Source: Streptomyces sp. NBC_01478
Lineage (GTDB): Bacteria; Actinomycetota; Actinomycetes; Streptomycetales; Streptomycetaceae
Assembly: GCF_036227225.1 (NCBI RefSeq)
Contig: NZ_CP109444.1
Coordinates: 11,947,501-12,011,500, forward strand
Direction of reading: 5' to 3'
DNA: 64,000 bases
Shown here in pieces: positions 1 through 64,000 of this stretch; the first letter of the stretch is position 1, and every line of letters begins with the position of its first letter. A program made the position numbers and the translations under genes. The notes below the pieces were generated by a model. The model was not told the DNA's origin, did no database searches, and was given only the letters and a program-made list of their open reading frames with translations.

Positions 1-60
1 CATGCACGTGGTGGCCGGCCGGCTGTCGGTGGCGCGATGCGGTCAGAGGAGGTGGCATGC
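1..60 (-). promoter_or_regulatory. Distal fragment of a CRISPR leader (leader 0)
   Basis: Bases 4-57 resemble the distal half of the leader at 3935-4110: both share GCACGTGGTGGCC, then TCGGTGGCG and TGCGGTCAG in the same order. By analogy the matching array should lie immediately left of base 1 and be transcribed leftwards. The similarity is seen directly; the existence of the outside array is inferred. Confidence 0.5.
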
Positions 61-290
61 GAGTGGCGGAGCCGGGCGGTCTCGTGACGGGTTGGGCGTG
101 AGATGGGTTTGTTCTCGGCGTCGACGGTACGTAGGAGGCCGCTGTGGTCGGGCGGCGCGCTGGTTGTCGGTGGCTGCTGCGAAACTCTCACCCGACGCCG
201 GTTCAGCGCGGGAAGTCTGTTTGTGTCGGCATGCCGGGGCGAGGGACCGGGCTGGACGCTTCCCTCGGGGGCTGGCCGGAGCAGGCAGAG
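61..290. other. Gene-free stretch between leader fragment and first gene
   Basis: No convincing coding frame, repeat or hairpin was found here. It probably holds the promoter of the gene that starts near 291. Confidence 0.4.
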
Positions 291-2189
291 ATGAGGCGGG
301 GCGGCGTGGCGGATGCAGGTCAACAGGTGGCGGCACAGATCGAGTTCCTTCGGAGGCAGTTGGCGGATCGAGAGCCGGGATCGCTGCGGGACGCGTACCT
401 GGCCGTGCCGGTCCCGGGGCGGCCCGTCCTCGAGGGGACGACGGCTCCCGCGCTCACCCCGCAGTGGCAGCAGCAGCCGAGCGGGCTGATCACCCCGGCC
501 ACGGCGCCGACTCAGCCGATAGACCTCCTGGGGGTCTATCTCACCTTCAGCGAGATCTTCGGCTTCCCCGCCGATTCCGGCTATACCGTGCGGCAGCTTC
601 GTGTGCTTCCCCTCGGTGTGGTGCTGCAGTTCTGCGCCGAGCTCCTCAACGCTCTCAGCCAGCCCGGGGCCTCGCGTGCCGACCTCGACCGGCACTTCGC
701 GACACAGTGGCTGCGTGATCCGTTCCGCACGCGCGTGCTCAACCTGCTGCGTGATCCGCGCCGGGCTCTCCTGGTGCCCCAGGCCCTGATGCTCCTGGCC
801 CGCGCGGCTGTCGAGCACAGCCCCGACACGCTGCCCGAGGACACCGAGCAGGGCAACCTGGTCGGGGCGCTGTTGACGTTTTCCGACCTGACCGGGGCCT
901 CCGGTCGGCAGGGCCCGACGGTGATCACCGACCAGCCGGGCGAGCTGGGCCGGGAGATCATCGCGAACCAGTACTTCAACAACAGCACCTCCGTCGCGCA
1001 CACCCTCACCCGCTACGTGCGGCGGTGGCGCCATGGACTCCCGCAGGTGGACAACATCGGCGGCCTGGTCGACCTCGCCGCTGTCTACGAGGAATGCACC
1101 GGTGTCACCCTGGACGACCTCACGATCGTCGCGGGCGCCCTGTGGATCGCCGCCTGCCACGGGGAGGTGCTCACACCGGCCGCCGAACTGGAGACCCTCC
1201 TGCCGGCCGGGCGGGCGGCAGGCGCCCTGTCCCTCATCAGCGCCCATCCGGACACGCTGCGCGAGGCCGTGCAGGCGGAGCGGGCGCAGCGCCGCACCGA
1301 ATGGACTTTCGACGCCTTCCAGCAGTACCCCGTGGTCCGCCTCGGCGATCTCCTCCTGGTGGTGGACCAGCGCTACCTCATCGACCGCGCCTTCGGATGG
1401 CTGCCGATCAACGACATCCGCTTCCCGCCCCGTACCCGCTCCCGGCCTGCCGGCCACAAGAAACGCGCCGAGCAGGCGGTCCACACCCTGCGCCGGCTCA
1501 GCGAACTGTACGTATCGGAGATCCTGCACAGCATCACCGGGCAGGGAGGTGCACGTCGCGTCTACGACGACGCCGAACTCAAGACGGCATTCCAGGAAAA
1601 GAAGCAGAAGATCGCAGACGCGGCCATCGACTACGGCGACACCTGGATCGTCGTCGAGGTCACCACCAGCCAGCTCCAGCGAGACGCCGCCACAGCCGTC
1701 CCCGGCGACGCGCAGGTCAACGACATCGACAAACTCCTCGATGAGGTCCACCAGATCGACGCCACGATCCAGGCCCTGCGCCGGGACGAATCCCGCCTCA
1801 CCGGCGTCGCCGGCCCTGTCCGGCGCAGATACCTGCCGCTTCTCCTGCTCACCGAAGGGTTCCCGGTCAACCCGGTCACCATGACCGTGATCAGGGAACG
1901 CGCCGACCGCGACGGCCTGCTCCAGGGCCAGGACGTCATGCCGCTCGAAGTCCTCGACGTCGAAGAACTCGAGCTGATCGAGGCTCTCCAGGAACAACAG
2001 GGCGTCAGCCTGCTGACGCTCATCCAGCGCAAGCAGGCCAGCCACCTGGAGCGCATGCCGATGCGCAGCTTCCTCTACGCCACCATCACCACCGCCTTCA
2101 GCCATCCGCAGCGTTTCGAGGGCAAGATCAGTGAAGCACTCCGGCCGCTGGAAACCGCCCTGCTCAAGCGCGAACAGCCGACGACCTGA
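291..2189 (+). CDS. Hypothetical protein with a possible C-terminal PD-(D/E)XK-like region
   Basis: A 632-residue soluble protein of a family I do not recognise. The start is uncertain: ATG at 291 and GTG at 306 are both plausible, since an open frame extends further upstream but its composition looks less protein-like. The mid-part is rich in hydrophobic helices. Around residues 445-460 a segment reading AIDYGDTWIVVEVTTSQ places an acidic residue, a hydrophobic strand and E-V-T-T, which is the arrangement of a PD-(D/E)XK nuclease core with T in place of the usual K. That nuclease reading is inference and weak. It lies between the leader fragment at the window start and array 1, so it is inside the CRISPR region. 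No partner gene overlaps it. Confidence 0.7.
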   Translation: MRRGGVADAGQQVAAQIEFLRRQLADREPGSLRDAYLAVPVPGRPVLEGTTAPALTPQWQQQPSGLITPATAPTQPIDLLGVYLTFSEIFGFPADSGYTVRQLRVLPLGVVLQFCAELLNALSQPGASRADLDRHFATQWLRDPFRTRVLNLLRDPRRALLVPQALMLLARAAVEHSPDTLPEDTEQGNLVGALLTFSDLTGASGRQGPTVITDQPGELGREIIANQYFNNSTSVAHTLTRYVRRWRHGLPQVDNIGGLVDLAAVYEECTGVTLDDLTIVAGALWIAACHGEVLTPAAELETLLPAGRAAGALSLISAHPDTLREAVQAERAQRRTEWTFDAFQQYPVVRLGDLLLVVDQRYLIDRAFGWLPINDIRFPPRTRSRPAGHKKRAEQAVHTLRRLSELYVSEILHSITGQGGARRVYDDAELKTAFQEKKQKIADAAIDYGDTWIVVEVTTSQLQRDAATAVPGDAQVNDIDKLLDEVHQIDATIQALRRDESRLTGVAGPVRRRYLPLLLLTEGFPVNPVTMTVIRERADRDGLLQGQDVMPLEVLDVEELELIEALQEQQGVSLLTLIQRKQASHLERMPMRSFLYATITTAFSHPQRFEGKISEALRPLETALLKREQPTT

Positions 2190-2514
2190 CCGGGTACGGC
2201 GGCGGACGCAGTCGGCCCAGCGGCGCCGCGGACGGGTAGCGTCACGGATCGCCCTGAAACGCAGCCAGCACTCGCGTCTGGGACCGGACGTCCTGAGGAC
2301 AATGGTCCAAACGCTCATGCCAGATGCCATTCTCACGGGAGGTCGGACTTCACCGCCATCGCCTGCGTCACCAGGCCGCGCGGACGGACCCCGAGCCAGG
2401 GCGAAGGCCCTGGATCCCCTGGTGGTGTGGCGCCGTGCAGGGCTGTCACTCCCTCTGGTGGGTGCTGGTCTCGCCGTGTAGCGTCACCGTCAGATGTCGT
2501 GGTTCGCAGTACCT
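2190..2514. other. Intergenic stretch, no gene seen
   Basis: About 325 bases between the first gene and the hairpin upstream of the cold-shock gene. Open frames here have poor codon bias and no recognisable protein. It likely contains the cold-shock promoter near its right end. Confidence 0.4.
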
Positions 2515-2534
2515 GCCCGCGCTGTTGCGCGGGC
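2515..2534 (+). terminator. Intrinsic-terminator-like hairpin in the csp 5' region
   Basis: GCCCGCGC pairs perfectly with GCGCGGGC around a TGTT loop and is followed by GTTTTGCT. It lies about 85 bases before the cold-shock gene start, and no obvious gene ends just upstream. It is therefore more likely an attenuator or structured leader of the cold-shock mRNA than the end of another gene. The structure is seen; the role is inferred. Confidence 0.55.
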
Positions 2535-2618
2535 GTTTTGCTGTGCGGTGGCCGGACCAGGACGATCGCCTTCGGGGTCGCGCGGTGCGGCTCCTGACAC
2601 TGACTGAGAGGCACCAGC

Positions 2619-2822
2619 ATGGCCAGCGGAACCGTCAAGTGGTTCAACGCCGAAAAGGGTTTCGGCTTCATCCAGCAGGACGGCGGCGGGCCGGACGTCT
2701 TCGCGCACTACTCCAACATCAACGCCTCCGGCTTCCGCGAACTGCAAGAGGGCCAGACGGTCACCTTCGACATCACCCAGGGGCAGAAGGGCCCGCAGGC
2801 GGAGAACATCACCCCTGCCTGA
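2619..2822 (+). CDS. csp: Cold-shock protein, CspA/CspB family
   Basis: A 67-residue single cold-shock domain, the full length of the family. It has the N-terminal [15 protein letters not shown] strand holding RNP1 (KGFGFI) and an RNP2-like VFAHYS segment, which form the single-stranded nucleic-acid binding face. Proteins of this family bind single-stranded RNA and DNA and act as RNA chaperones in the cytoplasm. A purine-rich GAGAGG lies 6 bases before the ATG. The gene is monocistronic: a hairpin precedes it (2515-2534) and a strong stem-loop follows it (2833-2869). Its placement between two CRISPR leaders is probably coincidental. Confidence 0.97.
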
Positions 2823-2832
2823 CCCCTCGCTG

Positions 2833-2869
2833 TCAGGGCCCGGAAGCAGGAACTGTTTCCGGGCCCTGA
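2833..2869 (+). terminator. Terminator stem-loop after csp
   Basis: A perfect 13-bp stem (TCAGGGCCCGGAA paired with its complement) with an 11-base loop begins 10 bases after the csp stop codon. There is no clear T-run, as is common for actinobacterial terminators. Confidence 0.8.
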
Positions 2870-3040
2870 TGCGTACGGACGACGCGCTCGGGACGAGGCC
2901 ACCGAGCGGCGAAGGGCGGCCCGCCGCTCCGACGCCCGGACCGGGTGGCAGCGACGCGGTACCGGCGGACTGGCGGTGGTTGGGTGCTGCGGGACGCCCC
3001 GTGCTGGACCTTGACGCCACGCGGGTGCGCGCGGCACGCG

Positions 3041-3934
3041 TGGATAGACCCTCGCACGTAGGAACTGGATGGACAGCGAAGAACGTGATCCGGCCGCGCT
3101 CACGGCGGACTGGCCCCCACATGGGTGGGGACTGGGCGATGCCCGCCGGCATGCGTTCAGACAGCCACTCGGACTGACCCCCACCGTGTTGGGACTGAAC
3201 GACAGAGCGATCAAGGCGACGAAGTCGAAGTGGGACTGACCCCCACGCGTAGAGACAGGACCCGACGTTGCAGACCTCGTCGGCGAACGGAATGGACTGA
3301 CCCCCACGCGTAGGGACGGGACGTCACCAGTCCCGCGCTCTCGGCATCCTTGAACGACTGACCCCAACGTGTAGGGACTGGGCTTGCAGTTCGACTCGCC
3401 CATGGTGGAGACGAACGAATGACCCCCACGCGCGTAGGGACTGGACGAACTCAAGACGCTGGGCGACTTGGGTGTAGAGGGCGGGCCTCTACGCGTAGGT
3501 ATTGGACACGATGGTGAGGGCTTGTGCGAGCGGTTCGCTAGATGGACCCTCATGCGTAGGGATTGGACCTCTGGGTGCCCTCCCACTTCACCAGGCCCGG
3601 AGATGGACCTCCACGCATAGGGACTGGACGATCACGCGGTCGGTTCGACCTTGGGGGTCTCGGACGGACCCCACGTGTGGGGATGAGACTCCTCGGCAGC
3701 GGTCGGCCCGGCCTGGTCTCATGACTGACCCCCACCTGTAGGGACGGGACCGGCGAAGGCGCCCGCCTCCTCGCGTACGCGGCGGACTGACCCCCAACTG
3801 TAGGGACGGGACTGCATCACGCCCGTCGCGGCGGCCACGGCCAAGGACTGACCCCCACCTGTAGGGACGGGACCGGCGAAGGCGACCTCGTGGTGGATGA
3901 GCAGGCGACTGACCCCCACCTGTAGGGACGGGAC
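3041..3934 (-). CRISPR. CRISPR array 1, about 15 repeats, subtype I-E-like
   Basis: Units of 61 bases: repeats of about 29 and spacers of 32-33. The clearest repeats are 3906-3934, 3845-3873, 3784-3812 and 3722-3750, which read almost identically with core CCCCCACCTGTAGGGACG on the plus strand. Further left the repeats drift (for example 3663-3689, 3602-3629, 3541-3568, 3481-3507) and the leftmost, 3041-3070 and 3107-3136, are very degenerate. Best conservation at the right end, next to the AT-rich leader, indicates leftward transcription. On the minus strand the repeat starts GTCC and ends GTC(C/G), with a short stem CCCTA/TGGGG, as expected for subtype I-E. The spacers look like coding DNA of phage or plasmid type, but no match could be tested. 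Confidence 0.93.
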
Positions 3935-4110
3935 CCTCGCTGACCTGCACGACTGTGACCGTGCAGAGAGGATTTTACTGTTTTTATGCGGGTGAGATGA
4001 GTTCTTCTTCGAAATCGTGCAGGTGCTGTGGGTCAGAGCCTGCACGAGCACGTGGTGGCCAGCTTTCGGTGGCGGTGCGGTCAGTGGAAGTGGTGGTGAC
4101 CTGCGCACCG
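3935..4110 (-). promoter_or_regulatory. CRISPR leader 1
   Basis: It starts directly after the last array 1 repeat and contains the AT-rich block GATTTTACTGTTTTTATG (about 3973-3990) within otherwise GC-rich DNA. The first 125 bases closely match leader 2 (5097-5222), including TGACCTGCACG and GTGGGTCAGAGCCTGCA. This duplication next to two arrays supports a leader/promoter role for leftward transcription. Confidence 0.75.
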
Positions 4111-4641
4111 CCCGGTCCTGGGCCGACGTACCTTTCCGCTCCGGTATGCAGACGCAGGTCTATGCCCATAGCGAGCAGCAGTTGTCCACATACGACCAGC
4201 GGCCTGCGTCCGTATCGCCGTCCGGCCACCGGCCCGGGGGAGGAGTCCGACGAGCCGCGACGACGACTCACCCCGTACGCCGAGCCGGCCAGGGCACGAT
4301 CACCTGCGCCGCTGCGGGCAAGACCATCTTCGCCGTTGCCCGAGAGTTCACCGACCGGTTGCGCGAACTCGCTGAGTACAGAGGATCGTGGCGTGCCGAC
4401 GGCTACCCCCAGCGGCCGCGGACAGCTTCGGGCACCGGATGGTCCGCGCGCCGCCGCAGTGCCTCCCGGTCCAGCCGGACCCCTCCTGGAAACGTGCGCT
4501 GACCTGTGGTGATGGCGGACCAGGTCTCTTTCTAGGCGGGACACTTGCGCGCAAAATGCCAGGACGCTTTCGTGTAAGTCTTGATAGCGGAGGAGCTGTT
4601 GAGCTGGAGTTTTGTGCTTGGAGCCAACACGGCTCGGGAGA
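4111..4641. other. Unassigned stretch between leader 1 and array 2
   Basis: About 530 bases without a convincing gene. A plus-strand frame around 4250-4390 has a protein-like patch (TITCAAAGKTIFAVAREF) but neither start nor end is credible, so it may be a gene remnant. Bases 4550-4640 are locally richer in A/T and lead into the degenerate end of array 2. Confidence 0.35.
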
Positions 4642-5096
4642 TCGAAGCCCTGCCCACGCGTGGGGACTGGCTGAGCTCGGTGACGGCGGCAAGTAGCCCA
4701 AGCAGACCCCCACGCGTAGGGACGGGACTTCAACAGCGCATCGACAGCGCTAAGCAGCTCGGGCTGACCCCCACGCGCGTAGGGACTGGACACCGCCGAT
4801 ACGCCCCGCGAAGCGGTTGACCAGGGCTGACCCCTACGCATAGGGACGGGATTGCCTCCAGGAAAGTGGATCACGAGCTCGTCGGGATTGACCCCCACGC
4901 GTAGGGACTGGACTGGCGTGGCTCCCGCTTCGACCATCCCGGCGCGGACTGACCCCCACGCGTAGGGACTGGACGGAAAGGGGCAGGCGCCGTGTAGAGC
5001 GGCCAGCGACTGACCCCCACGCGTAGGGACTGGACAGACGTGGCCACTATCCGGCCGGCGCCGCCGAGGACTGACCCCCACGCGTAGGGACTGGCC
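4642..5096 (-). CRISPR. CRISPR array 2, about 8 repeats, subtype I-E-like
   Basis: Repeats at about 4642-4671, 4700-4728, 4761-4791, 4824-4852, 4885-4913, 4946-4974, 5007-5035 and 5068-5096, spaced by 32-base spacers. The four rightmost are nearly identical with core CCCCCACGCGTAGGGACTGG on the plus strand; the leftmost is degenerate. The repeat lineage differs from array 1 in the loop bases (ACGCGT against ACCTGT) and in the end (CTGGAC against CGGGAC). Leader 2 follows at the right, so transcription is leftwards. Confidence 0.93.
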
Positions 5097-5223
5097 CCTT
5101 ACTGACCTGCACGGCCATGACCGCGCAGAGAAGATTTTACTGTTATTTGTGCGGGTGTGGGGGGTTTCCTCGATCTCGTGCAGGTGTTGTGGGTCAGAGC
5201 CTGCATGTGCACGAGATGGCCGG
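5097..5223 (-). promoter_or_regulatory. CRISPR leader 2
   Basis: Near-duplicate of leader 1: TGACCTGCACGGCCATGACC, then AGATTTTACTGTTATTTG, then the shared CTCGTGCAGGTGTTGTGGG region. The homology stops at about GATGGCC (5214-5220), where a truncated repeat of array 3 begins at once. The distal part of this leader therefore appears cut by the array 3 junction. Confidence 0.75.
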
Positions 5224-5915
5224 GCTGTAGGGACTGGACCTCCTGCGGCAGAACAGCGAGCGCGGTGCGGAGGACTGACCCCCACGGGTAGGGAGAGGAC
5301 ACCGTCGAGGGAGCGCTGATAGTCGTCGATCAGGACTGACCCCCACGCGTGGGGACTGGACATTCACCAGCTACGACCGGACGGAACTCCTCGGGACGGA
5401 CCCCCACTCTTAGGGATTGGACCTCGGCTGCAAGAACTCCAACCAGGTCGCCCACCGGTGGGACCCCACCGGGGACTGGGTTCCACTGCCCGATTGAGGC
5501 CATCCACGGTGCCCGATGGACCCCCACGTGTAGGGAAGGGAGAGGACCTGCTCGCTTTCGAGGTTGGGGCGGCGGGCGTGGGCTCCCCCCCTCGCGCGTG
5601 GGGACGGGACTACGGCAGCGAACAGGTGACGGAGCACCTGTCGGACAGACCCCCACATGTAGGGACGGCACTTCCGCCAGATCGACGACGGCTATGCCTT
5701 CGGCGACAGACCCCCACGCGTAGGGATTGGACGTGGGGAAGCTGGCCACGCTGATCGTTCCGGTGGACTGACCCCTACGCGCGTAGGGACGGGACACTGC
5801 CAAGATCCACGCGAGATCGATGCGGAGCGACAGACCCCCACGGGTGGGGAACGCGGGCTGCCGTGAGCACGAGCAGCGGGTCGGAGTCCGACTGACCCTC
5901 ACGGGTGGGAACGCG
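5224..5915 (-). CRISPR. CRISPR array 3, about 12 repeats including a half repeat
   Basis: Repeats at about 5224-5239 (right half only), 5272-5300, 5333-5361, 5395-5422, 5456-5480, 5517-5545, 5580-5610, 5643-5670, 5705-5732, 5764-5794, 5829-5855 and 5890-5915. The set is heterogeneous. The two repeats next to leader 3 read, on the minus strand, CGTTCCC(C)ACCCGTG(A/G)GGG, close to classical I-E repeats with their TTCCCC...GGGG hairpin. This supports minus-strand transcription for all arrays. The half repeat abuts leader 2 and marks a deletion or recombination junction. Confidence 0.9.
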
Positions 5916-6000
5916 CCTCGCTGGCCTGCGGCTCTGGAGCTGTCCGGAAGGATTTCGCTGTTCTTTTCTCATGGCAGGAGCCTTTCCATGGAAGCCTGAA
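5916..6000 (-). promoter_or_regulatory. CRISPR leader 3 (divergent copy)
   Basis: It begins CCTCGCTGGCCTGC, the same way leader 1 begins (CCTCGCTGACCTGC). A matching AT-rich block GGATTTCGCTGTTCTTTTC follows about 32 bases in, as in leaders 1 and 2. Beyond that the sequence diverges. It sits between array 3 and the rightward cas operon. Confidence 0.6.
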
Positions 6001-6881
6001 CTGCTGCTTTTACAGGGCAGGTTGAGACATGGAACGCCTCTTTGGCCTTGTGGGCGTGAGGAGGGCGCTATGCCGGCATCGACGTCACGGCAACGCCGCT
6101 GGGCAGACCCCCTGTGGGCAGAGGACGGCGGTGAGATTCCGGACGGCCGTAGGGCGATGGCTGGAGACTGGTGTGCTGTCGACCGCTACGTAGCAGTCCT
6201 GTGGCGACAGGGATTTCTGCGTGAAGTGCCAGGGCTGCTTGGTTATTTTGTGCTGCTTTGTTGGGGTGCGCCTGTCGTTTGATGCTTGCGAAACAAACGA
6301 GGTGGGTTCGGTTCGGCGTGGGGAGGGGTGCCGGTTGGTGGAGAAGACGGCAGGACCCCCACGGGCTGAACCGGACAGTGCGCAAGGAGAACGCGGTTGG
6401 AGCTTGAACGAGAGGCTGTTGAGTGAAGGCGGCGTCGCGGTATGACGGTATACCCCCTTAACGGTCGTGTGTGGTGTTATCGGTGAAGGTGAAGGCAAAC
6501 CGGTCGGACGTGCTGCGGGCCGAGGTTCGCTGACAACACACTGAAGCCGCCCCATGCTCGCCTTGTGCCGGTTGGGGGAGCGGGCGGACATGAGACCCGG
6601 GCATCGCTTCGCGCCGTGTCACCCGGGAGTGACGAGCGCGTAGTGCCTTTTCTACTGTGATGTGCCGTGTGCCGTGTGCCGTCACAGCCGTGCGACGCTG
6701 TCCGGCCGATTCCTTTGGCGATGGCGGGTATTGCCTCCCCGGCGGTGCCGGCAGAGGCCGGGAGCCCGGGAGGTCCGACCGGCTCTTCGGCGCAGGCGGG
6801 CACGGTTCACCGGTGTGGGGGATGGCCCTGCGGCCGCCGTGGCTGCTGTCCTGGCCTTGAGGCCAGGGGAGGGGCGGCGGG
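6001..6881. other. Long intergenic region between leader 3 and cas3
   Basis: About 880 bases with no credible gene. It should hold the divergent promoters for array 3 (leftward) and the cas operon (rightward). Bases 6352-6376 contain GACCCCCACGGGC...CCGGAC, which resembles a decayed CRISPR repeat standing alone. A 7-bp inverted repeat CCTGGCC-TTGA-GGCCAGG at 6850-6867 lies just before the cas3 ribosome binding site and could be an operator or a translational control hairpin. Confidence 0.45.
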
Positions 6882-9737
6882 ATGGGCGTGGTCGAGGACA
6901 GCCGGCCCGGCGGGCTGGACCTGTCACTGTGGGGCAAGTACAGCCTGCTCTACGGCCTGGCCTACTCATTGCTGTTCCATCAGCTGGATGCGGCTGCGGT
7001 GATGGGGGAGTTGTGGGACCGGTACCTGACGCCCGCGCAGCGCCGGGTGATCTGCCGAGGACTGGGACTGGAGCCGGCCCAGGCGCGGTGCGAGGCCATG
7101 TTCCTGGCCGGCGCACACGACATCGGCAAGGCGGGCCGCTTCCAGATGTGCGAGCCGGGAGCATGGGCACAGGTCAGCGATGAACTGCGTGCGGATGCGG
7201 GGCCGTGGAGGCTGATACGGCACGAACGTGCCTCCATGCACACGGCCGTTGAACTCCTGGCGGATCTCGGATACCGGCTGGGAGGCAACACCAGCCCGGC
7301 GGTGCGCGCGGCCCAGATTCTCGGCGCCCATCACGGCCGCTATCTGCAGTGCGACCTCCTTGGAGCGGCCCGTCCCGAGCGGGTGCGTCTGGATCTCGGC
7401 GGCCCGTTGTGGCAGGACCTGCGCCGCCGCTACCTCGCCCAGGTCCGCTATCTGACGGGTGCCGGCACGCCGCCGCCCAGGATTTCCACCGAGGCCGCGG
7501 TGCTGCTGACGGGGCTGATCATGGTTGCGGACCGGCTGGTGAGCCAGCCTCATGTATGGATGCGGCGCGCGATGGCGCCGGCCTCGTGCGCACTGACGCA
7601 CTGGATCAATACCCGTCACCCGGCGGACGCGGACGCCGAAGAGGGGTGGGCCGCCGAGGTGGTGACCGCGTCCGGGCTGGAGCGGATCACTCTGCCCGAG
7701 GTGCCCTTCACCCAGGCCCATCCGCACACCACCGGCCCCAACCGGCTGCAGGCCTCGGTCATCGCCCAACTCGAGCCGGTGGTACGCGAGCAGGGAGCGG
7801 GCATCCTGGTGGTCACCGACTCCACCGGCGCCGGCAAGACGATCACAGGCCGGGAGGCCGCCCGGACCTTCAACCGCCACTGCGGCACCCGCGGGATGGC
7901 CGTCCTGCAGCCCACCACCGCCATCGCGGATGCCGCCTACGACGACCTCGTGGCCTACGTGGCCGCGCACCGTCCCCGGCGGGCCCCGGTGACACTGGTG
8001 CACAGCCACCCCTGGACCAGTGCCGCCTATCACGACAAACGGCTGCTGGAAGCCGGCGGCCAGCTGACCCTGGACGAGTACTTCGACGCATCACAGGACG
8101 GCGCAGGCCGTCCCGGACAACACGTCACGGTCCCGGACCCCTTTCTGCGCGGCTGGGACAGAGCGCTGCTGGCGCAGTTCACCGTCGCCACCATCGACCA
8201 GGCGCTGATGGCCGTGCTGCCGGTGCGCTACAGCGCGCTGCGGATGCTGGCCCTGTCCGGCCGCACCGTCATCCTGGACGAAGTCCACGTCGCCACCCCC
8301 TACATGCGGCGCCTCACGGCACGGCTCCTGCACTGGCTGGCAGCGCTGGGTACACCGGTCGTGCTGCTGTCCGCCACACTGGCGCCGCCCGTGGCCCGGG
8401 AACTGGTGCACGCCTATCTGGCCGGCGCCGGACTGAAGCCCGGCCAGCTGGACGGCCTGGACGTGGACGTGCCCTACCCGGGCTGGCTGTTTGCCGCGGC
8501 CCGCGACGGCGCCGTCACCCGTATCGACCCCGCCCAGGCCGCCGCCCACGTCACGATGACCCGCCGCCGACTGACGGTGCAGCACCAGCCCGTGCTCGCG
8601 GCCCGGCTCGGCGCCGTGGAACGGACCGTCGCCGACGGGGAACGGCTGCACCGCATCGCCGAGGAGAGCAGTCTCGTCCTGGCACACGGCGGCTGCATGA
8701 TCGTGGTCTGTGCCACCGTCGCCGACGCACAGGACACCTTCCGCCACCTCGCCCGCATGCCCTGGCCCAGGCCCCGGGAGAACCTGGTCCTGCTTCATGC
8801 CCGATTCCCCGGCCACCAGCGCGAAGCCATCACCCGGCGGGTACGCGCCCGGCTCGGCCCCGCCGGGACACGCCCCGAACGGCTGGCCGTGGTCACCACC
8901 AGCCTGCTCGACATGAGCCTGGACATCGACTGCGACCTCATGATCAGTGACCTGGCCTCGCTGTCCCGGCTGCTGCAGCGGGCGGGCCGGCTGTGGCGCT
9001 TCGAACGGCTGTGGCAGGAAGACGGCACAGACCGCCGCAGGCCGGGCTGGATCCTGGAGCGCGGGCCGCGTCTGACGGTACTGGCCCCAGTTGCCGACGG
9101 CCGCACACACCTCCCGCACTGGTGGGGCAGGGGAGAGCCGGCCTTCGAACTGCACGCAGCCGCACACCTGCTGGCGCAGACGCCCGCCCGCCCGCTCGAC
9201 CTGCCCGCCCAGCTCCCCGGCCTGCTGGAGACGGCCAGCACCCGCATCCCCGACACACTGGCCGCCCTGCACACCGCCTACCAGGCCGACCTGCAGCGCT
9301 ATGAACACCTCGGGCAGGAACAAGCCGTGCCGCCGCCCGCCCGCACCGGCTCCCTGGCTGATCTCTACCGTCATCCCACCACCGCCGGTGCGGCCCCCAC
9401 CCGGGAAGGCTCCCGCCCGCGGCGCCTGCTGGCCTGCTACCGCCAGCCGGACGGATCGCTCCACCTGGACCCGGCCGGCACCCAGCCCCTGCCCGACAGC
9501 CCCCGGCTGCCGGCGCCCGCCATCCGCGCGATCCTCGAACGCACCCTGGACGTCCCCGAGGACTGGCTCGCCGACGCCCCCGCACGTCCGCCCGAATCCT
9601 GGCGCCAGCATGCCCTGCTGGCGGACCTGACCCTGCTGATCCACGACGCCGCCGTCCCGGGCCCTGTCCGCTTCGGCACCCACCTGCTGCACCTCGATGC
9701 CCACCTCGGCCTCGTCCATGACGAGGCCCGGTCCTGA
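6882..9737 (+). CDS. cas3: Cas3 HD nuclease-helicase, subtype I-E
   Basis: A 951-residue protein that unwinds and degrades target DNA after Cascade binding. The N-terminal HD nuclease is complete by inspection: H33, H79-D80 (GAHDIGK), H114, H150-H151 (GAHHGRY) and D217 (VADRL). The SF2 helicase follows: Walker A DSTGAGKT near 313-320, DEVH at 466-469, SATL near 497, and a motif VI-like LLQRAGRLWRF. A C-terminal tail typical of Cas3 completes it. GGGGAGGGG lies 8-16 bases before the ATG. It heads the cas locus but is separated from cas8e by 488 bases, so cas8e may have its own promoter. An intact Cas3 argues for real DNA interference. This is unusual beside transposase genes, because guide-directed transposons typically lack Cas3. 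Confidence 0.96.
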   Translation: MGVVEDSRPGGLDLSLWGKYSLLYGLAYSLLFHQLDAAAVMGELWDRYLTPAQRRVICRGLGLEPAQARCEAMFLAGAHDIGKAGRFQMCEPGAWAQVSDELRADAGPWRLIRHERASMHTAVELLADLGYRLGGNTSPAVRAAQILGAHHGRYLQCDLLGAARPERVRLDLGGPLWQDLRRRYLAQVRYLTGAGTPPPRISTEAAVLLTGLIMVADRLVSQPHVWMRRAMAPASCALTHWINTRHPADADAEEGWAAEVVTASGLERITLPEVPFTQAHPHTTGPNRLQASVIAQLEPVVREQGAGILVVTDSTGAGKTITGREAARTFNRHCGTRGMAVLQPTTAIADAAYDDLVAYVAAHRPRRAPVTLVHSHPWTSAAYHDKRLLEAGGQLTLDEYFDASQDGAGRPGQHVTVPDPFLRGWDRALLAQFTVATIDQALMAVLPVRYSALRMLALSGRTVILDEVHVATPYMRRLTARLLHWLAALGTPVVLLSATLAPPVARELVHAYLAGAGLKPGQLDGLDVDVPYPGWLFAAARDGAVTRIDPAQAAAHVTMTRRRLTVQHQPVLAARLGAVERTVADGERLHRIAEESSLVLAHGGCMIVVCATVADAQDTFRHLARMPWPRPRENLVLLHARFPGHQREAITRRVRARLGPAGTRPERLAVVTTSLLDMSLDIDCDLMISDLASLSRLLQRAGRLWRFERLWQEDGTDRRRPGWILERGPRLTVLAPVADGRTHLPHWWGRGEPAFELHAAAHLLAQTPARPLDLPAQLPGLLETASTRIPDTLAALHTAYQADLQRYEHLGQEQAVPPPARTGSLADLYRHPTTAGAAPTREGSRPRRLLACYRQPDGSLHLDPAGTQPLPDSPRLPAPAIRAILERTLDVPEDWLADAPARPPESWRQHALLADLTLLIHDAAVPGPVRFGTHLLHLDAHLGLVHDEARS

Positions 9738-10225
9738 CCGGAAGGCCAGGACTGGAGCACCACACGGTGCAGGGAACACCGAGAACTGTCTTCGAGCCCT
9801 GCGACACGGGCAGTTGCTGCCCACCCCACTCAGGCACAGCCGTGCGAGGCGAAGCCGGATTCTCGTCGCCGGCGGAACCTATCCCGGCCCGTTGCGGGAA
9901 GGGCGGCGCACGCGCCGGTGTACGCGCCGGGGGAGGCTCCACAGCAATGACCGGCACGCCGCCGACGCTGTGACCAGGCCGTTCTCGCGCGCGGGCATTA
10001 TGCACCGCCGGGGCGGAGCTACGGGCTGAATCCCTCATCACCGCCTCGGCCTTGGACATGCGTGCTTCAGTGAAAGACACCCGGAGGCAGGCACCGCCTG
10101 CACCGGTTCCCGCCGCATGGTGTTCCGCCTGCTCTGCGCACGGCCCGAACGTCTTGTCCACTCCGAATCCTCCCGCGCCGCGTACCGCTGCCTTGTCCGC
10201 GGTGCCACGGGAAGGAGACCGCCCT
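9738..10225. other. Gap between cas3 and cas8e
   Basis: No credible gene in 488 bases on either strand. I see no CRISPR repeat here. It may hold a second promoter for the cas8e-to-tnsC genes, but no clear -10/-35 pair was identified. Confidence 0.4.
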
Positions 10226-11821
10226 ATGCCCTCCCTGCCGGCCTACCCCGTTGACCTGCGCCCCTGCATCCCGGTGCGCCTGGACGAGCAGCACGAGGTG
10301 TTCGGGCTGCGCGAGGTACTCATCCAGGCACACCGCATCGAGGACCTGGCGCTGCCGCTGCCGCCCGCGCATTCCGCGCTGCTGCGGATGCTGACTGCCA
10401 TCACCGCCGAACTCACCGGCCTGGACGACCCGGACCTGTCACTGGAGGAGTGGCACGAGCGGCGAGGCGACCTGCTGAGCAGCGGCCGCGGACTGAAAGC
10501 CCAGGACGTCCACGACTACTGCGACGCCTCCACGTGGGACCTCTACCACCCGAGCCGCCCCTTCCTGCAGGACCCGCGTCTGACCGAGCAGTGCACCAAG
10601 ACCTCCGGCATCAACAAACTCGTCTTCGGCCGGCCCGCCGGCAACAACCTTCAATGGCTCAGTGTCCACACCGACACCGCCCCGTGGCCTCTGTCCAGCG
10701 ACGAGGCCTTCTGGCACCTGCTGATCCAGCACTTCTACGGTGCCGCCGGCCGCTGCACCACCCGCAGCGCCGGCCCCCACACCAGCGGCCGGGCCACCGC
10801 CGGCCCCCTGCGCTCCACCCTCTCCTTCCACCCTCAGGGCGCCACCCTCCTGGAGACACTCCTGATGCACCAGTTCCCCTACCGCGGCACCCCCCAGCAC
10901 TCCGCGGACACCTGTCCCTGGCAGGAATCCACACCACCCGACCCCGTCCACGCCCCGCCCCCGGTGACCTGGCCCAAACGCCTGCTCACCGGCCGCTCCC
11001 GGCACGCCGTGCTCCTGATCCCCAACGACGACGGCAGCGCCGCCACCGACTGCTACCTCACCTGGGCGACCCAGCACCCCGCCTACCCGGCTACCGACCC
11101 CTACCTCATCATCGACACCCACACGCAGGCCAAGGCCGAGGACCGCGACCGGCCCCGCCGCGCCGATGCCGACCGTGCCCTGTGGCGCGACCTGGACGCC
11201 CTGCTGCTCGCCGGCGACGAGAGCTCCGCCCAGCGCCGCCCCGCCGTCTTCGACACCCTCAACGACCTGCCCGCCCCCGTACGGGGGCGGCTGCGGGTGC
11301 GGGTGTGCGGCTTCGACCAGGACGGCCGCACCACCAACCGGATCTGGTACACCGCCCTGACCCCGTCCATCTGGAACCAGGCCGAAGAACACGACCCTGT
11401 TGCCGCCCGCCGGATCGCCTCCTGCCACCAGGCCGCCGAACACCTGGGCGCCCTCCTGCGCTCCTGCGCCAACACCGCCTGGAACGAGACCTCCACCCCG
11501 GCCGCCGCCGGCGGCGCACCGCCCGCCCCGCGCCGGGGCCGGCCCACCAGCCGGTGGGCGAGGGAGTCCCTGGCCGATTACTGGCCGCACGCCGAGCAGG
11601 TGTTCTGGGACCTCGTCCACCAGGACCCGGACGAGGCGAGCGACCCCTATCCGGCCTTCGCCCGCACCGCCGTGGCCGCCCTGCGCCAGACCGTCCGCCC
11701 CGACCTGGCCCGCCACCGGATGGCCGGCCCCGCCCTGGCCCGCGCCGTCCGCGCCCTCATGGCCGCCGCGGCTCCTGCCGCCACCGCCCGCAAGAAAGCA
11801 GCCCGCCGTGCCCAGCCGTGA
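10226..11821 (+). CDS. cas8e: Cas8e (Cse1/CasA), Cascade large subunit
   Basis: 531 residues, the usual size for Cas8e. The start at ATG 10226 is set by GAAGGAGA 7 bases upstream; an open frame extends further but lacks a binding site. Family-like features are the N-terminal PVDLRPCIPVRL...FGLREVLIQAH stretch (the Cse1 opening in which the last strand leads to HxI), a PSRPFLQDPRL segment, and a C-terminal helical bundle rich in Arg and Ala. In the I-E complex this subunit reads the PAM, locks the R-loop and recruits Cas3. The stop codon overlaps the start of cse2. PAM-contact residues cannot be assigned by eye. Confidence 0.92.
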   Translation: MPSLPAYPVDLRPCIPVRLDEQHEVFGLREVLIQAHRIEDLALPLPPAHSALLRMLTAITAELTGLDDPDLSLEEWHERRGDLLSSGRGLKAQDVHDYCDASTWDLYHPSRPFLQDPRLTEQCTKTSGINKLVFGRPAGNNLQWLSVHTDTAPWPLSSDEAFWHLLIQHFYGAAGRCTTRSAGPHTSGRATAGPLRSTLSFHPQGATLLETLLMHQFPYRGTPQHSADTCPWQESTPPDPVHAPPPVTWPKRLLTGRSRHAVLLIPNDDGSAATDCYLTWATQHPAYPATDPYLIIDTHTQAKAEDRDRPRRADADRALWRDLDALLLAGDESSAQRRPAVFDTLNDLPAPVRGRLRVRVCGFDQDGRTTNRIWYTALTPSIWNQAEEHDPVAARRIASCHQAAEHLGALLRSCANTAWNETSTPAAAGGAPPAPRRGRPTSRWARESLADYWPHAEQVFWDLVHQDPDEASDPYPAFARTAVAALRQTVRPDLARHRMAGPALARAVRALMAAAAPAATARKKAARRAQP

Positions 11822-12398
11822 CGACTACCGCGCCCACTGCGACGCCTACGTCGCCGCCGTCCGTGACCTGTGCACCGCCCCGGAGAGCAGAGCCGCTCTC
11901 GGGTCGGGCCGCGGCCGTCCCGTCGACGACTGCCAGCGCCTGCACCCCTTCCTCAGCCGCCTCACCCGCAACCACCCCGACCGGCGCGCCCACTACACCC
12001 TCGCCGGCCTCATCGCCCACGAACGCCCCGACCGCCACCCCACCACCCCCGCCCCAGACCCCGACCATCCCCGCGCCTGGCGGTCGCGCCCCAGCCTCGG
12101 CGCCACCCTGGCCCGCGCCGCACACGGGCGGACCGACGGCCCCTTCGAGAGGGAACTGCAGGTCCTCATCCGCCTGTCCGAGGACCTGCTCCACCGGCGC
12201 CTGCCCGGCCTGACCCGCCAACTGCTGGGCAGCGGCCATCCGCCGGACTTCGCCGTCCTGCTGGCCGACCTCACCTACTGGAGCAGCAACCGTCCCAGCG
12301 TCGCCACCCGCTGGCAGGACGACTTCTACCTCTTCACCCCCACACCCACTCCGCCCCCGGCCTCTTCGGCCGGCACACAAGAGACGAGCAGCACATGA
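11808..12398 (+). CDS. cas11: Cse2/Cas11 small subunit of Cascade
   Basis: 196 residues, predicted mainly helical and rich in Arg, as Cse2 proteins are. The segment RLHPFLSRLTRNHPDRRAHY near the N-terminus and the downstream QVLIRLSEDLLHRRLPGL stretch fit the family, whose members bind the displaced and target strands along the Cascade belly. Start at GTG 11808, overlapping the cas8e stop by 14 bases. The stop overlaps the cas7e start in an ATGA. The order cas8e-cse2-cas7e-cas5e-cas6e is the standard I-E order and supports the call independently of sequence. Confidence 0.88.
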   Translation: MPSRDDYRAHCDAYVAAVRDLCTAPESRAALGSGRGRPVDDCQRLHPFLSRLTRNHPDRRAHYTLAGLIAHERPDRHPTTPAPDPDHPRAWRSRPSLGATLARAAHGRTDGPFERELQVLIRLSEDLLHRRLPGLTRQLLGSGHPPDFAVLLADLTYWSSNRPSVATRWQDDFYLFTPTPTPPPASSAGTQETSST

Positions 12399-13576
12399 CA
12401 ACCAACCCGCACCTGGCCCGCTACATCGACCTGCACGTCCTCCAGGACATTCCCGCCTCCTGCCTCAACCGCGGCGAGCACAACGACCCCAAGACCCTCA
12501 TGATCGGCAACACCCAGCGCGCGGCCATCTCCAGCCAGTGCGCCAAGCGCGCAGTCCGGCACGCGCTGGAGACCCTCCTGAGCGAACCCGCCGCCCGCAC
12601 CCGCCGGCTGCCTCCCCGCCTGGCCGCCGCCCTCCGCGCGGCCGGCTGGCCCGAGGACCTCGCCCGCTTCGCCGCCGCCCAGGTCCCCCGCAGTGCCACC
12701 GCCGAAGGCCTGGCCACCGACCCGGGCGCCGAGGGCCGCACCCTGGCCATGCTCTACGTCCCCGACGACACCATCCTCGACGACCTCGCCGCTCTGTGCG
12801 CCCGTCACCGCACCGCCCTGGAAAAGGGCATGGCCAAGGAAGCCAAGTCCACCGCGAAAACCGGGGCCTACCTGCCCTCCGGCGACGTGGTGAGCCTGCT
12901 GTGCGCACGCACCGCCAGCATCAGCCTCTTCGGCCGCTTCCTCGCCGGCCTCGGTGACGCCCACGTCGACGGCGCCGTCCAGATGGCCTGGGCCTTCACC
13001 ACCCACACCAGCGACCCGCAGCCCGACTTCTTCACCGCCTACGAGGACTGGGCCGAGCCCGGCGAGGCCACCAGCGCCCACCTGGACACCGCCTACCTCA
13101 GCGCCGGGGTCTTCTACCGCTACGTCAGTGTCAACCTCACCGAACTGACCGCCAATCTCGACGGAGACGCATCCCGGGCCATCGCCCTGCTCGGCGCGTT
13201 CACGGACATGTTCATCTCCACCCTGCCGCAGGCCAAGAAGAACTCCACCGCCCCGCACACCCTGCCCGACACCGTCCACTACGTCGTCCGCGACCGCCGC
13301 CCCGTCTCCTACGCCTCCGCCTTCCACCAGCCCGTCAAAGCCGACAGGCAGGGCGGCCACCTGGCCCCCACCCGCAGCATCCTGTCCCAGCACGCCGGCA
13401 ACATCACCCAGCTGACCGGTACCCGTCACCGCATCGCCCACGGCCATGTCACCCAGGCCCCCGAACCGCTCGAACACCTCGGCCCGCGCCACGCCAGCTA
13501 CGACGACCTCGTCGACGCCGTCACCGCCGCGGCCGCCGCCCCCGCCACCGCACCCCGCTCCTACACGGCGGCATGA
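12395..13576 (+). CDS. cas7e: Cas7e (Cse4/CasC), Cascade backbone
   Basis: 393 residues. The N-terminal IDLHVLQDIPASCLNRGEH and the following segments with PKT, QRAAISSQCAKRAVR match the highly conserved opening of Cas7e, whose RRM-like fold polymerises along the crRNA spacer. The thumb region around GDASRAIALLGAF is also present. Starts in the ATGA shared with cse2 and ends in an ATGA shared with cas5e, so translation is probably coupled to give the high stoichiometry (six copies) of this subunit. Confidence 0.95.
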   Translation: MTTNPHLARYIDLHVLQDIPASCLNRGEHNDPKTLMIGNTQRAAISSQCAKRAVRHALETLLSEPAARTRRLPPRLAAALRAAGWPEDLARFAAAQVPRSATAEGLATDPGAEGRTLAMLYVPDDTILDDLAALCARHRTALEKGMAKEAKSTAKTGAYLPSGDVVSLLCARTASISLFGRFLAGLGDAHVDGAVQMAWAFTTHTSDPQPDFFTAYEDWAEPGEATSAHLDTAYLSAGVFYRYVSVNLTELTANLDGDASRAIALLGAFTDMFISTLPQAKKNSTAPHTLPDTVHYVVRDRRPVSYASAFHQPVKADRQGGHLAPTRSILSQHAGNITQLTGTRHRIAHGHVTQAPEPLEHLGPRHASYDDLVDAVTAAAAAPATAPRSYTAA

Positions 13577-14424
13577 CCATGCCCGCCACCCCCGCCGACA
13601 CCAACACCGATGCCGTCCGCACCGCACCGGGCGGGCTCCTCCTGCGCCTGGCCGGCGTCCTGAGTGCCTACGGCACCGACACCGCCTTCACCCGCCGCGA
13701 CACCCAGCCCCACCCCACCCGCTCCGCCCTCATCGGCATGTTCGCCGCCGCCGCAGGCCGCCCCCGCCACCAGGCCCTCGACCCCCTCGACCTGCCGGGC
13801 CGCCCCCGCTACACCGACCTGGCGTTCACCATCCGCGTCGACACCCCCAGCACCCTCTACACCGACTTCCACACCACCGGCAGCGGCCGTTCCCGCCACG
13901 AACAACTGCGCACCAGCAAGGGAGAACGGCGCCAGGAAGGCAAAACCACCCACGTCTCCCACCGCCACTACCTCACCGACGCCTGCTTCACCGTCGCCGT
14001 CCAGGGCCCCGCCGCCCTCATCGCCTACCTCGCCCACACTCTCGAACACCCCTGCTTCGCCCTCTACCTGGGCCGCCGCGCCTGCGTCCCCGACGAACCC
14101 CTCGTCCTCACCCCACCCCTGAGCGACCCGCTCACCCACCTGCGTCACCACGCCCCCCTCACCCTGCACACCCCACCCGACCCGGAAGCAGACCGCATCC
14201 CGGTCACCTTCTGGCATGACACCCCACCCCCCAACCCCACCGCCCACCGCGAACTCGCCGACAACCCCGTCGACTTCACCCCCCACCACCGCCGGTACAC
14301 CGTCCGCTCGCTGTGGACCACCACCGAACGCCTGCCCGCCGCCCTCTACGCCGGAGCCGACCCTCTGCCCGCTCTGACCGCCTACCGCCACCGACTGGAG
14401 CAGCCGTGCCCACCGTCACCCTGA
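13573..14424 (+). CDS. cas5e: Cas5e (CasD), crRNA 5'-handle binding subunit
   Basis: 283 residues. The N-terminal pattern LLLRLAGVLSAYGTD, then R-D-T-Q-P-H-PTRSALIGMFAAAAGRPR, is the diagnostic Cas5e opening. A glycine- and proline-rich loop follows and a strand near PRYTDLAFTIRVD. Cas5e caps the crRNA 5' handle and contacts Cas8e. The start overlaps the cas7e stop (ATGA), and the end overlaps the cas6e start by 19 bases. Confidence 0.95.
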   Translation: MTMPATPADTNTDAVRTAPGGLLLRLAGVLSAYGTDTAFTRRDTQPHPTRSALIGMFAAAAGRPRHQALDPLDLPGRPRYTDLAFTIRVDTPSTLYTDFHTTGSGRSRHEQLRTSKGERRQEGKTTHVSHRHYLTDACFTVAVQGPAALIAYLAHTLEHPCFALYLGRRACVPDEPLVLTPPLSDPLTHLRHHAPLTLHTPPDPEADRIPVTFWHDTPPPNPTAHRELADNPVDFTPHHRRYTVRSLWTTTERLPAALYAGADPLPALTAYRHRLEQPCPPSP

Positions 14425-15056
14425 CCCGCGTCCGCCTCAACCTCGCCCACCCCACGGTCCGCCGCGACCTGGCCGACTACACCGCCCTGCACCGCACCGT
14501 CATGCGGCTGATGCCCGACGACCTCGGCCCCCACCCCCGCCAGAGGGCCGGCGCGCTCTTCCGCCTCGAACGCGACGACCACCAGCCCCTCCTGCTGGTG
14601 CAGAGCTGCATCCCGCCCGACCTCACCGGCCTGCCCGACCACTATGGCAGCGCCGAGGCCCGCGACTTCACCCCCGTGCTCAGCGCCCTCACCCCGGGCC
14701 GCCCCGTCCGCTACCGCATCACCGCCAACCCCTCCACCCGCAGCCGCCGCCGGCCCGGCCCCGGCGAGAAACCCCTGCCCAAACACGGCCGCGTCCTCGC
14801 CCTCGACGACACAGCCGCCCTCGACTGGTGGCACCGCCGCGCCATGGAGGCCGGCCTGCACCTGCACGCCACCACCATGGAACCCAAGCCCTTCCGCCGT
14901 CCCCGCCGCGGCCGGCCCGGCCCCGTCCACCGTCTCCTCCAGTTCGACGGAACCGCCCGCATCACCGACCCGGCCGCCCTCACCGACGCACTGCTCAACG
15001 GCATCGGCCGCGCCAAGTCCTACGGCGCCGGCCTGCTCAGCCTCGCCCCCGCCTGA
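14406..15056 (+). CDS. cas6e: Cas6e (Cse3/CasE), crRNA-processing ribonuclease
   Basis: 216 residues starting at GTG 14406. The segment DYTALHRTVMRLMPDD places H29 where the catalytic histidine of Cas6e lies. The C-terminal GIGRAKSYGAGLLSL is the family's glycine-rich RNA-binding loop. It should cleave at the 3' base of the repeat hairpin and stay bound to the crRNA 3' end. The stem CCC(T/C)A/TGGGG seen in all three arrays is a plausible substrate. It overlaps cas5e by 19 bases and is followed after 14 bases by the transposase gene, in the place where cas1 is usually found. Confidence 0.94.
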   Translation: MPTVTLTRVRLNLAHPTVRRDLADYTALHRTVMRLMPDDLGPHPRQRAGALFRLERDDHQPLLLVQSCIPPDLTGLPDHYGSAEARDFTPVLSALTPGRPVRYRITANPSTRSRRRPGPGEKPLPKHGRVLALDDTAALDWWHRRAMEAGLHLHATTMEPKPFRRPRRGRPGPVHRLLQFDGTARITDPAALTDALLNGIGRAKSYGAGLLSLAPA

Positions 15057-15070
15057 CCCACGGACCGCCC

Positions 15071-16677
15071 ATGCCCGCACAGCGCCCCGCCGACGAGGAA
15101 CGCGCCGCCTCCGTCACCCACCTCCTCGCCCTCGAAGCCGCCGGCACCCTCACCCCCGACGACGTGAAAACCGTGGCCGCCGCCCACGGCCGCACCCCGA
15201 AGAGCGTGCAACGCTGGATGCAGCGCGCCCGCGACAACAACGGCCACTACCAGCGCAAACAGCGTGACGCCGCCGAAGTGACCCCGCGCATGGAAGACGA
15301 GCTGATCCGGTGGTGCGGCAGCATCGCCGCCGCCCACAGCGCCCTGCAGGACGACGGCGCCATGCCGCTGAGCTACTCCGCTTTCTACTGCGCCGTCACC
15401 CGCACCTACCCGCCCAGCTTCCTCGCCGGCCTGCGCGCCGGTGAAAAAGCCCGCCGACGCTACGACCTGCACGGCTCCCACCGCGAACGCGGCCGCCGCA
15501 ACGACGCCTGGGAAGCCGACCACAAGGAAGCCGACGTCTGGGTCAACGTCGCCGGCACTGCCCGCAAACCCTGGCTGACCCTCTTCGTCAACTGCTCCAA
15601 CTCCGGCATCTGCGGCTGGGCCATCACACCCACACCCCCAGCAGCCAAGCCATCATCGTCGCCATCCACAGCGCCCTGCAGCGCGGCGGCCCGCACGGAC
15701 CCTTCGGCGGAATCCCCAAACTCGTCCGCGTTGACCGCGGCGCCGACTTCCTCAGCAAAGCCGTCGCCCAGACCATGGGCGCCCTCGCCGTACGCCGCGT
15801 GGAACTGCCGCCCCGCCGACCCGACCTCAAGCCCTACGTCGAATCCCTCAACGCGGCCTTCAAAGACATGCACTTCCGCGGTATGCCCGGCTACACCCAC
15901 TGCCCCGACCCCGACCCCGCAGCCAAACCCAAACCCCCGCCCCTCGAAGACCTGCTGACCTTCGAGGAATTCACCACCCGCACCCGCGACTTCATTCACC
16001 GCTGGAACCACGAGCACCGCATTCGCAGCCTCGGCAACCGAACCCCCCTGCAAGCCTGGCAGGCCGACCGCACCGTCATCCACGACCTGCCCCCCGGCGC
16101 CCTCAACCGCTCCCTTCCCCTCGTCAGCCGTACCTTCACCATCACCGGCACCGGCATCGACTGGAACGGCCGCGTCTACCTCGAAACCTGGATGCGCGAC
16201 CTCATCGGCAACTGTGTGCGCCTGCGCCACCTGCCCGGCCGCTACGACACCGTCGAGGTCTACGACGCCGACACCGACCACCGCCACGGCACCGCCCGCT
16301 GGACCAACGCAGCCAGCTCTCACCTACTCAAGCGCGTCAAAGAGGACAACGCGGCCGACGCCGCCCGCCTCAGAGAAGCCCTGGAAAGACGCCCTCAGAT
16401 CGTCCGCGAACGCTTCGCGGCCACCGCCACACCGGCCCCGCCGCAGCCCCTCACCACCCTCACCACCGAACAAGCCCGCCAGAGACTGCGTGACCCCCGC
16501 GACCCGCACGCCGCCACCCCCGAAAACCTCCCCGAACCCACCGGCTCCTGGACCCACACCGAACGCCCGCAACCCCCGCCGGCCACCGACGACGACCTGC
16601 CCGCCCCCACCAGCTCCTGGCTCACCACCCCGCCCACTCTCAGCCCCCAGCCACCGCAACAGGAAGACCAGTCGTGA
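15071..16677 (+). CDS. tnsB: TnsB/TniA/Mu-like DD(35)E transposase, interrupted by one frameshift
   Basis: The first frame (15071 to about 15639) encodes an N-terminal helix-turn-helix (near residues 28-50) and NDAWEADHKEADVWV, typical of the Mu/TniA/Tn552 group, with D150 as first catalytic residue. The second frame carries on with VDRGADFLS (about D221) and YVESLNAAFK (about E257): exactly 35 residues lie between D and E. A C-terminal beta-barrel-like region (RTFTITGTGIDWNGRVYLE) and a Pro-rich tail follow. The frames join near the C-run at 15635-15639: one missing base, a sequencing error or a -1 ribosomal frameshift would each restore about 535 residues. The enzyme should join 3' ends to target DNA. 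It overlaps the ATPase gene by 4 bases and lies 14 bases after cas6e. Confidence 0.85.
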
Positions 16678-17447
16678 ACGCCAGCAGTGACGGCCACTAC
16701 CTCGACCTGCCCAACGCCCGCCTCGTGCCCACCCGCACCGTGCTGCGCACCCAGAAACAGCTCCAGTCCGCCATCAAGCTCCGTGCCATGCTCTGCATCC
16801 ACGGCGGCGTCGGACTGGGTAAAACACTCACCGTCCGCACCTGCCTGCGTGACCTGGCCTCTGACAACACCCTGTTCTTCCAGTTCCACCGCCACTGTCC
16901 GCTCGGCGACATTCAGAAAGCCGTCGCCGCGGCCCTCGACATCCCGGACACCACGCGCAGCCTCACCCCACGCATCCGCGCAGCCTTGGCCGAACGCCCC
17001 TACGTCCTCGTCTTCGACGAGACTCAAGGGCTCACCACTGACGCGCTCGAGTGGGTACGTCCCCTCTGGGACACCGACGACAACCGCCCGACCATCATCT
17101 TTGTCGGCGCCGAAGACACCCGCAGGCACCTCCGACGCCGGGCGGCCCTCGCCTCACGCGTCACCCAGTGGCCGCGCTTCTCACCGCTGCATCCCACCGA
17201 AGTCGTCCAGCACATGCCCACCTACCACCCGGTGTGGAGCAAGGTCGGTGAGGAGGACCTGCTGTGGCTCGACGACGCGGCCTGTCGCGGCAACTTCCGC
17301 GACTGGGCCAAACTCACCAGCGCCATCCAGGAAATCCTTACCGAACGGGGCCAGCCCCTCGACGCTTTCACCCGCGCTATCGCACGCGAAGCCCTGGCCA
17401 CATTCGACCCGTCCGACCTCCACCTCCCGCCCGATGAAGACCTGTGA
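16674..17447 (+). CDS. tnsC: TnsC/TniB/MuB-like AAA+ transposition ATPase
   Basis: 257 residues, closer in size to MuB, TniB and the short TnsC of type V-K systems than to Tn7 TnsC. Walker A GGVGLGKT lies at 44-51 and Walker B VLVFDE at about 111-116, with a sensor-1-like IIFVGAED near 141-148 and a basic patch RHLRRRAALASRV after it. Such proteins form ATP-dependent filaments on DNA, choose or mark the target and activate the transposase. The GTG start overlaps the transposase stop (GTGA) and AGGAAGA lies 6-12 bases upstream. It is the last gene of the operon; a hairpin terminator follows. No tniQ-like gene adjoins it. Confidence 0.88.
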   Translation: MNASSDGHYLDLPNARLVPTRTVLRTQKQLQSAIKLRAMLCIHGGVGLGKTLTVRTCLRDLASDNTLFFQFHRHCPLGDIQKAVAAALDIPDTTRSLTPRIRAALAERPYVLVFDETQGLTTDALEWVRPLWDTDDNRPTIIFVGAEDTRRHLRRRAALASRVTQWPRFSPLHPTEVVQHMPTYHPVWSKVGEEDLLWLDDAACRGNFRDWAKLTSAIQEILTERGQPLDAFTRAIAREALATFDPSDLHLPPDEDL

Positions 17448-17461
17448 GACGGGCACTTCCC

Positions 17462-17486
17462 CGGGCACGGACAAGCCCCGTGCCCG
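17462..17486 (+). terminator. Terminator hairpin after tnsC
   Basis: A perfect 9-bp stem CGGGCACGG/CCGTGCCCG with a 7-base loop, starting 15 bases after the tnsC stop. It lies between convergent genes and could serve both strands. Confidence 0.75.
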
Positions 17487-17552
17487 TCACCCCACCAAGA
17501 GATGCTGTTGCGGCCTTCTGGGAGGAGGGCCAACAACCACTGCATGCGTTGA

Positions 17553-17825
17553 CTACTTGGGCGGTATGCGCCCCGTGAGGGATTTCCAGCCCTGGAGAGC
17601 TTCCTCCAGTTCGGAGTCTGCGACCTTGCGGTGCGGGTCCTGGCGGTTGAGCTGCCGTACACGGGTGAGTTCCTCGCGCGCCGCCTCCTGCGTACGGGTG
17701 TCTGCCCGGGCCTCTTCTAACTCCGCCTCGGCCTGCGTGAGCTGGCGCGGAATCCGGGCACGTTTTGAGAGAGCGGTCAGGCAGCCGGTCTCCATGGCAT
17801 CGTCCAAAGACGGCACCACCGCCAA
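17553..17825 (-). CDS. Small coiled-coil hypothetical protein
   Basis: 90 residues from a TTG start, 2 bases after the stop of the large membrane protein gene, so probably co-transcribed with it. The middle is a strongly charged heptad-like helix (TQAEAELEEARADTRTQEAA). No function recognised. The unusual start and short length leave open that it is a remnant of a longer gene or non-coding. Confidence 0.5.
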   Translation of the reverse strand: MAVVPSLDDAMETGCLTALSKRARIPRQLTQAEAELEEARADTRTQEAAREELTRVRQLNRQDPHRKVADSELEEALQGWKSLTGRIPPK

Positions 17826-17827
17826 AG

Positions 17828-20011
17828 TCAGCTTCTGTTCGTTTGTAGTGGACCGACTAGTTCCTGGAAGTGCCGGTCGGAACGGAGGGTGGTGAAGCAG
17901 GGGTCGGTTTGTGCGTTCTCTCTGTCGGCGTCGGTGACGAGGGCGCGTCGGAGGTCCTCAAGCGCGTAGTTCCGCTGCTGGCTGCGGTCGTGTTCTTCGA
18001 GGTCCTGCCGTTTGGCGAGGAACACGTGTAGGCAGGCGTGGTCGTAGGCCAGCCGCGGAGAGGCGGACAGATCGTCATGGGGGTGCTGTCCTGCCTTCGC
18101 CCTCGGCTTGACATCGTCTGACAGCGCATCGAGGCAGTCCACGAGGTTGAGAGCGTAAGGGTGCATCGCTGCTTGCTGGCGGCATAGTTCTTTGCGTTTC
18201 CAAGAGGTGATGGCGGTGTCGCACAAACGGCTGAGTTTTGTCGCGGATTTGCGCGCGCTGGTCAGCATCGAGGCGGCCTGTGTGGCTGGGGTGCCTCCTT
18301 CAATTGCTGTGATGTAAGCGTTGAGCAACTGGGTCGCGCTGCTGTAGAGCACCCGGATCTTCAGCGGCATCCACCCCTCTTCGTTGTCGGAGACTTTGCA
18401 GAGCTTGGAACGGGTGTATTGCTGGTCGATGTCCCGGGTGAACGCTTCGAAGTCTGTTTCTGCGGCGGGCTGTTGATCGTAGTTGGCCCACAGGTACTCA
18501 AAGCGGGCCAGTTCGTTGTCGGGGTCCTCGTCGACGGCCTTGGCAAGGAGCTGGACACGCGTGGCAACGCGGGTTTCGTCGTCGGCGAGCAGCGATCTGC
18601 TCTTCGCGATCACCTGAAGGGCGACGCTCTTCCACTGGCGGGCCCCGTACAGGCCGTCTTCGAGCTCTTGGTGCACCGCGCTGAGGTGCACCAGGATGAA
18701 GGCGGCGGCGCCGGTGAGCATCTGCGCCCTGGCGCGATCCGAGTCGGAATCTGCGGGGAGTTTCAGGTCTGCCCGGCTGAACACTGCACTCGCAGCGTGT
18801 TGCCCGTTGCGGGACAACGCGGTCGAGGCCCGGTTGTCGTCCACGAGAGTGACCCTGGCACGCCAGGTGAGATCAGGTCTGAGGGCGAAGAACAGGCGGG
18901 ACAACGCCCCCACGACTTTCCCCGCGGGCAGGACGCTGAGCTCCTCGACAGGGATCTGGCTCAGCGGCGTGCGGCTGCCCGGTGCGGACGTGGCTTGGTG
19001 CAGGGCCGGGGCCTCCGTGCCAAGGTCTTTCATCCGGGCGAGCAGGTAGTCGGAGGACGCGGCGTTCACCTCCCCGTCCGCCTGCTGCACCTCGACCTGG
19101 AGACGGAGATTCTGACCAAGTGCAGCGGCGGTTAGAAGCACACCGACCGCGACGAGAGCGATATGCACAAGCATCAGCCGCACGTCGTAGGCGCCCACGC
19201 AGGCCGTCCAGCCCAGAACACACCCGGCTGCCGTCACAACGCCCAGGGCAAGCAGCAGAGCCCGCCAGTGCTCCCACGCCGTGCTGCGCGCACCCGCGAA
19301 TACCAGACCTACCGCAACAACGCCGACCACGAGAAGCACCACTGCGCCGATCCAGCACTGCGTCCAGGTGGGCCGGAAAGGGTTGAACATGGCAAACAGC
19401 GGCGTCATCACCGATGCCGCGATCAACAGAACCAAACCCAGCGAGCCAGCGGCACGTCGAACGCCGGCCGTCCACGCGACCGCATCCACTTTCACCAGCA
19501 CGCGCGAACACACGCCGCTCAGGGCGTAGAGGACCAGCAACCCGATCGCGGCCAGCACAGCAAGACGCCCTACCGGCAGCACCCAGTCCGTATAGAAGCG
19601 ATTCCCGTTCGATACCGCCGTCGGCAGCGGGCGGCTCTTCAGGTCCGCCACTCGCGCGATACCTGCAGCCGCCGCAGCACTGCCTGCATCGAGACCCAGG
19701 GCTTGACGGAACTTGTCCGCAGCCTCGCCGAGATTCCCGGAACGGATGGCCAGCTGCCCGGCAGTGACGAGCTCCGCTGCCTCCTGACGCGCCTTTGCCA
19801 CGAGCCGCAGACCCTCCACGGCGCAGCTCTGGTCGCCGTCGGTTGTTACCGACTCGTACAGCTCCTGCGCCCGGTCCAGCGAGCCCGCCAGCCGGTGACC
19901 ATCAGCGGCCTTGCAGGTCTGCTGTGCGGCCGTGTCGGTTGGCAATGCCGCGAGAACCGTGGTGAAAACGACGATCAGGATGGCTAGAGCCCGAATCAGA
20001 CGTTTGTACAT
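17828..20011 (-). CDS. Multi-pass membrane protein with TPR-like repeats, function unknown
   Basis: 727 residues from ATG 20011, chosen because the frame further upstream is not protein-like and a hydrophobic signal-anchor (ALAILIVVFTTVLAAL) begins right after it. Next comes an extracytoplasmic helical region with TPR-like features (residues about 30-120). Several membrane segments follow (VLPVGRLAVLAAIGLLVLYA, GLVLLIAASVMTPLF, WIGAVVLLVVGVVAVGLVF, ALLLALGVVTAAGC, LVHIALVAVGVLLTAAAL). A large soluble C-terminal domain of helices ends the protein. No enzyme motif found. It converges on the cas-tns operon and is not obviously related to it. Confidence 0.8.
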   Translation of the reverse strand: MYKRLIRALAILIVVFTTVLAALPTDTAAQQTCKAADGHRLAGSLDRAQELYESVTTDGDQSCAVEGLRLVAKARQEAAELVTAGQLAIRSGNLGEAADKFRQALGLDAGSAAAAAGIARVADLKSRPLPTAVSNGNRFYTDWVLPVGRLAVLAAIGLLVLYALSGVCSRVLVKVDAVAWTAGVRRAAGSLGLVLLIAASVMTPLFAMFNPFRPTWTQCWIGAVVLLVVGVVAVGLVFAGARSTAWEHWRALLLALGVVTAAGCVLGWTACVGAYDVRLMLVHIALVAVGVLLTAAALGQNLRLQVEVQQADGEVNAASSDYLLARMKDLGTEAPALHQATSAPGSRTPLSQIPVEELSVLPAGKVVGALSRLFFALRPDLTWRARVTLVDDNRASTALSRNGQHAASAVFSRADLKLPADSDSDRARAQMLTGAAAFILVHLSAVHQELEDGLYGARQWKSVALQVIAKSRSLLADDETRVATRVQLLAKAVDEDPDNELARFEYLWANYDQQPAAETDFEAFTRDIDQQYTRSKLCKVSDNEEGWMPLKIRVLYSSATQLLNAYITAIEGGTPATQAASMLTSARKSATKLSRLCDTAITSWKRKELCRQQAAMHPYALNLVDCLDALSDDVKPRAKAGQHPHDDLSASPRLAYDHACLHVFLAKRQDLEEHDRSQQRNYALEDLRRALVTDADRENAQTDPCFTTLRSDRHFQELVGPLQTNRS

Positions 20012-20297
20012 GAACAAGATCAAAGCTCTAGTTAGCTGCCGTTCGCGCGCAGGCGCACCGTCAGCAGGTGCCGAATCCCCCTTCGCGCGGATGCTGCCAC
20101 TGGCAGCCGCACGCCTGCTCACATGGCACAGGCCGTTATGGGCGACATCGCGATGTCGCCGACGACCGGCTCCCGATAGATGCGTATGGGTTGCGGACCG
20201 GCTGTTGAGCTGGAGATTTTCGATGCGCGCACGCAGGGCGCACCCGATGGACACCTGTCTGGTGAGCGTGCATGACGCTCCCGGTACGGTGGCGCGG
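20012..20297. promoter_or_regulatory. Upstream region of the membrane protein gene with a perfect 20-bp palindrome
   Basis: The palindrome GGCGACATCGCGATGTCGCC at 20141-20160 is perfect and lies about 130 bases before the start of the leftward membrane protein gene. It is a candidate regulator-binding site. No gene was found in this stretch. Confidence 0.45.
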
Positions 20298-20483
20298 TCA
20301 GTCGATGATCGTATGGAAGAAGATCACCGCTCCGGCGAACGCGGCGCCGTTGGTGAGGAGCTCGGCGGCCAGAACCCCTCCGGCGGCCACGGTCAGGACA
20401 CCTGCCCCGACGCCGGTGAGGACACCGAGCAGCAGGATCAGGGCGGTCCGCAGACTCAACAGGGGCTGGTTGGAACTGTTCAT
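20298..20483 (-). CDS. Small membrane protein, hypothetical
   Basis: 61 residues. After NSSNQPLLSLRTA comes a long hydrophobic region (ALILLLGVLTGVGAGVLTVA) and a second one (AAFAGAVIFFHTII), predicting two membrane helices. GAAAGAGG lies about 8 bases before the ATG, supporting translation. Short two-helix proteins of this kind are common in streptomycetes. Function unknown. The gene stands alone, with the neighbour downstream 286 bases away. Confidence 0.65.
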   Translation of the reverse strand: MNSSNQPLLSLRTALILLLGVLTGVGAGVLTVAAGGVLAAELLTNGAAFAGAVIFFHTIID

Positions 20484-20887
20484 TGTCGGCCTCTTTCATC
20501 TGATTGGCTGTCACCGCCCCTCTCTGGTGCGGTTGTTGGTGCTGTGGTCCGCGGCGGATGCCGGTATGACGGCGCAGGCCATCGCCGACTAGGCAATGAG
20601 CGTCGTCAAGCCGCTATGCGCTCGGCTGAGTTGATGCCATGGGGCCGCGAGCCAGGGGCGGGCCGGGACCTGCTGAGGACGTTCCTGTTCGGGCAGCGGC
20701 ACCCCGGCTGCCCGAACACGCCGTGCAGGCCTTCAGGATTCGAGATCCTGTGCGACAGACCCGTTAGCGGATATCGGCTTCACCTCGGCCGACTGTGACT
20801 GAGTACTCCGCTTGGCCGCTCGGGCGCTCAGTAAGTTTCTCGTCGGCCGTCCTGGACGCCCTGTGGACACCACATGCCAGGTCAACG
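20484..20887. other. Intergenic stretch, no gene seen
   Basis: About 400 bases between divergent genes. A small stem AGGAT/ATCCT around TCGAG near 20735 resembles part of a tRNA T-arm, but the loop is too short and no tRNA body is present. Confidence 0.35.
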
Positions 20888-21428
20888 ATGGTGGGCGGCA
20901 TGGTCGACGTGCTGCTGCCCCTGGTCACACTTGTTCTCGGCTTCGTCGCAAGCTTCCTGCTTGAGTTGCTCCGTAACCGCTGGACGACGCAGAAACGTGC
21001 AGGATGTTCGCAACGCTGAACGTCAACAGGTTGCTCACCTGGAGCGAGTGGCGTTTGAACGTGACGGGCTCCGGGCTGTTCACACGGCCATTCATGACCT
21101 TCTGAGCAGGGTGAACGCGATCGCCATACACTTGGCGAAGGCCGAAGTTACGGGTCTGGACTGGCGCGAGAGTGGTGACGGGCAGGAGCTGAAGGCGGCG
21201 GCCATGCACGCGACCGCGAGGTGCAGTCATGAGTCCGCTCTGCTGCTGCATCCTCCGGTGATCGAGGCAATGAAGCATCTGACATCTGCCGCGTACCCGA
21301 TGTACTGGACTCGCGAGTCTGGAAGCGATCCGAATCATCGTCGCGAGTTCTTCGAAGCCAACCAGGCCGCAACGAGAGCCATCGCTGCTCGGCTTCGCGA
21401 GCTTTACGGCTTTGCGACGGGCAGTTGA
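20888..21428 (+). pseudogene. Frameshifted single-pass membrane protein with cytoplasmic helical domain
   Basis: The first frame encodes MVDVLLPLVTLVLGFVASFL, a clear membrane anchor, then LLELLRNRWTTQKRA, and soon stops at 21019. The continuing protein (NAERQQVAHLERVAFERD and onward to the stop at 21428, ending LRELYGFATGS) lies in another frame. Joining the two near 21000 gives about 175 residues: an N-terminal anchor followed by long helices. The frameshift could be a mutation or a sequence error. Function unknown. Start may be ATG 20888 or 20900. Confidence 0.55.
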
Positions 21429-21591
21429 CCAGGCGGACCTCGAAGCTATCCGGCGGCCAACCGTGATGCTCAGAATGGCTAAGTGAGGGGCCCTGGTCGC
21501 GTTTCCGTGATGCCCGCGCCAGAAGGGCAGCCCGCGTCCATGCCCGGAGCCGACGTGCCGGGTCAGTCAGTCTCGTACGTTCGCCCCCAGG

Positions 21592-23697
21592 TCAGTGGAG
21601 CGCGGCATGGGAGATCCGGGCAGCAGCCAGATGCGGGTGGTCGGGGGCCAGATGGGACGTCATGTCCGATATTAGAGCGGACAGGAGCGTGTGAGCGCCC
21701 TCGCGATCGCCGCTGTGCGCCAGGGCGAGGGCGAGCTGGTGGCGCGTGGCCAGAGTGTGCGGGTGGCTGGGCCCCAATGTGGCCTGCCGGTCGTCGGCGA
21801 TATCGGCCAAATCGCGGGCAGCCCGTTCCCAGCCGCCTGCTTCCCCCTGGAACTGGGCAAGGGCTGAACGTACGGCGAGGGTGTGGGGGTCGCGGATCCC
21901 AAGAATCGTCCGGGACTCGACGAGCAGGCCGTTTAACTCTCCTATCGCGAGGTCCAGTTGGCCGCCCTTGCCCTGAAACCAGGCCATGCTGCGGCGAGTT
22001 GCCAAGGTCTGGTGATGGTCGGCGCCCAGAACCCGCTGACGGTCCGCCACCAGGGCTGTGAGCTCCGCGACGGCTGTCGAGGTGTGACCGCACTCGCCGG
22101 TGTAGTAGGCAGCCTCATGGCGGGCCGCAAGGGTGTCCGGGTGGTCGGCTCCGAGCGTAGAGGTCATCTCATGGACCAAGTCGCGAAAGGCACCGGCCGC
22201 AGCAACGTAGTCCCCCGCAACCCCCTGGAAGTGGGCCACCTGGCGGCGTACGGCCAGGGGAACCACCCGACCTCGGGCCTGGGCCCGCAACAAATCGATT
22301 GCCTGCCGAGGGTGTCCTGAATCCCCGATCACCAAGGCCAGCGCGAAATCTGCACCCAGCACCTGATCCTGCTGGGCACGGTTCAGCGCGACGAGCGCGT
22401 GCCGCAGCCGGAGTTCGCCGTGCGCCACAAGCCCGATATTGTAAGCCTCTTCGCCCTGCACCAGCGGCAGCAGCGTCTCCCACAAGTGATCAGGGACAGG
22501 CTCCAGACCGTCGCTGCTCAGCAGGTAGTCGAAGCAGGTCAGTGCTGCCCGATCAGCCGACCTCGACAGCAGGCTGCTGGTGGCGCGAACGGTTCGGCAT
22601 GCCCAGCCCTCGGCCTCCTCGAAGGACTCAGGCCGCAGGCACTCACCACCGCGTGCCGCCAGATAGGCCTCGTGCACCCGTCGCGCCCACTCCACAGGCA
22701 CCGGCCTGCGCAGGCCGGCTCGACGGCAGTCCACCACCGCGGTGACCAGCGCGGCCCCACGCGGATGTGCGCCGCAGGCCCATGCGTCCCTCCACACGTT
22801 CACCAACTCGGGCCCGCAGGACAGTGACTCTGCTATCCCGAACCGGTCACAGGCCTGCAGGGCGACACCGATGCGCCTGCTCGGGGCGAGGCCCCGAGTA
22901 CGGCGGAGTTCGGCCGGCGACCATAATCGCTGCACCCGGACGACGGTCGCCCTGGCGATCACGCTGCGCTCGGCACGCCACAGATCCCGGTCGGCGCCGG
23001 TCAGCCGACTTCCCTCATGCGTGTCGTAGCGGCGGTACTCCTCGCTGCGGATCGTGGCGACGAGGACCGCCGGGTGGGGTTGCCCGAGCAGGTGGTGGAC
23101 GTGTGACACGGTCAAGCCATCGGGGCCCAGGTAGTTCTCCAGGTCGTCCAGCCACAGCACGCTCGGTGCACACGCGAGGGCGGCCTCTACGGCGACCCCT
23201 ATCGAGGACCGGGCGAAGGGGCGCACCCAAGCGTGCGCCGGGAGTGTCCTGCGCACGGCCTCATAGGCGGTACGTGACTTGCCCGCGGCGGATTCTCCGA
23301 GCAGGAGCACGAATCCGCCGTGCAGCAGCAGGTCGGACAGGTCGGTGTCGACGTCACGCTCGACGTAGGGGGTCTCGGACCAATTTTCGCGGCCTGCGGG
23401 CTGCGCCACCCAGTCGGCCGGGTCGTCGGCTTCCCGCACGCGAGGAACTCGGCCCGGGCGCGCCCCGGCCAGGTTCTCCGGCCATCGCTCTTGGGACTTG
23501 ACCTGCTCAACGAGAAGCCCCAGCACTGCGGTTGACGCGGCGCCAAGGCCCACTGCGACGGCAGCCGTGATCCAGGTCTGTACGACGGCCAGGACCACCG
23601 CTACGGCTCCGGCGCCGAACGCCGTCCAGTACAGGAGCCGCCACCCTCCGGGCCGTCGCAGCCCTCCCGAGCGGTACGCGCTCCTCCGCCTCCCCAT
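21592..23697 (-). CDS. Membrane-anchored P-loop NTPase with C-terminal tetratricopeptide repeats
   Basis: 701 residues from ATG 23697, with AGGGGG 6 bases upstream. N-terminal membrane segments (about residues 20-65) are followed by a P-loop GESAAGKS (about 134-141) and Walker B SVLWLDD (about 179-185), then a helical region. The C-terminus carries at least four kinesin-light-chain-like TPRs recognisable by repeated A-D-H-P-(D/H)-T-L-A-(A/T)-R segments. This architecture (NTPase plus TPR) is typical of actinobacterial STAND-like signal transducers, some of which act in defence. A specific role cannot be assigned. No operon partner overlaps it. Confidence 0.85.
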   Translation of the reverse strand: MGRRRSAYRSGGLRRPGGWRLLYWTAFGAGAVAVVLAVVQTWITAAVAVGLGAASTAVLGLLVEQVKSQERWPENLAGARPGRVPRVREADDPADWVAQPAGRENWSETPYVERDVDTDLSDLLLHGGFVLLLGESAAGKSRTAYEAVRRTLPAHAWVRPFARSSIGVAVEAALACAPSVLWLDDLENYLGPDGLTVSHVHHLLGQPHPAVLVATIRSEEYRRYDTHEGSRLTGADRDLWRAERSVIARATVVRVQRLWSPAELRRTRGLAPSRRIGVALQACDRFGIAESLSCGPELVNVWRDAWACGAHPRGAALVTAVVDCRRAGLRRPVPVEWARRVHEAYLAARGGECLRPESFEEAEGWACRTVRATSSLLSRSADRAALTCFDYLLSSDGLEPVPDHLWETLLPLVQGEEAYNIGLVAHGELRLRHALVALNRAQQDQVLGADFALALVIGDSGHPRQAIDLLRAQARGRVVPLAVRRQVAHFQGVAGDYVAAAGAFRDLVHEMTSTLGADHPDTLAARHEAAYYTGECGHTSTAVAELTALVADRQRVLGADHHQTLATRRSMAWFQGKGGQLDLAIGELNGLLVESRTILGIRDPHTLAVRSALAQFQGEAGGWERAARDLADIADDRQATLGPSHPHTLATRHQLALALAHSGDREGAHTLLSALISDMTSHLAPDHPHLAAARISHAALH

Positions 23698-24638
23698 CGC
23701 GCCCCCTGCCGCACGACCACATGGCGCCGCCCTGGCCACCGCCTCCACCGTGCCGTACTGAGTGCGCTCGGTGAAGCGTCGGACCTCCGAAACTACTGCC
23801 CAAGGGCGTGACTTCGGTGCAGTTCCCTTCGATGGGACCGGTGCTATTTCCAGTCGGACACCGACATTCCCGCAACGACTCAGCAGTGCTCATCGACGCA
23901 CGATGCCACGCCTCGCTTACACCGCCATCGAGATCGAATGAGCGTTGCGTCCAAGCGCCAAGGGCGCAAGGAGGCACGGAACTTATCCGCCCCACCGCCG
24001 TCTGCGGAGCCTGCCTCAGCAGTCGTAGCCATCACGGAAGAGTGGTCAGCCCCAAGTGAGGCGCTCAGCCACACCGACGCCGACGGGATCTGGCTTGGTG
24101 AGGCGAAGTCCTTCGCCCTGGGCAAGGGACAGCGCGGCAGCAGGGAGGGAGCCGGCTAAAGCCCCCGCTGGCTGCAGGGCACTTGTGCCGCGCGCCGGCG
24201 ACCCCGCTCGTCCGGCAAGCATGCCCGGGGCAGCTGCAGGCCAGCTTGTCCATCCGGTGCAGCGCCCAGTCGGTCACGCCGACCGGCGATTCCCGGAACC
24301 CCGGCGTCGTATCGGTGTGACACGGAGAAATCGCATCAGGGGTCGGAGAGTGAGCCTCATCTGTCTTCTCACCCGAACCGCCCGGGACTCTCGTCTTGCC
24401 CCAGGGACGCGGGCCCGTCGTGACCGAGGCCGGTGTCCCGGCTGCCGCCCGGCCTGGTGAGAGCGGGCCCGTAGAGGCAATCGTCACCGGCGTGCTCCAT
24501 CGGGTGCAGGCGCGCACCGTGCTCACGGCCACCGTGTCAGGCTGGGGAGTCTTCCGGCAGCGCGGAGAAGGCCGACGCTCGTCAGGGGGCTGATCCGCAG
24601 GGCTCGCCATTTCTGGCGCGGGCCAGCCAATGAATGTT
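23698..24638. other. 940-base stretch without a supported gene
   Basis: Several open frames exist on both strands, but all have mixed codon bias or no plausible start. A 73-codon frame at 23938-24159 contains a TTA codon and no recognisable feature. The base composition falls toward the right as the low-GC island begins at about 24600. Confidence 0.4.
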
Positions 24639-24872
24639 CTAGTTTCGGAAGGAGAGCTTCCTGAGAATGTGAAGAAATTTCTCCAGCAACGGTTGGCTAC
24701 TCTCGGTAATTTCTTTGGTCAACAGTCGCTGGCCTCGCAGGGCTTCGTCACGCGCTCGACTGAAGTAGGAATCCCTGCTCTCCTGCCCCTGCATCCAGGC
24801 GTGACCTGAGGTGGCGACTACCTGCTCTGGACCCACGGTATTCTCGCCAGACTTCTGGATCTTGGACTCCAT
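24639..24872 (-). CDS. Small hypothetical protein of the low-GC island
   Basis: 77 residues from ATG 24872 (GTG 24875 is an alternative), with GGGGGA about 8 bases upstream. Charged, soluble, helical C-terminus (SSQPLLEKFLHILRKLSF). Codon use is clearly richer in A/T than in surrounding genes and matches the neighbour upstream, which suggests they arrived together. No family recognised. Confidence 0.6.
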   Translation of the reverse strand: MESKIQKSGENTVGPEQVVATSGHAWMQGQESRDSYFSRARDEALRGQRLLTKEITESSQPLLEKFLHILRKLSFRN

Positions 24873-24971
24873 CACCGTTCCCCCAATGATCCTGTGCGTC
24901 GGAAACTTCTAACGTAGTCTCTACCGCAGAAAATTCTGCCCGTTCCGAATTTGCGCAAACATGCTAAAAAC

Positions 24972-25847
24972 CTATTCGTTGTGCGGTAGAATGGCTGGCT
25001 CTCCCTGTCGTACGGAGTTATCACCGGCCTGCCGGGGGAGCTGCCCATTTGTTTGGTTTCGGACCCTGGGAAGGCTTGCAAGGCTCGCGATTGCATAAAA
25101 TTTCCGATAATTCCCGTCAAGAATTTCCCCTGGCAAGGGAGCGGGAATATCCCCGGTCTTTCTTGCCTGGATGACGATCAGGCCTTGAGGCGTGGGACCG
25201 GCCGTGACGGGGAGGAACAGGGCGGTTCGGTAGCCGTTCACCAGCCTGACCCGGTCCGCTCCGTCGAAGTGGGCCCTGTCGATGTCTTCCACGAATTTGA
25301 AGCCGCCCTGGCCTGACGTGGCAAGGAACAGCATGTACGAGCCGCCGTTGCCGTCGTTCTTGGAATACGTCCTGGGGAGAGCGCCGGGGTTGCCCGAAGG
25401 CGCCTCGAGGATCAGTTCCTCCTGGTCGGTATCGAGCCTGTAGAAGGCACACAAGGCGTCAGGACACACAAGCTCACCAGCGGTTTCAGTCAGCTTGTCC
25501 AGGATCTGCCTCCTGAGCATCTCGTAATTTTCGTCCCCTTGATGGATCTTTCCGTACCACTGCGTCACCGGCTGGATTCCGGCATCGAATACGGCTGCTC
25601 GCTCCAGCTCCTTTTCTGCCTCCTCCGCACGCTTCTCCAGAAGGTCGGTCGTTGCGCGGATCTTGTTCTCGGACATCAACTGCCAGGTGGAGAGGCCTGC
25701 AATGAGAGCGACTCCGATGAGGGCGGGAAGCCAGAGAATTTTTCCGGTTGCGAGTGCACCGAAAATGAGTGAGGCGATCGCCGGGCCTGCCGAGATGGTC
25801 AGAACGCGGGCCAGTGACCTTATTTTCTTCGGATTTCCTTGGGGCAA
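24972..25847 (-). CDS. Two-helix membrane protein with a GAF-like cytoplasmic domain
   Basis: 291 residues from a TTG start at 25847, set by GGAGG 6 bases before it. Two membrane helices (ISAGPAIASLIFGALATG and ILWLPALIGVALIAGLSTW) lead into a coiled-coil linker (LLEKRAEEAEKELERA), then a domain of about 170 residues. There the pattern LVCPDALCAFYRLDTD, LILEAPSG, GGFKFVEDIDRAHFDGA, YRTALFLPVTAGPTPQGLIVIQA matches GAF-type sensor folds. It probably senses a ligand or redox state at the membrane. No output domain is present, so it may act on a partner. Gene composition is lower in GC than its surroundings. Confidence 0.8.
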   Translation of the reverse strand: MPQGNPKKIRSLARVLTISAGPAIASLIFGALATGKILWLPALIGVALIAGLSTWQLMSENKIRATTDLLEKRAEEAEKELERAAVFDAGIQPVTQWYGKIHQGDENYEMLRRQILDKLTETAGELVCPDALCAFYRLDTDQEELILEAPSGNPGALPRTYSKNDGNGGSYMLFLATSGQGGFKFVEDIDRAHFDGADRVRLVNGYRTALFLPVTAGPTPQGLIVIQARKTGDIPAPLPGEILDGNYRKFYAIASLASLPRVRNQTNGQLPRQAGDNSVRQGEPAILPHNE

Positions 25848-26160
25848 TGTATGCCTCCGTACTGGAATGTCAGCCGTTGATGAGTCGAAAGTAGTATCCA
25901 GGTATCTGCATGGACGGGATTCGGTAATTCATTCCAAAGGGTGAAGTCGTCGCATATATGCACAGGCGCATTGAAGCGCTGAGGGGGCGCTCCGGAAAAA
26001 TGCGTACCACCCCCTGGCGGAAGAATCTGGCCCGGACAGGCCCTCCGCCCCGCGCCGCTGGCCAGCGTTTGCACGTCGGCGCTCCCAGGGACGCTGGCTG
26101 GACAGCGAGAGGCAATGCGAAAGGCGCGCAGGCGAACCCACACCGCGCGCTGGAAAATGC
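25848..26160. other. Upstream region of the GAF-protein gene, no gene seen
   Basis: The AT-richer composition of the island ends here at about 25960. It probably carries the promoter for the leftward GAF-protein gene. Confidence 0.35.
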
Positions 26161-26400
26161 TCACCCCGACTCGCGTCCGCAGGCCGGCTCGGCCGGGCGG
26201 ACGAAGACAACGGTGCGGCGGACGCGTGTGATCGCGACCCGGAGCAGCCGTCGCGCCTCATCCGTGCGTCGCGCGTCGAGGAGTTTCGAGCTGTAGATGC
26301 CCTCGACGGTGACGACGCCGTCGAACTCCTTAAGCTCCGGTGCCCCCCACCCACCGGTGCGTTGTCGTACCCCTCGTGCAAGATGGAGGACTGCCACCAC
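26161..26400 (-). pseudogene. C-terminal remnant of a UvrD/Rep-type helicase
   Basis: The minus frame reads LKEFDGVVTVEGIYSS, then EARRLLRVAITRVRRTVVFV and a normal stop at 26161. The last block is motif VI of superfamily 1 helicases (VALTRARR in intact proteins). Only about the last 60 residues remain and there is no N-terminus, so this is a truncated gene end, probably cut when the genes to the right were inserted. Confidence 0.6.
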
Positions 26401-26451
26401 GCCACGGTGCGGCGGCAGTTAGGGGAGTGTTGGACTCAAGGGGGAGCGTTC

Positions 26452-27828
26452 GTGTTCCAGCGTCATCTTCACCGTCATGACGACGTCGATCTGGTGATGT
26501 CCGCGCTGGGGGACGATCCCCAGCGCCTGCCGGTCCTGATCACATGGGGTGCGGCACTGCGGCGGGACGTGGCTTCGGCGCTGCGGGAGGTCATCGCGAC
26601 CGGAGCGTGGCAGAGCGACTTCCGTGTCCGCAGCGCCGCGGCGAACTGGCGTGAGGAACCCCGCTTCCAAGTCTTCCTCGACCAGGGGCTCGAAAAGCGC
26701 CGTAACCGAGGCCCCAAATATGAGCACCTGGACGCCGCTCTGCTGACGTTCCCCGAGACCCGTGCCGCTCTCTACCGGGTGAGCGCGGCGGAATGCCCGC
26801 AGCACTGCCGCACGGAGACCGGCACCTTTGCCGAGGACCGGCATGTGGATGACTACCGGGAGGCGCTGTTCGGCTGGTATGCCGCCATCCAGCACGCGCA
26901 CGACTGCGTCATGAGGGCGGCGCGCTGGTTCGCGAACGCACAACCGCCCGACTCCCGCCGGCCTGAGGCCTTCACCGACTGGATGAGCGGAACCAGGCGT
27001 CACCACAGCAGCGATACCGCGCGGGAGGCGGATCCGGCCGCCCAGCGAGCCTTGCAGGAAATCATCCTGATGATGCACGCCTGGAGCCCGCACACCTTCG
27101 AAGCCATCGACGTGGCCTTCCAGAAGGCGGAGGGAGAAGATGCATCCCATGCCTGGGGCGGCAGCTTCGAGCCCGCCGGCCGGTCCGAAGCCCAGGCGGC
27201 CGCGGAAGCACTCGCGAGCGTCCTTTCCCCGCAGGAACGCCAACAGGTCCGGGACGTCATCGATCAGATCGAGACCGACGACGAGGACCGCGACATGGAC
27301 CTCGCGAAGGACAGCACGCTGGCCTGCACCAGTGACCGCCACCGCTCCTACGGCGCCGAATCCGGCGGGCGCGAGGACTGCGCCAGGGCCCGAGGCCGTG
27401 TATACGAGGAGGCCTCCCAGCCCTGGAACGAGGGCGTCGACCACGCGGCCGACGCTGCCCGGCTCGCCCGGTTCCTGCTCGGTCCCCGTACCGACCGGAT
27501 CCGCACCGCCCTTGCCGCAGCCCGGGCAGCCGTGGCCCGGGACACCGCCGAGAGTGCACCGCAGGTCTGGCACGACAACGCCCAAACCCTTCAGGAAGCT
27601 CGCGAGGTCGCAGGACTCAATCTCCACGACGCTGCCGGCCACCTGGGCATCAAGCCCCCCACACTCCAGCGCTTCGAACAGGCAACGGGCAAGCTCCCCG
27701 GACGCCCGGTCTCCCTCGGCTACCTCCAACTCCTCACCCTGACCTGCACCCAGGCGGGCCGCACCGCTCCCGCCTGCATCCCGCAGGCCATCTCCCAGCC
27801 GGTGATCTCACTGCCGACCACCCTGTAA
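26452..27828 (+). CDS. Hypothetical protein with C-terminal XRE-type helix-turn-helix
   Basis: 458 residues from GTG 26452, with GGGGGA 6 bases upstream. The main body is unrecognised and contains a cysteine/histidine pair early (AECPQHC) and an acidic stretch near residue 290 (ETDDEDRDMDLAKD). The last 70 residues hold a helix-turn-helix: EAREVAGLNLHDAAGHLGIK then PPTLQRFEQ. The next gene, 101 bases downstream, encodes a nucleotidyltransferase, so the pair may be a regulatory or conflict module. An auto-regulatory role is inference only. Confidence 0.75.
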   Translation: MFQRHLHRHDDVDLVMSALGDDPQRLPVLITWGAALRRDVASALREVIATGAWQSDFRVRSAAANWREEPRFQVFLDQGLEKRRNRGPKYEHLDAALLTFPETRAALYRVSAAECPQHCRTETGTFAEDRHVDDYREALFGWYAAIQHAHDCVMRAARWFANAQPPDSRRPEAFTDWMSGTRRHHSSDTAREADPAAQRALQEIILMMHAWSPHTFEAIDVAFQKAEGEDASHAWGGSFEPAGRSEAQAAAEALASVLSPQERQQVRDVIDQIETDDEDRDMDLAKDSTLACTSDRHRSYGAESGGREDCARARGRVYEEASQPWNEGVDHAADAARLARFLLGPRTDRIRTALAAARAAVARDTAESAPQVWHDNAQTLQEAREVAGLNLHDAAGHLGIKPPTLQRFEQATGKLPGRPVSLGYLQLLTLTCTQAGRTAPACIPQAISQPVISLPTTL

Positions 27829-27929
27829 GACACCCCCGCACCCCACCCCTGGCCGGGCACTTCGCAGCAGACCTGCTGTACCGCAGCCCCAGGTGCACCG
27901 GCACCCGAACCGACCAGCGGAGGCCTTCC

Positions 27930-28790
27930 GTGAAACGCGAGCGCGCCACCACGCTCCTCAACGACATGCTCGACCGCCTGGAGGAGGGAGGCTGGCCGCT
28001 GGACCTCGTCGACGAGATCCTCGTCTTCGGCTCCTACGCACGTGGCGCACTGAGCCCCTCGGACGTCGACATGGTCGTGGAGCACCGTCGTGACGACCGT
28101 CTCACCTCCGAGTTCCTTCACTCCCTGTCCTACGGCGGCGACCCCTCCGCCTCGATGAAGCGCGCCCTCAAGGGCAGAAGCCGCGGCCTGCAGATCCACT
28201 TCGGTGAACGCAAGAGCCTCGAAGCGGAAGGGTTCGAGCTGACCTTGCTGTGGACGCGGGGCGAACCCGTCGATGCCGCCCGTGCCCGGCTCGCCGCCAT
28301 CACTCCCGATCCCGCGGCAGGCCGGGCTCCACGCGACCACATGATCGAGGCTTTCGACGGCATCGACCGCTGGGTCCCGCGTCCGGTCCGCATCGATCTC
28401 ACCGACCTCGTCGACCGCAAAGCCGCCACCATCCGCCAACTCCAGCTCCCCGACGCCGAACCCGCCCATCCCGCAGCCCACGAGGCACTCACCCGCTGGA
28501 GCGAGACCAGCCCGCTGCGCCGCGCCGCAGCGGCCGTCCTCGCCCATCTCGAAGCCGCCTCCCGCCCCCTCGACTCCGTCTACCTCCACGGGGAACCGGT
28601 CATCGGCAGCCGCTACAGCGACACCACCTGGCAGACCGGCGTCGGATTCGGCTGGAGCCACCACCGCAGCATCTCCCGCCACCTGCAGGAGGGCACCGAC
28701 TGGTTCGAGGTCGTCCGCCCCACCCGGACCCAGCCCCTGCACACCCTCCACATCACCATCCAGGACCGCTCCGCACTGCCCCGCCTGTGA
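27930..28790 (+). CDS. Pol-beta-superfamily nucleotidyltransferase
   Basis: 286 residues from GTG 27930 with AGCGGAGG upstream. VFGSYARGALSPSDVDMVVE is the nucleotidyltransferase signature G-S-x(n)-D-x-D: G and S bind the triphosphate and the two aspartates bind metal. The remainder (about 200 residues) is not recognised but is much longer than minimal MNT antitoxins. Proteins with this fold transfer nucleotides to RNA, protein or small molecules. The substrate here is unknown. Context: an HTH-containing protein just upstream, no HEPN partner seen. Confidence 0.85.
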   Translation: MKRERATTLLNDMLDRLEEGGWPLDLVDEILVFGSYARGALSPSDVDMVVEHRRDDRLTSEFLHSLSYGGDPSASMKRALKGRSRGLQIHFGERKSLEAEGFELTLLWTRGEPVDAARARLAAITPDPAAGRAPRDHMIEAFDGIDRWVPRPVRIDLTDLVDRKAATIRQLQLPDAEPAHPAAHEALTRWSETSPLRRAAAAVLAHLEAASRPLDSVYLHGEPVIGSRYSDTTWQTGVGFGWSHHRSISRHLQEGTDWFEVVRPTRTQPLHTLHITIQDRSALPRL

Positions 28791-28880
28791 CGAGAACGCC
28801 CACAGCCTGGGGAGCCGCATGCCTGCCTGCAGGGCGGGGATCGGAGTGTGTCAGGGTGATCGAGAAGGAGGCGGTGCCTG

Positions 28881-29297
28881 GTGAGTACGCTGCGGGTGGA
28901 CGTGCTGGCATTCGACATGCCCTGCCAGCAGTGCGCGATGCCTTTGCGGTGGGTGTTCGGTCTGCTGCCCTCGCATCGGCCGGACGGCGACGAATTCACC
29001 ACGACGGACTTTCCCGAAGCCGTTGACGTGGCACGCAGTATTCTCACCGACCCCGCCGGCGGCTGCATGGACCTGGCCGCACAACTGCACGGCCGGCCCG
29101 CCCGGCAGCGGGGACGCAGCTTCAACCCGAACACGTGCGGCAGCTGCGGGCACCAGGCCGACTGGCACGTTCTCGGCGATGTCATCCACCGCGCCCTCCA
29201 CGAGGGCTGGATCCGCGTGGCAGAGAGCCGAGTTCCGGTGCCGCAGTGGCGCGCGATCCGTGGCCGGGGACAGGGAATCTCCTGGCCGTTCCTGTGA
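28881..29297 (+). CDS. Small zinc-binding hypothetical protein
   Basis: 138 residues from GTG 28881, with GAAGGAGG 8-15 bases upstream. Two cysteine pairs, PCQQC near residue 15 and CGSCGHQADWH near residue 87, probably coordinate one zinc ion. The C-terminus (VPVPQWRAIRGRG) is basic. No enzyme motif is visible. It precedes the SMC-like gene by 163 bases on the same strand. Binding to nucleic acid is possible but inferred only from the zinc-ribbon-like pairs. Confidence 0.7.
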   Translation: MSTLRVDVLAFDMPCQQCAMPLRWVFGLLPSHRPDGDEFTTTDFPEAVDVARSILTDPAGGCMDLAAQLHGRPARQRGRSFNPNTCGSCGHQADWHVLGDVIHRALHEGWIRVAESRVPVPQWRAIRGRGQGISWPFL

Positions 29298-29460
29298 CCC
29301 TCCCGGCGCCCGGTCCAGCGAGTCAAGCCGTGATCGTCGCGTCGCCCGATGGGATGCTTCGGACTTGATGCCCGACGCCGGCACCGGGGGACGACTCGTT
29401 AGGGGCCACTGACACGCTGCACATCTCGGTGGCGTGCGACAGCCCGTGACGGAGCGGTGT

Positions 29461-31290
29461 ATGCCCGGCAAGCTCACCTGCCTCAAGCAGGAATTCCTCA
29501 TCGACGGCGAGTGGGACGGGATCGCTCTCGACGCTCTGCTGCGTCACCTCAAAGCCGGCATCGGGGCCGGGTGCAGCAGCCTGGCCGACGCCTTCTGGAT
29601 CACGCTGGGAGCCGTCTCCCTCAAACTGCTGCCCGCGGTGACCGAGCAGGCCCAGGCCATGCGCGCCACCGTCGCGTTCGACTCCGGCATCTGGGTCATC
29701 ACGCACGACCTCCTCACACAGGAGATCTCCTTCCTCAACACCGCCACCGGTCAGGTCGAAGACCTGCCTGTTGTCGCTGAGGGGGGCGAGCGCAGCGCGG
29801 GCTCCTACAGCGTGGAGCTCATGGGGATCCCCGTGGTCGAGACCGCCCGCGGCAGCGTGACCATCGACAGCGTGATGACCCTGCTCTACCTCCAGCAGGC
29901 CTATGCCGGCCACACCGTCTACGGCGGTGCGAACCTCAACGATCTCGGTGTGACCATCGAGGTCTGCTTCGGCCTGCTGGACGAGAAGGCGACAAAGCTG
30001 AAGGCCCAGTCCACCGCCGCCAAACGCAGCGCGACGAAGGCCGCCACAGACCTGAAGAAGGCCCTGGAACAGCGCATCGCCGACGGTCTTCCCACCTCGG
30101 TCGATCTCGACACCGACGAAGCCCGCCTGGCCAAGGCCCTCGACGCGGCAAACGCCGAGGTCCTGCGCCTGGACACCGAACTCGAAGCCCATCTGGCCAT
30201 CCACGCCACCCGTGCCGGTGAGCAGGCCCAGGCACTGCGGCGCGCCGCCGACGCGGGCACGGACGCCGACCGTGCGCAGCAGGCCCTCGCCCCGCTCTAT
30301 GAGGCGCGCGGGCAGGCCCGCGCAGCCCTCGCCCAGGCCGAGCAGGACGCCCGGCCCCGCACCCACTGCCCCGAATGTGACCAACTGCTGCAGCAGGCAG
30401 CCGGCCCGGGCCCCGCCTGCGTCCTGTGCGGACAACCGGACCCGGCCCGGGACGGGCGCCAGGCCCGCAAAACCCAGCGGCACACCGCCGCCCTCGATGC
30501 CCTGGCCTCCATCGAGGACAGCCTCAAGACCGCCCAGGCTCGCGCGCAGCAGGCTGTCGACACCCGCGGGATCCGCATCCAGGCCGCACAGAAGGCCGCA
30601 AGCCGGTCCGACGCCTACCGCACGGTGGAGATCACCCCCCGCGAGCAGGCCAAGGCCAAGGCCGCGGCCACCGCAGCCGAGACCAGGGCCGCAATCACCG
30701 CGGTGCGCGAGCGCCGCAAGGAACTGGTACGCCTGAGCGAACTCGAACGCATGGAGAAGCGGACCGCCGACGCCGCCGAACAGGCCCGCACCGCCTGGAC
30801 GATGGCCGAAGGCGACGCCCAGCATGTCCGCCAGCAGACGGCGAAGGAACTGTCGATGATCTACGCAGACAAGGTCATCCCCATGGCACCCGACAAGATC
30901 CGGTACGCCAGCATCGACTCCAAGACCTTCGCTCCCAAGCTGAACGGCCGCACCGTGCGGCAACTCGCCCGCTCAGCCGGCATGATCAACATCGCCAACA
31001 ACGGTCTGCACCTGGCGTTCCTCGAAGCATCCCGCACCCTGCCCGGCATGCTGCTGCCCTGCGTCCAATGGCTGGACTCCTCCCTCGACGGTCTGGGCGC
31101 CGGCGACGAAGGCGCCCTTCTGGCCGCCAGGACCCTGCAGGTCATCAGCGCCACCGCCGCCGACGACGCCCAGATCATCGTCGCCACCGCACACGAGCTG
31201 CCCCCTGCCCCCGGCACCGTGACCACCGAGCACGACAGCCACCACCCCGTCATCCCGCACGCCCGCACGAGTGGCGACGACACCCCCTGA
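29461..31290 (+). CDS. SMC/Rad50-like coiled-coil protein with a degenerate Walker A
   Basis: 609 residues from ATG 29461. The N-terminus GIGAGCSSLADAFWITLGA aligns by eye with the SMC/RecF P-loop GxxGxGKSS, but the essential lysine is cysteine. Long coiled-coil arms follow (about residues 180-310 and 345-455). They are interrupted by a zinc-hook-like element with CPEC and CVLCG (about 305-330), as in Rad50. The C-terminus has a Walker B-like LLPCVQWLDSS and IIVATAHEL. ATP binding through this P-loop is thus doubtful. It may act as a structural homologue or partner with an intact ATPase. Neighbours: a small zinc protein upstream and a GNAT-like gene directly downstream. Confidence 0.75.
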   Translation: MPGKLTCLKQEFLIDGEWDGIALDALLRHLKAGIGAGCSSLADAFWITLGAVSLKLLPAVTEQAQAMRATVAFDSGIWVITHDLLTQEISFLNTATGQVEDLPVVAEGGERSAGSYSVELMGIPVVETARGSVTIDSVMTLLYLQQAYAGHTVYGGANLNDLGVTIEVCFGLLDEKATKLKAQSTAAKRSATKAATDLKKALEQRIADGLPTSVDLDTDEARLAKALDAANAEVLRLDTELEAHLAIHATRAGEQAQALRRAADAGTDADRAQQALAPLYEARGQARAALAQAEQDARPRTHCPECDQLLQQAAGPGPACVLCGQPDPARDGRQARKTQRHTAALDALASIEDSLKTAQARAQQAVDTRGIRIQAAQKAASRSDAYRTVEITPREQAKAKAAATAAETRAAITAVRERRKELVRLSELERMEKRTADAAEQARTAWTMAEGDAQHVRQQTAKELSMIYADKVIPMAPDKIRYASIDSKTFAPKLNGRTVRQLARSAGMINIANNGLHLAFLEASRTLPGMLLPCVQWLDSSLDGLGAGDEGALLAARTLQVISATAADDAQIIVATAHELPPAPGTVTTEHDSHHPVIPHARTSGDDTP

Positions 31291-31318
31291 CCGGCCGGCG
31301 AGCAGCCCCGTCCAGAAG

Positions 31319-32062
31319 ATGCGTATCCCCATGACCGCGCGCCCCCGCCCCGCACCGTCCGACAGCGACGAGATCACCGCAGACCTCGGCATCGACGACA
31401 TCATCCTCAGCTACCGCAGCGACTACTGGATCACGCCTCGCCTCGACGACGGCGTCCAGCAATGGGACATCGGCATGCACTTCGCCGAGGACGGCCCCGG
31501 CCCTCAATTCGGCAGCATCCGTCTCCACCTGGTCGACCACGCCCGCTGTCTTGAGCCCATCGACGCCCTCGACGCCCTCAGCGAGGACCTCTTTACGATC
31601 GGCCAGGTCCTCTTCGACCCCTCTGTCCCCGGCGTACGGCAAGATCTGTGGGACCGCCTCAGTGTTCCCGGCAACACCCTCATCGTCGACCGCGTCACCA
31701 TCGACAGCCGCCTGCGCGGACACGGGCTCGGCGTCTTCCTCACCGGCATGGCGCTGGACTACCTCAGCAGTTCAACAGGCGTCATCGCCCTCTTCCCCGG
31801 ACCCATCGAGCGCACCGACCACATCCCCCACGAAGAGGCCTGCGCCCGCCTGGGCCGGGCCTGGTCCCGGCTCGGCTTCGCCCCCTACCACGACGGTGTA
31901 TGGGTTCTCGACCCCGGACTCACGACCCTGGGCGAGGCCATCGCCGCCGGACAACAGCGCCTGGCCGGTCACCGCTGGCGGGTCGCCCTGCGGCAGAGCC
32001 CGAACGGCTGGGGCAGCGACATCGCTGGTATCACCGCCCTCATGACCGAATCCACTCCGTGA
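31319..32062 (+). CDS. GNAT-fold acetyltransferase-like protein
   Basis: 247 residues if started at ATG 31319; GTG 31271, overlapping the previous gene, and ATG 31331 are alternatives and no start has a strong binding site. VDRVTIDSRLRGHGLGVFLT resembles GNAT motif A, where R-G-x-G-L-G contacts the acetyl-CoA pyrophosphate, followed by the helix ALDYLSSS. It lies 28 bases after the SMC-like gene and is likely co-transcribed. Substrate unknown. Confidence 0.7.
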   Translation: MRIPMTARPRPAPSDSDEITADLGIDDIILSYRSDYWITPRLDDGVQQWDIGMHFAEDGPGPQFGSIRLHLVDHARCLEPIDALDALSEDLFTIGQVLFDPSVPGVRQDLWDRLSVPGNTLIVDRVTIDSRLRGHGLGVFLTGMALDYLSSSTGVIALFPGPIERTDHIPHEEACARLGRAWSRLGFAPYHDGVWVLDPGLTTLGEAIAAGQQRLAGHRWRVALRQSPNGWGSDIAGITALMTESTP

Positions 32063-32697
32063 CCCCGGCGGCGGCCCTCCACTCCGGCCCGCCTCCTCCC
32101 GGGCCGCCCGCCGGGCAGGCCGGACAGATCCCACAGCCGGCGCGTACTGCCGCCACAGCTACACAAGACATAGGGCGGCCGCGGCCCGCATACGGCATCC
32201 GTCACCATGCCACCTGGTCCTATGGACGGCCCGCTGCCGGCGGTCACCGCCTGTGGCCGAGATGCACGGCATCCGATCCGGGAGACCGAATTCCCTCGAA
32301 TAACAGCAGAAACATGAGAGCCGAGAATTCACTCGGGCATGAGAGTCCAATGGCGGAAAACGCCTGCATCAACGTCATTGTTTTTACGGGTGCTTGGAAA
32401 GGCCCGCCTGTTTCCTGGGGTGTGTGGACGCTGTGGTCATGCGACTTCATGTGCTGCGCTGGATTCTCGACCCTGTGACGAGCTGGAGGGCTTTCCGGCG
32501 CTCTGCTGGGAGCCGTGGAAAGACATCGTTCGACGTGGCCTGGAGGCAGGTCCGAGTGGAGCGGTTTCCCGACGAATCCGCCTACCAGCAGTATGGACAC
32601 GCCCCTCTGACGGCCCGTGAGCCTCACGAGAGAGACCCTCGCTGACCGGACAGATGGCCGGATCAGCGGCCGTCGGAATCTGGCCGAACAGATGGAA
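32063..32697. other. Intergenic stretch, no gene seen
   Basis: About 635 bases with only low-quality open frames. An AT-richer patch begins near 32690 and ends in a strong intrinsic terminator (next entry). An untranslated RNA could therefore be made here. Confidence 0.35.
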
Positions 32698-32748
32698 AAT
32701 CGAAGGAGGGAGGGCTTTTTGCCATCTTTCCTTCGATTGTTTTTTCTC
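32698..32748 (+). terminator. Orphan intrinsic terminator with T-tract
   Basis: AATCGAAGGA pairs perfectly with TCCTTCGATT across a 21-base loop, and GTTTTTTCTC follows at once. This is the classical rho-independent form, rare in such GC-rich DNA. It ends 58 bases before the next plus-strand start codon and more than 630 bases after the previous gene. It therefore marks either a long 3' UTR, a small RNA or an attenuator of the following operon. Confidence 0.7.
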
Positions 32749-32805
32749 TGCGTGGCATCGGAAAGAATCAGACGGTCCTTCATCGTGGCAACGGGGGAGT
32801 GAAGC

Positions 32806-33330
32806 ATGCCGGATCCGACTGAGATCGCCGTGATCAGTTCCGCTCTGCCCGCCGTATTGGCCTTCGTTCTCCAGCGTCTGGGACGTCTGCTCGACTCCCG
32901 AGGGGCCGAACCCGAGGAAGACGTCACAGTCCCCGCCGGCCTGGTCGGGACGCTTCAACTGCCGCTGCAGCCCGCCCCGGACATCCTGCAGACCCGGCGA
33001 GCAGAGCTCGAACTGCTGCAGGAAGCCCTCGCCGACTACGCCGACGGCACCATGTCCACACACGCTTCCGATCAGCGGTTCCTGCGGAATCTGGCCCGCG
33101 CGCGCGGTGTCCTGGAAGACATCTACGGCCAGCACCTGACCTTCGAGGGGGAAGACCGGCCCGCCTCCGGTCCGTTCGTGCACCAGAAGGTCACGACGCT
33201 GTCCGGAGAGGCCACGGGCATGCACAGCGGCGAGATCACCGGCAACTCCCGCGTCATCCAGGACGTGGAGACGGTCGACGCTGGCGGCAAGCTCATCGGC
33301 ATGAAGGGCCACCGGATCACCAGTCAGTAG
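32806..33330 (+). CDS. Hypothetical protein, first gene of an NTPase cluster
   Basis: 174 residues from ATG 32806, with GGGGGAG 7 bases upstream. The N-terminus has a possible amphipathic or membrane helix (AVISSALPAVLAFVLQRLG). The C-terminal half has repeated short strands (VTTLSGEATGMHSGEITG, SRVIQDVETVDAGGKLIGM) as in small beta-helix or adaptor domains that precede STAND-like NTPases in actinobacteria. It is followed 71 bases later by a large NTPase-like protein. Function unknown. Confidence 0.75.
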   Translation: MPDPTEIAVISSALPAVLAFVLQRLGRLLDSRGAEPEEDVTVPAGLVGTLQLPLQPAPDILQTRRAELELLQEALADYADGTMSTHASDQRFLRNLARARGVLEDIYGQHLTFEGEDRPASGPFVHQKVTTLSGEATGMHSGEITGNSRVIQDVETVDAGGKLIGMKGHRITSQ

Positions 33331-33401
33331 CCCCCAGCCCAGCACATCTACGGGCACGGCCGTGCCGCAAGCACACCCCGACCTTCCCGAAGGGCTGATC
33401 C

Positions 33402-35648
33402 TTGCCACTGACCGAACCGGCCGAGCCGAACACTGAGCTGGCCCTCGCCGCCCCCGCCCGGTCCGACAACGGCGCCCGGCCGGCCGCGTACCCGGCAGCC
33501 GACGAGACGCAGCCGCAACCCTCCGCGGACCCTCCGGACGACACCTCGGCTGCCGGGCAGACATCCGAGCCGCCCCCGCCTCGCGATGCCCCGCCCAGCG
33601 ACGACACAGCCGACACCGAGACCGGCGCCCACGCGACGGATACGAGCGCGGTGCAGAACGTCTCCACCAACTACGGGACGGTCGTCGCAGTCCAGAACAT
33701 CAGCGACATCCAGCGACTGCGGGGAACACCCCTGCCCGACGACTGGATCGCGGCCCGCCTTCACCCCTACCTGCCCGACGACGAGACCACGAAGGCCATC
33801 GACGCCCTCCTCGTCGCGTACCGCGTCGCCGTCATCCACGCCGGCGCCGGCACCGGCCGCTACACCACCGCCCTGCACACGCTCATCCACCAAGGCGCCA
33901 GAGCCATCCGGCAGGTCCGCCGCGAACCCAACGAAGGGGTGGACCTCGAAGGACTCAGAGACGAGGACACCGGCTGGATCCTGGACCTGAGGGACGAGGA
34001 GGAGACTCTCCGCCCCGGCTTCGGGCTCCACCTGCGCGAAGTGGAAGACCACCTGCGCACGATGCGCTCCTTCGTCGTCGTGGTCACCCACACCGACACC
34101 TGGGCACACGTCGCGGGCGAAGCCACCGAACTGGCCCACCCCCTCGCCCCACCAGACGCTCTCCGCGTGCTCCGTGCGCACCTGGACTGCCGTCAGCCCC
34201 CCATCGACGAGCTGGACAAGTGGCTTGCCGCAGACCAGATCACCCAGCCGCTCAACCGCGCCGCACCGGCAGAAGCTGCCCGGTGGGCCCGCATCATCAT
34301 CGCCGCCGTCGACCTCAACGACTCCACCACCGAGCCCAAAGACTTCACCGAACTCGTCGAAGCCGCCGTCCAGTCCGCCCACAACTGGCGCCGCACACTA
34401 CGCATCTGGCACACCGGCAACACCGACAGCGCCCACCGCAACTATCTGCTCGCCGCCGCCGCACTCGACGGCGCACCCGCCGCCACCGTCTACGAAGCCC
34501 ACACGGCACTCGGCGAGGCGCTCGACGACACACCACAGCCCACCCAGGGACAACACGGCCCCGGCATCATCGAACTCACCGACAGGATCGGCGCGGAACT
34601 CGGGAACGACGACCGCATCCGCTTCCTGAAACCCGGCTACGCCGAAGCCGTCGTCGACTACTTCTGGGTCGACCGCCCCCACCACGTCGCCGCTTTCACC
34701 CGATGGACCGCCGAACAGGCCGCAACACTGCCTCCCGACCTCGGTGTTCCCCTGGCCGAGCGCGTCACCCAGTGGGCCACCCGCTACGCCCTGGCCAAGC
34801 AGAGCTTCACCGTCCTGCGCGCGGTCGCCACCCACTGGGCCAAATCCCGCCACCTGCAGCAACACGCCCAGGAACTCCTCGTCGCCGCCGCCGTCGACCC
34901 CACCGCCGGCAAACGCGCCCGCGAGCAATACCTCGCCTGGGCCAAGGCCCCCGACACGGACCAGCTCACGCACAGCCGGCACACCCCCGTCGTCCTCAAA
35001 CAGGTCCTCGCCGGTGCCCTGGCCCAACTCGGCCCCGCCTACCCCCGGATCGTCCTCAAACGGCTGTCCGAGCTCGCCGCCAACACCACCGACACCGCCG
35101 TCGCCAACGCCGTCGGGGACGCCCTGACCGACCTGTGGGACCAGCCGGCCCTGCAGAACACCATCCGGGCCACCCTCACCTCCTGGTTCACCGCCACCCA
35201 GCACCACTACACCGCAGCCGCACGCCGCGCCTTCCTCCACCTCGCCGACCGGACCACCCCCGACGGCACCCCCCTCCTGCTGGCCCGAGACGACAGCCGC
35301 CCCGACGCCTGGGCCCTGACCGGCTGGCGGTGCGCTCTGGACGACGAGGCCAACATCCACCTGCAGGGAGCCTTCGACACCTGGCTCAACACCGCCCTGA
35401 GCCACCCCCGCCTGCAGCCTGCCGTCATGAAGACCTTCACCGAAGCCGTCTTCCGCTCCGACACCGACCGCACCTATCTCGCACCGCGTTTCCTCGTCCT
35501 CAACCACGCGGCCTACGGATGGGAGCCAGCCCGCGTTGCAGCGCAGCCCACCGAACGCACACACCTGCGCGACGCGCTCGTCATCGCCCTGCGGGAAGCA
35601 GACCCGACCGCACCCGCACGCCTGCACCATGCGCCGGACACGGAGTAG
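33402..35648 (+). CDS. Large STAND-like protein with variant P-loop
   Basis: 748 residues from TTG 33402, with GAAGGG about 7 bases upstream. After a disordered Pro/Glu-rich N-terminus comes NYGTVVAVQNI, a strand motif often seen ahead of NTPase modules in actinobacterial signalling proteins. Then comes a P-loop-like HAGAGTGRYTTAL, in which R replaces the usual lysine, and a Walker B-like GWILDLRDEEE. The remaining 500 residues are alpha-helical repeats with no named match. Related proteins with a GR(R/Y)T loop seem to be a natural variant family, so the substitution may not abolish function. Overlaps the next gene by 20 bases. Confidence 0.75.
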   Translation: MPLTEPAEPNTELALAAPARSDNGARPAAYPAADETQPQPSADPPDDTSAAGQTSEPPPPRDAPPSDDTADTETGAHATDTSAVQNVSTNYGTVVAVQNISDIQRLRGTPLPDDWIAARLHPYLPDDETTKAIDALLVAYRVAVIHAGAGTGRYTTALHTLIHQGARAIRQVRREPNEGVDLEGLRDEDTGWILDLRDEEETLRPGFGLHLREVEDHLRTMRSFVVVVTHTDTWAHVAGEATELAHPLAPPDALRVLRAHLDCRQPPIDELDKWLAADQITQPLNRAAPAEAARWARIIIAAVDLNDSTTEPKDFTELVEAAVQSAHNWRRTLRIWHTGNTDSAHRNYLLAAAALDGAPAATVYEAHTALGEALDDTPQPTQGQHGPGIIELTDRIGAELGNDDRIRFLKPGYAEAVVDYFWVDRPHHVAAFTRWTAEQAATLPPDLGVPLAERVTQWATRYALAKQSFTVLRAVATHWAKSRHLQQHAQELLVAAAVDPTAGKRAREQYLAWAKAPDTDQLTHSRHTPVVLKQVLAGALAQLGPAYPRIVLKRLSELAANTTDTAVANAVGDALTDLWDQPALQNTIRATLTSWFTATQHHYTAAARRAFLHLADRTTPDGTPLLLARDDSRPDAWALTGWRCALDDEANIHLQGAFDTWLNTALSHPRLQPAVMKTFTEAVFRSDTDRTYLAPRFLVLNHAAYGWEPARVAAQPTERTHLRDALVIALREADPTAPARLHHAPDTE

Positions 35649-36378
35649 AAGCAGCGGCTGGCCCCCACCCCGGGCAGGCACGCTCGACCTCGCCTGCCCG
35701 GCGCCCACCGCCATACCCGGCCAGTTCTTCGCCCTCACCCTCACCGGAGCCTGGGAGGAACTTCCCTCACCCCGCCCGCACCACAGCCCCGCCGCGGTCG
35801 CCGCGGACCACGTCCTGACGACCGCCCGGAGCATCACCGCCGACTACCTTGCGACCGACGCCGTACCGGCCGCCGCCCGCATCAACACTCTCCTCGGCCG
35901 CCCCACCGACATCTCTCACCTCCCGGTCCGGCTTGTCTGGAGCCAAGTCCACCTCGCCGCCACACCCGAGGTTGTGCACGCTGCGCTCAGCCACCAGCGT
36001 CACCTGCATGAGTTCGAGCAGCACCGCGCCGAACACCACCGCCGCCTGGACGAAGCCCGCATCCTGCGCGACACCCTGATGAGCGACCCTTCACTGGCCC
36101 TGTCCTACTGGTTCGCCGCTGCCCCCCAGAGCATCGACACCGACACGCTCCCTCGCCTCGAGGCACTGCTGAGCACTGCTGCCGCCTACGCACCACAAGG
36201 CCAATGGGCGCCACTGGCCCGCCTGTTGCACACGTTCGCCCATCGCCTCACCGACGACGCCAAGAACCACCTGATCGACACCCTGGCCGCTCTCACCGAC
36301 CGCTACGGGCACCCGGACATCACCACCGCCATCCGGCAAGCGCGGATGGCACCCGAGTCAGAAACCCGCCCGCAGTGA
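35629..36378 (+). CDS. Hypothetical helical protein, third gene of the NTPase cluster
   Basis: 249 residues if started at ATG 35629, overlapping the NTPase gene by 20 bases. The middle carries a charged helix (ALSHQRHLHEFEQHRAEHH) and a region LSYWFAAAPQSIDTDTLP. This resembles the C-terminal parts of actinobacterial proteins coupled to NTPases. No catalytic motif. Translational coupling suggests it acts with the upstream protein. Confidence 0.65.
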   Translation: MRRTRSRSSGWPPPRAGTLDLACPAPTAIPGQFFALTLTGAWEELPSPRPHHSPAAVAADHVLTTARSITADYLATDAVPAAARINTLLGRPTDISHLPVRLVWSQVHLAATPEVVHAALSHQRHLHEFEQHRAEHHRRLDEARILRDTLMSDPSLALSYWFAAAPQSIDTDTLPRLEALLSTAAAYAPQGQWAPLARLLHTFAHRLTDDAKNHLIDTLAALTDRYGHPDITTAIRQARMAPESETRPQ

Positions 36379-36438
36379 CCACGGTCACCGCGGCCGGACT
36401 CCGCCCGTTCCGGCGCACTGCGCTGCACGACACACACT

Positions 36439-36596
36439 GACTACCTACGTGCCGAGGTCCTCGCCGGCACCCCCGTTCAGCAGCTGGCCGCATCCCTGGG
36501 GCGCAGCGAAAGGCCGTGCGCTGGGTGCTGTACCGCCTCAGACTCATCTCCTTCCCGGCCGACGACGTACCCGCCCCGCGGGCCAGGCCGGAGTGA
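36439..36596 (+). pseudogene. Remnant of a helix-turn-helix protein with a frameshift
   Basis: The first frame reads DYLRAEVLAGTPVQQLAASL. After a frame change near 36505 another frame continues KAVRWVLYRLRLISFPADD to a stop at 36594-36596. Together they look like the C-terminal helix-turn-helix of a small regulator. No start or N-terminal part is present. Confidence 0.45.
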
Positions 36597-36844
36597 CAGT
36601 GGCCACCGGAAAATCCCCAAGGACGGCCAGCTCCAAAGTGACGGCCTGTAACCAGCAGTGCTGTCGTGGGTGGACCGAGGTTCTGCACCGTCGAGCAGCT
36701 CTCTGGGGCCGAGGGCATTGCATGGCCCTGCCGATGGAGGGCTGGATGGAGGTCTTGATCATGACGGTATCCGGTGGCGTCATGATTCGTTCTTGCTGCG
36801 GTGGCGGTCACGCGGATCGCTGATCACGGAAAGTTACTCTGTTG
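36597..36844. other. Upstream region of the nitrilase-family gene
   Basis: No gene was seen. It probably holds the promoter of the carbon-nitrogen hydrolase gene. Confidence 0.35.
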
Positions 36845-37780
36845 ATGAAGCAGCCCGTTCGTGTTGTGTCCCGCTCCGCTGCGCGGACTCCTCCTGCCGC
36901 TGGCGAGGGCCTGCGGGTGGCGCTGTACCAGGGGCAGGGGCCGGTCGGCAGCCGTGAGGCGGTGCGGGAGAACCTTGAGCGCCTGGTCGAGGTCACGGCG
37001 CTGGCGGCGTCCTACGGCTGCCAGGCGCTGGTTTTCCCGGAGAAGTACACCACCGGCTACGCCATCGGCCCCGAGCAGTGCCGGGAACTGGCAGAACACC
37101 GTGAGGGCCCCTCGGTCGAGCGCGCCCGACTGGCAGCCAAGGAGAACGGCCTGGCTGTGGTGCTGCCCTATCCCGAACGCGACGAGGCACTCTTCTACGA
37201 TTCCATCAGCGTGATCACTGCCGACGGCCAGGTGACGGCCAACTACCGCAAGACCCACCTGTACGGGGCAGCCGAGCGACGCAACTACTCCTTCGGTCAG
37301 GACCTGCCGCCCATCGTCTCCTTGAACGACGTCGAGGTGGGCGTCCTCAACTGCTATGAGTGCGAGTTCCCGCCGCTCTACCAGTATCTGGCCGAGCGGG
37401 GAGCGAAGATCGTGCTGGGCCCCACGGCGGCCGACGGCCACTTCCGCCTGGCAGACGGGACCATGAGCCAGGTGCCCTACCAGGACGCCACCCGCCACAT
37501 CATCCCCGCCATGGCCAGCATCTGGCGGCTGTTCATCGCCTACGCCAACCGCCGGGGCTGGGAACAGGTCCCGGCAGGCTGCTGGCAGTACCAGGGAAAC
37601 TCCGGCATCTGGGGCCCCGACGGCGAGCCCCTGGTCGCCGCCGGCGCCGAAGACCGCCAGTACGACTGCCTCCTGATCGCCGACTGCCTCCCCGCCGCTG
37701 TCCCGCCCTTCAGTCCCGAAGGCCACCATCCCACCGACAACCGTCTTACCCTCGATCCCACCCTGCGCCCCGCCCACTGA
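36845..37780 (+). CDS. Carbon-nitrogen hydrolase (nitrilase superfamily amidase)
   Basis: 311 residues. The catalytic triad of the family is visible: E66 in FPEKYTTGY, K136 in NYRKTHLYG and C170 in LNCYECEFPPL. The fold hydrolyses amides, nitriles or carbamoyl groups through a cysteine thioester in the cytoplasm. The sequence resembles aliphatic amidase/omega-amidase-type members, but the substrate is unknown. ATG 36845 was chosen over the adjacent TTG. It stands alone between a remnant upstream and a pseudogene downstream. Confidence 0.92.
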   Translation: MKQPVRVVSRSAARTPPAAGEGLRVALYQGQGPVGSREAVRENLERLVEVTALAASYGCQALVFPEKYTTGYAIGPEQCRELAEHREGPSVERARLAAKENGLAVVLPYPERDEALFYDSISVITADGQVTANYRKTHLYGAAERRNYSFGQDLPPIVSLNDVEVGVLNCYECEFPPLYQYLAERGAKIVLGPTAADGHFRLADGTMSQVPYQDATRHIIPAMASIWRLFIAYANRRGWEQVPAGCWQYQGNSGIWGPDGEPLVAAGAEDRQYDCLLIADCLPAAVPPFSPEGHHPTDNRLTLDPTLRPAH

Positions 37781-37783
37781 ACG

Positions 37784-38038
37784 CGGGCGCCGACAAGATC
37801 CGAAAGGACCTCGCATCGATCTGCGGGCAGGGCACACCCGTTGACCGCGTCATCTACTTCACGGTGACCGCCGTGCCCACCAGGAAACGGCACGACCCTG
37901 ATCGACGAAGCCGCCCAGGCGCATCAGGTCGACCTGGAGATCTGGGACGCCGCCGCACTGGCCCTCCACCTCGCCGACCACGAGAGGGATGGGCAAGGGA
38001 TCTGCCCGCACATCCCAGGCGAGCCGACGCACGGCTGA
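37784..38038 (+). pseudogene. Fragment of a restriction-endonuclease-like protein
   Basis: One frame reads GADKIRKDLASICGQGTPVD then RVIYFTVTAVPTRKRH. A second frame continues LIDEAAQAHQVDLEIWDAAA to a stop at 38036-38038. The pattern (K-I-R-x-D-L-A, D-R-V-I-x-x-T, then L-I-D-E-A, L-E-I-W-D) resembles the N-terminal PD-(D/E)XK-like domain common in streptomycete NTPase proteins. Both ends are missing and a frameshift interrupts it. Confidence 0.55.
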
Positions 38039-38175
38039 TGTCACAGCGGCAGCCGCATGTCGCCAGGACCCAGCGCCATGGCTGAAGCGGGTCGGGGATT
38101 CGGGGTCGTCAAACACCGTCGGCGGCCCGCGCTCGCCCGCGACAGCCGGCGCAGGCACGGCATGCCGGTGGGTGT

Positions 38176-39084
38176 CTACGCCGGCGGTTGTGTCAGGGCA
38201 TCTGTGACCATGCGGCACAGCGTGTCCGCTGTCACGGTGGCGGCGTTGAAGGTCTCGGTCCAACCCCCGGCTGAGATCTGCTCGGCGGTGAGGTACGGAC
38301 CGTGCCCCTGAGCGCGCAATCGCTTCAGGGCGATCTGTTCGATGCGGTAGGCGGCCGTGCCTGTGTCGAACGGCCAAGTCCGCACCACAGTCCATCCTGA
38401 TCCCTCAAGGCGGGCGATGCGGTCTTCGTGTGCCTGGCGGCCGGTGATGCCGATCTTCACCGCGCCGAAGACCACGTGTGCCATGACATACAGCCATGTC
38501 GGCGCGGCAGGGTTCAGGCCGTACTTTGCGCAACGCGGGCAGCATCGTCCGCGGGTTCGTACATTGTTCAGATTCGGGGAGACGATGGTTCCGCAGCCGT
38601 CGCACAGCGACTTCCAGGGGGTACTGGCATTCCGGTAGGGCTCCAGGGGAGTGAAGCAGGCTGCCTTCATGTCCGCCAGCGCCTGCTCCGGGTCGCCAGG
38701 CCCGCGGTGGGTACAGAACCGGCACTGTCCGCCGCGGCCCGTGATGTTGTCGTAGCGAGGGGCGACCAGGTGGCCGGCAGCGGCGCACTTCGACAGCCAC
38801 GGCTTCCCGGTGCCGGGGAACGGCACGAGGACGGCGAAGCCGTGGCCGAGCATCACGGTCTCAGCCGTCGTGGGGTCGACGGGCGCGTTGGGCGCACAGT
38901 ACTTGCAGGCTCCCTGCCCGCTCATCACGTTGTTCCGGTTAGGGTAGATGATCTTCCCGCAGTGCTGGTTGAGACACCGGCACTTCCACGGCTCACGCGC
39001 CCTGCCGGGGTAGGGCTCCAGGGGCTCGGCACGACCCAGCCGTCTCATATCGGCTACCGCGACCTCGTTCGTCACCACTGCCAC
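38176..39084 (-). CDS. Zinc-ribbon repeat protein with GIY-YIG-like nuclease domain
   Basis: 302 residues from GTG 39084, set by AAGGGA 7 bases upstream. Three tandem modules of about 60 residues each carry a Trp-Lys-Cys motif with NNV(M/R) and CxxC pairs (CKYC, CRFC, CCPRC), probably treble-clef or zinc-ribbon DNA-binding units. The C-terminal part TWLYVMAHVVFGAVKIGIT with a downstream R and E fits the GIY-YIG family (T5orf172/Mug113-like), which cleaves DNA. This design suggests a DNA endonuclease of homing, restriction or conflict type. The key residues were only judged by eye. Monocistronic, flanked by pseudogenes. Confidence 0.75.
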   Translation of the reverse strand: MAVVTNEVAVADMRRLGRAEPLEPYPGRAREPWKCRCLNQHCGKIIYPNRNNVMSGQGACKYCAPNAPVDPTTAETVMLGHGFAVLVPFPGTGKPWLSKCAAAGHLVAPRYDNITGRGGQCRFCTHRGPGDPEQALADMKAACFTPLEPYRNASTPWKSLCDGCGTIVSPNLNNVRTRGRCCPRCAKYGLNPAAPTWLYVMAHVVFGAVKIGITGRQAHEDRIARLEGSGWTVVRTWPFDTGTAAYRIEQIALKRLRAQGHGPYLTAEQISAGGWTETFNAATVTADTLCRMVTDALTQPPA

Positions 39085-39443
39085 GGCTGTTCCCTTCGGT
39101 TCGGATACGGAAGGAAGCAGTCTTTCGCCCCCCACTGACAGAGCATCAGCTGTCAGCAGAGCGAGATGGATGCGTCCGAAGGGATCAGGCAGGCGAAGGC
39201 TGGGCCGCTGCTGCCCGATCTTCGCTACCGGTGTCAGAAGGACTGCAGTGGGAGTGGTTGTGCCAGGCCGTGTGCTTTGGTGGTGACAACCCGGCGGCTT
39301 CGGCTGGCCTCACTCAGCCTCGAACCGGTTCTGCTGGTGACAATCGTTGGGTTTCGGCACACCAGGATCGGTAACCGCCATCCAGATGGGCGGGGTGGCA
39401 GCGGGCTCGGACGATGAGGCCGTGCGGTTGCTGCCCTTGGGCT
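39085..39443. other. Intergenic stretch, no gene seen
   Basis: About 360 bases between two leftward genes. The right end, near 39440, is the 3' end of the following gene. No strong hairpin noted. Confidence 0.35.
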
Positions 39444-40037
39444 TCAGCGGTCCGTGTCTTCGGGCTGCTTCTCGGCTTGCGCCACAGCCGTCGGCTCCGC
39501 TGCCTCGGGGGCGGTGTAGTAGACCGAGGCGCCCTGCTTGTTCCGTTGAGCCTGGCTCTTGGCCACGAGCCCTTCGAGGGTCACCCGTACGACCTTGGTC
39601 TTGATATCGCGCTCGGGATGGGCCTGGCCGAGCGCGGTGGAAATTTCGGTAGCGGAGCGCGGTTCGTTCTGCTCGGCGAGGTGGCGGCGGATGAGTTCCA
39701 CCAGGGTGGGCTGGGCTGTCTTCGCTGCAGCCGCCTTGGGCGCGGCCTTCGCCTTTCGCTTGCCGCGAGGGTCGGCGTCGGCGTCCTTTCGGGGGGAGAG
39801 CGCGGTGGCGCTCTCGGGGGTTGCTGCGGGCTCGGCCGGTGATTCCGTGATGCCGAGCGCCTGCTGCATGTTCACCAGCACAGTGTGGTCCTGTTGCAGG
39901 GCGGCCAACTGCTCCTGCAGGGTGGTGATTTCCGCGCCGATGCGTTCCTGCTCCTTGAGGTTGCGTTCGAGGTCGCCGGTCACCTGGGCGATGTACTGCG
40001 ATGTCAGTTCCGTGGTGCTAGTCGTGCCTTCGGACAT
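39444..40037 (-). CDS. Coiled-coil protein with a C-terminal winged-helix-like domain
   Basis: 197 residues from ATG 40037, with GGAAAGG 9 bases upstream. The N-terminal helix (LERNLKEQERIGAEITTLQE) is a coiled coil, followed by an Ala/Lys/Pro-rich linker. A domain of about 70 residues ends the protein, reading LVELIRRHLAEQNEPRSATE, ISTALGQ, DIKTKVVRVTLEGLVAKSQA, which fits a winged helix. The linker resembles those of actinobacterial nucleoid proteins. A DNA-binding regulator is the likely role. Confidence 0.75.
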   Translation of the reverse strand: MSEGTTSTTELTSQYIAQVTGDLERNLKEQERIGAEITTLQEQLAALQQDHTVLVNMQQALGITESPAEPAATPESATALSPRKDADADPRGKRKAKAAPKAAAAKTAQPTLVELIRRHLAEQNEPRSATEISTALGQAHPERDIKTKVVRVTLEGLVAKSQAQRNKQGASVYYTAPEAAEPTAVAQAEKQPEDTDR

Positions 40038-40275
40038 GTCGCTTGACCTTTCCTCGGTTATGCGGCCGTGGTGCAGCGTGTGCGGGGGTGGTCCCGGATT
40101 GGGGCAGCATCCCTCTTTGTCTGTGCTGGTGGCGCCGGTGGACGCCACCACTGCTGCAACGTGCCTTGGTTTAGAGATATTACGGACAGGCGGAGCTGGT
40201 TGTTCCTCTTGAGTGGCGTCCGCTGTTCGGCGCGGAGGCCAGGGCCATGCTGTCTGGTGCCTTTGGGGGCCTGCC

Positions 40276-41304
40276 TCAGGGCGGGTTCGTGCGCCGGGGC
40301 TGGGGCAGTTGCCAGACTGCCTCGTCGGTTTCCCGGTTGTGGTGCCAGGTTGTCAGGGTGCCTGTTGTCACCAGCCGGTCGAGAAGTTCTCCGGTCTGCT
40401 GCGGAGAGTGCCCGCACAGGCGGGCGAGAGTGTCCATGTCGGTGCTGTGTTCGGTGTCGACGGAGGTGTGCGCGGCCAGGGCCAGAGCGGCCAGCCGCAG
40501 GGCGGCCGGTGCCGCCGGCAGGGCCAGCGGGGCGGGATGCAGCGCCCAGTGGGCGGCGCGGCAGCGGGCGCGGCGACCGGGCGCCTGCTCCAGGACCGTG
40601 GCATCGAGCAGCCGCAGCTGTACGAGGGCCGACCTGGGACCCGAAGGCTCCAGCCAGCCGGCGTGGGCCAACTCCTGCCACAGGTCCCGGTGCCCGCGCA
40701 GGCGCATGCCGCGCAGCAGTCCCGCCGGCAGGCGTACATGGCCGCGGGTGTCGGCGCGCAGGGCGCACTGCAGGCCCAGCAGCCGGGCGGCGGGGGAGGT
40801 GAACCGGGGCAGCGCGGCGCCGAGGTAGGTGAGCATCTCCCGCACGCGTACCCGCTCGTCGGATTCCGGGCGGAGACCGACGCGGGCAGGGGACGGAGGT
40901 CCGGGGGAGGAGTGCGGCCGGGTGGAGCCGGGCAGGGTGTCCGGCACCACGGAGGTATGACTGGTCGCCCCCGCACAGGCCGTGCAGGCATCGGCCAGTC
41001 GCCAGGTGCGGCCGCCGCGGTCACGGGTGAGGGCAAGACGTACCGGCCCGGCACATCCGCGGTGACGCGGATGCCACGAACAGCCCTGCGCCCGGCACTG
41101 ACAGCTGCGCAGATACACCGGCAGCGCGTCGGCGCGGGCGTGGCAGGCCAGATGCGCCAGGGCGGCGGACCGTGCGGAGGAGGACGTGAGGGGAGAGGTG
41201 TGGGCGGTGCAGGAGGGGCAGACAAGCGTGGGGCCGCCTGCCTGCGGACGCAGCTCCACGGTCCAGATGCGCCGCACTGCGGCATGCACGCGGGCAAGCC
41301 TCAT
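40276..41304 (-). CDS. Zinc-finger and HTH-containing hypothetical protein
   Basis: 342 residues from ATG 41304, with GGAGG about 10 bases upstream. Cysteine pairs CPSC near residue 30 and CQC...C...H...C further on suggest one or two zinc sites. The last 60 residues form a winged-helix-like region (DMDTLARLCGHSPQQTGELL then DRLVTTGTLTTWH). Divergent from the XRE gene at 41478, with two strong palindromes in between that probably control both genes. The pattern of CxxC and helix-turn-helix is superficially like TniQ, but it is 24 kb from the tns genes and I do not claim that. Confidence 0.65.
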   Translation of the reverse strand: MRLARVHAAVRRIWTVELRPQAGGPTLVCPSCTAHTSPLTSSSARSAALAHLACHARADALPVYLRSCQCRAQGCSWHPRHRGCAGPVRLALTRDRGGRTWRLADACTACAGATSHTSVVPDTLPGSTRPHSSPGPPSPARVGLRPESDERVRVREMLTYLGAALPRFTSPAARLLGLQCALRADTRGHVRLPAGLLRGMRLRGHRDLWQELAHAGWLEPSGPRSALVQLRLLDATVLEQAPGRRARCRAAHWALHPAPLALPAAPAALRLAALALAAHTSVDTEHSTDMDTLARLCGHSPQQTGELLDRLVTTGTLTTWHHNRETDEAVWQLPQPRRTNPP

Positions 41305-41380
41305 CTGCTGGTCGTCCTCCCCTCTGTCCGTGCCGCGGTGGTCGGTGCCCGGCCGTTGGAGGCCGGAACGAACGCACGGT

Positions 41381-41464
41381 AGTGCAGATCTCTGCACTGT
41401 GAACGTCACTCCCGCCTCGCCAGATAGTGCAGAGGTCTGCACTGACAGGGCAGGGTCCTGCACC
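41381..41464. promoter_or_regulatory. Tandem palindromic operators between divergent genes
   Basis: AGTGCAGA-TC-TCTGCACT at 41381-41398 and AGTGCAGA-GG-TCTGCACT at 41426-41443 are both perfect 8-bp inverted repeats with a 2-base centre. A third, weaker copy AGGGCAGG-GT-CCTGCACC covers 41447-41464. Centres are 45 and 21 bases apart. They lie 14-97 bases before the XRE start, so the XRE protein is the obvious candidate ligand, controlling itself and the leftward gene. Confidence 0.8.
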
Positions 41465-41477
41465 GTCGGATGGTGGA

Positions 41478-41741
41478 GTGACGATCTTGCCGCCCGACCC
41501 CGACCTCACCGCGCTGCGCGTAACGCTGGCGCGCCTGCGGGGCGAGCGTGGCTGGACCTTCGACGAACTCGCAGGCCGCAGCGGCCTGGCCCGGCGCACC
41601 CTCATCGACCTCGAACACGGTCGCACCACCGGCAGCGTCACCACCTGGCACGCCCTCGCCCACGCCTTCGACGTACCCATCGAGCACCTGCTGGCCCCCC
41701 TCTGTGACGACCACACCCCGCCCGGTGCGCAAGGCCCCTGA
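41478..41741 (+). CDS. XRE-family transcriptional regulator
   Basis: 87 residues from GTG 41478. LRGERGWTFDELAGRSGLAR then RTLIDLEHGRTTGSVTTWHA is a complete XRE/Cro helix-turn-helix, and almost the whole protein is DNA-binding domain. The tandem palindromes just upstream imply that it binds as a dimer and represses itself and the divergent zinc protein gene. It precedes the three-gene helicase operon by 146 bases. Confidence 0.9.
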   Translation: MTILPPDPDLTALRVTLARLRGERGWTFDELAGRSGLARRTLIDLEHGRTTGSVTTWHALAHAFDVPIEHLLAPLCDDHTPPGAQGP

Positions 41742-41887
41742 TCTGCCGGCACGCCCTTCGCGAACCTCGCCGTAAATCACCCGAACCGGCGAGCAGGCAT
41801 AGAACGCAAGACCGTTCGTTCGCATGTCCGTTCGCTCCGGCTGGGCCGGTCGGAGGACATACTGGCCGCTCCGGCACCTTTCGCCGC

Positions 41888-42781
41888 GTGTCGCCTGGCA
41901 CGGTCCTCGTCATGTGCCCTACTCCCACCCCCGCCGGCCGCCACTGGGACGGCAGCTCCCGCACCGCCCGCCGCCCCCGACCTCTGCGGGTGGCCGGCAC
42001 CAGTCCCAGCCGCCTGCTGCGCGCCGGCCAGAGCCACCTCTGCCGTCAGTGCGGCAACCGCATCGATCTCTACCAGCGCACCGACCAGCGGCCCATCGCC
42101 CTGCACCCCGGCGAACTGACCGCCGCCGACATCCCCGAATCCTGCCGCTGGCACCTGAGCGGCGGCATCGCCCACCCACACGGCGACGGCAGCGACTGGT
42201 GCCGCATCCCGCACGCCCTGCTCTGCCCCCGCCGCACCCCCACCTGCCACACGGCCCCGGGCCTCGAAGCGATCCGACGCCAACTCGCCGTCCGTACCCG
42301 CCGCATGATCGACACCGGCGTCTTCACCCCGGCCCCGGCCACCAGCACACAACCCGCCACCGTCACCGATGCCGACACCGGCGAGCCCGACCGCCCCGTC
42401 GTGCAGATCCTGCTCTGCCGCTACCTCGCCGAACGCCCCCTCAACGATCTGCGCTGCGTGGCCCAGACCCGCCACCGACACCGCTGCACCCACACGATCC
42501 CTGCCCCCACCGGCCCGACCGGGACCTGGAGACTGCTGCCGGCCACAGCGCAGCACGGCCAACTCGCCCTGCCCGACGGCCTGATGGCCGTCTACGACCT
42601 CGGCAAGCTCCCCTACAGCGAACAACTGCGCTGGCGCGCCCAACGCTGCCCCGCACACGTCGCATCCGGCGCCGCCGAACTCGCCCTGGCCGGATGGCAG
42701 CCCTTCGACCCCCTCCTGCACGCGGCACACATCCACACCCGACTGCCCCAACCCCCGGACCGCCGGCAGGGGAGGGGATGA
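41888..42781 (+). CDS. DUF6083-like zinc-binding hypothetical protein
   Basis: 297 residues from GTG 41888, or 289 from ATG 41912. The N-terminal part has RHWDGSSRTARRPRPLRVAG then CRQCGNRIDLYQRTDQRPIA and a His-rich stretch WHLSGGIAHPHGDGSDWCRI, followed by CP and C-H motifs. This fits an actinobacteria-specific zinc-binding family that I believe is DUF6083; the name comes from memory and is unverified. It overlaps the next gene in ATGA, making the first member of an operon with the helicase. Confidence 0.7.
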   Translation: MSPGTVLVMCPTPTPAGRHWDGSSRTARRPRPLRVAGTSPSRLLRAGQSHLCRQCGNRIDLYQRTDQRPIALHPGELTAADIPESCRWHLSGGIAHPHGDGSDWCRIPHALLCPRRTPTCHTAPGLEAIRRQLAVRTRRMIDTGVFTPAPATSTQPATVTDADTGEPDRPVVQILLCRYLAERPLNDLRCVAQTRHRHRCTHTIPAPTGPTGTWRLLPATAQHGQLALPDGLMAVYDLGKLPYSEQLRWRAQRCPAHVASGAAELALAGWQPFDPLLHAAHIHTRLPQPPDRRQGRG

Positions 42782-43260
42782 CGATGCCGCACCACGCCCT
42801 GGAAATCGTGCTCACCCGCCCCCTGGCCCAAGCCGAACTCCGCGACGCCACCCGCGTACTGCCGCTCGCCGCCAACCACGACACCACCCGCCTCATGGCC
42901 CTCGTCCACGCCAAGACCCCTCACCAGGCCGCCCGCAGGCTGCGCCACCGGCTCGGGGCACGGCTGCCCATCGACGTGATCACCACGCACTACCCCGACG
43001 CCGACCACAAGGTGCTTCTCAACGTCGCCCTCCCGACCGCCGCCCACGCAGCCCTCAAGGCCGCCGCTCGCCGCGCGCACCAGAGCCCCGAGTGCTTCGT
43101 GGAACTGGCCCTGCACCGGGCCCTGGCCCAGCACGCCGACCAGGAGACCGACCGCCTGGACCGGGAGGTGGGCGAACTCCTGGCCCACACCACCCCCGCC
43201 CACCTGCTCTCCGCAGTCGGGCACGCACTCACCCGGCTCCCCGAGAGGCCCACGCCATGA
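42778..43260 (+). CDS. Hypothetical protein of the helicase operon
   Basis: 160 residues from ATG 42778, with GGAGGGG just before it and a 4-base overlap with the upstream stop. Helical and basic, with TAAHAALKAAARRAHQSPEC in the middle and LDREVGELLAHTTPAHLLSA near the end. No family recognised. It overlaps the helicase start by 4 bases, so the three proteins are probably made in similar amounts. Confidence 0.7.
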   Translation: MTMPHHALEIVLTRPLAQAELRDATRVLPLAANHDTTRLMALVHAKTPHQAARRLRHRLGARLPIDVITTHYPDADHKVLLNVALPTAAHAALKAAARRAHQSPECFVELALHRALAQHADQETDRLDREVGELLAHTTPAHLLSAVGHALTRLPERPTP

Positions 43261-44717
43261 AACCGACCGACGAGCAGGCCGCAGCAGCCGACGCCTTCCA
43301 GGCCGGCGACCACCTCGCCCTGCAGGCCGGTGCCGGCACTGGCAAGACCACCACCCTCGCCCTCCTCGCCCACGCCACCCGGCGCCGCGGCCGCTATCTC
43401 GCCTTCAACCGGCCCGTCGCCCAGGCGGCAGGCGCCCGCTTCCCGAATACCGTCCAGTGCAGGACCGCGCATGCCCTGGCCTACGCGGCCGTCGGCCACC
43501 GCTACAGCCGCCGCCTGAACGCGCCGCGCCGTCCGGCCTGGCAGACCGGACAGGCCCTCGGTATCACCAAAGGCATCCGCATCGGCGACTGCGAGGTGAC
43601 TCCAAAGGCCCTCTCCAACGCCACGCTGCGCACCGTCACCCGCTTCTGCCACACCGCGGACGAAGCCATCACCGGCCACCACGTGCCGCCACTACGCGGC
43701 CTGGAACACACCGACCTGCACGCCCAACTCGCCGCTCACATCGTGCCGTTCGCCCGCAAGGCCTGGGCTGACCTGCAACACCCGGACGACGGCGCGGTCC
43801 GTTTCGAGCACGACCACTACCTGAAGATCTGGGCCCTCACCCGGCCGCGCATCCAGGCCGACTTCCTGCTCCTGGACGAGGCCCAGGACACCAACCCCGT
43901 CGTCGAACAGGTCTTCCTCAGCCAGCGCGACCATGCCCAGCTCGTCATGGTCGGCGACTCCGCCCAGGCCATCTACCACTGGCGCGGCGCCAAAGACGTC
44001 ATGACCGGCTTCGACGGCACCCAGCTGACCCTGTCCCAGTCCTTCCGCTTCGGCCCCCTCCTCGCCGCAGAAGCAAACCGGTGGCTGCACCTGGCCGACG
44101 CCCCCCTCCGCCTGACCGGCACCCCCGCCGTGCCCACCGAACTCGGCCCCCTCACCCGGCCCGACGCGGTGCTGTGCCGCACCAACGTCGGCGCCATGGC
44201 CCAGGTCATGGACCTGATGACCGCCGGATGCCGCGTTGCGCTGGTTGAGGTAGGAGACAGCCTGCGCGCCCTGGCCCTGGCCGCCCGTGACCTGAAAGAC
44301 GGCCGCCGCACCACCCACCCCGAACTGATCCTGTTCCCCTCCTGGGGCGAACTGCAGGACTACGCCGCCCACGACCCGGCCGGCCGCGACCTGCAGCCCC
44401 TGGTCGACCTCGTCGACACCCACGGCACCGACGCCATCCTCGCCGCCGTCGCTCGGCTCGTGCCCGAGCAGCACGCCCAGGTGACCGTGTCGACCGCGCA
44501 CAAAGCCAAAGGCCGCGAATGGCCCCGCGTGAAGATCGCTGATGATTTCACCCCGCCCAGGGACACCGATCAGCAAGATGCCGAAGGCCGGGCCGTACCT
44601 GGACCCATCGACGACGCAGACGCCCGTCTTGCCTACGTCGCTGTCACCCGCGCACGCTCCCGCCTCGACCTCGGAGGCCTGTCCTGGATTCACGACCATC
44701 CACACGGATCGCCATGA
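43257..44717 (+). CDS. UvrD/Rep-type superfamily 1 helicase
   Basis: 486 residues, shorter than chromosomal UvrD (over 700). Motifs in order: Walker A AGAGTGKTTT at 24-33; motif II LLLDEAQDTN near 205; GDSAQAIYHWRGA (motif III) near 235; VSTAHKAKGREWPRVKIADD (motif V) and LAYVAVTRARSRL (motif VI). The 1B/2B insertions are reduced. It should translocate 3'-5' on single-stranded DNA using ATP. The ATG overlaps the upstream stop. Stand-alone short helicases in an operon with zinc and small proteins are common on actinobacterial mobile elements. Whether this acts in replication, repair or defence is open. Confidence 0.9.
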   Translation: MKPTDEQAAAADAFQAGDHLALQAGAGTGKTTTLALLAHATRRRGRYLAFNRPVAQAAGARFPNTVQCRTAHALAYAAVGHRYSRRLNAPRRPAWQTGQALGITKGIRIGDCEVTPKALSNATLRTVTRFCHTADEAITGHHVPPLRGLEHTDLHAQLAAHIVPFARKAWADLQHPDDGAVRFEHDHYLKIWALTRPRIQADFLLLDEAQDTNPVVEQVFLSQRDHAQLVMVGDSAQAIYHWRGAKDVMTGFDGTQLTLSQSFRFGPLLAAEANRWLHLADAPLRLTGTPAVPTELGPLTRPDAVLCRTNVGAMAQVMDLMTAGCRVALVEVGDSLRALALAARDLKDGRRTTHPELILFPSWGELQDYAAHDPAGRDLQPLVDLVDTHGTDAILAAVARLVPEQHAQVTVSTAHKAKGREWPRVKIADDFTPPRDTDQQDAEGRAVPGPIDDADARLAYVAVTRARSRLDLGGLSWIHDHPHGSP

Positions 44718-44859
44718 CACCGTGCGCAGCTCTCCATGGATCACTCGCCATGGCCCGAAGCGGGTGTAACCGGTCCGCCTTCCGCAGAGCAGACCCGGCC
44801 TGGTCTGCCAGGCGGCTGCGGGCGGTCTGCGTTGAGCCGGGACACTGTCCTTCGGCCGG

Positions 44860-45405
44860 TCAGCAGCGGGGGTTGGTGATGCGGGCCCAGACGGTTTTTC
44901 CGTCGGGGTCGGTCTGCGCGTAGCCCCACTGACTGGTCAGAGCCTCTACAACAAGCAGGCCCCGGCCTGCTTCTGACAGATGCTCCGGATGACAGCGGGC
45001 AGGGGGAGCGGAACTGGGATCGGTCACGGCGCATACCAGCGCACCGCCGGTGCGGGCCACGCCCAGCCATGCCTTGCTGCGTGCGTCGCCGCATCCGGCC
45101 AGCGCGTGCAGCACTGCGTTGGTGGTGAGCTCGTTGACCACCGTCGTCATGTCGTCGGCGAGCATGCTGAGTCCCCAGGCGCTGATGGTCTCGCGCACGA
45201 AGCGGCGGACGTTTTTCAGACTGGTGGGCTCGCAGGTGAAAGCCCGGGCAGCGAAGTCGGCTGTACTGATTCCCAGCGCAAGTCCCCAGTCCGGTGCGGT
45301 GGGCGGGACCAGTGGGATGTTCTCCAGCAGGCGACGGTTCGAAGATAGGAGTGGAATTTCGGTTCCTGCGGCCTGGCCGAGTGCCTCTACCGCGTGTACT
45401 GCCAC
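44860..45405 (-). CDS. HATPase-type anti-sigma-like regulatory protein
   Basis: 181 residues from GTG 45405 with GGGGGGA 7-13 bases upstream. VVNELTTNAVLHA is the N-box of GHKL/RsbW-type ATP-binding domains, and VTDPSSAPPA then GRGLLVVEALTSQWG are the G1 and G2 boxes. In streptomycetes such proteins act as serine kinases on anti-sigma antagonists or as anti-sigma factors. It is divergent from the DUF397 gene, the typical whiJ-like arrangement. Confidence 0.9.
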   Translation of the reverse strand: MAVHAVEALGQAAGTEIPLLSSNRRLLENIPLVPPTAPDWGLALGISTADFAARAFTCEPTSLKNVRRFVRETISAWGLSMLADDMTTVVNELTTNAVLHALAGCGDARSKAWLGVARTGGALVCAVTDPSSAPPARCHPEHLSEAGRGLLVVEALTSQWGYAQTDPDGKTVWARITNPRC

Positions 45406-45607
45406 TGTTCATCCCCCCGAAGACGTCCAGTTTTGCGGGCCGCGCAACTTGCCCTGACTGGTTAGTATCCGCCTCTCCCTGCCCTGGGTGCAATTGCATC
45501 AGTGACTTGCATCCGAACGAGAGGGGGAGAGAACGCTTGTACTCAGCAAGGAGAACGGCACGGACCAGAGTTGAGAGAAATTCGGACAGGGTCGAAGGAA
45601 GGCGGAC

Positions 45608-45844
45608 ATGGTGCAGATCACCAACGGTGTCCCGGCGGATTCCCTGAGCGATGTGACGTGGCTGAAAAGCCGTCACAGCACGGCTGACGGAAACTGTGTC
45701 GAACTGGCCTTACTGGGCGGAGGTTCTGTGGCGGTACGCAACTCCCGTGATCCGCACGGTCCCGCGCTGGTGTACACGCGGGCGGAGATCGCGGCCTTCA
45801 TCGCGGGGGCGAAGGACGGCGAGTTCGACCTAATCGCCAGCTAA
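45608..45844 (+). CDS. DUF397 protein
   Basis: 78 residues with GGAAGG before ATG 45608. WLKSRHSTADGNCVELA and VAVRNSRDPHGPALVYTRAE are the two signature blocks of DUF397, a small actinobacterial family. It is usually encoded with an XRE/DUF5753 regulator, whose activity it is thought to modulate. The partner regulator follows 87 bases downstream. Confidence 0.95.
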   Translation: MVQITNGVPADSLSDVTWLKSRHSTADGNCVELALLGGGSVAVRNSRDPHGPALVYTRAEIAAFIAGAKDGEFDLIAS

Positions 45845-45931
45845 CGCCAGGCAGAAAAAGCCCAATTGGGCCCTTGCCGGACGGCATCCTGCGAAACTGA
45901 CGCTCGTCGTCTGCCCTTCACAGGAGACTCC

Positions 45932-46834
45932 ATGCCCGCGCCCGCCCCTCCGGTTGATGCCCTCACGCTCGAGTACTACCTCGCCGCCTCCGCGCGCAGC
46001 CCGATCGCGCTGCGCCTGGTGCTGGGGCACCTTCTGCGCACACTGCGCAAGGCAGCCGGCATCGAAGCGGAGGCGGCGGGCCGGTCCATCCGCGGCTCGG
46101 AAGCCAAGATCTCCCGGATGGAGCGTGCCCTGGTCACCTGCAAGCACGACGACGTGAAGGACCTGCTCACCCTCTACGGCGTCACCGACCTCCACGCCCA
46201 TGCCCACTTCGCGGAGATGGTGCGCATCTCCCGGCAGCCCGGCTGGTGGCATCGCTTCGACGGGGTCCTGCCCGACTGGTGCGGCAAACTGATCGGCCTG
46301 CAGGAGGCCGCCTCCACCATCCGCACCTACGAAGTCCAGCTGGTGCCCGGGCTGCTGCAGACCGCCGCCTACACTGAGGCACTCGTGCGCCAGGCTTACC
46401 CCCAGGCACCGCAGCAAGAGGTCGACGACCGGGTGGAGCTGCGGATGACTCGCCAGAACGTCCTTACCCGCCAGGATCCGCCCCGTCTGTGGGCCGTTCT
46501 CGACGAGGCCGTCCTGCACCGGCCCATGGGCGGCGAGCAGGTCATGCGCGAACAACTGCGGCATCTGACGAAGATGGCGCAGCTCGCCCACATCACGATC
46601 CAGATCGCACCGTTCAACCGGCCCGGCTGCATCGCTGCCGGCTTCCCGATCACGCACCTGCGCTTCGACCTTCCCCCTCTGCCCGACATCGTCTACCTCG
46701 AGCAGCTGCGGGACGCCGAGTACATGGACAAGCCCGAGGAGACCCAGCACTACCGCGGTGTCCTGGACGGCCTGGCCCAGGCCGCGCTCTCCCCGCACGA
46801 CAGCCTCGACCTGCTCGAGTACACCCTCAGCTGA
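45932..46834 (+). CDS. XRE-family regulator with DUF5753 domain
   Basis: 300 residues from ATG 45932 with CAGGAGA upstream. The N-terminal helix-turn-helix spans LGHLLRTLRKAAGIEAEAAG to SEAKISRMERA. The long C-terminal DUF5753 region has the family blocks EAASTIRTYEVQLVPGLLQT and RQNVLTRQDPPRLWAVLDEA. Such regulators, with DUF397 and HATPase partners, control development and antibiotic production (whiJ/abaA-type). The ligand is unknown. Confidence 0.95.
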   Translation: MPAPAPPVDALTLEYYLAASARSPIALRLVLGHLLRTLRKAAGIEAEAAGRSIRGSEAKISRMERALVTCKHDDVKDLLTLYGVTDLHAHAHFAEMVRISRQPGWWHRFDGVLPDWCGKLIGLQEAASTIRTYEVQLVPGLLQTAAYTEALVRQAYPQAPQQEVDDRVELRMTRQNVLTRQDPPRLWAVLDEAVLHRPMGGEQVMREQLRHLTKMAQLAHITIQIAPFNRPGCIAAGFPITHLRFDLPPLPDIVYLEQLRDAEYMDKPEETQHYRGVLDGLAQAALSPHDSLDLLEYTLS

Positions 46835-46860
46835 ACTCCAGGCGGCCCGCACACCGCACG

Positions 46861-47718
46861 TCAGGGCACCAGGCCCACACCGCCGTGCTCGGCCCACGCC
46901 CGACCGCCGGCATCCGCCAGGCGGTCACTGCCCGGCCGCCACCGGCCGATATCGACCAGCCCCGGCGTGAGCAGCCGCAGCGCGGCGAAGAACGGCTCGA
47001 CCTCCGCGCGCGGACGCACTCGCCCCCACCGTCCCCCGGCAGCCTCCCGCAGCACCGCACCGGCCTGCTGCCGCACGCCGGCGTCCTCACTGACCAGGTG
47101 ACTGGCCGCGACAAGGCTTCCCGGCGCGAGCAGGCGGGCCGTCTGCTCCAGCACCGTGGCAGGGGCGGCGGATTCGGGGATCGTGTGCAGCACGGACACG
47201 AACAGCACCGCCACCGGCAGGGTGATGTCGATCAGCCGGCACACCGCCGGGTCGGACAACAGCTGCGCCGTCTGCAGCGGGCCGGCCCGCACCACCAGGG
47301 TGCGCCGCCGCTCCTCCCACAGCGCCCGGGTGTGGGCGAGCACCAGGGGATCCTCAGCGGCATAGACGACCCGCGCCCGCGCATCGATGCTCTGGGCGAC
47401 CTGATGCACAGCCACCGGGGTGGGAAACCCGGCACCGAAGACCACGAACTGGCGCACCTTGTACTCCCGCGCCAGGTGACTGGTCACCCGCAGCAGGAAC
47501 CGGTGCGCGGAATCGGCAACATGCCGCGCGGCGGGCACCAGTTGCAGCAGCCGCTCACACGCCTCCCGGTCGGCGGAATAGTAATCCTTGCCGCCCAGCA
47601 GGCAGTTCGTCATCCGGGCAAGATTCGGCGACGCGACGTCGAGGACGTCCAACCGCGGCACCCGCCCGCGTTCCAATGCGGCACCCCACCCCGTCTTGGC
47701 ACCCGCAGCATGCTGCAT
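46861..47718 (-). CDS. SAM-dependent methyltransferase, DUF574 type
   Basis: 285 residues from ATG 47718. SPNLARMTNCLLGGKDYYSA is the diagnostic N-terminal block of this actinobacterial family. A Rossmann-like region follows (VRQFVVFGAGFPTPVAVHQV, with the acidic VVYAAEDPLVL turn in place of the usual SAM-binding loop), then a conserved C-terminal half. Substrate unknown; the family is abundant and often found near regulators of differentiation. It converges on the XRE gene. The glycine loop is not textbook, so catalytic activity is uncertain. Confidence 0.9.
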   Translation of the reverse strand: MQHAAGAKTGWGAALERGRVPRLDVLDVASPNLARMTNCLLGGKDYYSADREACERLLQLVPAARHVADSAHRFLLRVTSHLAREYKVRQFVVFGAGFPTPVAVHQVAQSIDARARVVYAAEDPLVLAHTRALWEERRRTLVVRAGPLQTAQLLSDPAVCRLIDITLPVAVLFVSVLHTIPESAAPATVLEQTARLLAPGSLVAASHLVSEDAGVRQQAGAVLREAAGGRWGRVRPRAEVEPFFAALRLLTPGLVDIGRWRPGSDRLADAGGRAWAEHGGVGLVP

Positions 47719-47845
47719 GCTGCGGACACTCCATGGTAGGAAAGCCGCACCCGGCCGGGATAGTTCTTCGTAGAATCATTCGCCGCGGCCCGAAGTGCGC
47801 TACAGCAAGTCTCTGATGCTCGCTGTCACCGGCGTGCGCGGCCCT

Positions 47846-48379
47846 CTACGGCTGTGCTCCTGCGGGCGCCGCTGTCCACCGGCCCGGCAGCGCCCGCTGC
47901 GCCATCCGCAGCTGGGATGCGACCGCCGGAGCCTCGACCCCCATCAGCTCGGCCGCCTCCTTCTCGCTCAAGTCCAGCCGGCAGCGCAGGATCACCGCAT
48001 CCGCTTGCGCCCGCGGCAGCAGTTGGTGCACCGCATCCGCCGGCTGCGCGGCCCCGGCCTGGCGGCCGCCCAGCGCAGAAGTGATCAGCGCGTCCAGCAG
48101 CCGCCACGCCACCGCCGCCGGACGGGGACTGCTGATGACCGTCGGCCAGATCGTGGCGAGATTGCCCAGGACGGCCTCCACGACCTGCCGGCTCATCCAC
48201 GCGTCCTGCACCCGCTCCCGCGTGTAGTGCAGATAGCGGTCCTGGTGCAGGAGACAGAACGCCGTGTACTCCAGCGGCAGGACCAGCTCGATCGTCGGCT
48301 GCGGGGCATCGCCGGGGGACCACTGCGGACGGGACGCCCGCACCGGCACCTCGCCGCGGCGGCGCAAGGAAACGAACAT
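47846..48379 (-). CDS. Sigma-70 region 4-like DNA-binding protein
   Basis: 177 residues from ATG 48379, with GGAGAGAGG 5-13 bases upstream. The last third reads LLPRAQADAVILRCRLDLSE then KEAAELMGVEAPAVASQL, a helix-turn-helix of sigma region 4 type. The region 2 part is not recognisable, so it may be a regulator derived from a sigma factor rather than a working sigma factor. It lies 29 bases after the XRE/zinc-finger gene on the same strand and is probably co-transcribed with it. Confidence 0.75.
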   Translation of the reverse strand: MFVSLRRRGEVPVRASRPQWSPGDAPQPTIELVLPLEYTAFCLLHQDRYLHYTRERVQDAWMSRQVVEAVLGNLATIWPTVISSPRPAAVAWRLLDALITSALGGRQAGAAQPADAVHQLLPRAQADAVILRCRLDLSEKEAAELMGVEAPAVASQLRMAQRALPGRWTAAPAGAQP

Positions 48380-48408
48380 GGCACCTCTCTCCGGGGGCAC
48401 GGGAAGCA

Positions 48409-49482
48409 TCAGGGGGACTCGGAACGTGCGGCGGGCAGCTGTGCGGGACTCTCCGGAGGGTCGAGACAGAGCAGGAACGTGTAATGGACGGCTTCCCACA
48501 GCGGCCGCACGTCCGCCGGCCAGCCGCCCAGCGCGGTCACCAGCGCCGCCGTCTGTTCCCAGCCCGCTATCATCTCGCCGCCCAGGATCTCGCTGACTGC
48601 CTGCGTGCTCAGCGCCCCGCGCGTGGCCTTGCGTACCACCCCGAACGGGGGGCGCCCCGCGGCCAGATGCAGTCCCCGCAGCGCCGCCTGCAGACGGGCC
48701 ACCGCATCGGGAATCGCATACCGCCCTGGCGGCACCATCCCGTGCGCGCTCTCGAACAGCACACTCAGCTCGGCAGGATCGCCGCCGAACAGTTCGACCA
48801 GGGTGCACACCACCGGCCAGGTCGGCGTGCGATCACCCGAGAGAATCCGCGAGATGTACGACGGGGATAACGACGTCTGCTCGGCCACCTCCCTGAACGT
48901 CAGCCCGCTGGCCCGTTGCAGATAGGACAGCGCCGAGGCCAGCTTCACCGATGCCCGTTCGGCCGCCTGCGACAGCAACTTGCCCTCCGCGTCACCCAGC
49001 CCCGACACGACGGGCACGGAAGGCTGCCGCACCGCGGCCCGCTCCCCGGCCCGCCGTTTCAGCCGCTCCTTGACCCGGCTCTCCGGCCACCGGGTGCGCG
49101 CCGTCGTCGCGCTCACCCGGGCGGCATCGGCCACCTGCTCCCAGTTCGCACCCAGATTGCGGGCATCCTGGACCGCCGCAGCCCGGTAGTAGTCCACCTC
49201 ACGGGCCACCTCGTCCGCGCAGCGCAGCAGTTCCGTCAAAGACCGTGCGTCGTACTCGGCCTCCAGCAGTGCCGCGGACAGCGCCTGCAGATCCTCCGCG
49301 ATGCGCCGGCCCAGCGGGAGCGCACTGTGTTCCTGCCGCTCCAGGTGGCCGTCCCGCTCACGCTGCGCCTTGCGCCGGCAGTCGATGCTGCAGTACTCCT
49401 TCTTCCGGCCGGGGCCGTTCCTCCGGATAAACCGCTCCTGGCAGTAGCGGCAACTGTCATAGCGGGGGCTGGTACCCGCCAT
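48409..49482 (-). CDS. Zinc-finger and XRE helix-turn-helix regulator
   Basis: 357 residues from ATG 49482, with GGGAGG 5 bases upstream. N-terminal CRYCQERFIRR with CSIDCRRKAQRERD makes a small zinc finger. A central helix-turn-helix-like region (LGANWEQVADAARVSATTAR) is followed by a classical XRE domain (SGLTFREVAEQTSLSPSYIS then RILSGDRTPTWP) near residue 210. It therefore has two or three DNA-binding elements in one protein, followed by the sigma-like gene. Likely an activator or repressor of a local operon; targets unknown. Confidence 0.85.
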   Translation of the reverse strand: MAGTSPRYDSCRYCQERFIRRNGPGRKKEYCSIDCRRKAQRERDGHLERQEHSALPLGRRIAEDLQALSAALLEAEYDARSLTELLRCADEVAREVDYYRAAAVQDARNLGANWEQVADAARVSATTARTRWPESRVKERLKRRAGERAAVRQPSVPVVSGLGDAEGKLLSQAAERASVKLASALSYLQRASGLTFREVAEQTSLSPSYISRILSGDRTPTWPVVCTLVELFGGDPAELSVLFESAHGMVPPGRYAIPDAVARLQAALRGLHLAAGRPPFGVVRKATRGALSTQAVSEILGGEMIAGWEQTAALVTALGGWPADVRPLWEAVHYTFLLCLDPPESPAQLPAARSESP

Positions 49483-49636
49483 CGTTCCTCCCACGTGCAT
49501 GTGGCCGTTTCTCTCCCAGGTGCGTCACTTCTTACGCACCTGGAAGAGGAACTCGGCATTCCCAAAGCCGCAGTGCTGGCTGTCGCCTTGACGGGTGGCG
49601 GCGCGCCCAGAAGCTCGCCGCCACCCTCAAGGCTGC

Positions 49637-49903
49637 TCAGCTCAGCCGAAAACGCTGGTAGGAGCAGCGCGACTGACGCATCGTCGCCAACAGACCTGCT
49701 ACCACGGCTGTGGTAGCAGGTGCTGTCCACCATCCGAGGATCAGAATCAGAGGCAGCACTACAACGGCCAGGAACACACTCGCCTGCACCGTGACAGTCC
49801 AGGCACTCGCGATACGCGTTTCATGCCGGGGAAGACGCGGAATGCTAGCGTCGTCGCGAGTTGCCGCCCGGATGAGAGCGGCGACGGAAAACGGGTCAAG
49901 CAC
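49637..49903 (-). CDS. Small single-pass membrane protein
   Basis: 88 residues if started at GTG 49903 (a weak GGCAGG lies upstream); an open frame extends to 49987. FSVAALIRAATRDDASIPRL then PRHETRIASAWTVTVQASVF leads into a strong hydrophobic segment (LAVVVLPLILILGWWTA) and a basic tail. No function recognised. Start uncertain. Confidence 0.5.
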   Translation of the reverse strand: MLDPFSVAALIRAATRDDASIPRLPRHETRIASAWTVTVQASVFLAVVVLPLILILGWWTAPATTAVVAGLLATMRQSRCSYQRFRLS

Positions 49904-50509
49904 GGGGCACTTACCTGCCTTTCTTGGTCTCGTCGATGAGGGACCCCGGAGTTGGTAGCGAGCCTGCCCGGGGTTTCCTCGCGTCAACGGACGGTAGTAC
50001 CTCCGTCACACCCGGCGCTATATAAACGGTTCATCGCGCAAAGTTCGAACGCCGCGACGGTGACTAATTACCGGACACGGGCGAGGCGAACACACGAGTG
50101 CTTTCAGGTCTGCCCGAATCGGACCGAAGGTGACCGCGACTGACCAGTCGAGCGATCTTCCTGCTAAATGCAGCACGGCACTGGGATTCCGCCCTATTAA
50201 GCCTCCCCTTACGCGCCCCGCGCACACCCCCTGCGGGGCGGGAGGGGATCAGCCTGCCGCACCAGCCCTCCATCGCCATTCTGTTTGCGCAAATTCGAAG
50301 GCTGCCCTCCGGAAAGGGCTGCCCGACTTCAACCACGATGCCTCCCACCCGCCACGCGGGGGGAGAGAAGCGTGTGCTCCTGGGCGTACGGGTACCGGGG
50401 TGACTTTCGGCCCAAGCGGGTGAACGGCCAACAGATCGCCGGGCAAAGGCCGGAGCGGTCCGCTACGAAGATCACAACCCGTTCGCGATCTTCGAGCGGA
50501 AGCCCTCGT
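49904..50509. other. 600-base stretch without a supported gene; a long hairpin
   Basis: CGCCCCGC (50214-50221) pairs with GCGGGGCG (50233-50240), and flanking CCTCCCC and GGAGGGG extend the stem, forming a GC-rich structure that may be a terminator or barrier. Otherwise open frames here have poor codon bias. Confidence 0.4.
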
Positions 50510-50810
50510 GCGCTTCACCCGCGCCGTGTGTACTGCGGGCCGCCACGCTCCTCACACTGGCGGCCCTTTCCTCCGGGACGGCCCACGCCGTTCCTTCGGC
50601 GCCCCCAACACCTGTGTTCCTCACGCGATTTGCCCCCCGGTGAGACCGTCACCCTGCCGGTCCGCGACGCCCTGGCGGCGTTGGCCGTGCGGGACGAGAG
50701 CCGCACCGGCTACACCCGCGACAAGTTCAAGCACTGGTCCGACGCCGACAAGAACGGCTGCAACACCCGCGCCGAAGTCCTCCTCCAAGAGGCGCTCCCT
50801 GCCACGGGTC
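50510..50810 (+). pseudogene. Truncated gene for a secreted HNH-family nuclease
   Basis: One frame encodes a signal peptide (AATLLTLAALSSGTAHA, then VPSAPPTP) and stops. A second frame continues ETVTLPVRDALAALAVRDES and RTGYTRDKFKHWSDADKNGC, ending abruptly after EVLLQEALP. This second block is the N-terminal part of the secreted HNH (DUF1524/GmrSD C-terminal-like) family common in streptomycetes. The catalytic HNH part is absent, so the gene is both frameshifted and truncated. Confidence 0.6.
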
Positions 50811-50921
50811 AAACTGGCTGGGGTCGAACGGTCGGGGTCGAAGCTGCGGGCACTTCCAAGGGTTTCTTGGTCCGGCCGACCGATCAACCACGTGCACCGC
50901 GTAGTCGTGCGGCTTGGGCTA

Positions 50922-51971
50922 CTACGTGCCCAGGTCCAGCGCACGTACGAGATCGATGCCCTGGGCGAGATTGGCCAGGCGCGCTTCGAGTGTGTCGCCC
51001 GCCGGGTACAGGCGGACGGTGTCGACCCCCGCGTCCCGCCACACGCCGAGCCGTTCCCGGACCATCTCCTCGGTGCCGATGAGCGTGGTCGCCAGCACCA
51101 TTTCGTCCGTCACCAGGGCGGCGGCTCCGTCACGGTCGCCTGCCTGCCAGCGCTCCCGCACCTGGGCGGCGACCTCGGCCCACCCCTGGCGGCTGTAGGC
51201 GTTGTTGTAGAAGTTGGTGGAGCCCGAGCCCATGCCGCCCAGCGAGAAGGCGAGTTCCTTCTTGCGGCTGCCGACGATCCCGCCCAGCAGGGCCGGATCG
51301 GAGACGATGTTGATCTCGGCTCCCTGGCAGACGTCGAGTCCGGCCCGGGTGCGGCCGGCGCGGGCAAGCCCGGCGTCCAGATGCGTGAAGTAGGCGTCGG
51401 CGCCCTCCGGGACGAAGCTGGTGCCGAGCCATCCGTCGGCGATCTCCCCGGTCAGTTCCAGCATCTTCGGCGAGAGGGCCGCGAGATAGATCGGTACCGG
51501 GACGGCGTCCAGGCTCAGCCGCATGGGCCGTCCTTCCCCGCTGGGGAGGGGGATAGTGAACTGCCGTCCTTGATAGGAGATCTTCTCGCCGGTGAAGGAG
51601 CTGCGGATGATCTCGACGGTCTCCCGCATCCGGGCCAGCGGGCGCGCGAAGGGGATCCCGTGCAGGCCCTCGACGACCTGGGGACCGGACGCCCCGAGGC
51701 CCAGGAGAAAGCGCCCATCGGAGAGGTGGGCGAGGGTCATCGCAGTCTGCGCGAGGGTGACGGGCGAGCGGGTGCCGAGTTGGATCACACCGGAGCCCAG
51801 CAGCATCCGCTCGGTACGGGCGGCCAGGAAGCCGAGCGGTGAGGGCGCGTCACTGCCCCACGCCTCGGCCACCCAGCAGATGTCCAGACCCAGCTTCTCC
51901 GCCTCCAGGACGAAGTCGACGGTCTCCCGCCAGTCGCCCCCCGACGCCTCGATGGTGGTGGCGGTGCGCAT
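50922..51971 (-). CDS. LLM-class F420-dependent oxidoreductase
   Basis: 349 residues. The N-terminal block EAEKLGLDICWVAEAWGSDA with GSGVIQLGTRSPVTLAQTAM and LSDGRFLLGLGASGPQVVEG are typical of the luciferase-like monooxygenase fold that uses F420 or flavin. The C-terminus (GVDTVRLYPAGDTLEARL) is also standard. It belongs in a two-gene operon: its ATG overlaps the stop of the upstream SRPBCC gene in TGATG. Substrate unknown. Likely regulated by the divergent HxlR protein. Confidence 0.93.
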   Translation of the reverse strand: MRTATTIEASGGDWRETVDFVLEAEKLGLDICWVAEAWGSDAPSPLGFLAARTERMLLGSGVIQLGTRSPVTLAQTAMTLAHLSDGRFLLGLGASGPQVVEGLHGIPFARPLARMRETVEIIRSSFTGEKISYQGRQFTIPLPSGEGRPMRLSLDAVPVPIYLAALSPKMLELTGEIADGWLGTSFVPEGADAYFTHLDAGLARAGRTRAGLDVCQGAEINIVSDPALLGGIVGSRKKELAFSLGGMGSGSTNFYNNAYSRQGWAEVAAQVRERWQAGDRDGAAALVTDEMVLATTLIGTEEMVRERLGVWRDAGVDTVRLYPAGDTLEARLANLAQGIDLVRALDLGT

Positions 51972-52483
51972 CACAGCTGCCCTTCGGCGAGCCCCTTGAT
52001 GGCGGCGAGATTGGCCTTGATACCGGTCTCGAACTCGCGCAGCCGGACGAAGACGATCTTCTGCTCCTTGTCGGGCATGGCGTCGATGGCGAAGCACAGC
52101 CCCGAGCGCCCCGGACCCATCTGCGCCGACTGCTCCAGCACGGTGCCATCGCCCTGGGGGAGCAGGGTGAACCGCCACACGCTGCTCGGGTACTCCGGGT
52201 CGCCCACCGCCCAGGCGAAGCGCTCCGGAGCCTCGTACTCGACGAGAGTGCTGACGGTCTCCCAATTCCCCAGCGCGGGATGCGCGCTGCGCCCGACGAA
52301 GCGCTGCCCCGGACGCGTGCCGTCGGCGCCGTCGAGCCACTCGACCTGCTGCACTTCGGCGCTCAGGCGCGGCATGAGGCGGATGTCGCTGACGTACGCC
52401 CAGACCACCTCGCGCGGAGCGCCGATGTAGGTGTCCGCGGCCACCGTGGGGGAGTCCGCATACACCTGCCCTGTCCACTTCAT
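51971..52483 (-). CDS. SRPBCC-family (polyketide cyclase-like) protein
   Basis: 170 residues from ATG 52483, with AAGGAG 9-14 bases upstream. The N-terminus DTYIGAPREVVWAYVSDIRL and the block RPGQRFVGRSAHPALGNWET fit the START-like helix-grip fold that binds hydrophobic ligands in a deep cavity. It shares a start-stop overlap with the oxidoreductase and may bind its substrate. The intergenic region of 116 bases to the divergent HxlR gene should contain the control region. Confidence 0.88.
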   Translation of the reverse strand: MKWTGQVYADSPTVAADTYIGAPREVVWAYVSDIRLMPRLSAEVQQVEWLDGADGTRPGQRFVGRSAHPALGNWETVSTLVEYEAPERFAWAVGDPEYPSSVWRFTLLPQGDGTVLEQSAQMGPGRSGLCFAIDAMPDKEQKIVFVRLREFETGIKANLAAIKGLAEGQL

Positions 52484-52599
52484 CGACCCCACTCCTTCCT
52501 CGCTGAAGTGCATAGTTTCGTAGATGGACTCACTCGCGCAAGGCTGATTGCAGGCCGCTGCCTGCTAAGTCTTCTTGCGGGACTCGTATCATCGGTTGG

Positions 52600-53130
52600 A
52601 TGAGGCGTACGTCATTCGCGAACTGGCCGTGCTCGGTTGCCAGGACGGTGGATCTGCTCGGTGACTGGTGGACCCCCCTGGTGCTCCGGGACGCGTTCTA
52701 CGGGATCCGCCGCTTCGACGACTTCCAGCAGGAGCTCGGCATCGCCCGCACCACCCTCGCCGAGCGCCTGCGCAGACTGGTGGACGCAGGCCTGCTGGAG
52801 AAGCAGGTCTACGAGACCCAGCCGGTCAGGCACGAATACCTGCTCACCGAGGCCGGCCGCGACTTCTACGGCGTGATCCTGGCGATGACGGCCTGGGGGG
52901 ACAAATGGCTCGCCGACGACGCGGGCGTGCCCGTCACCACCCACCACGACACCTGCGGGCACGACACCCACGCGGAAGTGGTGTGCGCGCGCTGCAAGGA
53001 GCCGCTCGCCTGGGAAGACGTCACGCCCCAGCCCGGCCCCGGCTATCCGCCCAAACTGCTCAGCCGTCCGGCCGTCCGACGCCGCTTCCGGCTCGACGGT
53101 CCGGGAGAGCAGGCACCGGCCGCACGATGA
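52600..53130 (+). CDS. HxlR-family transcriptional regulator
   Basis: 176 residues from ATG 52600. CSVARTVDLLGDWWTPLVLR and FDDFQQELGIARTTLAERLR then RLVDAGLLEKQVY form the complete HxlR winged helix, with the conserved N-terminal cysteine (C11) often used as redox or electrophile sensor. A C-terminal extension with CGHDTHAEVVCARCKEPL probably binds zinc. Divergent position suggests it controls the SRPBCC/LLM operon. Confidence 0.93.
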   Translation: MRRTSFANWPCSVARTVDLLGDWWTPLVLRDAFYGIRRFDDFQQELGIARTTLAERLRRLVDAGLLEKQVYETQPVRHEYLLTEAGRDFYGVILAMTAWGDKWLADDAGVPVTTHHDTCGHDTHAEVVCARCKEPLAWEDVTPQPGPGYPPKLLSRPAVRRRFRLDGPGEQAPAAR

Positions 53131-53221
53131 CGCCGCCGCGGCGGTGCCGCGCTGTCAGTCCGCAGGCGACCGCGGCGCCGAGCCGGGACAACTCCGCCCT
53201 GGGAGGCACCCACCGCTTCCG

Positions 53222-53612
53222 TCACCCCAGTCCGTCGGCCCCGACACGTTGCGCAGCCTCGTGGAGAAGGGCGTCGGAGACGGGCTGCGGCCGGCTGTCG
53301 GGGGCGAGGATCGCAGTGGCCTCCTTGTACCAGGACGCTATGACGGCGGTGCCCCAGAAGTCGCGGCGGCGGTCGTCGCGGACGTTCCAGCGGTACGTCT
53401 CGTGGTCCTGGCCGCCGGTGGAGTGATCGGCTTGTGCGTAGGGCGTGTTGGAGCCGGGATCTGAGACGTCGAAGGCGCGCCCGTCGGCGGCCGGGACGGA
53501 CTCGCTGCCGATCCCCGGCGCGGCGCCTGCCGCGCCACCAGTACCCCGGGATGGCGTGGGTGGACTTGCGCCGGGGCCGGTTGTGTTCGGCGCGGGTCGT
53601 CTGCCTGGCTGT
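53222..53612 (-). pseudogene. 5'-truncated gene for an exported or membrane-tethered protein
   Basis: A minus-strand frame without any start codon encodes a Pro/Gly/Ala-rich linker, then VPAADGRAFDVSDPGSNTPY, HETYRWNVRDDRRRDFWGTA and ASWYKEATAILAPDS, ending at TGA 53222-53224. The globular part reads as real protein, but no start lies between it and the stop near 53615. Missing is the N-terminal half, probably a signal or membrane segment. Confidence 0.5.
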
Positions 53613-53796
53613 GACGTTGTTCAACTCTTTCAGTGAGGCGGTTCTCGGGCTGTCCGGTAGGGGCGGTGCTGTCGAGATCGGCTCCGAGTCATTCCGTTTG
53701 GCTCGCACCAAGGCACGGAGGAGCGGCGAGACAGCTGAAGAAATCGTCCTCATCAGCAACGTCAACAAGCACCTCGACAACCTCGACGGCATCTGA
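53611..53796 (+). CDS. Possible small hypothetical protein
   Basis: 61 residues if started at GTG 53611. The latter half (AVEIGSESFRLARTKARRSG then ETAEEIVLISNVNKHLDNLD) looks protein-like with good codon use, and a terminator hairpin follows 20 bases after the stop. No binding site and no family recognised. It may also be the 3' end of a decayed gene. Confidence 0.4.
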   Translation: MTLFNSFSEAVLGLSGRGGAVEIGSESFRLARTKARRSGETAEEIVLISNVNKHLDNLDGI

Positions 53797-53815
53797 GGAG
53801 ATCTGCTGAGCTCCG

Positions 53816-53842
53816 AGGCCCCGCCCTGATGGGCGGGGCCTT
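53816..53842 (+). terminator. Terminator hairpin
   Basis: A perfect GGCCCCGCCC/GGGCGGGGCC stem with TGAT loop, followed by TT. It ends the short preceding frame and separates it from the next gene. Confidence 0.75.
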
Positions 53843-53913
53843 ACCCGTGCCACGGCGGTGAGTGGGCGCAACCCTCCTTGGCTGTTCCGAGTCGAACCTC
53901 CCAGGGAGGCGCG

Positions 53914-54609
53914 ATGGTGGGCAGGACTTGGGAAGCTGGGCGACGGGCGTGGGGGCTGGCGGCCTTGGCGCTGCTCCTCGTCCTCGGCGGAGCTGCCGTG
54001 CTCGCCGTGCCCTATCGCCACAGCCTTTCCACCGTGCGGGCTTACGAGGCCGCATCAAAAACCCGGGGCATCCCTGCCGTGGTCAAGAACCTGGAGGACC
54101 ACTCCAACGGTCATGGTGGCGTCTACTGGTTGGAGGTAGCTGGTCCCCCATCGGTGTCCGGCAGGATCCGCCTCGACGACTCCGGCCCCGTGCTGTCGAG
54201 GCTGCGGAAGGGCGACCGCATCGGGGTAGTCGTCTGGCACGGCCGCCGCACCGACATCACCTTCGACGGACGCGTTCAGCAGACAGTCGAGGCGCCGACG
54301 ACGAATCCGGGTCTCTACCTGGGCGCCGGCCTGAGCATGCTGGCCGGCGGGGCGCTGGCGCTGTACACCGCCGTCTGGCTGCGCCGTGGGACGCGTGAGC
54401 CGGCCCGGCGCCGCGCCGCAGACGGGCTCCCGCTCACCGGCAAGATGATCGTCGGAGCCTGCGCGGTCACCGTCGTCTCCGGCATCGTCACTTCCGGCGA
54501 ACACGAGAGCGACCCGCTCGGATTCCTCGTCACCTGGCTGCTCCTCGCCCTCGTCAGCCTCGCCGTGTGGGCGGTGAAACACCGGATCCGGAACCGACGG
54601 CGCGGCTGA
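53914..54609 (+). CDS. Integral membrane protein, hypothetical
   Basis: 231 residues from ATG 53914 with AGGGAGG 5-11 bases upstream. One N-terminal membrane helix (LAALALLLVLGGAAVLAV), an exported domain of about 100 residues (TRGIPAVVKNLEDHSNGHGG, SGRIRLDDSGPVLSRLRKGD), and three helices (YLGAGLSMLAGGALALYTAV, MIVGACAVTVVSGIVTS, FLVTWLLLALVSLAVWAV). The exported domain is OB-like in character. Function unknown; monocistronic. Confidence 0.8.
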   Translation: MVGRTWEAGRRAWGLAALALLLVLGGAAVLAVPYRHSLSTVRAYEAASKTRGIPAVVKNLEDHSNGHGGVYWLEVAGPPSVSGRIRLDDSGPVLSRLRKGDRIGVVVWHGRRTDITFDGRVQQTVEAPTTNPGLYLGAGLSMLAGGALALYTAVWLRRGTREPARRRAADGLPLTGKMIVGACAVTVVSGIVTSGEHESDPLGFLVTWLLLALVSLAVWAVKHRIRNRRRG

Positions 54610-54907
54610 TGGTCCCAGCGCAAGTCAATCCACCAACTGGGGCCGCTGAAGGCCACCAACATCCCGGGGCCGTTGAACAACGTCACAGCCACGTCTGCCC
54701 GCTGTGCCGGGCAGACGGGTGCGTTTCTCCTTGAGGGACCGTCCGGAAGGTCACCTGTTCATGTGGTGGTGCGGGCCGCGCACGCCGTGATGCCCTCTCC
54801 TGGACACGGCCGTCCCCGTCTCTGCTGGGGGAGGACCTCTCATGCGCAGACGCGCGCCGTTGGCGGCGTTCCGGGGACGACGACTTCTAGTCGAAAAGGG
54901 TCACACC
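54610..54907. other. Intergenic stretch upstream of the secreted protein gene
   Basis: No gene seen. It likely carries the promoter of the secreted protein gene at 54908. Confidence 0.35.
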
Positions 54908-55717
54908 ATGAACAGACTCGCCACCCTCCCAGCGAGCCGTAAGGGGAAGGTCTCGCTCGGGCTCGGTGCCGCCGTGGTCAGCCTGACGATCTTCGGCGGC
55001 GCGGCCGCGGCGAACGCCGCGTCTGCTCCGGCACCCCAGCAGGCGGCCCGCGCCACCGGCGGGGGCGTCACTCTCGGCGAGGTCGGTTGCGCTCCGGGCA
55101 CGATCACGGTTAAGCCGTTCAATCCGGTTGAGGTGAAGCCGGTTCCGCAGAAGCCGGTCGGCGCCGGAGGTGAGAAGACCGTCGACAACCCCAACTGCAA
55201 AGACATCGCGCATGCGATTATCGGCACCTGGCGGAGCAAGGACTGCGAAACCGCGAGTCAAGACCTGACGCGGCGGCGCACCTACGTGTTCGGCAGGCAT
55301 GACGTCGCCGCCATCACCTACGATCTCTACGGTGGTGCCGGCTGCGACGAGAACGCAAAGCTCTTCACGATCACGACCCATGGGATCGCAGCATTCGTCG
55401 GTCCTTCGACTACGGTCGCGGGGGCCTCGAACGTCCTCTTCACGTTCAAGAGCCGCGCGGCCACGCCTACCACGGCCGGGCTGGGCGCGCTGCAAAAGGC
55501 GTGCCCGCAATATCACTGGGCGCCGGGCGTCTCCGTGGACCTCAGCAAAGATGGTTGCGGCGCGCTCGTTCAGTCGAACACGGAGTGCCCCGTTGAGTAC
55601 GACCTCGCAGCGATCGTCTCTGGCGTCGCCTACTTCGGCGATCGAAGCCACCCACTTTGCACGGAAGCCACACGACCGACGAAGCTCGCATCGTGGGGTG
55701 TCGTAAAGAAGCGATAG
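54908..55717 (+). CDS. Secreted protein with an APCDD1-like domain
   Basis: 269 residues from ATG 54908, with GAAAAGGG upstream. A signal peptide is clear: basic start, hydrophobic core LGAAVVSLTIFGGAAA, cleavage likely after NAA. The mature part has an IIGTWRSKDCE start, RRRTYVFGRHDVAAITYDLY and GCDENAKLFTITTHGIAAFV, with further cysteines. The pattern (G-x-W-x-S-x-x-C-E, then Y-x-D/L-x-x-C-x-x-P/A-x-F-T) is that of APCDD1 domains, lipocalin-like in fold and rarely bacterial. It ends before a terminator at 55728. Confidence 0.7.
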   Translation: MNRLATLPASRKGKVSLGLGAAVVSLTIFGGAAAANAASAPAPQQAARATGGGVTLGEVGCAPGTITVKPFNPVEVKPVPQKPVGAGGEKTVDNPNCKDIAHAIIGTWRSKDCETASQDLTRRRTYVFGRHDVAAITYDLYGGAGCDENAKLFTITTHGIAAFVGPSTTVAGASNVLFTFKSRAATPTTAGLGALQKACPQYHWAPGVSVDLSKDGCGALVQSNTECPVEYDLAAIVSGVAYFGDRSHPLCTEATRPTKLASWGVVKKR

Positions 55718-55727
55718 TCGGCCTGCC

Positions 55728-55754
55728 TGAGCTCGGCTTCTTATGCCGAGCTCA
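55728..55754 (+). terminator. Terminator hairpin after the APCDD1-like gene
   Basis: A perfect 10-bp stem TGAGCTCGGC/GCCGAGCTCA with a 7-base loop, 10 bases after the stop codon. It lies between convergent genes and could serve both. Confidence 0.75.
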
Positions 55755-55977
55755 GAGGGCATTCCGTGCAGCCGATGGCCGAGCGTCTGGGCGTGACAGT
55801 CAACAGCTCCAGCAGTACCCCCTCCTCCTTGGCTGAGGAGCACGCCGAGCTGCCGCGCGGAACGCTGAGATCAACTGCCGGTGTTCACGCGGCTCCTGGC
55901 CCATGATCTTGGCTCAACGCCTCTGGAAGCCCCGCGCGATGCCGACGAAGGTTGGCAACGGGGCTGCGGGAGCGGAT

Positions 55978-58773
55978 CTACGGGCGTCGGCGGGCTGCGC
56001 TGAGTTCAGACACGCGCTCGGTCGCGGTGCGGTCGTTCCAGACGTTGGCCAGTTGCACGCGCGAGTGCACGTCGAGCTTCGCGAAGATCGAACGCAGGTG
56101 TGTTCCCACGGTGTTGGGCGACAGTCCCAGCGTGCGGGCGGCGGCCTGATTGGTCTGCCCTGCGCTGATCAGTTGCGCGACTTTCCTTTCTGCTTCGCTC
56201 AGCGCGGCCCACCCGGTACGAGGCCGCTCGACATCGTTGATCCATTTGGAGCGGCGGATCCCGGCGCGGCGCATCACGTGCTGGAGCGCGAGTACGGATC
56301 CGCGCGCGCCCATTTGGTGGTTGATGTCCCAGGCGAGGTCGAGGTTGGCCACGCCTTCCTTTCGCTGCCCAGCGGTCAGCAGCGCCCGGCCGTAGTCCTC
56401 GTAGCCGCCGGCCCTCAGCGCGGGCCGCGGGCTGCGGGCGAGCATCTCCGTGGCCCGGCGCAGGAGGGTGAGGTCCTGACGAAGAGTGCCGCGCAGTTGC
56501 AGCGCTATTCCCTCGAAACTGGCCACACCGGGGTTGCGGGCAGCCCCCTCCTCGGCAAGGGCCACCGCGTGCTCGGCGAAGCCCAGATCGCTGGCGGCCA
56601 GGCCGAACCGGGTGAATCCCCTCAACCAGCCGGGCCACCAGGGCCAGTAGGTCGGCGACTCCCTGGCCCGGTACAACGCGGGGGACAGGATCGACATGGC
56701 CTGGTCCAGGTGGCCTTCCGCCGCGCTGATCCACCCCTGCAGCAGGTGCAGGCCAGGCAGGCGGACCTCGTCGTCGGCGTCCGCGTGCGTCAGGGCCGGG
56801 GTCAGACGGTTGCGGGCTCCGGCGACGTCGCCGCGCAGCAGCGCGACGGAACTTGTGATCATGATCGCTTGCAGGCCGTGCGTGTGGTTGCCGAGCTCCT
56901 CGCTCAGCGCGATCAGGGTTCGGGCGGTGGAGTCGGCGTCATCGAGGCGGCCGAGGCTGAACTCCTGCCACAGCTGTGCGTACAGCACGGAGGGCAGGAT
57001 CGCCTCGACCTGGTCGCGGGCATCGGTGTGGGCGGCGCCGAGTATCGTCTCGGCCTCGGCGAAGCGGTCGAGCAGTTGCAGGGCCAGTATTTCCTGAGCC
57101 AGGTGCGTGTGGCCGGCGGTCGTGCGCAGTGCGCGGAAGTGGGCCAGGGCTTCGGCGTGGTGCCCGGAGTTCTTGGCTGCCTCGCCGAGAGCCTGGAGCG
57201 CCACGGTGATCGCCTCACGGTCGCCTGTGAGCCGGGCTTCGGCCAGGGCTGGTTTTGCCGCCTGTCTGGCGATGTCGGCGGGTTCCGTCCGGGTGAGGGC
57301 CAAGGCGCGCGAGGAGGTGAGCCAGGACCGCAGCGCAGGCGGCAGACCGGGCTGGGACAGCGCTGTGTCGATCCGGGTCAGGGAGTCGGCGAGCCGGCCC
57401 ATCAGCCACAGGGCGCGGGCGGCCAGGACCTGAATGCGGGCGGTGGCTGCGGGATCGTCGGACCAGGCCAGCAGTGTGTCGGCAACCGTGACCGCCTCGG
57501 CGCAGCGCTGGACCCGGGAGAGGATGTCGACGCAGTGTTCCCCGACGGTCAGCCAGGCGGGCTGGGCGGGACGCAGGAGCTGGAAGGCCTGGAGGGCGAG
57601 ATCGCCTGCGGTGTGGGGCATGGCCGTGACGGCGGCGTCGGCGGCCTGGGTGAGGATCCTCGCGCTGGCCAGGTCCCCGGGTGCCGCGCTCGCCCGCGCG
57701 TGCGGGGCGGTGCTCAGCGGGCCGTGCCCGGTCGCCATCAGGTGTTCGGCGCAGCGCTTGTGCAGGGCGCGTCGGGCGTTGTCGGTGAGGTCGGCGTAGA
57801 CCGTCTCGCGAACCAGGTCGTGCCGGAAACTGAGGCGGTGGTCGCGGGCGGCAAGCAGACCGGACTCGACGGCCAGCTCCGCCCAGGCCCACACATGAGC
57901 GGCCGGATGTTCGGCCAGCAGGGCAGTGGCGTCATCGACCGCGAACGGCTGGCCGAACACGGCCGCGGTCTGCACCAGTTGGCGTTCGCCCGCGCCCAGG
58001 CCCAGCAGTTTTCGGCGTGTCGCGAAGACGAACTCGGCCGGGACCTGGTCCTCCGGTTCGCCCCGTGTGCGGGCCTGTGCCAGGCCGTCCAGGATCTGCG
58101 TGACCAGAAAGGGGTTGCCGCCAACTCCATTCAGCATGCCGCGGACCTTCTCGGAGGGGGCGCTGCCGAGAAGGTCCTGCGCGAGGGCGCCGACATCGTG
58201 GGTGTCCAGGGGACCCAGGTGGATGAACTCCAGGGGGACCGAGGGGATCTCGGTTCGCGAGAGATCCGAGATCAGGCCGCCGGCGGCGTCGCGCCCGGCG
58301 ACGGCCCACACGATGGGTGACCCGGCCAGACGCGCGGGCAGGGCCCGCACCACGAACCTGGTCAACCGGTCCGCCCACTGGGCGTCGTCGATGGCGAAGA
58401 TCACAGGGGAGACGCAGGCGAGCTTCTCGAGGTGGGTGCTGACCTGCTCGAGGAGTTGAAGAGGCTGGTCGACGCTGCGCTGGAGTTCGGCCAGTGCGTC
58501 GGAGGCGATCAGAGGAGACGCACCGGAGCGCAGCGCCACCAGAAGCGGTGCGCCCGGGGATATCTGCCCGGATTCATCGGCCTTGCCGGCCCCCGAGGCG
58601 AATCCTCGCGTCCGGGCCTGAGCGATCAGCTCCTCAAGCACCGCGGTCTTGCCGATGCCGGCTTCGCCGGTGAGGACGACGATGCCACTGCGTCCGTCCT
58701 GCTCCGTGCGCCGGACCACCGAGAGGGCCGACGACATCGCCGTCGCACGTCCCCGCAATACGGTCCTGGCCAC
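55978..58773 (-). CDS. LAL-type (large ATP-binding) LuxR-family regulator
   Basis: 931 residues from GTG 58773, with GGAGGGG before it. Walker A GEAGIGKTA at 36-44 and Walker B VIFAIDDAQWAD near 130, then long TPR-like helices, and a C-terminal LuxR helix-turn-helix (LSEAERKVAQLISAGQTNQA, ARTLGLSPNTVGTHLRSIFA) at about 855-915. This is the standard LAL architecture (MalT-like), which binds a small inducer plus ATP and activates transcription. Its neighbour genes on the same strand to the right are possible targets. Confidence 0.95.
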   Translation of the reverse strand: MARTVLRGRATAMSSALSVVRRTEQDGRSGIVVLTGEAGIGKTAVLEELIAQARTRGFASGAGKADESGQISPGAPLLVALRSGASPLIASDALAELQRSVDQPLQLLEQVSTHLEKLACVSPVIFAIDDAQWADRLTRFVVRALPARLAGSPIVWAVAGRDAAGGLISDLSRTEIPSVPLEFIHLGPLDTHDVGALAQDLLGSAPSEKVRGMLNGVGGNPFLVTQILDGLAQARTRGEPEDQVPAEFVFATRRKLLGLGAGERQLVQTAAVFGQPFAVDDATALLAEHPAAHVWAWAELAVESGLLAARDHRLSFRHDLVRETVYADLTDNARRALHKRCAEHLMATGHGPLSTAPHARASAAPGDLASARILTQAADAAVTAMPHTAGDLALQAFQLLRPAQPAWLTVGEHCVDILSRVQRCAEAVTVADTLLAWSDDPAATARIQVLAARALWLMGRLADSLTRIDTALSQPGLPPALRSWLTSSRALALTRTEPADIARQAAKPALAEARLTGDREAITVALQALGEAAKNSGHHAEALAHFRALRTTAGHTHLAQEILALQLLDRFAEAETILGAAHTDARDQVEAILPSVLYAQLWQEFSLGRLDDADSTARTLIALSEELGNHTHGLQAIMITSSVALLRGDVAGARNRLTPALTHADADDEVRLPGLHLLQGWISAAEGHLDQAMSILSPALYRARESPTYWPWWPGWLRGFTRFGLAASDLGFAEHAVALAEEGAARNPGVASFEGIALQLRGTLRQDLTLLRRATEMLARSPRPALRAGGYEDYGRALLTAGQRKEGVANLDLAWDINHQMGARGSVLALQHVMRRAGIRRSKWINDVERPRTGWAALSEAERKVAQLISAGQTNQAAARTLGLSPNTVGTHLRSIFAKLDVHSRVQLANVWNDRTATERVSELSAARRRP

Positions 58774-59023
58774 TTCAGGCCCCTCCAGCGCCTGCGCGAC
58801 GGTACCGGCAGTGGCCGTAGCTCATGATCGGGGCGGGGGCCGGGTGGGACCAACGACACGCCTTGTACATGCCTCCACCATAGTCAGTGCACACCTCTCA
58901 GGCGTGCATGCCCCGTTCCGCATCCCCGCCCTGAAGCTCGACCGACCGGCAAGCGGATCACGGTCGTGGTTCTGCGGCCATCACCCGAATCCGTCAGCTC
59001 GCAGGCGGCACAGCTCGACGTGC

Positions 59024-59055
59024 GCGGTCCCTCACCTGAACAGGTGGGGGACCGC
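59024..59055 (-). terminator. Terminator hairpin after the NAD(P)-binding gene
   Basis: GCGGTCCCTCACCTG pairs with CAGGTGGGGGACCGC with a single mismatch around AA. It lies 82 bases past the stop of the leftward NAD(P)-binding gene and before the LAL gene. Confidence 0.6.
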
Positions 59056-59136
59056 ACCTCGCGGGTCGGCAAGGCTCTTGTCCTGCTGACCTGTTGAGAG
59101 CTTCCCTTCGGCTTTGGCCGTCTGTGTGTTGGGCGG

Positions 59137-59778
59137 TCAGAAGACGAGATCCTCGATGCGCTCGGACCCGGAAGTGACCTCGAACTGGTGCCGAATACCG
59201 ATGCCCTCGCTCAGCAACCGGGCGATCAGCATCGCCACGTCGGCACGAGGAATGCTTCCGCCGCCGATCCCCTCTCCCAGCCGGACCCGCCCGGACCCCG
59301 GCCGATCATCGAGTCCGGAGGGACGCACGATGGTCCAGTCCAGCGAGCGCGCACGAAGGTTCGCATCCGCGTCGCTCTTGAGACGCAGATAGATCTGGAA
59401 CGGATCGGCCGAGCCGCTGTCGAAGTAGTCGGCACCCATCGAGGAGATGAGCACGTAGCGGTTGACCGCGGCCTTTTCGGCTGCGTCGGCCAGCAGGATC
59501 GGACCGTCGCGGTCGATAACCTGCTTCTGCCGGGTGGTGCTGCCATAGCCGGCACCCGCCGCGAACACCACGGCGTCGGCACCGGACAAGGCCTCGGCAA
59601 GCGCCTGCACACTGATGGTCCCGATATCGAGCACCAGTGGCGTGCCCCCGGCCGCAACCACATTGTGCCCCTGCCTTTCGGAGCGCACCGTGCCCACCAC
59701 TGTGTGGCCCTGCCGGCTCAGAAGCGCTGTCAGCAGCAGTGCAATCCGACTGTGCCCACCGACGATGACGACCTTCAT
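59137..59778 (-). CDS. NAD(P)-binding atypical short-chain dehydrogenase (NmrA-like)
   Basis: 213 residues from ATG 59778. KVVIVGGHSRIALLLTALLS is the N-terminal dinucleotide-binding loop, and VFAAGAGYGST plus YVLISSMGADY mark the fold. The SDR Tyr-x-x-x-Lys pair is not clear, as usual in NmrA/Rrf-type members that use NAD(P) for redox sensing or sugar/flavin chemistry. It is followed by a hairpin, and preceded (59809-59840) by a perfect palindrome and the crotonase gene. Confidence 0.88.
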   Translation of the reverse strand: MKVVIVGGHSRIALLLTALLSRQGHTVVGTVRSERQGHNVVAAGGTPLVLDIGTISVQALAEALSGADAVVFAAGAGYGSTTRQKQVIDRDGPILLADAAEKAAVNRYVLISSMGADYFDSGSADPFQIYLRLKSDADANLRARSLDWTIVRPSGLDDRPGSGRVRLGEGIGGGSIPRADVAMLIARLLSEGIGIRHQFEVTSGSERIEDLVF

Positions 59779-59808
59779 GTCTTCAACCCATTCATTACCT
59801 GTGGCGAT

Positions 59809-59840
59809 GGATCAGGAACGGCCATGGCCGTTCCTGATCC
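59809..59840. repeat. Perfect 32-bp palindrome
   Basis: Two 16-base arms, starting GGATCAGGAACGGCCA, join without a spacer. It lies 31 bases before the start of the leftward NAD(P)-binding gene and after the stop of the crotonase gene. It could be a terminator, a very strong operator or a fold-back element. Its perfection over 32 bases is seen directly. Confidence 0.7.
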
Positions 59841-59970
59841 AGGGCTCTGGCGGGCCAAGGCGACCGGCTGGACTGCCTGCGCAGGGAGCCGACTGGCCGC
59901 CGATGTTCAGCGACGCACACTTCGGCAAGCACTCCTCGGGCTTGTCCGCGGCGTGCGGTCACCGGCACGT

Positions 59971-60819
59971 CTACTGCGCTGCTTCCGCGTCCGGGACCAC
60001 GCCCATGTGATGGCCCATCCGGATGTCGAAGTCTGCTCCGGTAGCCCGGGCGTAGGCGCGGACCCGCTGGAACCGGTCCAGGAACGCGGGGTTCTGGACC
60101 AGTGCCACCGTGGCCCCCTGGGATTCCAGCAGATCTTCGGGAGCGGGCAGGGTATGACGGTTGATCATGTTCTTTGCCGTGCCGAGCGCCACGGAGTCGA
60201 AGGTGGCGATCCGTCGTGCCAGTGCGTCCACGTAGCCAGTCAGGTCCGCGTCCGGTAGAGCCCTGTTGATCCACCCGTATCGCTCAGCAGTCACTGCGTC
60301 GAAGTCGTCCGCGCTGAGAACGATCTCCAATGCCCGTCCCCGACCCACGAAGGCCGCGAGCCGTTCGATACCCCCGCCGCCGGGGATCAGACTGCTGCCG
60401 ATCTCGGGCTGCCCGAACAGAGCTGTCTCTGCGGCGGCGAAGCGCATGTCGCAGGCGAGCGCGAACTCGTTTCCGCCGCCCCGGGCCCTGCCGGTGATCT
60501 CCGCGATGGAGATCACCGGTACCTGGGAGAGCCGGACCGTCATGTCCAGGAACGGCGGTAGCCCCGTCGGGCCCGGAGTGGTCGGCAGGCCGCCGCCGGA
60601 GAAGTCGTAGCGGGCGAAGAAGAAGTCCGGGTTGGCGCTGTCGAACACGACCACCCGCAAGTCGTCCGCGTCCTCCATCGCAGTGACGATGTCCTGCAGC
60701 TCCGCGGCCGTCGTGGCGTTCATCAGGTTGATCGGCGGGTTGTCGAAGGTGACCCTCCAGCATCCCGGGAAGGGGACCGTGATCGTGAACTGCGTCAGGT
60801 GGGGCGTCGTGGCAGTCAT
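59971..60819 (-). CDS. Enoyl-CoA hydratase/isomerase (crotonase) family protein
   Basis: 282 residues from ATG 60819, with GGAAGG upstream. PVISIAEITGRARGGGNEFA is the oxyanion-hole region (G-x-G-G-G-N-E-F), and LACDMRFAAAETALFGQPEI with GGGGIERLAAFVG completes the fold. The hydratase glutamates do not appear in their usual places, so the reaction may differ (hydrolase, isomerase or decarboxylase). It follows the SDR gene by 14 bases, so the two share a transcript. Confidence 0.9.
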   Translation of the reverse strand: MTATTPHLTQFTITVPFPGCWRVTFDNPPINLMNATTAAELQDIVTAMEDADDLRVVVFDSANPDFFFARYDFSGGGLPTTPGPTGLPPFLDMTVRLSQVPVISIAEITGRARGGGNEFALACDMRFAAAETALFGQPEIGSSLIPGGGGIERLAAFVGRGRALEIVLSADDFDAVTAERYGWINRALPDADLTGYVDALARRIATFDSVALGTAKNMINRHTLPAPEDLLESQGATVALVQNPAFLDRFQRVRAYARATGADFDIRMGHHMGVVPDAEAAQ

Positions 60820-60833
60820 GGCGACCTTCCAGG

Positions 60834-61601
60834 TCAGGCCGTCTGCCGGGTGGGCAGGACCGTGATCTCGGGCAGGTTCACACGAGCGGGCAGCCCCACC
60901 GCATAGGCGACCACGTCGGCGACGTCCTGAGGAGTGAGCCACTCGATCGTGTCCCGGGTGGCGGCCAGCCGTGTGCGTACGTTCTCGTCAGCGATATGGC
61001 TCTGCAACTCCGTGCCGACGATGCCCGGTTGGATCGTGGTGACCCGCACGTTCTTCGGTCCCAGTTCCGCACGCAGGTTGTTGCCCAGGTGGATCACATA
61101 AGCCTTCGACGCCGCGTAGACCGAGAACGTCGGAAACACACCCCGGCCGGCAAACGAAGCCGTGTTCACAAGGTCCGCTACACCGGTGGTCGCCGCGGAG
61201 CGCACGAGCTGCTCGGTGAACGCGATCAGCGTGTTGTTCACCGCACCGATGTTCAGCTCGACCTGGCGGCTCCAGTCCGGTGGATTGAGGTCACTGAGCG
61301 GCGTCGGCAGCATGATGCCCGCATTGCTCACTACGATTCCGGCATCGCCGAGTTCACGGGCAATCTCGCCTGCCACTGCTGTGGTGGCCGATGCGTCGGT
61401 GAGGTCGACCGGATAGGACGCTGCCCTGCCTCCCGACGCCGTGATGTCCTTGACGATCGCCTTGAGCTTGTCCTTACGGCGGGCAAGCAGGGCGACCGAT
61501 GCACCGCGTGCAGCGAACGTCCGCGCGATCTGTTCGCCGATGCCGCTGGATGCTCCGGTCACCACAGCGACACGGCCGCTCAGTTCTGCCGAAGAGGGCA
61601 T
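60834..61601 (-). CDS. Short-chain dehydrogenase/reductase (classical SDR)
   Basis: 255 residues from ATG 61601, with AAAGG upstream. TGASSGIGEQIARTFAARG is the cofactor-binding loop; NAG appears at VVSNAGIML; the catalytic S-x(n)-Y-x-x-x-K is present as NTASFAGRGVFPTFSVYAAS then K. The R after the first strand (RRKDKL) favours NADP. It overlaps transcriptionally with the crotonase 14 bases downstream. Substrate unknown. Confidence 0.93.
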   Translation of the reverse strand: MPSSAELSGRVAVVTGASSGIGEQIARTFAARGASVALLARRKDKLKAIVKDITASGGRAASYPVDLTDASATTAVAGEIARELGDAGIVVSNAGIMLPTPLSDLNPPDWSRQVELNIGAVNNTLIAFTEQLVRSAATTGVADLVNTASFAGRGVFPTFSVYAASKAYVIHLGNNLRAELGPKNVRVTTIQPGIVGTELQSHIADENVRTRLAATRDTIEWLTPQDVADVVAYAVGLPARVNLPEITVLPTRQTA

Positions 61602-61772
61602 GACGCACCTTTCAGGGAATGCGGTGGAAAATTGACCCCGGACCCGGCGGCAGAACGCGAGAAGGCAGCCGGATCCGGGGAGCACATGTGGGGCTGGCTG
61701 AGACGCGGCACGATCCCGCAGACTCACCGGGCCCGTTGAATCGCGTTCCCTGCGGGCCCGGGCGGTGCCTGC

Positions 61773-61809
61773 CTTGCGCCCTGCAGGGCTCCCGCCTGCA
61801 GGGCGCAAG
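61773..61809 (-). terminator. Terminator hairpin after the tautomerase gene
   Basis: A perfect 14-bp stem CTTGCGCCCTGCAG with its complement and a 9-base loop, 23 bases past the stop of the leftward tautomerase gene. Confidence 0.75.
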
Positions 61810-61831
61810 CGCGCGACCAGGCGGCAGACGC

Positions 61832-62251
61832 CTACGCCTTGCCGAGCAGTTCGCGCACGTGCTGGACGATCTCCTCGTTGGTGTAGGCGTGGCCGGCGAT
61901 GCCCCAGCCTCCGGGGACCGCCTCGGTGAGGGCGACCCAGGTGCGCTCCTCCAGCGTCGGGTCACCCGCGGCCTTGGCGACCAGAGCGGTGAATTCCTTG
62001 ACCAGCCCAAGCTGCTGCTCGCGGTCCAGCGCGCCGGCATTGGTGGTCACGTTCACGCGCACACCGGCGCTGCCGCCGGCGGTCGAATGGGAGTCCGGGT
62101 CCAGCTCGTGGATGAACGCGGCGGTGTTGTCGAGGAAGAAGGGGATCGCGGGCACCTTCTCCCATCGCATGATCGCCTGAGCGAGTTCCTGGGCGAGTGC
62201 ATGCTTGTCGTCGAACGTCCCGGTCGGGGCGTACACGTCGATCATCGGCAT
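61832..62251 (-). CDS. 4-oxalocrotonate tautomerase-family enzyme
   Basis: 139 residues from ATG 62251 with GAGAGG 7-12 bases upstream. The sequence begins M-P-M-I-D, so proline becomes the N-terminal catalytic base after methionine removal, the hallmark of the family. It is about twice the size of 4-OT and so may be a fused-repeat type (two beta-alpha-beta units, as in the trimeric tautomerases). The role would be tautomerisation or dehalogenation of an alpha-keto acid. It lies just downstream of the SDR-crotonase pair on the same strand, but with a terminator between them. Confidence 0.85.
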   Translation of the reverse strand: MPMIDVYAPTGTFDDKHALAQELAQAIMRWEKVPAIPFFLDNTAAFIHELDPDSHSTAGGSAGVRVNVTTNAGALDREQQLGLVKEFTALVAKAAGDPTLEERTWVALTEAVPGGWGIAGHAYTNEEIVQHVRELLGKA

Positions 62252-62680
62252 GGCGATGTCCTCTCGTGAGTGGGGATTCGTGATGAAGAGACATCCTCGG
62301 GACAGGGCTTGCTCCACCCGGTCCCGGTCGGTCCGCTGGCCACAGAGCCAGGAGAGCACGATCTTCCAGCCGGACAGCCGTCCATTCAGTGCGCTATCCA
62401 TAGTGTGGGTCCACTGCCATTCCCGCTCACTCACCCAAACACGTGATAGCCCCCCTCATGCGCCCCGTGCGGGGCCGGCCGGGCGCGGCGATGATGCTGA
62501 AGCTGCCGATCAATCAAGAAGGGCGCGCCGGACACGTCGCCGATGGTCTTGGCGTTCTGCAGCACCTGCTGCTTGGGTGCCGCGGTCCGGGTGCTGTGCG
62601 CCTTCGATGGTCTTCGCGTTGGCTTGCAGGCTGACGCCCTCCTCCCGTCGTGTGTACCGGCGGCCTGCCTCTGGCTCTCG
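62252..62680. other. Intergenic stretch, no gene seen
   Basis: About 430 bases between the tautomerase and the HD-domain gene. Open frames have poor codon bias. It likely carries the tautomerase promoter. Confidence 0.35.
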
Positions 62681-63262
62681 TCAGCCGCCGGCTTGCCTGA
62701 GCAGTTCAGCCGCGATCGAGAAGGGCGGCGCCGCCTTCGGAGACTTTCGGGCGTGCTTGACGATGGCCGCCTGGAGCGAGTGGTCGTCGGGCGACCGCGG
62801 GTAGGCGAGACGCACGGGCTCCTGCAGTTCGGGGGAAAGCTCGGTGAAGCGACCGCCGTCGGTGAAGACGCCCTTGTGGGTCAGGTAGGTCAGCAGGCCC
62901 ATGCGGTCGGCGAGGCCGAGCGAGCTGTGCAGGGCGATGGCTTCCCAGACCCGGCTGATGTCGCCGTCAGGGACCCCGTGCTCGGCCAGCAGCTTTGCGG
63001 CGAGGTCCGCCCCTTCGACCTCGAATCGGGCATTGCCCTCGGCAAGCATCCCCAGCCCGAGGTCGTGCATGACTGTGGCGGCGAACAGCAGACCCTCGTC
63101 GTATGCCGCATCGCTCAGCAGGTCTTCTTGCTGAGCAGTCAGCCGTGCGAAGTAGAAACTGCGCAGGCTGTGTTCGGCAATCTGCCTGTCCACCGTCTCG
63201 TGCAGGATCGCGAGGGCTGCGTCGGGGATGTCGCCAGTCGGTACAACCAGAGGATCGTTCAT
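62681..63262 (-). CDS. HD-domain phosphohydrolase-like protein
   Basis: 193 residues from ATG 63262. EHSLRSFYFA gives the first histidine, TVMHDLGLG the HD pair and EAIALHSSLG the next histidine, which together fit an HD metal-dependent phosphohydrolase fold (cyanamide hydratase-like in arrangement). The last conserved aspartate falls near GLADRMGLL. The substrate is unknown; related proteins act on nucleotides or small nitriles. Confidence 0.87.
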   Translation of the reverse strand: MNDPLVVPTGDIPDAALAILHETVDRQIAEHSLRSFYFARLTAQQEDLLSDAAYDEGLLFAATVMHDLGLGMLAEGNARFEVEGADLAAKLLAEHGVPDGDISRVWEAIALHSSLGLADRMGLLTYLTHKGVFTDGGRFTELSPELQEPVRLAYPRSPDDHSLQAAIVKHARKSPKAAPPFSIAAELLRQAGG

Positions 63263-63403
63263 GGCCCGAACCTAAGCTGCCGTCGCCGTCCACAAAAAGT
63301 GGCCCGTGGGCCTTCCTCCGCTGCCATTGGGCCATGATCTCTAGTGATGTGGCCGTGCCTCTGCGCCATCACGTTGTCGGATGACCTGCGCCTGGGGGGC
63401 TTG

Positions 63404-64000
63404 TTAGGCGGTGGCGGTTGTTGAGTGCGGGGCTGTGGACAGCCCGGACAGGTAGCGTTCGGCGTCCAGGGCAGCGGCACAGCCGGACCCGGCTGCGGTA
63501 ATGGCCTGCCGGTATCGCGAATCGACGAGGTCTCCACAGGCGAAGACTCCATCGAGGTTCGTGTGCGTCGTGGGATGGGCGGCGCGCACGTAGCCAGCAG
63601 CATCGAGATCGACCTGGTCGCGGACGAGAGCGGACCGCGGGTCGTGTCCGATCGCTATGAACAGGCCCCTGACCGGCAGCTGCCGAGTCTCAGCCGTCAC
63701 GGTGTCACGAAGGGTGACACCCTCGACTCGCTGGTCACCGACAATCTCCGTGACCTGCGAGTTCCATACGAACTCCAGTTTCGGGTCGGCGAAGGCTCGT
63801 TCTTGCATCGCCTTGGACGCGCGAAGCCCGTCGCGCCGATGAATCACGTAGACCTTCTCGGCGAACCGAGTCAGGAAGGTTGCCTCTTCCAGCGCGCTGT
63901 CCCCACCCCCCACGACGGCGATCTCCAGTCCGCGGAAGAAGAATCCATCGCACGTAGCGCACCAACTCACCCCGCGACCGGAGAGTCTGTCCTCGCCCGT
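63404..64000 (-). CDS. trxB: Thioredoxin reductase, C-terminal two thirds (cut by window end)
   Basis: 198 residues are visible; the N-terminal FAD-binding part lies beyond base 64000. [10 protein letters not shown] holds the redox-active [21 protein letters not shown] binds NADPH and [13 protein letters not shown] follows. [20 protein letters not shown] is the FAD-contacting C-terminal motif. The enzyme passes electrons from NADPH to thioredoxin in the cytoplasm. It has no overlapping partner in view. Confidence 0.95.

What the first reader, a model, noticed from the sequence alone, without database searches (positions are those of the whole stretch)
10226..17447. Subtype I-E Cascade operon that continues into a TnsB/TnsC-like transposase pair
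cas8e, cse2, cas7e, cas5e, cas6e, a DD(35)E Mu/TniA-type transposase and a MuB/TnsC-type AAA+ ATPase are arranged head-to-tail with overlaps or a 14-base gap, so they are very probably one transcriptional unit. Guide-directed Tn7-like elements that I know of use I-F3, I-B, I-D and V-K effectors; an I-E Cascade fused into an operon with TnsB/TnsC would be a different branch. I cannot exclude that such I-E loci are already reported. No tniQ was found, so how Cascade would recruit TnsC is open.
Basis: partly seen in the sequence, partly recalled or inferred. Interest (0 to 1): 0.95.

Follow-up and report, generated by a model that had tools for sequence, protein, structure and literature searches.

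The report
CRISPR system wired to transposase genes
A Streptomyces chromosome end carries a CRISPR weapon whose usual memory-making genes are replaced by two transposon genes; the kind is already described, but its guides turn out to aim mostly at the end regions of rivals' linear DNA, nearly always facing the tip.

Summary
cas3, cas8e, cse2, cas7e, cas5e, cas6e, a TnsB-like DDE transposase and a TnsC/MuB-like ATPase form one operon, with CRISPR arrays upstream. Two additions: the window's tnsB is frame-broken, and the locus lies in the chromosome's terminal inverted repeat. The order cas6e-tnsB-tnsC recurs in 15 relatives, so it is no IS insertion. The kind is in print: Streptomycetaceae I-E with tnsB/tnsC instead of cas1/cas2 (Faure 2019, via reviews), now variant I-E5, tied to telomeric transposons (Hsieh 2025, not readable here). 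Print disagrees on TnsB/TnsC: CAST or substitute adaptation module. I add: (1) guides hit linear Streptomyces replicons near their ends, with a 5'-GAA/CAA PAM; 26 of 30 matched guides point the PAM-distal side to the nearest end, and a second, smaller set agrees; (2) guides of six of 13 elements hit tnsB/tnsC of CRISPR-less telomeric transposons; (3) many arrays grow at the leader end although 16 of 18 genomes hold no Cas1; (4) close pairs lose homology 4-7 bases after tnsC, so no conserved transposon end was found. I favour interference against rival linear replicons with TnsB/TnsC as adaptation module (0.42) over RNA-guided transposition (0.38).

The parts
3043..3935 (-). CRISPR array 1 (28-nt degenerate repeats, mostly 33-nt spacers); crRNA strand is minus, leader-like stretch to its right (3936 to about 4060)
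   Evidence: strand from the PAM side and the shared leader-like stretch
4645..5097 (-). CRISPR array 2, leader-like stretch to its right (5098 to about 5225)
5273..5918 (-). CRISPR array 3, strongly degenerate
6882..9737 (+). cas3 (HD nuclease + helicase, open frame)
   Evidence: Cas3_HD 3e-32, Cas3-like_C_2 1e-29; Cas3e 6e-134
10226..11821 (+). cas8e (cse1)
11808..12398 (+). cse2 (cas11e)
12404..13576 (+). cas7e
13573..14424 (+). cas5e
14415..15056 (+). cas6e
15071..16677 (+). tnsB-like DDE transposase gene, frame-broken near 15620-15640 in this genome; in one frame in 16 of 17 relatives compared
   Evidence: the open relative in L041 matches solved V-K TnsB (1.8e-10) and Mu-transpos_C
16674..17447 (+). 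tnsC/MuB-like AAA+ ATPase with Walker A (GGVGLGKT) and Walker B (DE)
   Evidence: its family profile matches solved MuB (1.2e-6) and ShTnsC (1.4e-3)

Best explanation
This is a member of the I-E5 variant. Cascade with an intact Cas3 uses crRNAs from the minus strand of the arrays to find protospacers flanked by 5'-GAA or CAA, mostly in the outer tens of kilobases of linear Streptomyces replicons, including the tnsB and tnsC genes of CRISPR-less telomeric transposons and the terminal helicase gene. The PAM faces the replicon interior, so Cas3, which runs away from the protospacer on the PAM side, would travel inward and destroy the replicon. TnsB-TnsC stand where cas1-cas2 normally stand and most likely took over spacer acquisition, feeding on DNA near replicon ends. 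Shown here: operon, PAM, target location, orientation, leader-polarised growth of many arrays, absence of Cas1 in most hosts. Inferred: interference activity, Cas3 direction (established for E. coli I-E, recalled), and the adaptation role. In this strain the broken tnsB means either that the transposase is lost or that the assembly has a base error; the interference genes are whole.
For: 15 relatives with cas6e-tnsB-tnsC. Cas3 is found in 10 of 11 genomes asked: open in 7, one TGA inside the match in 2, split in 1; so interference genes are mostly kept, while PMC12669027 says that most CAST effectors are inactivated (some I-D are not). TTC/TTG on the PAM side in 23 of 28 protospacers read (slack of up to two bases), against 1.9% in the same stretches. 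154 of 189 kept plasmid matches lie within 60 kb of an end, 87 expected for even spread; 26 of 30 matched spacers are telomere-facing, p = 6e-5. In a second set 14 spacers (11 after joining shared ones) have a match within 300 kb of a contig end and all are telomere-facing. No full-length self-target for the window's arrays. Leader-side repeats near-identical and distal ones decayed in many arrays; S. ipomoeae and HM190 share two inner spacers while their leader-side ones differ. No Cas1 in the own genome nor in 15 of 17 other genomes (one assembly asked twice). Homology ends 4-7 bases after the tnsC stop in two pairs of 87-92% identity.
Against: No experiment; nothing shows that a DDE transposase adds spacers. 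Cas1 could have acted in earlier hosts or from visiting plasmids; its rarity in I-E5 hosts (2 of 18) is not significantly different from the genus (36 of 121), p = 0.15. PMC12669027 files it as a CAST. Fixed guide orientation is also what directional RNA-guided insertion would favour, and all five I-E5 loci for which the nearest end is informative are transcribed towards it. The G300 element goes against the orientation rule (0 of 3). Some arrays show no polarity (e.g. L111, L112 second array, L096 second array), and a few leader-side spacers are shared between elements (L109 2944 with L111, L112b 2915 with L109 and HM190).
Confidence: 0.42

Rival explanations
1. CAST: Cascade recruits TnsC without TniQ, and TnsB inserts a telomeric element on the PAM-distal side of the protospacer. 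Because guides face the telomere, every insertion lands between the protospacer and the replicon end in one orientation.
For: Named so in PMC12669027 (passages), citing Hsieh 2025. Guide orientation and locus orientation towards the end fit directional insertion. TnsB resembles V-K CAST TnsB. Sister TnsBC genes without cas sit a few kb from chromosome and plasmid ends.
Against: No ends found; homology between close copies stops at the tnsC stop codon and upstream at the arrays. A working Cas3 would cut the target that is to receive the element. No spacer of the window's arrays matches its own genome in full outside the arrays; matches in flanks of other elements are of spacers from other elements. 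G300 guides are reversed.
Confidence: 0.38
2. Ordinary defence with orientation from primed adaptation: Cas1-Cas2 acting in trans plus Cas3 running inward from a first guide yields more guides of the same orientation; TnsBC is a conserved partner with another role.
For: Polarised arrays and a PAM are normal for Cas1-Cas2; two I-E5 hosts do hold a Cas1 match, and Cas1 is not significantly rarer there than in the genus. Strand bias after priming is established for I-E (recalled).
Against: Cas1 missing in 16 of 18 genomes; matches concentrate in the outer part of the replicon rather than along it; 87 spacers of ordinary I-E arrays gave no match within 300 kb of an end where 91 I-E5 spacers gave 14, a weak contrast because only four candidates per genome were scored.
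Confidence: 0.15
3. Transposase and ATPase are a passenger insertion with no link to the CRISPR genes.
For: tnsB is broken here.
Against: Conserved order in 15 relatives, one TnsC group at 100/98 support.
Confidence: 0.02

Closest known systems
Type I-E5 variant (Makarova et al. 2025, PMC12669027, passages read; Hsieh et al. 2025 Science eadp1973, not held, not read)
   Same: I-E Cascade, Cas3 with HD domain, no TniQ, setting near ends of linear chromosomes; tnsB/tnsC as partners
   Different: The window copy has a frame-broken tnsB and lies about 160 kb from the chromosome end; whether guide orientation is described in Hsieh 2025 could not be checked
Streptomycetaceae I-E with tnsB-tnsC as substitute adaptation module (Faure et al. 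2019, via PMC12231136 and PMC8730458, passages read)
   Same: cas3-cas8e-cse2-cas7-cas5-cas6-tnsB-tnsC, no cas1-cas2, arrays present, no ends found
   Different: As reported in the reviews, that work argued from varied spacer lengths and missing ends; here spacer targets, PAM and leader-polarised repeats are added
CasMu-I and CasMu-V (PMC10910872, passages read)
   Same: CRISPR effector joined to a Mu-type DDE transposase; no TniQ mentioned in that text
   Different: Those use I-A or V effectors that lost their nuclease and have identified ends; here I-E with Cas3
End-located TnsB-TnsC loci without cas (12 of 20 regions read), most with a second ATPase
   Same: TnsB and TnsC homologous (about 35-45% identity); in complete replicons the genes point to the nearest end
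   Different: No cas genes; mostly 5-30 kb from the end; they are among the targets of I-E5 guides

Membership tests
I-E5 variant | I-E effector genes with cas3 carrying an HD domain | tested here: met
I-E5 variant | tnsB and tnsC directly after cas6e, no cas1-cas2 | tested here: met
   (tnsB frame-broken in this genome)
I-E5 variant | no TniQ/TnsD with the locus | tested here: met
   nearest TniQ match megabases away
I-E5 variant | association with telomeric transposons | tested here: inconclusive
   locus in the terminal inverted repeat, 160-167 kb from the end; TnsBC are sisters of end-located loci; no element ends identified
I-E5 variant | sequence match to the published I-E5 loci | not tested
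   Hsieh 2025 not held
CAST (RNA-guided transposon) | defined left and right ends with TnsB sites and target-site duplication | tested here: inconclusive
   looked for and not found: homology of close pairs stops 4-7 nt after tnsC and at the arrays upstream; an end far away, e.g. in the telomere, is not excluded
CAST (RNA-guided transposon) | guide matching a site next to the inserted element | tested here: not met
   no full-length match outside the arrays in the own genome (arrays in the window only)
CAST (RNA-guided transposon) | guide-dependent insertion | not testable with these tools
   needs an experiment
CRISPR adaptation module | polarised growth of arrays at the leader end | tested here: met
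   (many of 22 arrays, not all)
CRISPR adaptation module | TnsB-TnsC needed for spacer addition | not testable with these tools
   needs an experiment

The most novel reading that the evidence does not exclude
I-E5 is an adaptive immune system of chromosome-end elements in which a DDE transposase pair (TnsB-TnsC) acquires spacers without Cas1-Cas2, drawing them from the ends of rival linear replicons on one strand only, so that each guide sends Cas3 inward and wipes out competing telomeric transposons and linear plasmids.
Probability: 0.3. Interest if true: 0.93.

Novelty: new member of a known kind. Interest (0 to 1): 0.6.

Why it matters
Two published readings of these loci disagree about what the transposase genes do. 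The guide map found here makes the question testable: telomere-facing, PAM-flanked guides against subtelomeric genes, in arrays that grow in mostly Cas1-free genomes, predict different outcomes for a transposon, for a Cas1-free adaptation machine and for plain interference. If TnsB-TnsC acquire spacers, that would be a second origin of CRISPR memory from a transposase. In either case the guides record a conflict between elements at the ends of linear bacterial DNA.

Tried and rejected
Rejected: recent IS insertion (conserved order in relatives). Rejected: a programmed frameshift in tnsB as a general feature, since 16 of 17 relatives compared give one continuous match. Looked for element ends by comparing close loci: no sharp end shared by different flanks. 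Looked for homing or self guides: one apparent self-match in L098 is followed by a repeat and so lies in another array; six matches in flanks of I-E5 loci (L097, L101, L096, L104, two in L041) are of spacers from other elements.

Failed or weak controls: the three searches with ordinary I-E arrays against plasmids were swamped by repeat-to-array matches and give no usable count. An HM190 array query was swamped by an IS between its arrays and was not counted. The joined-spacer search scored only four candidates per genome, so its test/control contrast is weak. Structure prediction of one TnsC alone was useless (pLDDT 38).

Rows dropped before the count: 3 of 34 (not in a spacer), 8 of 60 shown (array or multi-piece matches, one non-actinobacterium, one record labelled circular), 8 of 60 shown (array or multi-piece), 2 of 33, 1 of 12 (the record itself), 3 of 15. 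Records beyond the 60 shown (24, 6) were not counted. Topology was looked up for 28 places only. One site is shared by two related elements (L097 13508 and L098 13460); without it 25 of 29. G300 spacers are counted as they fell, against the rule.

Second set: I re-aligned all 178 joined spacers without gaps to 36 fetched places (26 of the 30 loci, after leaving out four that lie in CRISPR arrays, and ten places, which I picked from I-E5 rows; nine of them lie within 160 kb of a contig end and were chosen after their strand was known). Other rows were not re-read. 14 I-E5 spacers reach 26 identical bases within 300 kb of a contig end; three pairs among them are shared or nearly shared between elements. 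One of the 14 (L107r 9136) lacks the PAM and may be chance. A gapped match of L109 2280, facing away and without PAM, does not reach the criterion. Three control matches (two spacers) are 0.8 Mb or more from an end and lack the PAM.
Full report
What is there. The window is 11947501-12011500 of a one-contig, 12,124,816-base genome. A second copy of the locus lies at the other end at a mirrored distance (166312-167085 minus, 11957726-11958499 plus), so it sits in the terminal inverted repeat of a linear chromosome. From left to right there are degenerate CRISPR arrays (3043-5918), cas3, cas8e, cse2, cas7e, cas5e, cas6e, tnsB and tnsC. A further array lies at the left edge of the window and beyond it. 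The stretches to the right of arrays 1 and 2 resemble each other and look like leaders, which puts the crRNA on the minus strand. The PAM agrees (below).

tnsB is broken here. Its two halves lie in different frames, and the left copy of the locus matches them in the same way. Of 17 I-E relatives compared, 16 give one continuous match and L066 changes frame elsewhere.

Relatives. The scan of public genomes with a TnsC alignment gave 18 loci; 11 of them hold cas6e-tnsB-tnsC in order (L033, L034, L035, L036, L037, L039, L040, L041, L043, L046, L047). L045 has cas genes and tnsB-tnsC but no cas6e match; the rest are contig ends, fragments or partial loci. Of 20 further regions read, 7 hold cas genes with tnsB-tnsC; three repeat L035, L036 and L037, so four are new (L054, L066, L067, L068). 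Twelve hold TnsB and TnsC relatives without cas (one, L065, was cut before tnsB), most with a second ATPase, and one is a remnant (L070). In one search, 133 of 392 Streptomyces genomes matched the TnsC profile at E up to 0.001, some weakly, and many of the cas-less ones sit 5-30 kb from both ends of chromosomes or linear plasmids. In trees the 14 I-E TnsC proteins form one group (100/98) apart from both ATPases of the cas-less loci; for TnsB one split also suffices, with weaker support (62/100).

Family of the proteins. The TnsC profile finds solved MuB (1.2e-6) and V-K TnsC (1.4e-3); TnsB of HM190 finds V-K TnsB (1.8e-10) and weakly Tn6677 TnsB. Cas3 of the window keeps HD and helicase profiles. 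Cas3 was found in 10 of 11 relatives' genomes: open in 7, with one TGA inside the match in 2, split in 1.

Literature. PMC12231136 and PMC8730458 (passages) report Faure et al. 2019: Streptomycetaceae I-E loci with tnsB-tnsC in place of cas1-cas2, no transposon ends, and the proposal that the transposase is a substitute adaptation module. PMC12669027 (passages) names I-E5 a CAST without TniQ, tied to telomeric transposons, with an active HD domain, citing Hsieh et al. 2025, which is not held. PMC10910872 (passages) describes CasMu systems. Word searches within PMC10293859, PMC11656645 and PMC13228271 gave nothing on the I-E variant except a citation of Hsieh 2025 in the last. I saw nothing on guide orientation in the listings of searches, few of which aimed at it, and the key paper could not be read.

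What the guides aim at. The window's arrays against 72,556 plasmids gave 140 records at E up to 1, 130 of them Streptomyces, and 34 at E up to 0.06, all Streptomyces. Against 50,697 phages there were nine weak matches (E 0.9), and against the own genome no full-length match outside arrays. The same plasmid search was made for arrays of G117, G090, G252, G300 and the own upstream array. Targets include the terminal helicase about 2 kb from the end, HTH regulators, and genes named transposase, Mu transposase or TniB. Of 28 protospacers read base by base, 23 are followed by TTC or TTG on the plus side (19 and 4), three by TAC, one by CTC and one by TCG, with a slack of up to two bases where the match stopped short; TTC/TTG make up 1.9% of trinucleotides in these stretches. 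In crRNA sense the PAM is 5'-GAA or CAA. 27 of the 28 looked-up places lie on records labelled linear.

Position and strand. 189 kept matches of 30 spacers (dropped rows are listed under tried and rejected): 154 lie within 60 kb of an end against 87 expected for even spread; the median over spacers is 7.7% of the replicon length from the end. 26 of 30 spacers have their PAM-distal side to the nearest end (p = 6e-5). The targeted genes run both ways relative to the spacer, so gene strand does not explain it. By element, all matches counted: own (window plus upstream array) 9 of 9, G117 8 of 8, G252 6 of 6, G090 3 of 4, G300 0 of 3; among matches within 60 kb the own element has 7 of 8. Conserved subtelomeric genes are over-represented in databases, so position is weaker evidence than orientation.

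Second set. 91 spacers of eight further I-E5 elements and 87 of three ordinary I-E arrays with cas1 were searched together in 73 mostly complete genomes (four candidates scored per genome). Re-aligned to 36 fetched places (how they were picked is told under tried and rejected), 14 I-E5 spacers, 11 after joining shared ones, have matches within 300 kb of a contig end, and all 14 are telomere-facing; 13 of them carry a TTC, TTG, TTT or TAC beside the match at one place or more. No control spacer has a match within 300 kb of an end; three control matches (two spacers) lie 0.8 Mb or more inside and lack the PAM. Spacers of six of 13 elements match tnsB or tnsC of the cas-less end-located loci: G117, G252, S. 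coacervatus, CB01373, G090 and HM190. A spacer of the own upstream array matches genes annotated TniB-family ATPase about 8 kb from plasmid ends.

Array growth. In many of 22 I-E5 arrays (183 repeats) neighbouring repeats differ strongly at the far end and little or not at all near the leader (mean mismatch 8.1 for the leftmost two steps, 4.3 for the rightmost two); 88% of repeats are distinct against 30% in seven control arrays. S. ipomoeae and HM190 share two inner spacers and differ at the leader side. Against this, some arrays show no polarity, and a few leader-side spacers are shared between elements (L109 2944 with L111; L112b 2915 with L109 and HM190). Cas1 is absent in the own genome and in 15 of 17 other genomes (asked 18 handles, but G335 and G395 are one assembly; G194 holds only a remnant locus). 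The genus background is 36 of 121 with Cas1; the difference is not significant (p = 0.15).

Ends. The window and S. coacervatus (about 87% identity) part 5 bases after the tnsC stop; G117 and G252 (89-92%) part 7 and 4 bases after it. Upstream, the same pairs share only array and leader stretches and the run into cas3. I could not find a conserved end. Five I-E5 loci with an informative nearest end (own, G090, HM190, G252, G300) are transcribed towards it; G117 lies in mid-chromosome.

Reading. Cascade, Cas3, PAM and guides point to working interference against linear replicons. For TnsB-TnsC two readings stay open: adaptation (for: polarised arrays in mostly Cas1-free genomes, missing ends, position of cas1-cas2) and directional insertion (for: guide and locus orientation, kinship with end-located transposons and V-K TnsB). 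I put 0.42 and 0.38 on them. The finding itself is a new member of a known kind with a broken tnsB; the guide map is the part worth following.

Noticed in passing
window 17828-20254 (-) and 21592-23748 (-): Two large reading frames right of the operon; the second has TPR matches, the first no Pfam match.
   Followed up: no
window 39837-44717; L041 11661-14686; also L035, L036, L039, L040, L043, L044, L045: A UvrD-like helicase and neighbouring genes without Pfam match recur beside I-E5 loci of several genomes and 22 kb to the right of the one in this window; perhaps a two-gene defence pair.
   Followed up: partly
G000:C1:11946522-11947555 (L094 16660-17412): Another array of the same repeat family at the left edge of the window; one of its spacers matches TniB-type ATPase genes about 8 kb from linear plasmid ends.
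   Followed up: yes
G007:C1:5277346-5281074 (L059): An end-type TnsC'-TnsB-TnsC locus in the middle of a one-contig assembly; perhaps the contig was opened or joined at the wrong place.
   Followed up: no
L066 10260-11800: tnsB of the G090 element also changes frame, at another place than in the window.
   Followed up: partly
NZ_CP134205.1 about 274148-275235: A Streptomyces plasmid carries DNA matching the G117 arrays at 89% in four pieces over about 1.1 kb, so an I-E5-type array may ride on a plasmid.
   Followed up: no
window 4390-4489: A 99-base stretch between arrays 1 and 2 matches genes of three Streptomyces plasmids at 83-86%, within about 50 kb of a record end; it is not a spacer.
   Followed up: no
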